Assembly: GCA_002791545.1 (NCBI GenBank)
Contig: PFXG01000010.1
Coordinates: 1 to 37,745, forward strand
Direction of reading: 5' to 3'
Origin: Zetaproteobacteria bacterium CG_4_9_14_3_um_filter_49_83
Lineage (GTDB): Bacteria; Pseudomonadota; Zetaproteobacteria; Mariprofundales; Mariprofundaceae
Length of the DNA: 37,745 bases
Below, piece by piece: positions 1 through 37,745 of this stretch. Position 1 is the stretch's first letter; the number at the start of each line of letters is the position of its first letter. Made by a program: the position numbers and the translations under genes. Under the pieces are notes generated by a model. The model saw nothing but the letters and a program-made list of their open reading frames with translations, was not told the DNA's origin and did not search any database.

Positions 1-53
1 AAGCGAATGATAGTGAGGGCCCAAAGAATGTCCAGACATGCTGGTTTACATCT

Positions 54-131
54 TTAGAATCTAAGGGTTGAACCTAAGGGCAAATTTGCCGTGTTGGCAG
101 TATGCGTCCATTTGACCTTGTATTTATCCAT
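54..131 (-). pseudogene. Truncated RelE/ParE-like toxin remnant
   Basis: A short frame begins with an ATG inside the last codons of the antitoxin gene (the two overlap by 8 nt) and reads MDKYKVKWTHTA before turning into unrelated residues and a TAA after 25 codons. A start overlapping the antitoxin stop and an N-terminus of the form (M)xYKVxWTxxA are typical of RelE/ParE-family toxins, which are normally about 90-100 residues. I infer that the toxin was cut off after about 12 codons by a deletion or insertion whose far side is bases 1 to about 95. No full toxin frame is visible in the remaining bases. The assignment rests on only a dozen residues plus gene position, so it is tentative. Confidence 0.45.
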
Positions 132-405
132 GCTCTTGTTCTTCTTCGAGTCTCGCTTTGAGCTGTGAAAAAACCTCATGTTGGGAGGCCTGGCGGTTGT
201 GGCTGATGTCTGCCTCGCCCAGCGCAATCAGACGTAATAATGCAAGGGCACGCTGATTGCGCTGGTATTGTGTATAGTCTTCAACCACGACAGAAGCGCA
301 ACCATTCTGGGTTAGAATCAGTGGTTCGGAACTGTTGCGCAGTTCTTTGATTTGCTGACTGGCTTCGGCTTTAAATTGAGTAAGACTCATGATGTGTTCC
401 TGCAT
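124..405 (-). CDS. Phd/YefM-family antitoxin
   Basis: Small 93-residue protein. The N-terminal half (MSLTQFKAEASQQIKELR, then EPLILTQNGCASVVVEDYTQYQ) matches the Phd/YefM fold: a DNA-binding N-terminus that represses its own operon, followed by a C-terminal tail (residues about 55-93, rich in E, Q and R) that would wrap the toxin. Two starts are possible, ATG at 405 behind AGGGGG or ATG at 390 behind AGGA; the conserved MSLTxFKA begins at the second. In intact pairs the toxin gene follows directly, but here only its first codons remain, so this is probably an orphan antitoxin. It is transcribed away from recG. Confidence 0.8.
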   Translation of the reverse strand: MQEHIMSLTQFKAEASQQIKELRNSSEPLILTQNGCASVVVEDYTQYQRNQRALALLRLIALGEADISHNRQASQHEVFSQLKARLEEEQEHG

Positions 406-423
406 GAAGAACCCCCTTATTCA

Positions 424-437
424 AACTGAATTCGGTT
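424..437. promoter_or_regulatory. Palindrome, candidate antitoxin operator
   Basis: AACTGAATTCGGTT is a 14-bp palindrome with one mismatched pair, centred on GAATTC. It lies 19 bp upstream of the antitoxin start and just downstream of its candidate -10 box. Phd/YefM proteins bind palindromes at their own promoter, so this is the best operator candidate. The functional assignment is inference. Confidence 0.4.
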
Positions 438-465
438 ATATTATGGCTATGGCACGATTCTACAA
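438..465 (-). promoter_or_regulatory. Candidate sigma70 promoter of the antitoxin
   Basis: On the minus strand, TTGTAG (460-465) and TAATAT (438-443) are separated by 16 bp and sit directly upstream of the palindrome at 424-437. The boxes are imperfect, so confidence is low. Confidence 0.3.
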
Positions 466-533
466 GATAAAATAGAAGGTAGACGTTTTATTGCAGCTTG
501 CAATTGCTTTATCGTCTTGCATAGATTGCCAGA

Positions 534-2564
534 ATGTATCGCACCTTACTTCAGCCGATTCAGTATATTCCAGGTGTTGGTCCCGGAATCGCCAAAAAAC
601 TGGCAGGGCGTGGTGTGCAGTGTCTGGGAGATTTGCTGCTGCATATGCCACAGGCTTATGAGGATGACCGTCATATCACGCAGATAGCAGCGCTTGAGGC
701 TGGAAGTGTGCTGCGCGTGCAGGGACGGATTGTGCGTAAACAAGCGCAGGGCTTCGGCCGCAAACGGCAAGTCAGCATGCAGGTGGCCGATGATACCGGT
801 CTTGTGACGCTGAGGTTTTTTCATTCCGGTTACATGATGTCTGATGCCCGTTTGAGCGAAGGGCGCTCGATTACATTGCGCGGCAAGGCTGAGGTGTGGC
901 GTGGTCAATGGCAGATGGTGCACCCCGACTGGTCGATGCCAGAACAGTTTGTGCCGGGATTTTATGCCCGCTACGGCATGCTTGCCGGTTACAACGGGAA
1001 ACGTATCGGCGCATGGATTGGACATGCGTTGACGATGCTGGATGCGGCTGCATGCAGCCCGCTTGATACGGTGATCGCCGGGTATGCAGGGCATGACAGT
1101 AACATGGGATTGCATGAGGCATTGCTGGCCATTCACAAGCCAAACGCATCGGATATGGCATTATCCGAGCAGGCCATGCGCCGCTTGAAGGCGGAAGAAT
1201 TGCTGGTGTATTTCGCCTTGATGGGCGAGCAGCGCAAGAAAGCTCAGGTGATGGCAGCGCAGTTTGAACAATGGGGCTTGTGCGAACGTTTTTTACAGCA
1301 GCTTCCCTACAATCTGACGCCAGCACAGGCTGCGGCCTGGCAGGAGATTCGGCAGGATGTATCAACGGGTAAACGTATGCATCGGCTGTTGCAGGGTGAT
1401 GTGGGCTCCGGCAAAACCTGGGTGGCCGCACTGAGCATGCTGGCGGCTGTGGGCTCTGGTTATCAGGCAGCTATCATGGCACCGACGGAAGTGCTGGCAG
1501 GCCAGCATTTTGAGGTGCTCAGGCCGATGTTTGCCGCATGCGATATCAGGGCTGAGCTGTTGACCGGAAGCACAACGAAAAAGCAGCGCAAAGACATGCT
1601 TGTAGCACTGGCTTCGGGTGCGCTGCATGTGGTGATCGGCACGCATGCCTTGCTGAGCGAGGATGTACGATTCCAACAGCTTGGGCTGGCGGTGATTGAT
1701 GAGCAGCATCGCTTCGGCGTGCGCCAGCGGTGGGGGCTGACGGAAAAAGGGCAGGGCGTGCATTTGCTGGCGATGAGTGCGACACCGATTCCGCGTTCGC
1801 TGGCGCTGGCGGTGTTCGGTGATCTGGATCTGAGTGTGATGCGCGGCATGCCGCCGGGGCGGTTGCCGGTTGAAACACGTGTGTATCGCAGTCAGCAGTT
1901 GGAAAAACTGTATCAGGGCATGCAGCGAATGCTGGAGAAGGACGGACGCATCTACTGGATTGTGCCGCGAATCAGTCAGGAAGAAGAAGAGTGTGGTGAA
2001 ATGTCGGTGGAGGCGCGTTTTAAAACCTTGCAGGCGAGGTTTCCGCAGGAGTTGGTCATGCCATTACACGGGCGCATGAAATCAGCGGAAAAACAGGCAG
2101 CGCTGGATGCGTTTTCCATGGGCAAAAGCCGGATTCTGGTGTCGACAACGGTGGTTGAGGTGGGCGTGAATGTGCCGGAGGCGCGTTTGATGGTGATTGA
2201 ACAGGCTGAGCTTTACGGACTGGCTCAGTTGCATCAGCTGCGGGGACGGGTTGGGCGCAGCGATTTGCAGAGTTATGCCATGCTGTTGCCGGGAGCACAG
2301 GTGGGCGAACAGGCGTATCAGCGATTGCAGAAAATGGTTCATTGTCATGACGGTTTTGAATTGGCCGAGGCCGATCTGGCACTGCGCGGGGCCGGTGATG
2401 CGATTGGCCAGCGGCAATCCGGAGAAGCGGGTTTCCGGTTGGTTGATTTGTCGGTGGATGCATCTCTGATCGAGCAGATTTACCATGAGAATTTGACTTT
2501 TGTGGCTTGTGCAGGCGCAGAAGTTATTCGCTTCTGGCGACCCGATGCCGAGTCAGTCGATTAG
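534..2564 (+). CDS. recG: ATP-dependent DNA helicase RecG
   Basis: RecG remodels stalled replication forks and recombination intermediates by branch migration. The 676-residue length is close to the usual 690. The N-terminus has the YIPGVGPGIAKKL helix-hairpin-helix-like start and an OB/wedge domain (about 50-150). Helicase motifs are intact: Walker A GDVGSGKT (288-295), DEQH box (389-392), SAT (415-417), and motif VI QLHQLRGRVGRS (565-576). The RecG-specific TRG motif RGAGDAIGQRQSG lies at 618-630. The ATG at 534 gives the canonical N-terminus, although no strong ribosome-binding site precedes it. The gene is visibly GC-richer than the polysaccharide genes and looks like ancestral chromosome. 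Its stop overlaps the stop of convergent algC by 4 nt. Confidence 0.97.
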   Translation: MYRTLLQPIQYIPGVGPGIAKKLAGRGVQCLGDLLLHMPQAYEDDRHITQIAALEAGSVLRVQGRIVRKQAQGFGRKRQVSMQVADDTGLVTLRFFHSGYMMSDARLSEGRSITLRGKAEVWRGQWQMVHPDWSMPEQFVPGFYARYGMLAGYNGKRIGAWIGHALTMLDAAACSPLDTVIAGYAGHDSNMGLHEALLAIHKPNASDMALSEQAMRRLKAEELLVYFALMGEQRKKAQVMAAQFEQWGLCERFLQQLPYNLTPAQAAAWQEIRQDVSTGKRMHRLLQGDVGSGKTWVAALSMLAAVGSGYQAAIMAPTEVLAGQHFEVLRPMFAACDIRAELLTGSTTKKQRKDMLVALASGALHVVIGTHALLSEDVRFQQLGLAVIDEQHRFGVRQRWGLTEKGQGVHLLAMSATPIPRSLALAVFGDLDLSVMRGMPPGRLPVETRVYRSQQLEKLYQGMQRMLEKDGRIYWIVPRISQEEEECGEMSVEARFKTLQARFPQELVMPLHGRMKSAEKQAALDAFSMGKSRILVSTTVVEVGVNVPEARLMVIEQAELYGLAQLHQLRGRVGRSDLQSYAMLLPGAQVGEQAYQRLQKMVHCHDGFELAEADLALRGAGDAIGQRQSGEAGFRLVDLSVDASLIEQIYHENLTFVACAGAEVIRFWRPDAESVD

Positions 2565-3937
2565 GGTAGGTTTTCGCTTAACCAGCCTTCGAACAGTTGG
2601 CGGATTTCTTGCAGTTGCGGCTTCGTTTCGGCTTCAAAACGCAGCATCAGACAGGCTTCGGTATTGGATGCGCGCAATAATCCCCATCCATAAGGAAATT
2701 CAACACGAAGTCCATCGACTTCAATAGGGTGATAACCGATGGCATGAAAATGCTCTTTGGCTTTTTTGATGATGTCGAATTTCAGCGAATCGTCGCAGGT
2801 AATTCGAATTTCAGATGTGGTCTCTGCTTTGGGAATGTCGGCAATCAGTTCGGGTAATGTTTTTTGTTCCGCAGTCAGCATTTCCAGAATGCGTAATGTG
2901 GCATAAATCGCATCGTCATAACCATAGTAGCGATCGGCAAAGAACATATGTCCGCTCATTTCACCGGCAAGCAGTGCGCCGGTTTCACGCATCTTCGCTT
3001 TGATGGGTGAATGTCCGGTACGCCACATGATGGCTTGTCCGCCCGCCTGACGAATGGCTTCATACATGCGGTTGGATGATTTCACCTCTGAAATCACGGT
3101 GATGCCGGGACGTGTTTTCAACAGATGCCGTGCCAGCATCAGTAACAGCATATCGTTCCACACCACGTTACCGTGATGGTCAACGACGCCGATGCGATCA
3201 CCATCACCATCGTAGGCGACACCAAAATCAGCATTTGCATCGCGGACGGCCTGAATAAGGTCTTCAAGGTTTTCACATCTCGAAGGGTCGGGGTGATGGT
3301 TGGGGAAATGTCCGTCCGGCTCACAAAATAAAGGGATGACCTCACAGCCAAGGCGCTGCAACAAGGGCACGGCGACAATACCAGTCGGGCCATTACCCGC
3401 ATCGACCACGATTTTAGCTGGTTTGACCGGCGCTGCCTGCGCACACAGAAAATCCAGATAGTCTTGCATGATATCTATGCTGGTGACTGAGCCTTGCTGC
3501 GGCGCGGAAACATGCTGCATTTGCATGCGTCGACGGATTTCCTGAATGTCATCACCATGCAGGCTGTCCCGGCCCTTCATTATTTTGAAACCGTTATCTG
3601 CGCCGGGATTGTGGCTGGCCGTGACCATGATGCAGCCGGCGGCTTGCATGTGAAATACGGAAAAATATGCCAGGGGTGTGGGAACCATGCCGATATCGAT
3701 CACATCAAAACCAGACGCTGTGACGCTGTGTATGATGACTTCGCTCAACTGAGGGCTGGATAAGCGAACATCCCGTCCGATGATGATCGGGTGCTCTCTG
3801 GCATCAGGATTGGTTGCCAGTAGCAGGGAACAAAAAGCTTTGCCTAATTGAGCAGCGAATTCAGGTGTGATTTCGCTGCCAGCTTTACCGCGAATGTCGT
3901 ATTCGCGAAAGACGGATTCCGAAAAGTTAAAGTCCAT
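2561..3937 (-). CDS. algC: Phosphomannomutase/phosphoglucomutase (AlgC type)
   Basis: Interconverts hexose-6-phosphate and hexose-1-phosphate (mannose and glucose), feeding GDP-mannose, dTDP-, UDP- and CDP-glucose synthesis for surface polysaccharide. The protein is 458 residues from ATG 3937, which has AAGGA 9 nt upstream; a TTG at 3946 would add three residues but sits against that site. Family landmarks are the phosphoserine loop TASHNPG (106-112, active Ser108), the metal loop DGDGDR (243-248), the sugar-specificity loop GEMSGH (325-330) and the C-terminal phosphate-binding RASNTE (422-427). The four-domain length is complete. It probably shares a transcript with the small lipoprotein gene 21 bp upstream, and would supply Glc-1-P to RfbF in this window. 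Confidence 0.95.
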   Translation of the reverse strand: MDFNFSESVFREYDIRGKAGSEITPEFAAQLGKAFCSLLLATNPDAREHPIIIGRDVRLSSPQLSEVIIHSVTASGFDVIDIGMVPTPLAYFSVFHMQAAGCIMVTASHNPGADNGFKIMKGRDSLHGDDIQEIRRRMQMQHVSAPQQGSVTSIDIMQDYLDFLCAQAAPVKPAKIVVDAGNGPTGIVAVPLLQRLGCEVIPLFCEPDGHFPNHHPDPSRCENLEDLIQAVRDANADFGVAYDGDGDRIGVVDHHGNVVWNDMLLLMLARHLLKTRPGITVISEVKSSNRMYEAIRQAGGQAIMWRTGHSPIKAKMRETGALLAGEMSGHMFFADRYYGYDDAIYATLRILEMLTAEQKTLPELIADIPKAETTSEIRITCDDSLKFDIIKKAKEHFHAIGYHPIEVDGLRVEFPYGWGLLRASNTEACLMLRFEAETKPQLQEIRQLFEGWLSENLP

Positions 3938-3958
3938 GGCGAACAATCCTTCTATAAC

Positions 3959-4183
3959 TTAGTGCGCGGGTTTGCCAAACGGGGAAACTTTTTGCTCACC
4001 CTCGGCAACACCAACAGCGTCAGTTGCGTTGTTTATGAATGCAGCACGATCTGAAGTTGACTCAGTGTGCTGGACAGGGGTTGGTTGAACTGAGTCGCAT
4101 CCCTCCAAGGCCAAGGCAGTCAGGCAGAAGATGGAAATATATGACCACATTATTGGGCGAATGTTTGGATGAAATATAATCAT
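3959..4183 (-). CDS. Putative small lipoprotein
   Basis: A 74-residue frame with a hydrophobic segment (about 12-28, WSYISIFCLTALALEG) ending at a cysteine, followed by a polar, low-complexity tail rich in T, S, Q and A. This looks like a lipoprotein signal peptide with lipidation at Cys29, but position -2 of the lipobox is Glu (LEGC), which is unusual. Translation could start at ATG 4183 or ATG 4150; neither has a clear ribosome-binding site. It lies 21 bp upstream of algC on the same strand. I recognise no family, and it could be a spurious frame. Confidence 0.4.
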   Translation of the reverse strand: MIIFHPNIRPIMWSYISIFCLTALALEGCDSVQPTPVQHTESTSDRAAFINNATDAVGVAEGEQKVSPFGKPAH

Positions 4184-4642
4184 AGCGTAAATGATATCCC
4201 CTTTAAATTGGCTTGTAGAATAACGTATCCATAAACATAAAGGTATTATTTTAGGGTGCGATGTCGGGCATTTGATTCCGAACCTCTATTTAATTGATGT
4301 GCTAAATTTATCCGATGACTGGCGGCGGAATCTATTCAAGCACGAACCTTGTACATCCCTCATATGGGGGTTGTCGCAATATTTATCTTCATCAGGAAGC
4401 TGTGTTTCTGCTTTTGAGTGCAACGGTGGCGAGGCGTGGTTTTTTGATTGATTGTGTTATTTGAAGCACCCTCGCAAGGGCGCTCATTGAAGTTGATTCA
4501 GTTGATGGCGATTGGTTTTAAGACTCTCCGATGGTTGTTCTGTAAATTCCGAATTGCAATGCGGACATGTGGAGTCAGTCTACAGCCTTTAAATTAAACC
4601 GTGGCGTGAAACGTTGGCGGAAGCGGTGGAGGGAGTTGAACC
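4184..4642. other. Non-coding leader between algC and the polysaccharide locus
   Basis: A 459-bp AT-rich divergent region with no convincing gene. It must hold the promoters for the leftward lipoprotein-algC unit and the rightward cluster, but I find no strong -35/-10 pair. A short stem GCACCCT-CGCA-AGGGCGC lies near 4467-4485 and has no T-tract on either strand, so it is not a convincing terminator. Just before the first cluster gene is GGCGGAAGCGGT (4616-4627), loosely similar to the ops element GGCGGTAGCGT, followed by a good ribosome-binding site GGAGGGAG. Bases 4260-4600 otherwise show nothing I can assign. Confidence 0.5.
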
Positions 4643-5448
4643 ATGGCTGAATATACGCCCAAGAATATGATGGTGACAGGTGGGGCTGGTTTTATCGGCT
4701 GCATTTATGTGCGTTATATGCTGGAAACGGATGAGCAGGTTCGTATTGTAAATCTGGATGAACTGACCTACGCAGGTTCACTGGATAATCTGGAAGGGTT
4801 ACCTGATGAGTCGCGGCATACTTTTGTGCAAGGCGAGAAGGGGTGGGGTCAAGCCCAGTGTCGTTCTCATCATATTTCGACTGATGAGGTGTATGGCACG
4901 CTGGAAGTAACAGATCCGGCATTCAGTGAAACGACGCCGTATGCTCCTAATTCCCCCTATTCAGCTTCCAAGGCCGGATCAGATCATTTGGTCAGAGCCT
5001 ATTTTCACACCTATGACTTACCAGTGACAACAACGAATTGCTCGAACAACTATGGTCCTTATCAGCATGGAGAGAAATTTATTCCGACGGTGATTCGTTC
5101 CTGTGTGGAGCAGAAAGCTATACCGGTGTATGGCGATGACTTATATATCCGTGACTGGCTGTATGTGAGAGATCACTTGCTCAGGCATTGATGCAGTGGT
5201 GCGCCGTGCTGCGATTGGCGAGGTGTACAATATTGATATTTGCCGTTTGATTTGCCAGCTGATGGATGAGCATAAGCCAGATAATGCAACCGCATGAGAA
5301 GCTTATCACGATTGTGACAGATCGCCATGGTCATGACTGGCGTTATGCGATTGATGTAACAAGGATGAATGATGATCTCAGTTGGCAGCCGGATGAAACG
5401 TTCGAAACAGGGATTAGAAAAACTGTGAAGTGGTATTTGGAGAAGTGA
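4643..5448 (+). pseudogene. rmlB: Decayed dTDP-glucose 4,6-dehydratase (rmlB)
   Basis: RmlB makes dTDP-4-keto-6-deoxyglucose for dTDP-rhamnose and related sugars. The first frame (4643-5191) begins with a good SD and keeps the Rossmann start MVTGGAGFIG, HHISTDEVYG, the YSASK catalytic segment and NCSNNYGPYQ. It jumps from TFVQGE straight to GWGQAQCR, losing roughly 60-65 residues. Near 5175 the homology moves to another frame (IDAVVRRAAIGEVYNI) that lacks the NEKTNLE stretch. Near 5265 it shifts again to a frame ending [14 protein letters not shown] and [17 protein letters not shown]. With two frameshifts and at least two deletions it cannot make an active enzyme. No rmlA, rmlC or rmlD partner is adjacent; the RmlC-like gene at 30157 belongs to a CDP-sugar block. 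Confidence 0.93.
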
Positions 5449-5522
5449 TGCAATTAATCTATATTCAGTCTTCTTGGCTGGTCTTAATTTTTATGCCTGT
5501 ATCAAGCATTTCGTAAGTCAAC

Positions 5523-6491
5523 ATGAATAAAACGCCAGTTGCTTTTTTTGCATATAATCGACCTGAGCATACATTCCGTGCTTTGGCTGCATTATCAAGC
5601 TGTAGGAATTTCGAAGAATGCGAATTTTATTTGTATGCTGATGGCCCGAAGACGGATAATGACAGAACGGCTGTTGAAGAAACCAGAAAAGTTTTGCGAC
5701 TTTGGGCAAAGGAACATAACGCTCAAATTATTGAGCAGCCTGAAAATTTAGGCCTGGCTAGGTCAATCGCTTCGGGGGTCACCGAACTTTGTAAGCAATA
5801 TGGTCGGGTTGTGGTTGTTGAGGATGATTTGGTTGTAAGTCCAGACTTTTTACATTTCATGATCCGGTCGCTGGATAGATATGAACATGAAGATAAAGTC
5901 ATGCAAGTTGGAGGTTATACGCTCAGTTCGCCTTTAGGCATTAAAACTGATGCGTTTTTTTTGCCAGTTACAACCACTTGGGGGTGGGGTACTTGGCAGC
6001 GATCCTGGGAATTTTTTGAATGGACCCCGGCCAATTTAGAAGCTGCAAAATTTGACGATGATTGGAGTCGATTGTTTGATTTGAATGGAACGTGTTCATT
6101 CTATGCAATGCTTGAAGACCGCATGGCGGGTCGCAATGACTCCTGGGGTATTTTATGGTGGTATGCAGTGTCACGTCAAAAGGGATTGGTGGTTTATCCA
6201 GTTCATAGTCTTGTTTGGAATGGTGGCTTTGATGGATCGGGTATCCATTGCGGAAGTGGCGATTTTTTGTTGCAAGGCGATTCTTCGGACTATTTGGAGA
6301 ATAGGCTTCCAAACATATGGTCATTTCCAGATGAAATATGCTATAAGGCAGAACATTTATTGCATCTGGAAACTTTTTTTCGTTCCAGATTGATGGGTAA
6401 TCAATCAGACTTTGATCGAGCTGACATTAAGCTTAGTCTCATTGCATTAGCAAAAAGGATTCTGAAGAGGCTTAGAAATGCAATTTTTTGA
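5523..6491 (+). CDS. Glycosyltransferase, GT2-like (GT-A fold)
   Basis: A 322-residue cytoplasmic sugar transferase related to the HlpA-like/GT2 group often found in O-antigen loci. It opens with TPVAFFAYNRPEHTFRALAAL, a typical GT-A nucleotide-binding start, and has the metal-binding acidic motif VVVVEDDL (96-103). Downstream is WGWGTWQRSW (153-162), a conserved acceptor-side element of this group. There is no signal peptide or membrane segment. The start at ATG 5523 is chosen because it begins the conserved beta strand; the ribosome-binding site is weak. The end overlaps the acyltransferase start by 14 nt, suggesting translational coupling. Donor and linkage cannot be predicted. Confidence 0.85.
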   Translation: MNKTPVAFFAYNRPEHTFRALAALSSCRNFEECEFYLYADGPKTDNDRTAVEETRKVLRLWAKEHNAQIIEQPENLGLARSIASGVTELCKQYGRVVVVEDDLVVSPDFLHFMIRSLDRYEHEDKVMQVGGYTLSSPLGIKTDAFFLPVTTTWGWGTWQRSWEFFEWTPANLEAAKFDDDWSRLFDLNGTCSFYAMLEDRMAGRNDSWGILWWYAVSRQKGLVVYPVHSLVWNGGFDGSGIHCGSGDFLLQGDSSDYLENRLPNIWSFPDEICYKAEHLLHLETFFRSRLMGNQSDFDRADIKLSLIALAKRILKRLRNAIF

Positions 6492-7101
6492 TCGATTAAG
6501 TCGAAGAGCGATTTCTTGGCTGTTTAGAAAAATAGAAAGAGAGCGTCAGCGTGAAGTTGGAGCAAATCTTTGCCTGTTGGGAGATGGGTCATCTTTATTA
6601 TCAGAGTCAGAAATCAATAATTTCTCTGGAAGCCCAGAAGATATTTCAATTGGCAAACAATCACACATTCGAGGAAGATTATTAACTTACGGCCATGGAG
6701 GTAAAATTTCTATCGGGGACTGGTGTTATGTGGGAGTTCGAACTGAAATATGGTCGATGGAATCAATAGAAATTGGTGACAGGGTTTTAATAGCCCACGA
6801 TGTAAACATTCAGGATGGAACTGCTCATTCTGTTGATTCGGGAGAGAGACATGCTCATTTTCGGCATATTGTTGAAAAAGGCCATCCTGAACTTGCCTCC
6901 GATCTTCCGGGAGTGTCTTCTTCCCCAGTAGTGATTGAAGATGATGTATGGATTAGTTTTGGAGTAACAATATTACGAGGTGTAAGAATTGGTAAAGGCA
7001 GTATAGTTGCTGCCGGTTCTATAGTTACACGTGATATACCCCCTGGGATGTTATACCGAAATCAGGTGACTCCAGTGATTACTCCATTACGAGTCTCATA
7101 G
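6478..7101 (+). CDS. Hexapeptide-repeat O-acyltransferase
   Basis: A 207-residue left-handed beta-helix protein of the LpxA/NodL/maltose-acetyltransferase superfamily. Imperfect hexapeptide repeats run from about residue 51 to 190 (for example ISIGDWCYVGVRTEIWS and VVIEDDVWISFGVTILRGV). A loop containing DGTAHS (113-118), with His117 as candidate catalytic base, interrupts the helix, as in acetyltransferases using acetyl-CoA. The SIVTRDIPPGMLYRNQ end is typical of sugar O-acetyltransferases. The N-terminal 30 residues are basic and amphipathic. It probably acetylates a sugar of the polysaccharide. It is coupled to the upstream glycosyltransferase by overlap. Confidence 0.88.
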   Translation: MQFFDRLSRRAISWLFRKIERERQREVGANLCLLGDGSSLLSESEINNFSGSPEDISIGKQSHIRGRLLTYGHGGKISIGDWCYVGVRTEIWSMESIEIGDRVLIAHDVNIQDGTAHSVDSGERHAHFRHIVEKGHPELASDLPGVSSSPVVIEDDVWISFGVTILRGVRIGKGSIVAAGSIVTRDIPPGMLYRNQVTPVITPLRVS

Positions 7102-7133
7102 TTTCATAAAATAACTAAATCGAAGGTGAAAAT

Positions 7134-8105
7134 GTGTCTTTCTTGAATGATATAGCCCGGAAAATTGCTGTCCCTGTTTCTCAACATATTGAAGGTGTAG
7201 TACAGCGAGCGATGTCTGCTCATAGGCAACAGATGGATGATCTTATGATTCTTCAGGGACGAGCATTAGCTGTAGAAAATAGCCGTCGTGCACCTCTTAC
7301 CAGACTTCAGGATGCTGAGTTTAAAGTGTTCTCTCAATTTGGAGAGGATGGAATTCTTCAATATCTGATTCATGAAGCTGGAATAATGAGAGATGAGACT
7401 ACATTTGTGGAGTTTGGAGTACAAAATTACGTAGAGTCAAATACTCGTTTTTTGTTGATGAATGATCATTGGCGAGGAATGATTATTGATGGAGATAAGC
7501 AGTATATGGACTCTGTTCGTAATCAGGATATTTATTGGCGCCATGACCTGACGGCGGTTAATGCTTGGATCGATAGGGATAACATTAACCAATTGATAGG
7601 TGACTCTGGCTTCAGTGGTCAGATTGGTATATTGAGTGTTGATATTGATGGGAATGATTATTGGGTTTGGGAGCGTATTGAGGTAGTTAACCCTATTATT
7701 GTTGTTGTTGAATGGAACAGTGTGTTTGGTTCACAGCATTCAATATCGGTACCGTATGACCCTTCTTTTCAGCGCGAAAAAGCTCATTACTCTAATTTAT
7801 TCTGGGGTGCTTCAATTTCCGCTTTCGAACATTTGGGAGCACGTAAAGGATATAGTTTGCTTGGCTCAAACACAGTAGGGAATAATTTATTTTTTGTCAG
7901 AAATGATAGACTTGGTCGACTTAATCCGTTGTCTTCTACTGATGCATATGTCGAATCTCGATTCCGTGATTCCAGGGATGCAAATGGAAAGCTGAACTTC
8001 CTAGGTGGGGATAGGCGTTGTTTGGAGATATTGGATTTACCTGTCGTTGATGTTGTGAGTGGTGATACTGTATCCATGCGCACTTTGGATTCCCTGCATG
8101 ACTAA
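7134..8105 (+). CDS. FkbM-like methyltransferase-related protein
   Basis: A 323-residue protein that begins at GTG 7134 behind AAGG; an ATG two bases earlier is out of frame and stops at once. The core SQFGEDGILQYL (67-78), FVEFGV (91-96), a DG turn at 119-120, GILSVDIDGNDYWVWE (165-180) and VVEWNSVFG (191-199) resemble the SAM-binding and acidic motifs of FkbM-type O-methyltransferases in polysaccharide loci. It probably methylates a sugar hydroxyl, but the glycine-rich SAM loop is degenerate (EFGVQN), so the activity is inferred. The first 55 residues look helical. It overlaps the next gene by 8 nt. Base composition is clearly AT-rich. Confidence 0.72.
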   Translation: MSFLNDIARKIAVPVSQHIEGVVQRAMSAHRQQMDDLMILQGRALAVENSRRAPLTRLQDAEFKVFSQFGEDGILQYLIHEAGIMRDETTFVEFGVQNYVESNTRFLLMNDHWRGMIIDGDKQYMDSVRNQDIYWRHDLTAVNAWIDRDNINQLIGDSGFSGQIGILSVDIDGNDYWVWERIEVVNPIIVVVEWNSVFGSQHSISVPYDPSFQREKAHYSNLFWGASISAFEHLGARKGYSLLGSNTVGNNLFFVRNDRLGRLNPLSSTDAYVESRFRDSRDANGKLNFLGGDRRCLEILDLPVVDVVSGDTVSMRTLDSLHD

Positions 8106-9003
8106 TGCTTTTCAAGCGGTAGAGGCTGGGTCTTTGAATCAAATGAGCTGGGAACAAGCAGTGCAGTGGTTGCGTGATCAGCCTGACCAACAAGAACTGG
8201 TGCGTGCCTGTTACTTTGACGACCCACTAAATGAGGCCGCTGAGCGGTTCTGGCAAAGTGCCGAGTGGAAAGCGATCGCTGCCTTGCTACCGCCTCCGCA
8301 AGGTAAGGCGCTGGATCTTGGCGCAGGGAGAGGTATAAGTAGCTACGCGATGGCCCGTGATGGTTGGCTGGTGACAGCATTGGAACCCGACCCCAGTGAG
8401 TTGGTGGGGGCTGGAGCTATCCGCTCGCTGGCTGAACAAAGTGACCTGCCAATCACAGTGGTTAGCGAATATTCCGAAAAATTACCATTTCATGATAATA
8501 GCTTTGATGTTGTTAATTGCCGCCAAGTGCTTCATCACGCCCGTGATTTGCAGCAAACCTGTCGTGAAATATTTCGGGTGATCAAGCCTGGTGGCGTGAT
8601 GGTGGCCTCCCGTGAGCATGTCATCAGTAAGCGGGAAGATATGCAGGCTTTCCTTGATTCTCACCCACTGCATAAATTTTATGGCGGTGAAAATGCATTT
8701 CTGCTTGATGAATATTTGTCAGCCATGCAACTGGCAGGTTTGCATGTGCATAAAGCTTTAGCGCCGCTTGATTCACCAATCAACTACTTTCCGATGACCA
8801 CTGAACAGCATTTCACATACTGTACTGGCCCCACAGCAGGGTTGATTGGGAAATCAATGTCAAACTTTCTCTTTAGCCAAGACCACGTATTTGGTAGAGC
8901 CTTGATGAAAATATTGGTTTCTGCATTAAATTATCGAGATCAAACGCCGGGACGCCTATATTCCTTTGTGGGTGTTAAGCCTTTGGCTGAAGGTCAAGAC
9001 TGA
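8098..9003 (+). CDS. Class I SAM-dependent methyltransferase
   Basis: A 301-residue protein from ATG 8098, which overlaps the upstream stop by 8 nt; an in-frame GTG/ATG further upstream would lie inside the previous gene. It has SAM motif I ALDLGAGRGISS (71-82), an acidic residue ending strand 2 (LEPDPS), VVNCRQVLHHARD (motif II region) and RVIKPGGVMVASREH (post-II/III). This is a Methyltransf_11-type enzyme. The C-terminal 100 residues, with FYGGENAFLLDEYLSAM, probably form the acceptor cap. Placed directly before wzm/wzt, it is a candidate for modifying or capping the exported glycan. The ribosome-binding site is weak, so translation is probably coupled. Confidence 0.88.
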   Translation: MTNAFQAVEAGSLNQMSWEQAVQWLRDQPDQQELVRACYFDDPLNEAAERFWQSAEWKAIAALLPPPQGKALDLGAGRGISSYAMARDGWLVTALEPDPSELVGAGAIRSLAEQSDLPITVVSEYSEKLPFHDNSFDVVNCRQVLHHARDLQQTCREIFRVIKPGGVMVASREHVISKREDMQAFLDSHPLHKFYGGENAFLLDEYLSAMQLAGLHVHKALAPLDSPINYFPMTTEQHFTYCTGPTAGLIGKSMSNFLFSQDHVFGRALMKILVSALNYRDQTPGRLYSFVGVKPLAEGQD

Positions 9004-9878
9004 TGCTGCAAGACAATGTATCGGAAAAACAATCTGTAAAGAACATTCGCACTTATGAAGCATCAGACGAAGTCTTGGGGCCGATTAATTCAATAAGACT
9101 GGCATACCTAGAGATTTACTGGTCGCGACACGTACTTTGGCACCTTTTTGTGCGCGATTTTGTGTCTGGATTCAGACAAAAATTACTTGGCTATCTTTGG
9201 ATTGTTCTGATGCCCTTGATAGGAATAGCCAGTTTTGTATTCATGCAGTCAACAGGTATCTTAAATCCCGGGAAAACTGAAATTCCATACCCTATCTATG
9301 TTTACATAGGAACAACTATTTGGGGGTTACTTATAAATGTACTTACAACCGTTGCAAATGGGTTGATAACTAATAGCGACCTGATTATGCGAACTAATAT
9401 TCCAAAAATAGGGCTGGCTGTGACAGGTTTGGCTTCAGTTTGTTATAATCTTATTGTTAATTTAGTAGTTCTATTGGTGCTTCTATTAGTTCTTAGTTTG
9501 CCACCATCACCATGGGCACTTCTGTATCCTTTGATGATTCTTCCGATTATCATGTTAGGTGTAGGAATTGGACTTATTTTATCGGTGGTTGGTGCTGTTG
9601 CACGAGATATGACAGGTATGTTTACCACCGTGATCAACCTTCTGATGTATGTGACTCCCGTGATTTATACAGCACAATTTTCAGAACCATTACTCAAACT
9701 AGTAGTTCAGTGGAATCCACTTACCTATCTGGTTGATGTCCCGCGTAGCCTATTTATGTTAGGTGAAATGCCAAATCCAATAGGATACTCACTGGCTATC
9801 CTTTTTTCAGTTGTAGTAATGAGCCTGGGTATTCACGCATTTTACTTAATCAAAGATAAAGTGGCGGAGCGACTATGA
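9003..9878 (+). CDS. wzm: Polysaccharide ABC transporter permease (Wzm)
   Basis: A 291-residue inner-membrane protein of the ABC-2 type, RfbA/KpsM family. It exports completed lipid-linked polysaccharide across the inner membrane with the Wzt ATPase. After an N-terminal cytoplasmic part there is the amphipathic FVRDFVSGFRQKLLGYLWIV segment typical of the family, then about six membrane segments (roughly 68-85, 97-118, 140-168, 172-198, 203-222, 258-282). The motif WNPLTYLVDVPR near the end is characteristic. The ATG overlaps the upstream TGA by one base, and its own stop overlaps the wzt start (ATGA). Confidence 0.95.
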   Translation: MLQDNVSEKQSVKNIRTYEASDEVLGPINSIRLAYLEIYWSRHVLWHLFVRDFVSGFRQKLLGYLWIVLMPLIGIASFVFMQSTGILNPGKTEIPYPIYVYIGTTIWGLLINVLTTVANGLITNSDLIMRTNIPKIGLAVTGLASVCYNLIVNLVVLLVLLLVLSLPPSPWALLYPLMILPIIMLGVGIGLILSVVGAVARDMTGMFTTVINLLMYVTPVIYTAQFSEPLLKLVVQWNPLTYLVDVPRSLFMLGEMPNPIGYSLAILFSVVVMSLGIHAFYLIKDKVAERL

Positions 9879-11233
9879 GTGATAATGAATGGGCCATCCG
9901 TGCCGAGGGAATTTCAAAAAAGTTCGGTCTTACTTTGCGTCAATCTATGAAATTTGGCTTGCGAGATGTTGCCCGTAAACTTGCAGGTCGCCTTAGTACC
10001 AGCAGTGTGTTGCGTGAAGGAGAATTCTGGGCTGTAAATGATGTCAGTTTTGAGGTTCGAGGCGGAGAAGCACTCGGCATCATGGGGGTCAACGGCTGTG
10101 GTAAAACAACATTGCTACGCATGCTTAATGGCGTGTACGCCCCAGATGCAGGGCGAATTCAAATGAAAGGCCGGGTAGGCGCGATGATTGCTGCTGGGGC
10201 GGGTTTTGCTCCTATGCTCTCTGGTCGCGAAAATGTTTATGTTAACGGTACATTACTTGGTCTTACAACCAAGGAAATCGATGGCTTGATGGATGAAATT
10301 ATTGCTTTTTCGGAACTCGGGCACTTTATTGACCTGCCTGTAAAAAATTACTCTAGTGGAATGTATGTCCGACTCGGTTTTGCCATCGCAGCATTAAGCA
10401 GTCCAGATGTATTACTGATGGATGAGGTACTGGCAGTTGGGGATCTTAATTTCCAAAAGAAGTGTTTTGAACATATTCTTAAGTTAAAACGACAGGGAAC
10501 AGCAATTATTCTCGTTTCACACTCTCCCGGAGCTATCTGGTCTGTTTGTGATCGAGGCTTGTTTATGGATCGAGGAAGAGCACTTGTCGATGGTTCAGCA
10601 GAGGATGTTATTCGTGCATATGATGATCAGAACTCACGGAATTCCGTCACATCAAATGCACAATTCGACAAAGCCGTCGCAGAGCACGAAGGATCTTCTA
10701 AAGATGGTGACACAAAAGCCGAATACGGTCATTCAAAAGGTGGCACTGGGGATGTGGTTTGCAACAGCGTTAGTATTCATAGTGAGAACAGTGCTGTTCA
10801 AACAGGTGAATTCAAATTTGGTGAATCCTTTCTAATTTCTGCTGATATTGAAGTATTGCAGCCTCAGGAAAACTTACTTCTCCGATTCACTATTGATGCG
10901 GTGCATTACAGGTTTATTGCAACAATAGATAGTTATGAACAAGGCCTTCATTTGAAAACCGTACCACCAGGACGTTATCAGCTTAAGGTTCAGGTTCAGA
11001 ACCCTAACTTTCGACCAGGAGCTTATACACTTAACGTTGGTATCACGAGGAAAGAAGTGGGGGTACATCTATTCTACTGGTTTAGTGCAGCCCGATTTAT
11101 CGTTACACACCCCAATGATATATTCCTTTATGCAGATAATAATGCAGTCATGTATCTTGATAGCACATTCTCATTAACACCCATTGAAATCGATGATTCG
11201 GGCATGATTTTTTCAGTTTCGAGAGTTGACTAA
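9875..11233 (+). CDS. wzt: Polysaccharide ABC transporter ATPase with C-terminal glycan-binding domain (Wzt)
   Basis: A 452-residue ATPase that partners Wzm. Nucleotide-binding motifs are Walker A GVNGCGKT (71-78), signature YSSGM (159-163), Walker B VLLMDEVLAVGD (179-190) and H-loop His216. Residues about 250-300 form a polar linker. Residues about 300-452 are a beta-rich Wzt_C-type domain (GEFKFGESFLISADIEV, then RPGAYTLNVGI). In E. coli O8/O9a this domain recognises the terminal cap of the finished chain, and export depends on it. Its presence predicts chains ended by a specific modification, which fits the methyltransferases that follow. It overlaps wzm by 4 nt. Confidence 0.96.
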   Translation: MSDNEWAIRAEGISKKFGLTLRQSMKFGLRDVARKLAGRLSTSSVLREGEFWAVNDVSFEVRGGEALGIMGVNGCGKTTLLRMLNGVYAPDAGRIQMKGRVGAMIAAGAGFAPMLSGRENVYVNGTLLGLTTKEIDGLMDEIIAFSELGHFIDLPVKNYSSGMYVRLGFAIAALSSPDVLLMDEVLAVGDLNFQKKCFEHILKLKRQGTAIILVSHSPGAIWSVCDRGLFMDRGRALVDGSAEDVIRAYDDQNSRNSVTSNAQFDKAVAEHEGSSKDGDTKAEYGHSKGGTGDVVCNSVSIHSENSAVQTGEFKFGESFLISADIEVLQPQENLLLRFTIDAVHYRFIATIDSYEQGLHLKTVPPGRYQLKVQVQNPNFRPGAYTLNVGITRKEVGVHLFYWFSAARFIVTHPNDIFLYADNNAVMYLDSTFSLTPIEIDDSGMIFSVSRVD

Positions 11234-11234
11234 T

Positions 11235-11969
11235 ATGAATGATGTCCAGGCCAACTGCCAAGATGTAAAAAATATATTTACTGTCCCTCGTGAAAATATC
11301 AGAGGTATTCGGCCTCCAAAGTTGAATCTCGGATTTATTTGGGAGTTTATTCGAGATGGCAGAACCCCTGCACGGGCAATGACTGATCAGGCTATGCGAT
11401 CATTATTACCAGCTCTTGAAGGAACAGGGGAAATTATTGAACTGGGAGCTGGTGGGGATTATTACAAGGCGTATGTTCAACCTGATCAGCAGTATATCAC
11501 AAGCAACCTGTTCCCCGGCAGCGATTTGATATTGGATATGACAAGCCTTGATTTGGAAGGAAATTCTGTAGATGCATTGGTTTCAGTGTTTGCTTTAGAG
11601 CACTTGTTTGATTTTGAAGCCTCTTTTCGGGAGCAGTACCGAGTACTAAAGCCAGGTGGAAGACTACTTTTAATTGTGCCATTTATGTATTATTACCATG
11701 CAGCACCAGATGACTACTTTCGTTTTTCATCTTCGGCGCTTGATAAGCTTTTGGAGCCATTCGATATAATTGTTAGGCAACCTCTTGGAGGGCGGTGGCT
11801 TCTATTTGCAGAGTTTCTTCATGAAAAGAAGGAAATGGGTTCAAGCCTTGGTTCTTTTTCACGATTATTGCTTAGGTGCTTGGCGTTACCTTTCCTTACA
11901 TGTGCATTGAAGAATCATGATCCTCAATATGCTGTTGGATTTTCATATTTATGTGAGAAACCTCAGTGA
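11235..11969 (+). CDS. Class I SAM-dependent methyltransferase
   Basis: A 244-residue protein from ATG 11235, one base after the wzt stop; an in-frame TTG at 11226 would overlap wzt. Motif I is IIELGAGGDYY (67-77), followed by DMTSLDLEGNSVDALVSVFALEHL and VLKPGGRLLLIVPF (137-150), with YYYHAAPDDYFRFS resembling sugar or small-molecule methyltransferases. It is first in a run of four consecutive methyltransferase genes after wzt. The acceptor cannot be read from sequence; by position it may methylate or cap the glycan chain. It overlaps the next gene by GTGA. Confidence 0.85.
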   Translation: MNDVQANCQDVKNIFTVPRENIRGIRPPKLNLGFIWEFIRDGRTPARAMTDQAMRSLLPALEGTGEIIELGAGGDYYKAYVQPDQQYITSNLFPGSDLILDMTSLDLEGNSVDALVSVFALEHLFDFEASFREQYRVLKPGGRLLLIVPFMYYYHAAPDDYFRFSSSALDKLLEPFDIIVRQPLGGRWLLFAEFLHEKKEMGSSLGSFSRLLLRCLALPFLTCALKNHDPQYAVGFSYLCEKPQ

Positions 11970-12862
11970 TATTCTCGAATATTATCCATCGCATAAGACA
12001 GCACCTTTCTCACTTGTTAAGAATAGTTGCTGATAAACTATGGGACGAATCGGTTAGTAAAAAGCAAGGGTCTGCCCCCTATTCATCTGAAGGATGGGAT
12101 CACATTCCTCAAGGTCAATATGACTATGTTCCTAAGGGTACATACATTTATGGTCAAGCAGATAAATTTTTACTTGTTCCCAAGAATCGCTATCGTACAG
12201 TACTGTTGCCTGATCAGTCGCGAAGCGCTGCTCTTGGTGTTGGCTGGATCACCGAGGATAACTCGGCACAGGGTTATGACGAGCTGTGGGGCGATGCTAC
12301 AAATTTAGAAAGTTTTCGTAGCGAGGCTGATCATGTTCGGGATAAGTTGACGATTGAGATTATTGATCATATCGAAGCCTTTATACAGCCGAATGCGCAG
12401 GTGGTAGATATTGGGTGCGGTATAGGCGACCTACTAGGCGAAATTCAAAAACGGCGACCATCGGTTGGGGTCTGTGGACTGGACTTCTCAGCCAAAGCAG
12501 TTGAAGGCGCACGAAATGCTATGCCTGATGGCGAATTTATTCAGTTCGTTATTGAACAGACACTGCCCTACGAGTCCGACTCGTTTGATGTGGTGTTATG
12601 CACGGACGTTCTTGAGCATTTGGAGCACCCTAGGCTGGTGGCATCAGAACTGGTGAGAATTTGTAGAGCGGGCGGGATGGTTGCTATCGTGGTTCCGGAT
12701 GGTGATGTCGATCAGTTTTTCGGTCATTACTGGTTTTGGAATGAGCAAAGCTTTGCAGCCCTGCTATCCGAGTGGGATGCCAAAGTTACTCGCCTGCCGG
12801 AAACTCGCGAGTTTATTGCCTGCATCTCTGTAGTTTTCGTAGGGGCTGGCAGCTATGTTTGA
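11966..12862 (+). CDS. Class I SAM-dependent methyltransferase with N-terminal extension
   Basis: A 298-residue protein starting at GTG 11966, overlapping the preceding TGA (GTGA). Residues 1-140 are an uncharacterised extension with a Tyr/Pro-rich stretch (EGWDHIPQGQYDYVPKGTY). The methyltransferase core then follows: motif I VVDIGCGIGDL (146-156), VCGLDFS with the acidic strand-2 residue, FDVVLCTDVLEHLEHPRLV, and ICRAGGMVAIVVPDGD. The LEHL pattern is typical of Methyltransf_11/23 enzymes of polysaccharide loci. It overlaps the next gene by 8 nt. The extension has no feature I recognise. Confidence 0.85.
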   Translation: MIFSNIIHRIRQHLSHLLRIVADKLWDESVSKKQGSAPYSSEGWDHIPQGQYDYVPKGTYIYGQADKFLLVPKNRYRTVLLPDQSRSAALGVGWITEDNSAQGYDELWGDATNLESFRSEADHVRDKLTIEIIDHIEAFIQPNAQVVDIGCGIGDLLGEIQKRRPSVGVCGLDFSAKAVEGARNAMPDGEFIQFVIEQTLPYESDSFDVVLCTDVLEHLEHPRLVASELVRICRAGGMVAIVVPDGDVDQFFGHYWFWNEQSFAALLSEWDAKVTRLPETREFIACISVVFVGAGSYV

Positions 12863-13802
12863 TAAGCTATTGGCATTTTTTGAGCGGATTCAAATCTCCT
12901 GTGTTGCACGTTTGATGCGAAGTCTTGCTAAACGTAGCCTTGATCATAGTGCAATACCAGATCAAACACTTTCTGGTTTGTTACCATTGTGGAATCAGTT
13001 GGTTGTTTCAAGAAGTGTAGCAATGAAACCAGAATTGGTTGCGGAAAGTTTGGCTGCTTTGCTGAATGGCCAACCGCTCTCCACATCTATTGATTTGGCT
13101 CGTTCTTTATTAATTGAACAATTTCCGCCTGAGGCTTGGCCACTTATTCCTTCGATGAATAAACGTGATGCTCCTGTTATGAGTACATGGACATTTCAAA
13201 ACGAGGTCATGGAGTGGGATATCGCTGCTAACGAACTGGTGCTGGATATCGGTTCGGGCGGTTGGCCATTCAAGCGAGCAAATCATCTGGCGGATAAATT
13301 TCCAGATCAAACTACTCACCGTGTTGAGAATATGGTGCGTGACGAACGGCCATTTTTTGAAGTTGATCTTGAATATTTACATTTTGATGATCAAACTTAC
13401 GATTTTGTTTTTTGTTCTCATGTGCTTGAGCATCTGGATAATCCCGGTCAGGCCATGCGTGAATTGATGCGTGTTGGGCTGCGTGGTTATATTGAGGTGC
13501 CAACACGGCTGTCGGATGTAATGTTCAATTTTACACGATTGCCAAATCATCATCGCTGGCATGGTATGGTGTTAGATAAAACACTGGTGTTAGTTGAATG
13601 GAATGAATGGGAAAGGCGTGATCTGGGAAATCAGTTTTTTGATGCGCTACAGAGTGAATTCTCAAACGCATTTCAGGATTTCTTTGAACACAATCGTGAT
13701 CTGTTTTTTACCTCTTATCACTGGGAAGGGGTGATAAACTTTTTAATCATTGATAAGCAAGGGCGAATTATAGATTCGTCGGGAGGCAATGTTAATGCAT
13801 GA
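12855..13802 (+). CDS. SAM-dependent methyltransferase-like protein
   Basis: A 315-residue protein with ATG 12855 overlapping the upstream stop. The first 115 residues are helical and unrecognised. The Rossmann part has LVLDIGSGGWPFKRA as motif I (about 129-143), FEVDLEYLHFDDQTYDFVFCSHVLEHLDNPGQAMREL, and a shortened post-motif GLRGYIEVPTRLSD in place of the usual LKPGG. It ends with a TSYHWEGVINFLII segment. The SAM site looks usable, but loss of the canonical PGG turn leaves activity less certain than for its neighbours. It overlaps the large fusion gene by 14 nt, so the two products are probably co-translated. Confidence 0.75.
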   Translation: MFDKLLAFFERIQISCVARLMRSLAKRSLDHSAIPDQTLSGLLPLWNQLVVSRSVAMKPELVAESLAALLNGQPLSTSIDLARSLLIEQFPPEAWPLIPSMNKRDAPVMSTWTFQNEVMEWDIAANELVLDIGSGGWPFKRANHLADKFPDQTTHRVENMVRDERPFFEVDLEYLHFDDQTYDFVFCSHVLEHLDNPGQAMRELMRVGLRGYIEVPTRLSDVMFNFTRLPNHHRWHGMVLDKTLVLVEWNEWERRDLGNQFFDALQSEFSNAFQDFFEHNRDLFFTSYHWEGVINFLIIDKQGRIIDSSGGNVNA

Positions 13803-16596
13803 CTTCGATATGCGTGATATACGTTGCGTAGCTTGCGGCGGTGAGAATGTCACTCGTTCTAAAGGTGATGAGTCAGCGTTTCAATGTTCCGAATGTGCAT
13901 TGACATATCAACGGGTTTGGGGGGTACCATTCTTCGGTCAGTATGAAGGGGAAGATATTCCCGGTTTGATTGAAATTGCTGCGAATGTTGTTAACAGAGG
14001 CAAGTTCGGTGTTAACCCTGAAGTGGTGGAGGATTGGGAGAGATTGTTATCGTCCTATGATCAATCGGAAAACAAGTCTGAGTTTATTAAAAGCAATCCT
14101 AATGCGCAGTCCCCATTCTTGTTGAATCGCTATGGCGAATGGCAGGAAGTAACGCACCTGACGCGTGATTTGGATTTACAAGGGTGCAAAGTTTTGGATA
14201 TGGGTGCTGGTCTAGGGTTTGACAGCCATCGCCTATCAATGTTGGGGGCTGATGTAACAGCATTGGAGTTTTCGCCAGTGTTGGCCGAATCAGGTCAGCT
14301 TAATTTTCCGAAAATCCGTTGGATTGGTGGGTTTTCTCACTGCCTTCCCTTTAAGAAGGCTAGTTTTGATGCTGTTTTTTGCAATGCAGCGTTACATCAT
14401 ATGCGCGATATCCCGGCTGCAATTTCCGAAGCATTGCGTGTATTGCGTCCAGGCGGGGTATTGATTACCACGTGTGATTCATTCCGGCCTAACGACTCTG
14501 ATGATGAGGCAGAGTTAAAAGTTTTTGATAGCGATCCTACAGTGTTACTTGGTGTAAACGAAGGAATCCCAAAATTCACTGATTTTGTTTCAACACTGCA
14601 TTTACACCCGAATTTATTGGAAGTGGAGTTGTATACACATACACTTTATAACACTTTTGCAACGTTGACGGAGCTGACACGCTGGGACTGGAATAAAGAT
14701 GAGGCCATGTTGTCTAAACGCAACGGCTCATTGGCTATGCGGGTGCGCCTTAAAAGTTGTTGGCCGGAGCCCGACAGGCTGCAAGTAAATAATGTGTTGG
14801 CCGCCGATAAGTATGTGTCGTGGATGAGCTCTGCGGCCGTTGCCGTAGCAAAGCTGGCATCATTGATGCCGTCACATTATGTTGATTTACCCTTTCCTGG
14901 AACTAAGGGTTCGAAATTTGAGTTGCTCAACGGTTGGCGTGCACCCAAGCCATTTCACCAGGCTCGGATAGCATACCAACGGGGGCGCTGGTTTCTGAGC
15001 CGCTCAGCGGAACAGGATACAATTATCTTTGATCTGGGACTTCCTACTGCAAGTGCTTCCAAAGTTGGTTCATTGGCTGTGCTGCTGAATGGTGATGTCT
15101 GTGGTGATTTTCCAGTTAGTCAAGGTGGCTGGAATCGCGCATCGCTGGATGTTTCTCATATCCCGATGGGTCAGGTTTTTGCGGTTGAAATACAACGAAA
15201 TGCTGGGGAAGGGGATTCTTTAGATGAGGCATCTTTTGTTGTGCGTAATCGCCGTTTTATTTCTACTCGGAAGCTTCCAGCACTATCGGAAAGGGAAGAG
15301 TTGCACGAGCCTAGCGAAGCAACTGTGTTTGCAATCATACCTGTCTTTAATCGCCTTTGTTTTACGCTTGAGTGTATACAAAATCTAAAAGATCAGAGTT
15401 ACAAATCTATCAGAATCATCGTGGCGGATGGCGGTTCCACGGATAACACTGTAGAGACTATTCACGCCAAACATCCAGATGTGCTAGTGCTGGAGGCTGA
15501 AACAGAGTTGTGGTGGGCTGGTTCCATGGCGATGGGAATTGATCATGTTATGATTGAAAGCCAAGATGAAGAAGATTGCGTTTTGATGATTAACAACGAC
15601 ACGCAGATACCTGAGGACTATGTGGAGACATTGATTCTAGCCTCCCAAACTTATGATGCTGCGGTTGGTGCATTGGTAGTTGATAGTCGTGATGCAAGCC
15701 AAGTGTTGGATGCGGGGGAATATATTGATTGGGCAAGTTATTCATTTCCGGTAAAGAATGACATCGATGTCGATGAAAGTTTTTGCGATGATGTGGATGT
15801 ACTGCCTGGGCGAGGAAGCTTAGTTCCATTACGAATGATTCGCACTGCAGGAAATGTGGATGCAAATATGTTTCCCCACTACCTGGCAGATTACGAGTTT
15901 TTTTATCGCCTTAAAGAACATGGTTTCCGAATGGGCATTTGTTACGAAACGCGTATACTTGCACACATTGAAGAAACTGGAATTATACCGAGTAACGGAA
16001 TATCCGGATTTAGTACCATTTGGCGCGAACTTTTTTCCCGACGTTCGATGAGTAATATTGTTGATCACTGGCGTTTTGTTGGCCTCCACGCTCCAGAGCA
16101 GTATCGTGTAAATATACAGCTCAGTTTGATGCGACGAGTACTTGTTGACCTTACGTTGCGCACGCCTCTCCGACCTTTATTTATACCACTGTATTGGTTG
16201 AGGTGTTTACCAAGGCGTATATTCTCTCTTATTCAAGGGCAGCGAAGAACATTTGCTCTATTTGCTCGTGCCATCAGAGAAGATGGTATCAGCGTGCTTT
16301 GTAATCCACAAAAATTTCCAGGCTTGATTCGTATGCCACTTTATCTTGTGGCTTCTCCCGGACCTCTTAATCGTGTAACTATTGAACAACAGGGGCTGGT
16401 TGTTGATGAACTGCTCACTCAGGGGATATTGCGCAGCCTAAGAGTGAACGAATGGTACGCATTGGAAACGCTCGAATTCTCCGATAAGCCCGAAGCTACA
16501 AAATTAAAGCGTTTTTTTTGGTCTGCATGGAATCCACTACGTAAGTTCACTAATTCACATGCATGGAAAGATTTGCTGAAAAAGGTCGAAACATGA
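13789..16596 (+). CDS. Methyltransferase-glycosyltransferase fusion (935 aa)
   Basis: A multidomain protein starting at ATG 13789 behind GGGAGG. In order: an N-terminal zinc ribbon CVACGG...CSEC (Cys13, 16, 33, 36); a class I methyltransferase with motif I VLDMGAGLGFD (135-145), FDAVFCNAALHHMRD and LRPGGVLIT; a beta-rich region (about 375-490) with repeated short strands resembling a jelly-roll glycan-binding domain; then a GT2 domain with FAIIPVFNR (514-522), DGGSTDNT (547-554), TELWWAGSM (572-580), INNDT (601-605) and ADYEFFYRLKEHG (700-712). The last 200 residues are basic and unrecognised. The WWAGS and DYEF pattern occurs in rhamnosyltransferase-like GT2 enzymes. The architecture recalls the chain-terminating WsaE of Aneurinibacillus, which joins a methyltransferase to glycosyltransferase domains. 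I infer a bifunctional enzyme that adds and methylates a sugar; donor unknown. Confidence 0.88.
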   Translation: MLMHDFDMRDIRCVACGGENVTRSKGDESAFQCSECALTYQRVWGVPFFGQYEGEDIPGLIEIAANVVNRGKFGVNPEVVEDWERLLSSYDQSENKSEFIKSNPNAQSPFLLNRYGEWQEVTHLTRDLDLQGCKVLDMGAGLGFDSHRLSMLGADVTALEFSPVLAESGQLNFPKIRWIGGFSHCLPFKKASFDAVFCNAALHHMRDIPAAISEALRVLRPGGVLITTCDSFRPNDSDDEAELKVFDSDPTVLLGVNEGIPKFTDFVSTLHLHPNLLEVELYTHTLYNTFATLTELTRWDWNKDEAMLSKRNGSLAMRVRLKSCWPEPDRLQVNNVLAADKYVSWMSSAAVAVAKLASLMPSHYVDLPFPGTKGSKFELLNGWRAPKPFHQARIAYQRGRWFLSRSAEQDTIIFDLGLPTASASKVGSLAVLLNGDVCGDFPVSQGGWNRASLDVSHIPMGQVFAVEIQRNAGEGDSLDEASFVVRNRRFISTRKLPALSEREELHEPSEATVFAIIPVFNRLCFTLECIQNLKDQSYKSIRIIVADGGSTDNTVETIHAKHPDVLVLEAETELWWAGSMAMGIDHVMIESQDEEDCVLMINNDTQIPEDYVETLILASQTYDAAVGALVVDSRDASQVLDAGEYIDWASYSFPVKNDIDVDESFCDDVDVLPGRGSLVPLRMIRTAGNVDANMFPHYLADYEFFYRLKEHGFRMGICYETRILAHIEETGIIPSNGISGFSTIWRELFSRRSMSNIVDHWRFVGLHAPEQYRVNIQLSLMRRVLVDLTLRTPLRPLFIPLYWLRCLPRRIFSLIQGQRRTFALFARAIREDGISVLCNPQKFPGLIRMPLYLVASPGPLNRVTIEQQGLVVDELLTQGILRSLRVNEWYALETLEFSDKPEATKLKRFFWSAWNPLRKFTNSHAWKDLLKKVET

Positions 16597-17747
16597 GCAA
16601 GCCATTGAGGCAACTTACGATTGGCATCGAGTTGATTGATGATCCAGCCTGGATGGGTGGAACGCTCTACCTAAGAAATCTAGCGATATGTCTTGCTCGT
16701 TTGCCTGAGTCTGAGCAGCCGCAGGTGCGCTTGCTTGGTGCCCCTGACGTTGTATCGCGCTTTCTTGCTGAATGGGGTCATTTACAGATTTTTAACTCAA
16801 CAGTAGTAGATACCAAGTTGGGGCGATTTTTAGGGCGCATTGGCTTGCCTGCGAAGGCAGAAGCACCAGTTGATGTGGTCTATCCAGGATTTGGTACCCA
16901 AATTCCTAGAGCGGTTACGATACGCTGGATTCCAGACTTTCAACATCGTTATCTACCTCACCTTTTCTCATCCACCGAAATAGCTGCTCGGGACAAGTCC
17001 ATAGGAGCGATTGCGGAGCAACCGGGCGTGGTGATTTTGAGTAGCGAAGTAGCTGCAGAAGATTTTTGTCGTTTTTATCCCGGTCACAGGGCAACACCTC
17101 GTGTTTGGCATTTTTGTTCGCAGCTGGATACCACCAAGCCTGCATCTCACAGATCACTTGAGCAGTATAATCTACCTGAAAAATATCTCTATCTGCCGAA
17201 TCAGTGCTGGGTGCATAAAAACCACATCACAGTTTTGAAAGCTCTGGCTCGATTGCGCCGGGAATATGGCATGATCGTCCCTCTGGTTTGTACTGGTGCT
17301 CAGTCTGACCATCGTAATGAAATACATTTTGCATCTCTGATAAAGTTTATCGAGGATAGTGAGATGACCGATCAAGTTTATTTATTGGGTTTGATTGATC
17401 GAAACGATCAGGTGAATGTATTACGCCACGCAACAGCCGTGGTTCAGCCCTCGTTGTTTGAAGGTTGGAGTACGGTAGTAGAGGATGTTCGTGCGACTGG
17501 CCGCCCCATTTTTCTATCCGATATTTCAGTACACCGCGAGCAAGCGCCGAATACCTGTTTTTTCTTTTCGCCAGAGTCGGATGAACAACTTGCATTAATG
17601 TTGTTGGACAGATGGTCTGATATGCAATCAGGCACTGACCCCTTAGCAGAGGAGATTGCACGAGTAGAGTTGAAAACAAGAATTTTAGAGTCGGCGCGGG
17701 TATTTTGTGATATTGCACAAAATGCACGGACCAACCAAATATATTGA
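16593..17747 (+). CDS. GT4-family glycosyltransferase
   Basis: A 384-residue GT-B enzyme. The ATG at 16593 overlaps the previous TGA (ATGA) and has AAAGG upstream; an earlier in-frame ATG at 16563 lies inside the preceding gene. It has the N-domain start IGIELIDDPAWMGGTLYLRNL, WIPDFQHRYLP (112-122), PNQCWVHKNH (202-211) and the GT4 donor-site motif PSLFEGWSTVVEDVRA (286-301) with the E-x7-E pair Glu290/Glu297. The final 60 residues are helical. It is clearly paralogous to the gene at 18674 (shared WIPDFQHxYLP, RFYP, PRVWxFCS, NQxWxHKxH). It probably transfers one residue of the repeat unit. Confidence 0.9.
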   Translation: MSKPLRQLTIGIELIDDPAWMGGTLYLRNLAICLARLPESEQPQVRLLGAPDVVSRFLAEWGHLQIFNSTVVDTKLGRFLGRIGLPAKAEAPVDVVYPGFGTQIPRAVTIRWIPDFQHRYLPHLFSSTEIAARDKSIGAIAEQPGVVILSSEVAAEDFCRFYPGHRATPRVWHFCSQLDTTKPASHRSLEQYNLPEKYLYLPNQCWVHKNHITVLKALARLRREYGMIVPLVCTGAQSDHRNEIHFASLIKFIEDSEMTDQVYLLGLIDRNDQVNVLRHATAVVQPSLFEGWSTVVEDVRATGRPIFLSDISVHREQAPNTCFFFSPESDEQLALMLLDRWSDMQSGTDPLAEEIARVELKTRILESARVFCDIAQNARTNQIY

Positions 17748-17778
17748 AATTCAGCATACTATATTTAGAGAGTGATTT

Positions 17779-18543
17779 ATGATTACTAGAATAATTAATC
17801 GGTTAAAGAGAGTTATTCGACCGAATGTGTTGCAAGATATAGCTCTCGAGGCTGACCTGCTGTCTCAGCGAGGGATGGTGAATCGATTGCTTCAGGAACC
17901 ACATTGGGAACGTAAAATTGAAATCTATAATTGCTATGAATATTCAAGTGAGCAGGGCGTTTGGCTAAAAAAGAAGTCTAAGTATAGAGTGTCTGATACA
18001 GCGTGTGCAGATGTACTGTTAAGTGGGCAGGAATTAAAAAAAATAAATTATGGCTGCGGGGGGAACCTTAAAGAGGGGTGGTTAAACGTCGATTTATTTC
18101 CAAATGATGCGCCTAATTACAAGCTTATTAATTTACTTGAAAAGCATCCATTCCCAGATAACACGACACAGTTTGGTTTCTCAGAGGATATGCTTGAACA
18201 CTTGAATCAAGCAGAATCAATTTTTCTTATAAGTGAAATTTACCGGACTTTGGCAATTGGCGGGGTGTTGCGCTTAAGTTTCCCGGGGTTGGAAGGCGTC
18301 TTAAACAGACATTATTTGCCAGCGTCAGAGCTTAGGGTGAGGCAAGGCGAATTTGAGGCATATGCATTTTGGGATCATATTCATTTCTATTCAAAAGAAG
18401 AGCTATGCCTTGTGGCTAGACACATAGGGTTTAAAGAAATTGAGTTCGTTGAGTATGGGAAATCCAAACATTCTGACTTGTGTGGTCTAGATACGCGCTT
18501 TACCCAAATTGGTCTGAATACATATGTTGAGTTGACAAAGTGA
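17779..18543 (+). CDS. SAM-dependent methyltransferase-like protein
   Basis: A 254-residue protein between the two GT4 paralogues. After a basic helical N-terminus, the core has KINYGCGGNLKEGWLNVDLF (88-107), a pattern of predicted SAM-dependent methyltransferases in cell-envelope loci. EDMLEHL and SEIYRTLAIGGVLRLSFPGLE stand in for the usual LEHL and LKPGG motifs. The tail contains the DHIHFYSKEEL element common to this group. The acceptor is unknown. A 130-bp gap follows before the next gene; it is AT-rich and shows no promoter or terminator I can support. Confidence 0.8.
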   Translation: MITRIINRLKRVIRPNVLQDIALEADLLSQRGMVNRLLQEPHWERKIEIYNCYEYSSEQGVWLKKKSKYRVSDTACADVLLSGQELKKINYGCGGNLKEGWLNVDLFPNDAPNYKLINLLEKHPFPDNTTQFGFSEDMLEHLNQAESIFLISEIYRTLAIGGVLRLSFPGLEGVLNRHYLPASELRVRQGEFEAYAFWDHIHFYSKEELCLVARHIGFKEIEFVEYGKSKHSDLCGLDTRFTQIGLNTYVELTK

Positions 18544-18673
18544 CCCTCCCCCTTCTTTTTCTTCACGTGCCAGGAGGTCTGCTTGAAACTTTCCTTCTGA
18601 CTTTGAGTATGGCACAGGTATTGATTAGCATTACTGGAAATGATGTTTCTAGGGTTTTAACAGGTCGTTTGGT

Positions 18674-19900
18674 TTGAATACATCTGATTCGATCCGTGAT
18701 ACTGTGAAAGCAGCGAGTCTTATTGTTGAATTTATGGAGGATGCTAACTGGCTGGGTGGTTCGGTCTATATAGAGAATTTATTATCCACCCTTTCATTAT
18801 TACCAGAAACATCCCAGCCAAAAGTTGAGCTTCTTTTTCTTTCGTCTCCTAACTCGCCGACTGCCAGGCGGTTGTTGAGTTATCCGATTGTCCAGAATAA
18901 TGGAGATGGGCTTGATCTTCTCAATGAAATGGTGGTGATCATGCGTGGCTTCTATCGCCGAATTGGTATGCGATTTCCATGCCTTCGTTACTTGTCGTTT
19001 TCTGCAAGGAAAGGGGTTTATTTCCCGGTTTTCGACATATCGCAACCGAGGCGTAGAAACCTTTATTGGATTCCTGACTTTCAGCATCATTATCTTCCAG
19101 AGTTATTTAGTGCTTCAGATCTGGAACGAAGAAATCATCGATATGAGAGAATTGCTCAGGCTGAAGGAATTCTGTTGTTATCCAGTCAGTCTGCTTTAAA
19201 AGACTTCAGACGATTTTATCCCAATGTAAGCGTGGAACCTCGTGTCTGGTCATTCTGCAGCAGTGTTAAAGTAGACGATTCCGAGAGCTATCATTCTGTT
19301 CTGGAGAAATACAGTTTGCCCGCTAAGTTTTTATATGTGGCGAATCAGTTTTGGATGCATAAGGATCATAATACGTTATTTGAGTCATTGAGGCTATTGC
19401 ACGAAAAAGGAATTGATGTTCCGGTCGTTTGTACCGGGAAAGAAGAGGATCCGAGAAATCCGGAGTATTTTTCTTCACTGTGTGAAAAGTTGGCCCGTCA
19501 TTCAGTTAAACAGGTGTTTTTTCTCGGGATTATACCACGCAGTGAACAGATTCAGTTATATCGTTTTGCGGCAGCGGTTGTTCAGCCCTCCCAATTTGAG
19601 GGATGGAGCACGGTTATTGAAGATGCTAAAGCTTTAGGCCGCCCTATTATCGCTTCAAGTATTGATGTGCACAAAGAACAACTGCAGTGGGTTGAAAATG
19701 TACATTTGTTCAGAGCATCTGATCCAGTACATCTTAGTGAATGCATTGAAGTGTTATGGCCTGATTTGACAAGCGGCCCGGATATGGGTGCAGAAAAGTT
19801 GGCGGCGAAACGAAATGATATAAGGCGTATTGAATCAGCAAAAGCTTTTATGGTAATAGTTGAGGAGGCCATGACCTATCCTCAATGTAGAAAAACGTAA
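18674..19900 (+). CDS. GT4-family glycosyltransferase (paralogue of 16593 gene)
   Basis: A 408-residue GT-B enzyme. The frame opens at TTG 18674 with a weak AGG nearby; the next candidate, GTG 18704, would still keep the conserved LIVEFMEDANWLGG start, so the N-terminus is uncertain by about 10 residues. Motifs are WIPDFQHHYLPELFSASD (132-149), NQFWMHKDHN (224-233) and donor-site PSQFEGWSTVIEDA (305-318). Compared with the gene at 16593 it has the same order of conserved blocks but considerable divergence between them, so the duplication is old or the two were acquired separately. It should add a different, or successive, sugar of the same class. Confidence 0.88.
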   Translation: MNTSDSIRDTVKAASLIVEFMEDANWLGGSVYIENLLSTLSLLPETSQPKVELLFLSSPNSPTARRLLSYPIVQNNGDGLDLLNEMVVIMRGFYRRIGMRFPCLRYLSFSARKGVYFPVFDISQPRRRNLYWIPDFQHHYLPELFSASDLERRNHRYERIAQAEGILLLSSQSALKDFRRFYPNVSVEPRVWSFCSSVKVDDSESYHSVLEKYSLPAKFLYVANQFWMHKDHNTLFESLRLLHEKGIDVPVVCTGKEEDPRNPEYFSSLCEKLARHSVKQVFFLGIIPRSEQIQLYRFAAAVVQPSQFEGWSTVIEDAKALGRPIIASSIDVHKEQLQWVENVHLFRASDPVHLSECIEVLWPDLTSGPDMGAEKLAAKRNDIRRIESAKAFMVIVEEAMTYPQCRKT

Positions 19901-19914
19901 AGGGTGAACGAATA

Positions 19915-21747
19915 ATGTGCGGAATTAGCGGCTTGATTTCTCGTTACGCGATTAACGAAACTGATGCATCAGTGGTCAGGAATATGAATCAGAGACTTGA
20001 ACATCGAGGACCTGACTCTGAAGGATTCTTTTCTACAAAGCATGTGATGCTGGCGATGCGCCGCCTTTCTATTATTGATCTTGCAGGTGGCAAGCAGCCG
20101 ATCTTCAATGAAGAAGGCGATAAAGCAATTGTATGCAATGGGGAGATATACAATCACCATAAATTACGAGAGGAGCTTGAATCTCTTGGTCATCATTTCT
20201 CTTCTAATAGTGATGTTGAAACTGTTTTGCATGCTTATGAGGAGTATGGGATTGATTGCTTACAAAAGCTGCAGGGTATGTTTGCATTTGCATTATGGGA
20301 TGGAGCAGCGAAGAAGCTGTTGATTGCACGTGACAGGATGGGAGAAAAACCTTTATATCTGCATCAGGATGAAGGTGGGCAGTTATGGTTTTCCAGTGAA
20401 TTGCGCAGTTTGACCGAGGCGATAGCAAGCCCACAATTAACTCCTGAGGCATTCAATCTCTTTTTGAGCTTTCAATATATTCCAGAACCATTGACGCCGC
20501 TAAGAAATGTTGATGTGCTGCCAGCAGGTCATTATATTGAGCTTGATTCTGAATCAATCGTGATCAATCCAAAACCTTTTTGGGATATGACTCTGGCACA
20601 TGCAGATCCTTCACAGCCAGTGATAGTGACTGAGGAAATTCTTGACAATGCCTGTCGCATGATGGGATGTGCCGATGTGCCTGTTGCTATAGCTCTTTCA
20701 GGAGGTATTGACTCTAGTCTGGTTGCTGCGCTTACCGCGCGCCATTATCCGGGGCAACTGCATGCTTTTACGATTGGCTATAAAGGTCGTCCGGCTACTG
20801 ATGAACGAGCATTCGCTGCTACTTTGGCAAAAGAGTTGGGGATTGGATTTACCGAAGTTGAAATTGAAACATCGGATGTCATCGAAGGATTTCCAGCCTT
20901 ATTGGCGGCAATGGATTCACCTATTGGAGATATTGCTGCTTTTGGTTATTACTCGGTATGCAAGGCAGCAAGGGAGGCTGGATATCCGGTGCTTCTCTCG
21001 GGGATGGGCGGAGATGAGTTTTTCTGGGGATACGAGTGGGTGCGAGAAGCTGTTGTAAGGAATGAGAATATTCTGGCAGGTAATACGACAAGGCAGCCAT
21101 GGTGGAAACGATTGTTTTTCAAGGAAAAGCCGCAATATCCTGATTTCTTTGGAGTACACCCCGATTTATGTAATGGCGATGGGTGGTCCCGCTCACTTAT
21201 GCCCTCTAAAATGCGTGAAAGTTTAATTGCTGGCTACTGGCTTGATCAGGCTTCTTTGGATCTATCCCGTCCGGTTCATCAAGCGGTTTCGGAATTGTTA
21301 AATCGAACATGGTTACGGTCAAACTGTCTGGCTTTGGTTGACCGCATGGGCATGGCACACTCGGTAGAGGTAAGGTTGCCATTGCTAGATGTGGAGCTCA
21401 TCAATCGAGTTGCAGGGATGCGTAACGATGGATTGGTGGACTGGATGAAACCTCATAAATGGCTGTTGGTTGAGGCGCTTAGCGATGCGCTTCCCAGAGA
21501 AGTTCTTTCACGTAAGAAGCAGGGATTTACTCCGCCGATTAGTGAGTGGATGAATGGTATTATCAAGCGTTTTTCCCCTTTGATCACTGATGGAGCACTG
21601 CTTCGCCAAGGATTGTTGGATTCAGAGCTTTTGAAAAGTAAATGGTCTAGCTTTGATCTTCCTTTTCAATATAAGCTAACATTGCTTGAGTGTTGGGTGA
21701 GGTTACATATAGAAATGCAGTCTGTTGATGGGCTGCTGAAAAGGTGA
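19915..21747 (+). CDS. asnB: Asparagine synthase-like glutamine amidotransferase
   Basis: A 610-residue class II glutamine amidotransferase of the AsnB family. The nucleophile Cys2 follows the initiator Met (MCGISG); the glutaminase domain has RGPD (31-34) and NGEIYN (75-80). The synthetase domain has the PP-loop SGGIDSS (262-268) and the LLSGMGGDEFFWGY segment. In cellular metabolism AsnB makes asparagine, but homologues in O-antigen and capsule loci (such as WbpS) are thought to amidate sugar carboxylates. The ugd gene 1.3 kb downstream makes a uronic acid the likely substrate. It has an AAGGG ribosome-binding site. The symbol marks the family, not a proven reaction. Confidence 0.9.
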   Translation: MCGISGLISRYAINETDASVVRNMNQRLEHRGPDSEGFFSTKHVMLAMRRLSIIDLAGGKQPIFNEEGDKAIVCNGEIYNHHKLREELESLGHHFSSNSDVETVLHAYEEYGIDCLQKLQGMFAFALWDGAAKKLLIARDRMGEKPLYLHQDEGGQLWFSSELRSLTEAIASPQLTPEAFNLFLSFQYIPEPLTPLRNVDVLPAGHYIELDSESIVINPKPFWDMTLAHADPSQPVIVTEEILDNACRMMGCADVPVAIALSGGIDSSLVAALTARHYPGQLHAFTIGYKGRPATDERAFAATLAKELGIGFTEVEIETSDVIEGFPALLAAMDSPIGDIAAFGYYSVCKAAREAGYPVLLSGMGGDEFFWGYEWVREAVVRNENILAGNTTRQPWWKRLFFKEKPQYPDFFGVHPDLCNGDGWSRSLMPSKMRESLIAGYWLDQASLDLSRPVHQAVSELLNRTWLRSNCLALVDRMGMAHSVEVRLPLLDVELINRVAGMRNDGLVDWMKPHKWLLVEALSDALPREVLSRKKQGFTPPISEWMNGIIKRFSPLITDGALLRQGLLDSELLKSKWSSFDLPFQYKLTLLECWVRLHIEMQSVDGLLKR

Positions 21748-21754
21748 TTTGCTA

Positions 21755-22684
21755 ATGTCTGAAAAGAAAACTGTAATTGTTACAGGTGCTTTTGGAACCA
21801 TCGGCCGGCAAGTTGCTTCAGCACTGGCTTTATGCGATTGGTACGTGGTCGGCGTAGGCCATGGACGATGGGGCGTTGGTGAGCAGAACAAGTGGGGAGT
21901 ATCTGTTTGGAATGAAAGGGATATAACTTTAGAAAGCCTGCGTGAATTAGCGGTGAAACCGGCACTTGTCGTTCATTGCGCTGGTAGTGGCGATGTCGGG
22001 GCCTCAGTAAGATCACCTCACACAGATTTTATTCGTACTGTAACAACTACTGCTGCAATGCTTGAGTTTTTAAGAAACGACTGCCCCGATGCATCGTTTG
22101 TTTACCCTTCAAGTGCGGCTGTATACGGAGTGGTAAATCAATTTCCAATGAAAGAGGGGGTCTCTGGACAGCCTACCTCGCCGTATGGCGTTCATAAGAA
22201 AATTGCCGAAGAAATGGTGGTTGAATATGCGCGCCTATTTGGTTTGAAAGCTTCTGTAGTTCGTTTGTTTTCAGTGTATGGGGAAGAGTTCCGTAAGCAG
22301 TTGCTGTGGGATGCATGTCAGCGAATTTCTTTGAACGAGTCTTTGTTTTTTGGAACTGGCGAAGAAACGAGGGATTGGTTACATGTTGACGATGCTGCTC
22401 GACTTTTGATTCAAGCGGGAAATTACGCTTCATCGTTATGTCCGATTGTTAACGGGGGATTCGGAGAGTCTGTCTCGGTTAGAAATGTATTAACTGATAT
22501 ATTTCGGTTGATGGGCCGAAATGATCAGCCAAGCTTTTGTGGAACCCAGCGGCCTGGAGATCCAGTTCACTATCATGCTGATATTGGGGAGGCTTTGGCT
22601 TGGGGGTGGCGGCCTGAAGTTTCCTGGAAAGATGGTTTGGCTCGGTATGTTTCTTGGTTCAGGAAGGAACATGATTTAGATTGA
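21755..22684 (+). CDS. NAD-dependent epimerase/dehydratase (extended SDR)
   Basis: A 309-residue protein starting at ATG 21755, 7 bp after the asnB stop; a TTG at 21749 adds two residues. The NAD-binding loop is VTGAFGTIG; the active site has PSSAAVYG and the catalytic SPYGVHK (Tyr-x3-Lys), followed by RLFSVYG. RDWLHVDDAARLL is the usual sugar-nucleotide epimerase segment. It is therefore a complete nucleotide-sugar epimerase, dehydratase or reductase, and the exact substrate cannot be assigned. It ends just 2 bp before a block of inverted-repeat elements. Confidence 0.88.
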   Translation: MSEKKTVIVTGAFGTIGRQVASALALCDWYVVGVGHGRWGVGEQNKWGVSVWNERDITLESLRELAVKPALVVHCAGSGDVGASVRSPHTDFIRTVTTTAAMLEFLRNDCPDASFVYPSSAAVYGVVNQFPMKEGVSGQPTSPYGVHKKIAEEMVVEYARLFGLKASVVRLFSVYGEEFRKQLLWDACQRISLNESLFFGTGEETRDWLHVDDAARLLIQAGNYASSLCPIVNGGFGESVSVRNVLTDIFRLMGRNDQPSFCGTQRPGDPVHYHADIGEALAWGWRPEVSWKDGLARYVSWFRKEHDLD

Positions 22685-22686
22685 GT

Positions 22687-22783
22687 CTAGGAGGCTGTCC
22701 GAAAATAGGAAGCGTCGCGAGGGAAAGCGTGGTTGAGTCAGTTTTTCCGCAGTAGGTTTTTCTATTCTCGGACAGGCTCCTAG
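22687..22783. mobile_element. Miniature inverted-repeat element A
   Basis: A 97-bp element bounded by CTAGGAGGCTGTCCGA (22687-22702) and, inverted, TCGGACAGGCTCCTAG (22768-22783), matching at 15 of 16 positions and continuing inward through a near-match AAATAG/CTATTC. It has no coding capacity. Its right 42 bp (22742-22783) recur at 22907-22948 with 38 of 42 identical bases. This looks like a non-autonomous element moved by a transposase encoded elsewhere; I cannot name the parent family. The long stem could also act as an RNA hairpin ending the upstream transcript. Confidence 0.75.
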
Positions 22784-22948
22784 GAGTCTGTCGGACTTAG
22801 GCAGCTGTAGCGAGAAATAGCAGGATTGAGTTGGTTTTTAGCATTGATTCGAGGCGAATGACGGGTCTATTTAACGAGAATCAAGGCGAAAACTGGCCAA
22901 TATCCGCTTTTCCGCAGTAGATTATTCTATTCTCGGACAGCCTCCTAG
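22780..22948. mobile_element. Miniature inverted-repeat element B
   Basis: A second element of about 169 bp sharing the CTAG junction with element A. Its left end is CTAGGAGTCTGTCGGA (14 of 16 to the consensus) and its right end TCGGACAGCCTCCTAG (22933-22948), which is a perfect inverted copy of the left end of element A. The pair may thus be nested or a composite (22687-22948, 262 bp) flanked by perfect 16-bp inverted repeats. The interior contains two similar segments (TTCGAGGCGAATGAC and ATCAAGGCGAAAACTGG). No gene. The 142 bp that follow (22949-23090) lead into ugd and show no clear promoter. Confidence 0.72.
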
Positions 22949-23090
22949 CATTTTTGGCTCTTTTTTTGTGGGCGATAGGTGTTGATTAGCCCCAATGTTG
23001 GTAAATAGGTGTGTTTGAAAATGGAGTAATGGCTTTGAATTTTTTATGGACTTTACTTGCTGTACAGATGAGTGATCCTAAGGCTTTGAG

Positions 23091-24257
23091 ATGAAAATTA
23101 CAGTTGTAGGCTCAGGATATGTTGGCCTTTCCAATGCGATTTTACTAGCTCAGCATAATAAGGTGGTGACTTTAGACATCATGCCTGAGAAAGTGTCGAT
23201 GCTTAATTGTAAGGAGCTCCCGATAAAAGATCGGGAGATGGAATATTTTCTGAAAAATAAACAGCTTGATTTTCGCGCTACTCTGGATAGAGCGGATGCA
23301 TACTCAGATGCAGATTACATTATTGTTGCCACTCCTACAGACTATAATCCTGTAACTAACTTTTTTGATACGTATTCAGTTGAGTCAGTTATTCATGATA
23401 TTATGAAATTTAACTCAAGCGCTTCGATAGTGATTAAGTCGACTGTTCCGGTAGGCTTTACGGCATCACTTCGAAATAAATTTTCATGTGATCGATTGAT
23501 ATTTTCTCCAGAGTTCTTACGTGAGGGTAGTGCTTTACATGATAACCTTTATCCCTCGCGGATTATCATTGGACAGAACTCCAAGAAGGCGGAAAAGTTT
23601 GCGGATCTTTTGAAAGAAGGAGCCATTAAGAAAGATATCCCTGTATTGTTCACTAATTCAACTGAAGCAGAGGCAATCAAGCTTTTTGCTAATACTTTTT
23701 TGGCTATGAGGGTTTCTTATTTTAACGAACTTGATACCTATGCTGCTACTCATGGTCTGGACACTCGGCAGATTATTGATGGTGTGGGATTAGATCCTAG
23801 AATTGGTAACCATTATAACAATCCATCTTTTGGATATGGTGGATACTGTCTTCCTAAAGATAGTAAACAATTGCTGGCAAATTATAAAGATGTTCCACAG
23901 AATATTATTTATGCAATTGTTGAGTCAAATTCAACGCGTAAAGATTTTATAGCAGATTCAGTTATTCGTATGAATCCCAAAGTGGTAGGGGTTTATCGAC
24001 TTATAATGAAGGCCGGATCGGATAACTATAGATCATCAAGTATTCAGAGTATTATGAATCGAATTAAAGCAAAAGGAATTCATGTGATCGTATATGAACC
24101 AACGCTGAATGAAGCAGAATTTTCACGTTCGCCTGTAGTTAATGACTTGCTTTTGTTTAAATCTAAATCCGATGTGATTGTTGCTAACAGAATGAATGAA
24201 GAATTGTCTGATGTTTCTGAAAAAGTATATACCAGAGATTTGTATGGTAATGGTTGA
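23091..24257 (+). CDS. ugd: UDP-glucose 6-dehydrogenase
   Basis: Oxidises UDP-glucose to UDP-glucuronate with two NAD+. At 388 residues it is the compact form found in many capsule loci. It has the N-terminal NAD loop [32 protein letters not shown], the Lys197/Asn201 pair in [10 protein letters not shown], and the catalytic cysteine in [10 protein letters not shown] (Cys253). The C-terminal UDP-binding domain is complete. The ATG is preceded by AAGG with 7-nt spacing. The gene is AT-rich and stands immediately right of the inverted-repeat elements, so it may begin a separately acquired module and its own transcript. A related activity on UDP-ManNAc is unlikely given the length and motifs. Confidence 0.93.
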
Positions 24258-24326
24258 ATTTAGCTCTAACATGTTTTTAAAATATCTTTGCGAGGCTTGT
24301 CTTTTGTTTGAAAAGGAGGCGTTTGA

Positions 24327-25424
24327 TTGATATCAATAGCTATTCCTGTTTATGGGCAGCAACAGTTCATAGCTACAGCCTTGGAAAGTGTCAGGTGCCA
24401 ATCAGTAAGTTATGAAGTGGCGGTGATGGATGCAACTCCTGATGATTCTGTTCAGATGATATTGGATCAATATGCTGAAATTATTGCTTATAGCCGACAT
24501 GGAAAAGATGATGGTCAAAGTTCGGCAATTCAGGAGGGTTGGGATAATACTTCTGGAGAGATTGTTGCTTGGCTTTGTGCTGACGACTACTACTTTCCCA
24601 ATACTTTGGAGCTTGTGAATGATTTCTTTGATTCGCATCCTGAAGTGGATGTTGTTTATGGTGACAGTATGTTTGTAGATGCAAGTAGTCATTTTAAAAT
24701 GTATTTTCCTGCAATTGAAAACGATGCGTCTTGTTTGCCAGTCCGTGATTGCATTGCTCAGCCATCGTGTTTTGTCCGGAGAAAAGCATTGGAAAGCGTA
24801 GGAGGTCTGGATGTTACTATGCACTATATTATGGACTGGAATTTATGGATTCGTCTCTATAGAAGTGGCGCAAAATTTCATCACATGGAAAAATGCCTTT
24901 CTGTAACACGTGTTTATCCTGAAACGAAAACAAACGGTATGTCATATGACCGCTATTGTGAAGTCAATCATCAATTAAAACAGGGAGCCTCATTTTCAAG
25001 GCGTGTCAGAGGATTACTAGGAATGTTTTATTGTGATTTGGCAGAAAATAAAAAGAACTTTGCTTCAGATGTTGTTTTTTCATTGCTAACATGGGGGGTG
25101 TATGCTGAAAGTAAAATTTTTAGAACCAAAGCCAAATACAAGTATGGTTTGGAATTGTGGACAAACAAGATCATCGATACCTGCGAAATAAATCAACCAT
25201 GGTATCATTCAAAATCTCCGAAAGTCGTTTCCCTCACGGTGCTTCCGAATGTTGAAGTAACCTTAAGTGTGAACGGTCATCAAGTCATGTGTAATCACCT
25301 TGATAAGGATGCTGCACAGTTGTTTACCATTCCCGATAATCTTGCTAAGAATGAGCATAAAATGTGGCGTTTTCAGTTGCGAGTAGATGAACCATGTCGA
25401 TTAGTCTCTTTTGTAGTGATGTGA
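24327..25424 (+). CDS. GT2 glycosyltransferase with C-terminal beta-rich tail
   Basis: A 365-residue GT-A enzyme. The TTG start at 24327 is supported by a strong AAGGAGG 7 nt upstream and by the conserved beta strand beginning at once (ISIAIPVYGQQ). The metal/donor motif is WLCADDYYFP (82-91), and VVYGDSMFVD and the DWNLWIRLYRSG acceptor-side motif follow. Residues about 290-365 (VVSLTVLPNVEVTLSVNGHQV to RLVSFVVM) lie beyond the usual catalytic domain and look like a small beta-sandwich, possibly for glycan contact. It overlaps the next gene by about 31 nt. Specificity is unknown. Confidence 0.87.
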   Translation: MISIAIPVYGQQQFIATALESVRCQSVSYEVAVMDATPDDSVQMILDQYAEIIAYSRHGKDDGQSSAIQEGWDNTSGEIVAWLCADDYYFPNTLELVNDFFDSHPEVDVVYGDSMFVDASSHFKMYFPAIENDASCLPVRDCIAQPSCFVRRKALESVGGLDVTMHYIMDWNLWIRLYRSGAKFHHMEKCLSVTRVYPETKTNGMSYDRYCEVNHQLKQGASFSRRVRGLLGMFYCDLAENKKNFASDVVFSLLTWGVYAESKIFRTKAKYKYGLELWTNKIIDTCEINQPWYHSKSPKVVSLTVLPNVEVTLSVNGHQVMCNHLDKDAAQLFTIPDNLAKNEHKMWRFQLRVDEPCRLVSFVVM

Positions 25425-26410
25425 AAGAGTTTCCTGAAGTTGTAATTATTCTTGCTTCTTTTAATGGTGAGAAATTTCTGTTGGATCAGATTCGAAGTAC
25501 GGAAGTTTTCTCGGATAATAATTGTCAGTTGTTGATTCGTGATGATGGATCGTTTGATGCTTCATCTGAATTGATAAAGATGCTTAGTGTCCAATACCAG
25601 AATATTGAGTTTGTTGAGGATCGAAACGGAAACCTTGGGGCGGCAGAAAGCTTTTTCCTGCTTTTAGGGCGTGCTTATGAAAGTGGAGCAACCTTCATTA
25701 TGCTGGCAGATCAGGATGACGAGTGGTTACCAGGAAAGAAAAACATCCAACTTGATTTAATGCGAACCTTTGAACGGAATCATCCAAACTGCCCTTTGCT
25801 GATTCATTCGGACTTAGAAGTAGTAGATAATTCTCTCAAGCTGATATCACCATCGTTAATGGAATATAATCAAATAGAACACGAATACTTTGATCCATTA
25901 AAAGTTTTGTTAGCCCAGAACTTTGTCACTGGATGCACAGTTGTTGTCAATAAGGCTTTGCTTGATGTTGCTTTACCAGTTCCAAAGGAAGCTGTTATGC
26001 ATGATTGGTGGCTTGCTTTGTGCGCAGCCAGTTTTGGGAAAATAGAATATATTGATAAGCCACTAGTGAAATATCGCCAACATGCTTCAAATGAAGTGGG
26101 TGCTAGAAACTTCAGAAGTTTTCTAAATCCATTTAAGGTGAGTTGGTTGGCTTCATGGTTGAAAGGTCGATCTAATCTGGAAAAATCTGTGCATCAGGCC
26201 CATGCTTTGGCAGATCGAATTAAAAGGCATGATCCGGGAAATAGGAATTTAGAATTAATTGAGGCTTATTCAAAGTTGTTGGATGAAACTCCAATTGGGC
26301 GTTTGATGAAACTAAAGGCATTGGGAATTCATGCGCAGTCAAATTTGCGTCATTTGTTGTTGGTTTCGAGGTTGTTCTTTTGTAGAAAATCTACTGACGT
26401 ATACGATTAA
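25394..26410 (+). CDS. GT2 glycosyltransferase (ADQDD type)
   Basis: A 338-residue GT2 enzyme. Nucleotide-binding strand VVIILASFNGEKFL, IRDDGSFDAS (48-57), and the highly characteristic MLADQDDEWLPGK (103-115) place it with rhamnosyl- and related transferases of streptococcal and Gram-negative O-antigen loci. VMHDWWLALCA is the acceptor-side motif. The start at ATG 25394 overlaps the preceding gene by 31 nt; GTG 25421, which overlaps the previous stop as GTGA, is an equally plausible start and would remove nine residues. The C-terminal 100 residues are helical. Confidence 0.88.
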   Translation: MSISLFCSDVKEFPEVVIILASFNGEKFLLDQIRSTEVFSDNNCQLLIRDDGSFDASSELIKMLSVQYQNIEFVEDRNGNLGAAESFFLLLGRAYESGATFIMLADQDDEWLPGKKNIQLDLMRTFERNHPNCPLLIHSDLEVVDNSLKLISPSLMEYNQIEHEYFDPLKVLLAQNFVTGCTVVVNKALLDVALPVPKEAVMHDWWLALCAASFGKIEYIDKPLVKYRQHASNEVGARNFRSFLNPFKVSWLASWLKGRSNLEKSVHQAHALADRIKRHDPGNRNLELIEAYSKLLDETPIGRLMKLKALGIHAQSNLRHLLLVSRLFFCRKSTDVYD

Positions 26411-26466
26411 TAGTGTTCGAACATTCTGAATGTTTCTTTGGTTGGTAAATTAGGATAATTAGGGGA

Positions 26467-27369
26467 ATGATTTTGGAGAAGATTGAATGTACTTTCATTA
26501 TTGTAAACTTTAATGGAGGTGTGCTTTTGACTGATTGCGTGAAAGCATGCCTGGCTTCATCGATATCACTTCTGGTATTAGTTTCTGATAACGGTAGCAA
26601 CGATGGTAGTGTGAGTTTCTTAAAAAGACAGATACAAGATGATCGACTTAAAATTATTCTAAACAATAAAAATTTCGGTTTTTCTGCTGGTGTTAACAGG
26701 ATCCTTTCTTTTGCCAAGGGTAAATTTGTGTTGTTTTTAAATCCAGACTGTATGGTTAAACCCCATACAGTTGAGAATATAATCAGAGAATTGGAAAAAA
26801 AAACAGATGCTGGGATGGCAAGTTGCTTGATTTTGAATCCTGATGGAACAGAGCAGGCAGGTTGTCGACGCAGGGTTCCAACACCGGCTCGAAGTTTTGT
26901 AAGAGTATTGGGGCTGGATACTTTTATGCCCGTTTTAAAAGAAAAAGGTATTCTTCTACATGAAAATCCTTTGCCAGATGATGTTGAGGAAGCAGAAGCA
27001 ATCTCAGGTGCGTTTATGTTGGTTCGGAGAGAAGCATTGGAAGATGTCGGTGTACTCGATGAAGATTACTTCTTGCATTGTGAAGACTTGGACTGGTGCA
27101 TGCGTTTTCGACGGCGAGGATGGAAGATATTATTTATTCCTCATGAGTCGGTTACGCATAAGCAGGGAACTTGCAGTCATTCCCGGCCCATTCGGGTAGA
27201 ATGGCATAAACATAAGGGCATGGTTCGTTTTTACCGTAAGTTTTTCCGTCATCAATATCCTTTCTTGCTAATGGCAGGCGTTATTGTCTCTGTTTGGCTC
27301 AGATTTATCGTTGTATCCCTAGTGTTAACTGGAAAGCGGTTGTTTCGCACGCATATTCGCCGTGCCTGA
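26467..27369 (+). CDS. GT2 glycosyltransferase, WbbL-like
   Basis: A 300-residue enzyme similar to WbbL-type rhamnosyltransferases. Motifs are FIIVNFNGG, VSDNGSNDGS (39-48), LNPD (91-94), and DYFLHCEDLDWCMRFRRRGW (200-219), a hallmark of the group. Residues about 263-287 form a hydrophobic segment near the C-terminus, suggesting membrane attachment. The ATG at 26467 has AGGA 11 nt upstream and AGGGG immediately before. The 56-bp gap before it contains a short perfect inverted repeat, AACATTC-T-GAATGTT (26420-26434), of unknown meaning. It overlaps the next gene by 8 nt. Confidence 0.9.
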   Translation: MILEKIECTFIIVNFNGGVLLTDCVKACLASSISLLVLVSDNGSNDGSVSFLKRQIQDDRLKIILNNKNFGFSAGVNRILSFAKGKFVLFLNPDCMVKPHTVENIIRELEKKTDAGMASCLILNPDGTEQAGCRRRVPTPARSFVRVLGLDTFMPVLKEKGILLHENPLPDDVEEAEAISGAFMLVRREALEDVGVLDEDYFLHCEDLDWCMRFRRRGWKILFIPHESVTHKQGTCSHSRPIRVEWHKHKGMVRFYRKFFRHQYPFLLMAGVIVSVWLRFIVVSLVLTGKRLFRTHIRRA

Positions 27370-28216
27370 AGATAATCAATCGGTTCTGGTAACAGGAGCG
27401 AGTAATCAAATAGGTTTTTTTCTACTTCCTCTTTTTAAACAGAAGGGTTTAACCGTAGTACCTGTGAGCCGGAAGGCGCATGAAGAGAAAGTGCATTGGT
27501 TACAACTGGATTTGTCCAATGTCAATTTGGCAAAAAAATTTTTACCGAATGTATCACAGCTAATTCATCTCGGACCACTTGATTTGTTGCCTCCTTTGCT
27601 GGAAACCCTGCATCAGAAAGGTGTTCGCAGAATCATTGCATTCAGTTCTACAAGTGTGTTCGTAAAGCAGGGATCGTCGGACTTGCAAGAAAAAGAGGTG
27701 ATTCAACGCTTGGCTCAGGCCGAGTTGGATTTTCAAAAGCGGTGTGAGTCATTGGCTATTCATTGGACTTTATTCAGGCCAACCATGATTTATGGGGCGG
27801 GGATGGATACTAATGTACACTTCATCTCTGAGTGTATGAGGCGGTGGCATTTTTTTCCTGTTATGGGTAAGGCCATTGGGTTGCGTCAGCCTGTGCACGC
27901 AGAAGATTTAGCGCAGGCTTGTATTGATGCACTGTTAAATACCGCCAGTTACGGTGAAAGTTATAGCCTTAGTGGTGGTGAAACGTTAAATTATCGATCA
28001 TTTTTGAAGCGTATTGCTGAAGCACAATATAACAAGGTGTTTCTGGTACCAGTGCCACGAATAATCTTTGTGATCGGCTTGATTGTGTTGAGAATGTCTC
28101 CATCTTTTAAATTTCTGAATCTGGAAATGATTGATAGAACAAACCGAGACCTTTGTTTTAGTCATGATGATGCCAAAAGAGATTTTGGCTATAATCCAAG
28201 AAGGTTTCTGCCATAA
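27362..28216 (+). CDS. SDR-family protein lacking the YxxxK catalytic pair
   Basis: A 284-residue extended-SDR fold protein starting at GTG 27362, overlapping the preceding stop. The NAD-binding loop VTGASNQIG (10-18), FSSTSVF (94-100), FRPTMIYGAG (138-147) and RQPVHAEDLAQACIDAL (175-191) are those of nucleotide-sugar epimerases/reductases. Where the catalytic Tyr-x3-Lys is expected (about 112-125) the sequence reads VIQRLAQAELDFQK, apparently with Gln at both positions. It may reduce or epimerise with other residues, or only bind a substrate. A hydrophobic stretch (VFLVPVPRIIFVIGLIVL, 226-243) is typical of a sub-branch of this family seen in O-antigen loci next to WbbL-type enzymes. Confidence 0.75.
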   Translation: MPEDNQSVLVTGASNQIGFFLLPLFKQKGLTVVPVSRKAHEEKVHWLQLDLSNVNLAKKFLPNVSQLIHLGPLDLLPPLLETLHQKGVRRIIAFSSTSVFVKQGSSDLQEKEVIQRLAQAELDFQKRCESLAIHWTLFRPTMIYGAGMDTNVHFISECMRRWHFFPVMGKAIGLRQPVHAEDLAQACIDALLNTASYGESYSLSGGETLNYRSFLKRIAEAQYNKVFLVPVPRIIFVIGLIVLRMSPSFKFLNLEMIDRTNRDLCFSHDDAKRDFGYNPRRFLP

Positions 28217-28328
28217 TTAGTAAATGTTGCCAGAACACATCAGTCTTTAGATATTGTATCATGGAATGTATTGGACAGAGTACGCAAGTAAAATTTGTGT
28301 TTGTATTTCGATTTGTTAGGGGAGATTG

Positions 28329-29096
28329 ATGAAAGCAGTAATTTTGGCTGGCGGCTTAGGTACGAGAATCAGTGAAGAGACACATTTGAAACCTAAGCCG
28401 ATGATCGAAGTTGGCGGCAAACCGATTTTGTGGCACATAATGAAGACCTACAGCGCTCATGGAATTGACGACTTTATCATTTGTCTAGGATATAAGGGTT
28501 ATATGATCAAGGAGTACTTCGCCAACTACTTCCTGCATACATCAGATATTACTTTTGATATGAATGATAACTCAATGAAGGTGCACCAGAATACGGCCGA
28601 GCCATGGAAGGTGACGTTGGTGGATACTGGAGATAGTTCAATGACAGGTGGTCGACTGAAACGTGTGGCCGATTATATTGGCGATGAAGAGTTCTGTTTT
28701 ACCTATGGTGATGGCGTCAGTGACGTGGATATTTCAAGTTTGATACACTTTCACAAAGAGCAGGGTTGTTTGGCTACTGTCACGGCAGTTCAGCCGCCGG
28801 GCCGTTTCGGCTCCCTTGATTTGCAGGGGAAGAAAATTGTCGATTTTGAAGAGAAACCCCATGGCGATAGAGGCTGGATCAACGGCGGTTATTTTGTACT
28901 CTCCCCCAAGGTGATCGAGCGCATTGCTGGAGATGCAACCTCTTGGGAATTAGCCCCTTTAAAGACTTTGGCTGCCGATGGAGAGCTGGCAGCATTCAAA
29001 CACGATGGTTTCTGGCAGCCGATGGATACGCTGCGTGATAAAACGCTTCTCGAAGAGCTGTGGGGTACAGGAAGGGCTCCCTGGAAGGTTTGGTAA
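28329..29096 (+). CDS. rfbF: Glucose-1-phosphate cytidylyltransferase
   Basis: Joins CTP and glucose-1-phosphate to give CDP-glucose, the entry point for CDP-deoxyhexoses. The 255-residue length is normal. It has the nucleotidyltransferase signature [15 protein letters not shown] (4-18), [12 protein letters not shown] (21-32), the CDP-glucose-specific [12 protein letters not shown] (53-64) and [11 protein letters not shown] (124-134). ATG 28329 is preceded by GGGGAG; a TTG one codon earlier is unlikely. It begins a GC-richer block and follows a 109-bp gap, so it may have its own promoter, though none is clear. It overlaps rfbG by one base. Confidence 0.96.
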
Positions 29097-30160
29097 TGAA
29101 CCCTTCATTTTGGAAAGGCCGACGGGTTTTTGTGACCGGCCACACCGGTTTTAAAGGCGGTTGGCTTTGCCTGTGGCTTAAGCAGCTTGGGGCTTATGTG
29201 ACCGGCTATGCTCTTGAGCCGGAAACTGAGCCGTCACTTTTTGAAGTTGCTGGTGTTGCTGCTGGAATGCATTCTGTGATTGGAGACATTCGTGATCGGG
29301 AAAAGCTGTCTCAAGCCATGCTTGAAGCTAAACCTGAAGTGGTCATACATATGGCGGCTCAGGCTCTGGTTCGCTACTCATACCAGCATCCGGTAGAAAC
29401 GTACGAAGTGAATGTCATGGGAACCGTGAATTTGCTTGAAGCGGTGCGCAGCAGTGATTCTGTACAGAGTGTGTTGGTGATTACCAGTGACAAGTGTTAT
29501 GAAAACAAGGAACGGGAAGCCGGTTATCGTGAAGATGAAGCGATGGGGGGCTATGACCCTTATTCGAACAGTAAAGGGTGTGCCGAACTTGTGGTTTCAG
29601 CTTATCGGCAAAGTTTTTTTGATAATGGTAAGCATGTTGCAATTGCAACAGCCAGGGCTGGCAATGTCATCGGTGGTGGCGACTGGTCAGCAGACAGGCT
29701 GATTCCGGATATGGTTCGTGCGTTTAATGCGGGCAATGATGTGGTGATTCGCAATCCATCTGCAGTACGCCCGTGGCAGCACGTGCTAGAGGCGTTGCAC
29801 GGTTATCTGTTGTTGCTGGAGAAGATGGCTGAAAGTCCTTTTGCATTTTCCCAAGGCTGGAATTTTGGTCCAGATGAGAGGGATGCGCGCGATGTTGCAT
29901 GGATCGTTGAACGTTTTGTCTCCGTCTGGGGTGACGCAAACTGGCGTATTGAAGCCGACGCGGGAAACCTGCATGAAGCCCACCTCCTCAAGCTTGATTG
30001 CAGCAAGGCCAGGCGAGAGCTGGCGTGGCTGCCTGTATTGGAACTGGAGAAGGCCATGGAATGGATCGCAGAGTGGTATCGGCGGCATCGGGATGGTGAG
30101 GACATGGCTGCATTTTCAAGTCGGCAGTTGACGGCCTATCAATCAGAGGTCATCCGGTGA
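29096..30160 (+). CDS. rfbG: CDP-glucose 4,6-dehydratase
   Basis: Converts CDP-glucose to CDP-4-keto-6-deoxyglucose. 354 residues from ATG 29096, which shares a base with the rfbF stop (TAATG) and has GGAAGG upstream. The SDR features are VFVTGHTGFKGGWL (11-24), the active-site SDK (131-133), YSNSK (156-160, catalytic Tyr/Lys), ATARAGNVIGGGDW and RPWQHVLEALHGYL, which are diagnostic of CDP- rather than dTDP-glucose dehydratases. It stands between rfbF and an RmlC-like epimerase with 4-nt overlaps, so the three are very likely co-translated. Confidence 0.96.
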   Translation: MNPSFWKGRRVFVTGHTGFKGGWLCLWLKQLGAYVTGYALEPETEPSLFEVAGVAAGMHSVIGDIRDREKLSQAMLEAKPEVVIHMAAQALVRYSYQHPVETYEVNVMGTVNLLEAVRSSDSVQSVLVITSDKCYENKEREAGYREDEAMGGYDPYSNSKGCAELVVSAYRQSFFDNGKHVAIATARAGNVIGGGDWSADRLIPDMVRAFNAGNDVVIRNPSAVRPWQHVLEALHGYLLLLEKMAESPFAFSQGWNFGPDERDARDVAWIVERFVSVWGDANWRIEADAGNLHEAHLLKLDCSKARRELAWLPVLELEKAMEWIAEWYRRHRDGEDMAAFSSRQLTAYQSEVIR

Positions 30161-30708
30161 AGCTGGCGACAACGCCAATTGATGGTTTAATGGTGGCCGG
30201 GGCTAACCGGATGGGTGATCACCGGGGATCTTTTGCCCGGCTGTTCTGTGAGCAGGAGCTTAAACCGGCCTTGGGCGGTCGTCGTATTGTGCAGATCAAT
30301 CAATCATGTACCCGCCGTGTCGGGGCTCTGCGCGGCATGCATTTTCAGTATGCCCCCCATGCTGAAATGAAGATGGTACGTTGCCTGAAGGGGCGCGTAT
30401 GGGATGTGGCTGTGGATTTGCGGAAGAATTCGCCTACATTTCTTGTTTGGCATGCCGTAGAGCTTTCGGCAGAAAATGCAGATATGATGATTATTCCTGA
30501 AGGCTGTGCGCATGGATTTCAGGTGTTGGAGCCGGATAGTGAGCTGCTTTATCTGCATACGGCAGCTTATGTATCATCAGCGGAAGGTGGCATACGCCAT
30601 GATGATCCATTGCTGGCTATAAAGTGGCCAATTGCTGTGACTGATGTTTCCGAACGTGATAAGGCTCATCCATTGTTGAATGATAATTTTTCTGGAGTTG
30701 ACTTATGA
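30157..30708 (+). CDS. RmlC-like keto-sugar epimerase
   Basis: A 183-residue cupin of the dTDP-4-dehydrorhamnose 3,5-epimerase family, starting at GTG 30157 (GTGA overlap with rfbG). The catalytic His62 in LRGMHFQ, Lys72, PEGCAHGFQVL (114-124) and Tyr138 in the LLYLHTAAYVSS region are present, followed by GGIRHDDPLLAIKWP. Because it sits inside an rfbF-rfbG block, I infer that it epimerises CDP-4-keto-6-deoxyglucose at C3 and/or C5, and not a dTDP sugar. Whether it acts at one or both carbons cannot be seen from sequence. It overlaps the C-methyltransferase gene by 4 nt. Confidence 0.88.
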   Translation: MKLATTPIDGLMVAGANRMGDHRGSFARLFCEQELKPALGGRRIVQINQSCTRRVGALRGMHFQYAPHAEMKMVRCLKGRVWDVAVDLRKNSPTFLVWHAVELSAENADMMIIPEGCAHGFQVLEPDSELLYLHTAAYVSSAEGGIRHDDPLLAIKWPIAVTDVSERDKAHPLLNDNFSGVDL

Positions 30709-31928
30709 AGTGCCGCCATTGTGGACATCCTCTACAGCATCAGTTTCTGGATCTCGGATTTGCGCCGCCATCCAATGCATATCTGAGATCTGAAGACCTG
30801 CATATGCCGGAACTCTATTTCCCACTGAAACTACATGTATGTGAACACTGCTGGCTGGTTCAAACGGAAGATTATTCACGCTCGGATGAACTGTTTACCG
30901 CTGACTATGCCTATTTTTCGTCCACGTCTTCCGGCTGGATGAAGCATGCTGCAGACTATTGCCACATAATCAGTGAACGATTGCAGTTGGATGAAAACAG
31001 TTTTGTGATCGAAGTGGCTTCCAATGACGGCTATCTACTGAAAAACTTTGTTGAGGTTTCTATTCCATGCCTGGGTATTGAGCCGACAGACAGTACAGCT
31101 GAAGTTGCGGAGTCACTGGGCATTCCGGTGCGACGGGAATTTTTCGGTCAGTCGCTGGCTGAGCAACTGGTAAGCGAAGGCAGGCAGGCAGACCTTATTC
31201 TTGGAAATAATGTTTATGCCCATGTGCCCGATATCAATGATTTCACCATGGGACTGAAAACTGCTCTAAAGCCGACTGGTACGATTACGCTTGAATTTCC
31301 ACACCTGCTCAATCTGATTCAACTCAATCAGTTTGATACGGTTTATCACGAGCACTACTCCTACCTTTCACTGTATACCGTGCAGGCTATTTTCGCTGCT
31401 ACAGGTCTGATGGTGTACGATGTTGAGCAACTGCCTACTCATGGGGGAAGCCTGCGTGTTTACGGTTGCCATACAGATGCGGGAAGAGTTGCCAGTCAGA
31501 ATGTAGGTGTCGTACTGGAAGCAGAAGCAGCAGCAGGTTTACGTGAGCTGGCTACATATCAGGCTTTTCAGCAGCGTGCGGACAGAGTAAAGAATGATCT
31601 GCTGTTTTTTCTGCTGGAACAGCAAAGGGCCGGCAAATCCGTGGCTGCATATGGAGCTGCTGCCAAGGGGAATACGCTGCTGAATTATGCAGGTGTAAAG
31701 CCTGACCTGCTTTCGTTTGTGTGCGATGCTGCGGCGGCCAAACAGCATAAATTCATGCCCGGAAGCCATATTCCGATTCTCTCTCCTGATGCTATAGAAC
31801 AGCAGAAGCCGGATTTTGTTGTGATTCTGCCCTGGAATATCAGTGAAGAAGTGATGAGAAAGAATGCAAACATCCGCGATTGGGGCGGCCGATTTGTCAC
31901 CGCTGTTCCAGAGTTGAAAATATTATGA
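30705..31928 (+). CDS. TylC3/NovU-type sugar C-methyltransferase
   Basis: A 407-residue protein with the three-part architecture of deoxysugar C-methyltransferases: a zinc-binding N-domain (Cys3, 6, 46, 49), a SAM domain with VIEVASNDGYLL (101-112), and a C-terminal domain with SVAAYGAAAKGNTLLNY. The catalytic YHEHYSYLS (214-222) holds the Tyr/His/Glu residues used to deprotonate carbon next to a 4-keto group. These enzymes transfer a methyl from SAM to C3 or C5 of a 4-keto-6-deoxysugar. Here the expected substrate is the CDP-4-keto sugar made by the preceding genes. It overlaps the aminotransferase gene (ATGA). Confidence 0.93.
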   Translation: MKCRHCGHPLQHQFLDLGFAPPSNAYLRSEDLHMPELYFPLKLHVCEHCWLVQTEDYSRSDELFTADYAYFSSTSSGWMKHAADYCHIISERLQLDENSFVIEVASNDGYLLKNFVEVSIPCLGIEPTDSTAEVAESLGIPVRREFFGQSLAEQLVSEGRQADLILGNNVYAHVPDINDFTMGLKTALKPTGTITLEFPHLLNLIQLNQFDTVYHEHYSYLSLYTVQAIFAATGLMVYDVEQLPTHGGSLRVYGCHTDAGRVASQNVGVVLEAEAAAGLRELATYQAFQQRADRVKNDLLFFLLEQQRAGKSVAAYGAAAKGNTLLNYAGVKPDLLSFVCDAAAAKQHKFMPGSHIPILSPDAIEQQKPDFVVILPWNISEEVMRKNANIRDWGGRFVTAVPELKIL

Positions 31929-33025
31929 AATCTCGCATTCATTATACCAAACCTTCCATTACAGAGCTGGAAGTCAGTTATGCAACCGATGCAGCGCGCA
32001 ATGGCTGGGGAGAACGTTGTTATGAATGCATTGCCAAATTTGAGCAGCTGTTTCGTGATCATTTAGATGTAAAGTATGCCATTGCCACATCCAGTTGTAC
32101 GGGTGCCATGCACATGGGCCTGGCGGCCCTTGATATTGGTTCTGGCGACGAGGTGATTCTTGGAGATACCAATTGGATCGCTTCGGCCGCACCGATCACC
32201 TATGTCGGTGCAAAACCTGTATTGGTTGATGTGCTGCCTGATACCTGGTGTGTTGACCCGGCCAAGGTAGAGGCAGCGATTACGCCCAATACCAAGGCAA
32301 TTATTGCCGTTCATCTCTATGGTAATCTTTGTGATATGGATGCTTTGCTGGCTATTGGCGAAAGACATGGCATTCCGGTTATCGAAGATGCAGCAGAAGC
32401 GGTCGGTTCAGAGTGGAAAGGGAAACGAGCCGGTTCTATCGGGGCATTTGGTACTTTTTCCTTTCATGGTACGAAAACCCTGACGACAGGCGAAGGCGGC
32501 ATGTTTGTCACGCAGGACAAACGTTTGTATGAGAAGGTGCTTACCCTTAGCAATCATGGAAGGGCAGCGGGGCAGACGAAACAGTTCTGGCCAGATATGA
32601 CTGGATTTAAATACAAGATGTCCAATATGCAGGCTGCTATTGGCTGTGCTCAGATGGAACGAATAGATGAGCTTATCGCTGCGAAAAGACGTATTTTTAA
32701 ATATTATGAGGATGGGTTGAACGGGTTGCCGCTGGTTATGAATCCGGAGCTATCCGGCACTAGAAATGGATACTGGATGCCTACGATACTAGTGCATGAG
32801 GGGGTGAGGTTTGATCGTGAGGCCTTACTTGAAACATTTAATTCGGAAGAAATAGATGGCCGTGTGTTCTTCTGGCCATTGAGTATGCTACCAATGTTTG
32901 CAGATCAACCGGAGCATCATATCAGTTACGGGTTATATAAGAGGGCTGTGAATCTGCCTTCATATCATGATTTGACAGAAAATGAGATGTTGCGAGTCAT
33001 AGCTTGCGTCAGATCACAGTTTTGA
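31925..33025 (+). CDS. DegT/DnrJ/EryC1-family sugar aminotransferase
   Basis: A 366-residue PLP enzyme starting at ATG 31925 (ATGA overlap with the C-methyltransferase). PLP contacts are SSCTGAMHMGL (56-66), VIEDAAEAVGS (152-162), and the Schiff-base lysine Lys184 in SFHGTKTLTTGEGG (179-192), the version typical of perosamine-synthase-like 4-aminotransferases. The lysine and the length argue against an RfbH/ColD-type 3-dehydrase, which replaces the lysine with His (and RfbH carries an extra Fe-S motif). I infer transfer of an amino group from glutamate to the 4-keto carbon of a C-methylated CDP-6-deoxysugar. Confidence 0.92.
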   Translation: MKSRIHYTKPSITELEVSYATDAARNGWGERCYECIAKFEQLFRDHLDVKYAIATSSCTGAMHMGLAALDIGSGDEVILGDTNWIASAAPITYVGAKPVLVDVLPDTWCVDPAKVEAAITPNTKAIIAVHLYGNLCDMDALLAIGERHGIPVIEDAAEAVGSEWKGKRAGSIGAFGTFSFHGTKTLTTGEGGMFVTQDKRLYEKVLTLSNHGRAAGQTKQFWPDMTGFKYKMSNMQAAIGCAQMERIDELIAAKRRIFKYYEDGLNGLPLVMNPELSGTRNGYWMPTILVHEGVRFDREALLETFNSEEIDGRVFFWPLSMLPMFADQPEHHISYGLYKRAVNLPSYHDLTENEMLRVIACVRSQF

Positions 33026-33039
33026 AGTGAGGATAAATA

Positions 33040-33810
33040 ATGGATTTTGATCAGGTAAAAGCCTATTGGGAGCAGAGGGCAGGTAGCGATAGCAGTGCAC
33101 AATCAACGACTATGGACTTTTATCTCCGCGATATTGAGTACCGGGTAGTAAGTGGATTGATCAAGATATACCTGCCGAAATCCGTGATGGATGTTGGTTG
33201 TGGTGATGCAAGGACTACCGTCAGGCTTTCTGCAGAACATCCTGAAATTGCATTTAGTGGTGGCGACTATTCAGCATCGATGGTGAAAAATGCACGAGGA
33301 AATATTTCTGCGATGGGCATTGAGAATCTTGATGTCATGGAATGCGATGTATTTCAGGCGCTGCCGGTTCATGACCTCGGGATGATTTATACTACCCGTT
33401 GTCTGATCAATCTTCCGGGATGGGAGATGCAGCAGGCGGCTCTCAATAATATTTGCAATGCTCTTGCTCCGGGTGGATTTTACGTGATGATTGAGAATTT
33501 TGTCGAAGGGCACGAAAATTTTAATGCTGTACGAAGAGACTTCGGTTTGCCGGAAATTCCGGTCAGAGAGCACAATTTCTTTTTTGAAAGAGAGAAACTG
33601 ATTGATTTTGTTTCTGACAGGTTTGATGTTCTTGAAGAGGTGAATATCAGTAGCAGCTATTATCTTGCCAGCAGGGCGATATACTCGCGGATATGTCAGG
33701 ATAAGGGTGAAGAGCCTGATTACTTTGATAGCCACCACCAGTATGCATCACAGCTACCGTTCTGCGGCGAGTATGGCCCGGTTCGTATGATTTGCATGAG
33801 AAGGAGATAA
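33040..33810 (+). CDS. Class I SAM-dependent methyltransferase
   Basis: A 256-residue protein with ATG 33040 behind GAGG. SAM motif I is VMDVGCGDARTT (49-60), followed by SGGDYSASMV with the acidic strand-2 residue, and LAPGGFYVMIENF. After the core, a C-terminal region (DYFDSHHQYASQLPFCGEYGP) probably covers the substrate. Following an aminotransferase that makes an aminosugar, N-methylation is a reasonable guess, but the family also contains O-methyltransferases and the sequence does not decide. It lies 14 bp after the aminotransferase gene. Confidence 0.85.
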   Translation: MDFDQVKAYWEQRAGSDSSAQSTTMDFYLRDIEYRVVSGLIKIYLPKSVMDVGCGDARTTVRLSAEHPEIAFSGGDYSASMVKNARGNISAMGIENLDVMECDVFQALPVHDLGMIYTTRCLINLPGWEMQQAALNNICNALAPGGFYVMIENFVEGHENFNAVRRDFGLPEIPVREHNFFFEREKLIDFVSDRFDVLEEVNISSSYYLASRAIYSRICQDKGEEPDYFDSHHQYASQLPFCGEYGPVRMICMRRR

Positions 33811-33814
33811 GAAA

Positions 33815-34525
33815 ATGGATAAGCGCGGACTGGATTTTATTGTCGATACGCTTGAGGAAAAGTATTGCTATAACTTTGAATGGTTGTCTCGACCTATCAT
33901 TCAGTTTCCTCAAGACATAGTGGCTATGCAGGAATTGATTTGGCAGATAAAACCGGATTTTATTATTGAGACCGGTATTGCGCATGGAGGCTCACTGATT
34001 ATGAGTGCGTCAATGCTTGCGCTAATTGATTATTCTGAAGCCGTTGAAGCCGGAGTTACACTTGACCCACAGGCTACGAAGCGACGTGTGCTGGGGCTGG
34101 ATATCGATATTCGGGCGCATAATCGTGCTGCCGTTGAGGCGCACCCTATGAGTCACCGAATTGATATGATTGAAGGTTCTTCCATTGCTCCGGAAATTAT
34201 CGCCCAAGTGAAAGAGTTTGCTGCAGGATATGAACGGGTTATGGTGGTTTTAGACTCAAATCATACTCATGAACATGTTCTGGCAGAGTTGGATGCATAC
34301 GCTCCGCTGACGAGCAAGGGCAGTTACTGCATTGTCTTTGATACCATTATTGAAGATCTGCCTGATGATGCTTTTCCTGACAGGTCATGGGGCAAAGGAG
34401 ACAATCCCAAAACTGCAGTGTGGGAATACCTGAAATCTCATCCGGAGTTTGAAATTGATAAGAGTATTGAAAATAAAATTATGATTACTGTTGCTCCAGA
34501 TGGGTATTTAAAGCGAGTGAGGTGA
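33815..34525 (+). CDS. CmcI/RhmT-like methyltransferase (cephalosporin hydroxylase family)
   Basis: A 236-residue protein of the family that contains CmcI and mycobacterial rhamnosyl O-methyltransferases. The SAM region reads FIIETGIAHGGSLIMSASML (49-68), then VLGLDIDIRAHNR (92-104), IDMIEGSS and VMVVLDSNHTHEHVLAEL (142-159), where the Asp and His residues form the usual metal site. The likely activity is O-methylation of a sugar; hydroxylation is the historical family name only. It has a good AAGGAGA ribosome-binding site and starts 4 bp after the preceding methyltransferase. It ends the CDP-sugar block. Confidence 0.88.
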   Translation: MDKRGLDFIVDTLEEKYCYNFEWLSRPIIQFPQDIVAMQELIWQIKPDFIIETGIAHGGSLIMSASMLALIDYSEAVEAGVTLDPQATKRRVLGLDIDIRAHNRAAVEAHPMSHRIDMIEGSSIAPEIIAQVKEFAAGYERVMVVLDSNHTHEHVLAELDAYAPLTSKGSYCIVFDTIIEDLPDDAFPDRSWGKGDNPKTAVWEYLKSHPEFEIDKSIENKIMITVAPDGYLKRVR

Positions 34526-34538
34526 GGTCAGCCGCTAG

Positions 34539-36029
34539 GTGTCCTTAGTCAGGAAGAATATTATCGCCAACCTGATCGGAAGTGGTTGGGTGGCGCTGGT
34601 TTCAATTGCCTTTATTCCTCTGTACATCCATTTCATGGGCGTAGAGGCATATGGCTTGGTTGGCTTTTACCTTACACTTCAAGCCTTGTTCGTTGTGCTG
34701 GATATGGGGCTGACCGCGACGGTATCTAGGGAACTTGCTCGTTTATCTGCTACCAATAACATGCAGGATATGCGTAATCTGGTGAGGACTCTGGAGCTTA
34801 TCTATTGGGTCATCGCTGTATCGATCGTGGTGTCTGTAACCTTTCTTGCGCCGTGGATTACGACGAACTGGTTGAATTCAAATGTGCTTACAGATGAGAC
34901 AGTTCAGCTTTCAATTGTGTTGATGGGTATCATTATTGCACTACGCATGCCTTATGGGTTCTACAGCGGAGGACTTCTTGGTCTGCAACGGCATATATTA
35001 CTTAATGGTATCAAGATAACTATTGAAACAATTAAGGCTGCAGGCGCTGTACTTGTACTTTGGCTGATAAGTCCGTCGATAGAAGCGTTCTTTTTGTGGC
35101 AGTTGTTGATCGGTGTGGTTGGGGTGGTGCTGATTGCTGTTGTTCTTTGGAGGTCTTTGCCTGGTTTCGAGCCTCCGAAATTTACTGGAAGTCTATTTTC
35201 GAATTTATGGCGATTTGCAGTTGGTATGAGTTTGACAGGTGTGTTGTCTGTGATCTTGGTGCAATCGGACAAGGTGGTGCTTAGCAAGCTGTTGCCTTTA
35301 CAGGAATTTGGATATTATATGCTTGCATCTACAGTATCTATGGGATTATATGTTATTGTAGGTTCTGTTTTTTCCGCAATATATCCGCGATTTACTCAGC
35401 TGGTTTCATTGGGAGATGAAAAGAGTCTGATCCATTTGTATCATAAGGGTAGTCAGTTAATAGCAGTGCTTGTAATGCCTCTTGCAGCTGTTGTGTGCGT
35501 GTTTTCCAGCGATCTCCTGTTGATCTGGACACAGAATCCAAATGTTGCTGAGAAAGCCGCTCCTATTTTGAGCCTGCTGATAATAGGCACTTCATTGAAT
35601 AGTTTGATGAATATTCCATATGCGCTCCAGCTTGCATATGGTTGGACAAAGTTAGTGGTGTATATGAACGCTATTGCCGTGATTATACTAATTCCAGCAC
35701 TTATTGTTGTGGTGGACGTACTTGGGGCAATTGGCGGAGCACTGATTTGGCTATGCCTGAATGCCGGATATTTGCTGTTTGGGATAAGTATTATGCATCG
35801 GCGCCTGCTGACTGGAGAGATGGTGAAATGGTTCAGGTATTCTGTATTTATACCGGTGATTGTAACAGTCACATCAGTCCTGTTAGCAAGGTTATTAATG
35901 ATTGACGTTACTGATACTGGCTTGCGAGTGGTATTGGTTGGTTGTATCTATTTAGCTACTTTGGCTATTACTGCGTTATCAACGCCATCTACAAGAATAT
36001 TGATGCTGAAAATGGGAGGGCGTGCTTGA
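34539..36029 (+). CDS. wzx: Wzx-type polysaccharide flippase
   Basis: A 496-residue integral membrane protein of the MOP superfamily (polysaccharide-transport branch), which flips undecaprenyl-linked repeat units to the periplasm. The N-terminus VRKNIIANLIGSGWVALVSIAFIPLYI is the typical first helix. About 12-14 hydrophobic segments span the sequence, with a family-typical charged loop SLFSNLWRFAVGMS and the SDKVVLSKLLPLQEFGYYMLA stretch. Start GTG 34539 is chosen because it begins that conserved N-terminus; the ribosome-binding site is weak. It is separated from wzm/wzt by about 25 kb yet in the same locus. A Wzy-like gene follows 2 bp later. Confidence 0.93.
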   Translation: MSLVRKNIIANLIGSGWVALVSIAFIPLYIHFMGVEAYGLVGFYLTLQALFVVLDMGLTATVSRELARLSATNNMQDMRNLVRTLELIYWVIAVSIVVSVTFLAPWITTNWLNSNVLTDETVQLSIVLMGIIIALRMPYGFYSGGLLGLQRHILLNGIKITIETIKAAGAVLVLWLISPSIEAFFLWQLLIGVVGVVLIAVVLWRSLPGFEPPKFTGSLFSNLWRFAVGMSLTGVLSVILVQSDKVVLSKLLPLQEFGYYMLASTVSMGLYVIVGSVFSAIYPRFTQLVSLGDEKSLIHLYHKGSQLIAVLVMPLAAVVCVFSSDLLLIWTQNPNVAEKAAPILSLLIIGTSLNSLMNIPYALQLAYGWTKLVVYMNAIAVIILIPALIVVVDVLGAIGGALIWLCLNAGYLLFGISIMHRRLLTGEMVKWFRYSVFIPVIVTVTSVLLARLLMIDVTDTGLRVVLVGCIYLATLAITALSTPSTRILMLKMGGRA

Positions 36030-36031
36030 AG

Positions 36032-37330
36032 ATGAAAGCAGATTCATACGTTACCTCATTGATATGGCCGCTGCGCCCCTCTGCCTTAGTCTGTATGCTG
36101 TTGGTTTGCTCATTTCCGTTTGTCGGGATATTTTATCTGATGGTAGGCGAACAATCAGTTCCTTGGGTAACTCGCGGGTTATACTTGATGTACATAGGGG
36201 GGTGGTGTTTATTTGGAGCACACAAAGTTTTCAGGAGACGTATTCAATTAGGCTGGCTGGACGCCTTGATGTTTGCCTACTTCGTATTGCTTCTATATGG
36301 TTATATCAGATCCGATTTCGCTAGTGTTGAATTTAAATATTTTTTTGCATTAAATTGTCTTCCTTATTTGATTGGGAGGCTTTCTTCTCCAGATGAGATT
36401 CCATCAGCTTTAGTATACATGTTGATGGTTTCTATTTTGGCAACTGTGTTGTTTGACTTTTCTTTGCCTGAACTGTTTGAAATATGGGCCCGACCAGATC
36501 AGTATCTGCAACACCCCATTATAAGTACGGTCGGGGGAATTGATGAAATTATGGGGATGTTGTCAGTCTTCTCCGCTGTGTATCTTCTCCAGTATTCCGA
36601 TTGCCTCAGTAAGAAAAAAATAATTTTACTTATCGTGATTGTCATGTTGTGTGTTGCCATGGCGATACTGCTTTCATCTCGAACTGTGTATGTCGCTTCA
36701 GTAATCACGATAATTGTGTCTATATTTTTTGTTGGGAATGTTTTTCAAAAGAAAAATCTATCGCTTTTGTTGTTGGTGGCGCTAATTTCATCAACATTAA
36801 TGACTTATTCATTCGCGCCAGAAAATAACAAGAGGTTTATCCGGCAGTTAGGAATTGGAAACCTGACAAAAGTGTCGGACAGTATTGCGCGACAGTCGTT
36901 CGACGGTATTGAAGCCGGTGATGGCGTATCGGTTCGCTTAGCGTTATGGGGGGAAGCTCTGAAAAAGATGTCGGATTCTCAGTGGATTGGTTCTGGGGTA
37001 GAAAAGTGGACTTATACACATCCTAAGCCGCACCCTCATAATGTCGTGCTCGAAAGTGGTCAGGTTTTTGGTATCCCATCGGCATTTATTTTATTGACTT
37101 TTTTTGGAGTAATATTTTTTTCGAGTAAGGATTCAAAGTTGGTTTCAAAAAAGGAACAATTGGTCAGGATCTCCGTGATAGGCCTGAGCTTCTATTTCCT
37201 GATTAACAATCTGCTCCAGGGGCAAATAGGCTCCTTTCGTAGTTTGCCATTGTTTCTCCTTGCAGGTATAGCGACGGCTATAATTGCAGAAAGTAATTTG
37301 GAAAAAAAGGAAATAACAAGTAAATTATGA
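36032..37330 (+). CDS. Wzy/WaaL-family O-antigen polymerase or ligase
   Basis: A roughly 432-residue polytopic membrane protein with about 10-12 hydrophobic segments. In the large periplasmic loop near the C-terminus are RLALWGEALKKM, IGSGVEKWTYTHPKPHPHNVVLESGQVFG and then further helices, the Wzy_C pattern (R..W..A, G.G, HN...E...G) shared by O-antigen polymerases and WaaL ligases. Beside wzx, polymerase is the more likely role. Start is ATG 36032; TTG 36026 has better spacing (6 nt) to GGGAGG and would add two residues. It overlaps the next gene by ATGA. Confidence 0.85.
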   Translation: MKADSYVTSLIWPLRPSALVCMLLVCSFPFVGIFYLMVGEQSVPWVTRGLYLMYIGGWCLFGAHKVFRRRIQLGWLDALMFAYFVLLLYGYIRSDFASVEFKYFFALNCLPYLIGRLSSPDEIPSALVYMLMVSILATVLFDFSLPELFEIWARPDQYLQHPIISTVGGIDEIMGMLSVFSAVYLLQYSDCLSKKKIILLIVIVMLCVAMAILLSSRTVYVASVITIIVSIFFVGNVFQKKNLSLLLLVALISSTLMTYSFAPENNKRFIRQLGIGNLTKVSDSIARQSFDGIEAGDGVSVRLALWGEALKKMSDSQWIGSGVEKWTYTHPKPHPHNVVLESGQVFGIPSAFILLTFFGVIFFSSKDSKLVSKKEQLVRISVIGLSFYFLINNLLQGQIGSFRSLPLFLLAGIATAIIAESNLEKKEITSKL

Positions 37331-37745
37331 CGTTTCAAAATGTAATGTCTGATACATCAACAGTAAGCATCGGGTTGCCCGTCTATAATGGCGAAGCGCA
37401 CTTGGCCGAGGCTATAGAGTCACTGCTTAGGCAGAGTTATTGCAATATTGAACTGATTGTCGCCGATAATGCTTCGACTGATCGGACTGGTGAAATCGTG
37501 AAATTATTGGCGTTGAGTGATTCACGTATCCGCTATTTTAGACATAATTCAAACTTGGGCGCCGTGGCAAATTTTGATTTTGTGTTGAAACAGGCTAATG
37601 GTGAGTATTTTATGTGGGCTGCTTTTGACGATGCATGGGATCCTAATTGGATCGAATCCATGCTTAAAGGTTTTGAAAATAAAGATGTAGTACTTTCCTT
37701 TGGGAGGGTCGCAGCTGTTGATTTGGACGGTCGTATAATTCGAGA
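37327..37745 (+). CDS. GT2 glycosyltransferase, 3' end outside window
   Basis: A frame open to the window edge, 139 codons seen. ATG 37327 overlaps the wzy stop as ATGA. The translation has SIGLPVYNGEAHLAEAIESL, ADNASTDRTGEIV, HNSNLGAVANFDFVLKQANG and WAAFDDAWDP, which are the nucleotide-binding and DxD-equivalent motifs of GT2 enzymes. It is therefore the N-terminal half of another repeat-unit glycosyltransferase; the acceptor part lies beyond the window. Confidence 0.9.
   Translation, partial: MTFQNVMSDTSTVSIGLPVYNGEAHLAEAIESLLRQSYCNIELIVADNASTDRTGEIVKLLALSDSRIRYFRHNSNLGAVANFDFVLKQANGEYFMWAAFDDAWDPNWIESMLKGFENKDVVLSFGRVAAVDLDGRIIR

Follow-up and report, generated by a model that had tools for sequence, protein, structure and literature searches.

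The window analysed here is a stretch of 37,745 nucleotides from a zetaproteobacterial genome, and one of its genes encodes a zinc ribbon, a class I SAM methyltransferase, a beta-sandwich and a GT2 glycosyltransferase in a single frame of 935 codons. All four modules had been described at these coordinates by a sequence-only reading of the DNA, and all of them are present (Table 1). The same reading had allowed for an artefact joining two genes, which was ruled out, since the full-length protein is encoded by six other genomes, likewise in one continuous frame with no internal stops. A ribosome-binding-like ggagg upstream of the gene suits the in-frame ATG at 13795, and for this reason we consider this codon the probable start, giving a protein of 933 aa. 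The 5' end of the gene overlaps the preceding one and its 3' end overlaps the following one at 16593-16596, so that translational coupling with both neighbours appears likely.

Table 1. Features of the fusion gene and of the cluster around it (positions in the window; residues of the 935-codon frame).
Feature	Coordinates	Strand	Basis
Shared polysaccharide cluster around the fusion	5523..22684	+	Gene-by-gene matches in L016-L021 and L041; G+C
Wzm (9003-9878) and Wzt with C-terminal binding domain (9875-11233)	9003..11233	+	ABC_tran and Wzt_C on 9875-11233
Upstream methyltransferase-like gene, overlaps the fusion	12855..13802	+	Methyltransf_11 E 3e-9; Tardiphaga neighbour 62% identical
Fusion gene, 935 codons	13789..16596	+	Uninterrupted frame; full-length homologues in 6 other genomes; ggagg 13781-13785
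Zinc ribbon, residues 10-48, CxxC...CxxC	13816..13932	+	C13, C16, C33, C36
Class I SAM methyltransferase, residues about 111-330 (core 131-235)	14119..14778	+	Pfam, motifs, Foldseek
Helical connector, residues 331-390, FPG..SKFELLNGW motif	14779..14958	+	AlphaFold helices; motif conserved
Beta-sandwich, residues 391-493, 8 strands	14959..15267	+	AlphaFold domain model; PDB fold matches
Variable linker, residues 494-511	15268..15321	+	Conservation, pLDDT
GT2 domain, residues 512-740, motifs GGSTD, ELWWAGS, NNDT, DYEFF	15322..16008	+	Pfam, conserved motifs
C-terminal cationic amphipathic helices and tail, residues 741-935	16009..16593	+	AlphaFold, hydrophobic moment, charge
Downstream GT4 glycosyltransferase, ATGA overlap with the fusion	16593..17747	+	Glycos_transf_1; Tardiphaga neighbour 59% identical

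The fusion is located 2.5 kb downstream of Wzm and Wzt (the ABC exporter) within a polysaccharide cluster. On the 5' side of Wzm this contains a GT2-like gene, a hexapeptide acyltransferase, a protein with no Pfam match (FkbM-like by eye) and a methyltransferase, and on the 3' side of Wzt methyltransferase-like genes, the fusion itself, two GT4 glycosyltransferases, another methyltransferase-like gene, an asparagine-synthase-like protein and an epimerase. Most of these genes are collinear in the other clusters carrying the fusion (as far as the contigs extend) and in plasmid p1 of Sinorhizobium sp. B11 (L041), mostly at about 50-77% identity. Wzm and Wzt were both matched in L016, L017, L019, L020, L021 and L041, the contig of L018 beginning past them, and the methyltransferase-like genes 11966 and 12855, which follow Wzt and precede the fusion, are missing from L016 and L017. 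The G+C content of the cluster is about 44% versus 54% in the recG/manB flank, a difference that fits acquisition by transfer. Elsewhere in the window, positions 34539-37330 carry a flippase-like and a weak polymerase-like gene (Wzx/Wzy type), and the presence of an ABC exporter and of Wzx/Wzy-type genes in one locus suggests that two polysaccharide clusters adjoin here. A frame of 182 aa at 4643-5191 resembles the start of a dTDP-glucose 4,6-dehydratase, is far shorter than normal and is perhaps a remnant, and the gene at 24327-25424 encodes a GT2 whose C-terminal part, some 80 residues, looks beta-rich by eye.

The cysteines of the zinc ribbon are invariant among the 18 relatives aligned. 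The methyltransferase is matched by Methyltransf_11 (PF08241) at residues 136-226 (E 9e-18; 65 bits against a cut-off of 21), and it has the SAM-binding Rossmann core of the class I enzymes, with motif I and the acidic loop. Its motifs VLDMGAGLGFD and NAALHH are conserved, and VLDxGAGLGFD and LEFSP are invariant in the fused set. The top Foldseek ranks were occupied by class I methyltransferases, among them TleD, MitM, RebM, AtmM and RlmA(I), and the solved relatives include natural-product sugar O-methyltransferases such as AtmM and RebM. In the full-length AlphaFold model (mean pLDDT 80, pTM 0.58) the methyltransferase half is well supported and the middle of the GT2 is poor (pLDDT below 50 in 629-674).

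Residues 340-510 had been read from the sequence as a beta-rich segment, possibly binding glycan, and as a spacer that may be new. Fold prediction did find a beta-sandwich, which two AlphaFold models place at about residues 393-491 (mean pLDDT of the domain model 86), although the segment opens with three short helices (339-345, 349-357 and 376-380). The best PDB fold matches of the beta domain were CBM51, CBM36, CBM6, CBM22, the cellulose synthase subunit BcsB and similar jelly-roll domains, and the matches were weak (E about 1e-4, 10-15% identity, match-normalised TM about 0.5 at most). Neither this domain nor the C-terminus had a useful sequence match in Pfam, in PHROGs or among solved structures, and no Pfam CBM family matched the domain. 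The structural comparison supports a CBM-like domain at the level of the fold only, which does not show glycan binding. In the linker that follows, none of the residues 496-511 is invariant (0% in the seven fused proteins) and pLDDT falls below 50 at 495-508.

The GT2 domain is matched by PF00535 at residues 516-635 (E 3.5e-16; 60 bits against a cut-off of 23), and it has a GT-A domain with the DxD-like NNDT and the acidic base region expected of a GT2. Its motifs are conserved in the seven fused proteins (NNDT and LADYE are invariant), all of which keep the catalytic motifs of both enzymes. About 200 residues had been left without a family in the initial reading. Pfam still offers none for 740-935, but the C-terminal ~175 residues can now be described as amphipathic helices of cationic character, followed by a small tail. 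AlphaFold predicts a long helix at 795-838, amphipathic and containing prolines, the hydrophobic moment is 0.64 both at 814-831 and at 905-922 (both inside amphipathic helices, which span about 803-831 and 903-923), and the net charge is +12 for residues 741-860 versus -25 for 511-740. Helices of this kind are as expected for a peripheral membrane attachment, which we infer for the C-terminus of this protein.

In order to find relatives we have scanned 84,980 species genomes with a pattern derived from the alignment of three of these proteins. This provided 17 confirmed relatives of useful length, a lower bound, since a protein had to keep two methyltransferase peptide patterns in order to be found. 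Six of them are full-length fusions (52-59% identity), from Rhizobium leguminosarum Vaf-46, Rhizobium sp. R635, Tardiphaga robiniae, Nodosilinea, Cyanobium and an uncultured lake bacterium, and the domain order is therefore not unique to this genome. The other eleven (28-44% identity) consist of ribbon, methyltransferase, helices and beta-sandwich without this GT2, and are found in three Acetobacteraceae, Elstera, two Novosphingobium, Caulobacteraceae, a Bacteroidetes bin, Methylobacteriaceae, Desulfovibrio and Desulfobulbaceae. Because the unit occurs in these eleven genomes without the GT2, the beta domain is assigned to the methyltransferase half, and ribbon, methyltransferase, helices and beta-sandwich are, by this comparison of sequences, one unit. 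That the beta domain follows the methyltransferase in all eleven rules it out as an accessory of the GT2, and the idea of a spacer specific to the fusion had to be abandoned. Some of the unfused units adjoin glycosyltransferase genes (for example, directly upstream of a GT2 in L012/L031) and some are near Wzm/Wzt-like genes (for example, L024 and L030). Two unfused proteins (L029 5604-5904 and L030 10316-10790) have another C-terminal extension, of 100-160 residues and with no Pfam match.

The distribution of these proteins is sparse. Among 398 genomes of the phylum, 6 matched at E <= 1e-20, including one other full-length protein and one methyltransferase-beta relative, and the beta-domain profile was strong in 3. 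One genome out of 18 was positive in the genus of the Tardiphaga genome, of 396 Rhizobiaceae genomes sampled, one had the GT2 half in full length, and in the window's own family (100 genomes, queried with the middle or the C-terminal part) there was no match beyond the window's own genome. One locus from the same phylum as the window (L011, genome G288) is identical in sequence to that of Tardiphaga robiniae (L021). In a maximum-likelihood tree of the methyltransferase-beta half (midpoint-rooted and with long branches) the seven fused proteins are set apart by a branch with support 100/99, for which a single fusion event would be the simplest reading. The protein of the window and the pair from Rhizobium form a group (96/96). 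Both cyanobacterial proteins are placed among those of proteobacteria, as would fit a cluster that has apparently spread across phyla by transfer.

The cluster of Sinorhizobium B11 provides the opposite case. Here the GT2 is a separate gene of 444 residues, 52% identical to the GT2 of the fusion over 465 aligned residues, and the transporter is kept, whereas ribbon, methyltransferase and beta-sandwich are absent from the cluster stretch. Each half of the fusion is thus found without the other, the GT2 in this plasmid and the methyltransferase unit in the eleven genomes mentioned above. Positions 9100-10050 of this locus, upstream of a shortened homologue of the window gene at 11966, are AT-rich and without long frames, where the other clusters may have the methyltransferase-like gene found at 11226 in the window; this stretch possibly reflects decay or replacement. 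The Wzt binding domain of Sinorhizobium B11 shares 65-66% identity with its counterparts in the Rhizobium clusters, which bear the methyltransferase half, and 38-44% with the rest. Altogether, the binding domains of the window, L019 and L021 resemble each other at 54-61% and those of L016, L017 and L041 at 65-87%, with L020 apart, while the nucleotide-binding domains of these seven clusters are 70-97% identical. At least two types of binding domain on a near-constant ATPase suggest that export specificity has been swapped within one kind of cluster. The type of the Wzt binding domain does not go with the presence of the methyltransferase half, since L041 has no such half and yet is of one type with L016 and L017, in which the half is present.

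The explanation we favour, and to which we would give an even chance, is that of a bifunctional enzyme of the Wzm/Wzt pathway, peripherally attached to the membrane. The C-terminal GT2, held at the membrane by the amphipathic helices, would add one sugar to the lipid-linked chain at the inner membrane face, and the N-terminal unit would O-methylate the same glycan, probably at the sugar just added or at one close by, with the beta-sandwich positioning the chain for methylation. The methyl group would be a decoration more likely than an obligatory export cap. Coupled addition and methylation are supported by the conservation of both sets of catalytic motifs, by the recurrence of the cluster neighbours and by the methyltransferase relatives that act on sugars. 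The glycosyltransferase genes beside some unfused units, the CBM-like fold of the beta-sandwich and the GT2 and Wzt type kept by Sinorhizobium B11 also speak for this explanation, whereas the weakness of the fold matches of the beta domain and the poorly modelled part of the GT2 count against it.

The initial reading had suggested an enzyme that adds and then caps. In such an enzyme, the methyltransferase half would methylate the end of the finished chain as in WsaE, growth would stop, and the binding domain of Wzt would read the methylated end for export. WsaE is the closest architecture described, with an N-terminal methyltransferase that caps the chain near wzm/wzt (PMC2943079), and the Wzt of the window does have a C-terminal Wzt_C domain, the kind for which recognition of capped ends is established (PMC11231755). 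However, the known Klebsiella terminators have a coiled-coil ruler (PMC11231755), and a rough heptad script found no convincing stretch of 35 residues in the protein of the window, whose one long helix (795-838) is amphipathic and includes prolines. In this it differs from polymerase-terminators such as WbdD, WbbB and O7 ORF6, which have an extended coiled coil beside the terminator. Moreover, Sinorhizobium B11 keeps its GT2 and a Wzt of the Rhizobium type without any methyltransferase half, although this loss is no proof that the half is dispensable, since other methyltransferases of the cluster could replace it. The indifference of the Wzt type to the methyltransferase half and the lack of a detected ruler speak mildly against an obligatory cap-and-export enzyme, and a terminator, possible as it is, appears somewhat unlikely to us. 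We consider it quite improbable that each half has its own step or its own target residue and that the fusion merely fixes their stoichiometry or co-localises them in the synthesis complex. The linker without invariant residues and of low model confidence would agree with this, as would the finding of each half alone, but the fused proteins, seven in all, make up a single clade in which the fusion has been kept across phyla, which suggests that the coupling is useful. That the methyltransferase half modifies a nucleotide sugar or lipid-linked precursor, the GT2 taking a pre-methylated donor, is very improbable in spite of the several small-molecule sugar methyltransferases among the solved relatives, since the glycan-binding-like beta fold and the fusion to a transferase fit a polymer substrate better and the GT2 exists without the methyltransferase half.

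Returning to coupled addition and methylation, a bolder version would be a transferred cluster, present in cyanobacteria and several proteobacterial lineages, in which a single polypeptide adds and methylates and its methyltransferase-linked beta-sandwich, a domain not described before, holds on to the glycan as it grows and picks the residues to be methylated without a coiled-coil ruler; we regard this as speculative and unlikely as a whole. In any case, the family illustrates modular enzyme evolution in the synthesis of surface glycans, with a methyltransferase-beta unit and a GT2 that are separate elsewhere, were joined apparently once and have spread across phyla together with a Wzm/Wzt cluster. 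A natural comparison for Wzt recognition, and for the methyl group as a decoration or as a cap, is offered by the Sinorhizobium cluster, which has no methyltransferase half, and by the two types of Wzt binding domain.

Among known systems, RlmA(I) (PDB 1p91), a zinc-ribbon methyltransferase with an rRNA substrate, was a Foldseek match to the methyltransferase half and differs in being without a beta-sandwich or glycosyltransferase. WreM of Rhizobium etli is a glycosyltransferase with a methyltransferase domain, responsible for the 2-O-methylation of an internal fucose, a dispensable decoration, and is alike in being a bifunctional glycosyltransferase-methyltransferase of O-antigen synthesis. 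WbdD of E. coli O9a/O8 is also a SAM methyltransferase of a Wzm/Wzt pathway, but this terminator (kinase-methyltransferase or methyltransferase) has a coiled coil and no glycosyltransferase (PMC3482155; PMC11231755), while the protein of the window has a GT2, no Pfam match to a kinase domain and no WbdD chain among its matches in the solved-structure search. Fusions of the two enzymes in glycan pathways with ABC transporters are already known, namely WsaE and ORF6 of Klebsiella pneumoniae O7. The latter, a methyltransferase-kinase, likewise serves an O-antigen pathway with an ABC transporter and combines methyltransferase and GT2 modules in one polypeptide, and differs in its kinase, coiled-coil ruler and two GT2 modules (PMC11231755), none of which was found in the protein of the window. 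The order ribbon, methyltransferase, helices, beta, GT2, which had been thought possibly new, is common to the seven genomes and was not found described in open papers (most subscription papers lay outside this scope), nor was a beta-sandwich in such a methyltransferase unit. The resemblance to WsaE of the Geobacillus stearothermophilus S-layer glycan proposed by the sequence-only reading is borne out, as this is a real fusion of glycosyltransferase and methyltransferase in a Wzm/Wzt cluster with all catalytic motifs kept. Both have an N-terminal methyltransferase (the 2-O-methyltransferase cap domain in WsaE) and glycosyltransferase in one chain near wzm/wzt (PMC2943079). Judged by its description, WsaE has two glycosyltransferase domains and a demonstrated 2-O-methyl cap activity (PMC2943079), whereas here there is a single Glycos_transf_2 stretch, and the zinc ribbon and the beta-sandwich are additions of the protein of the window.
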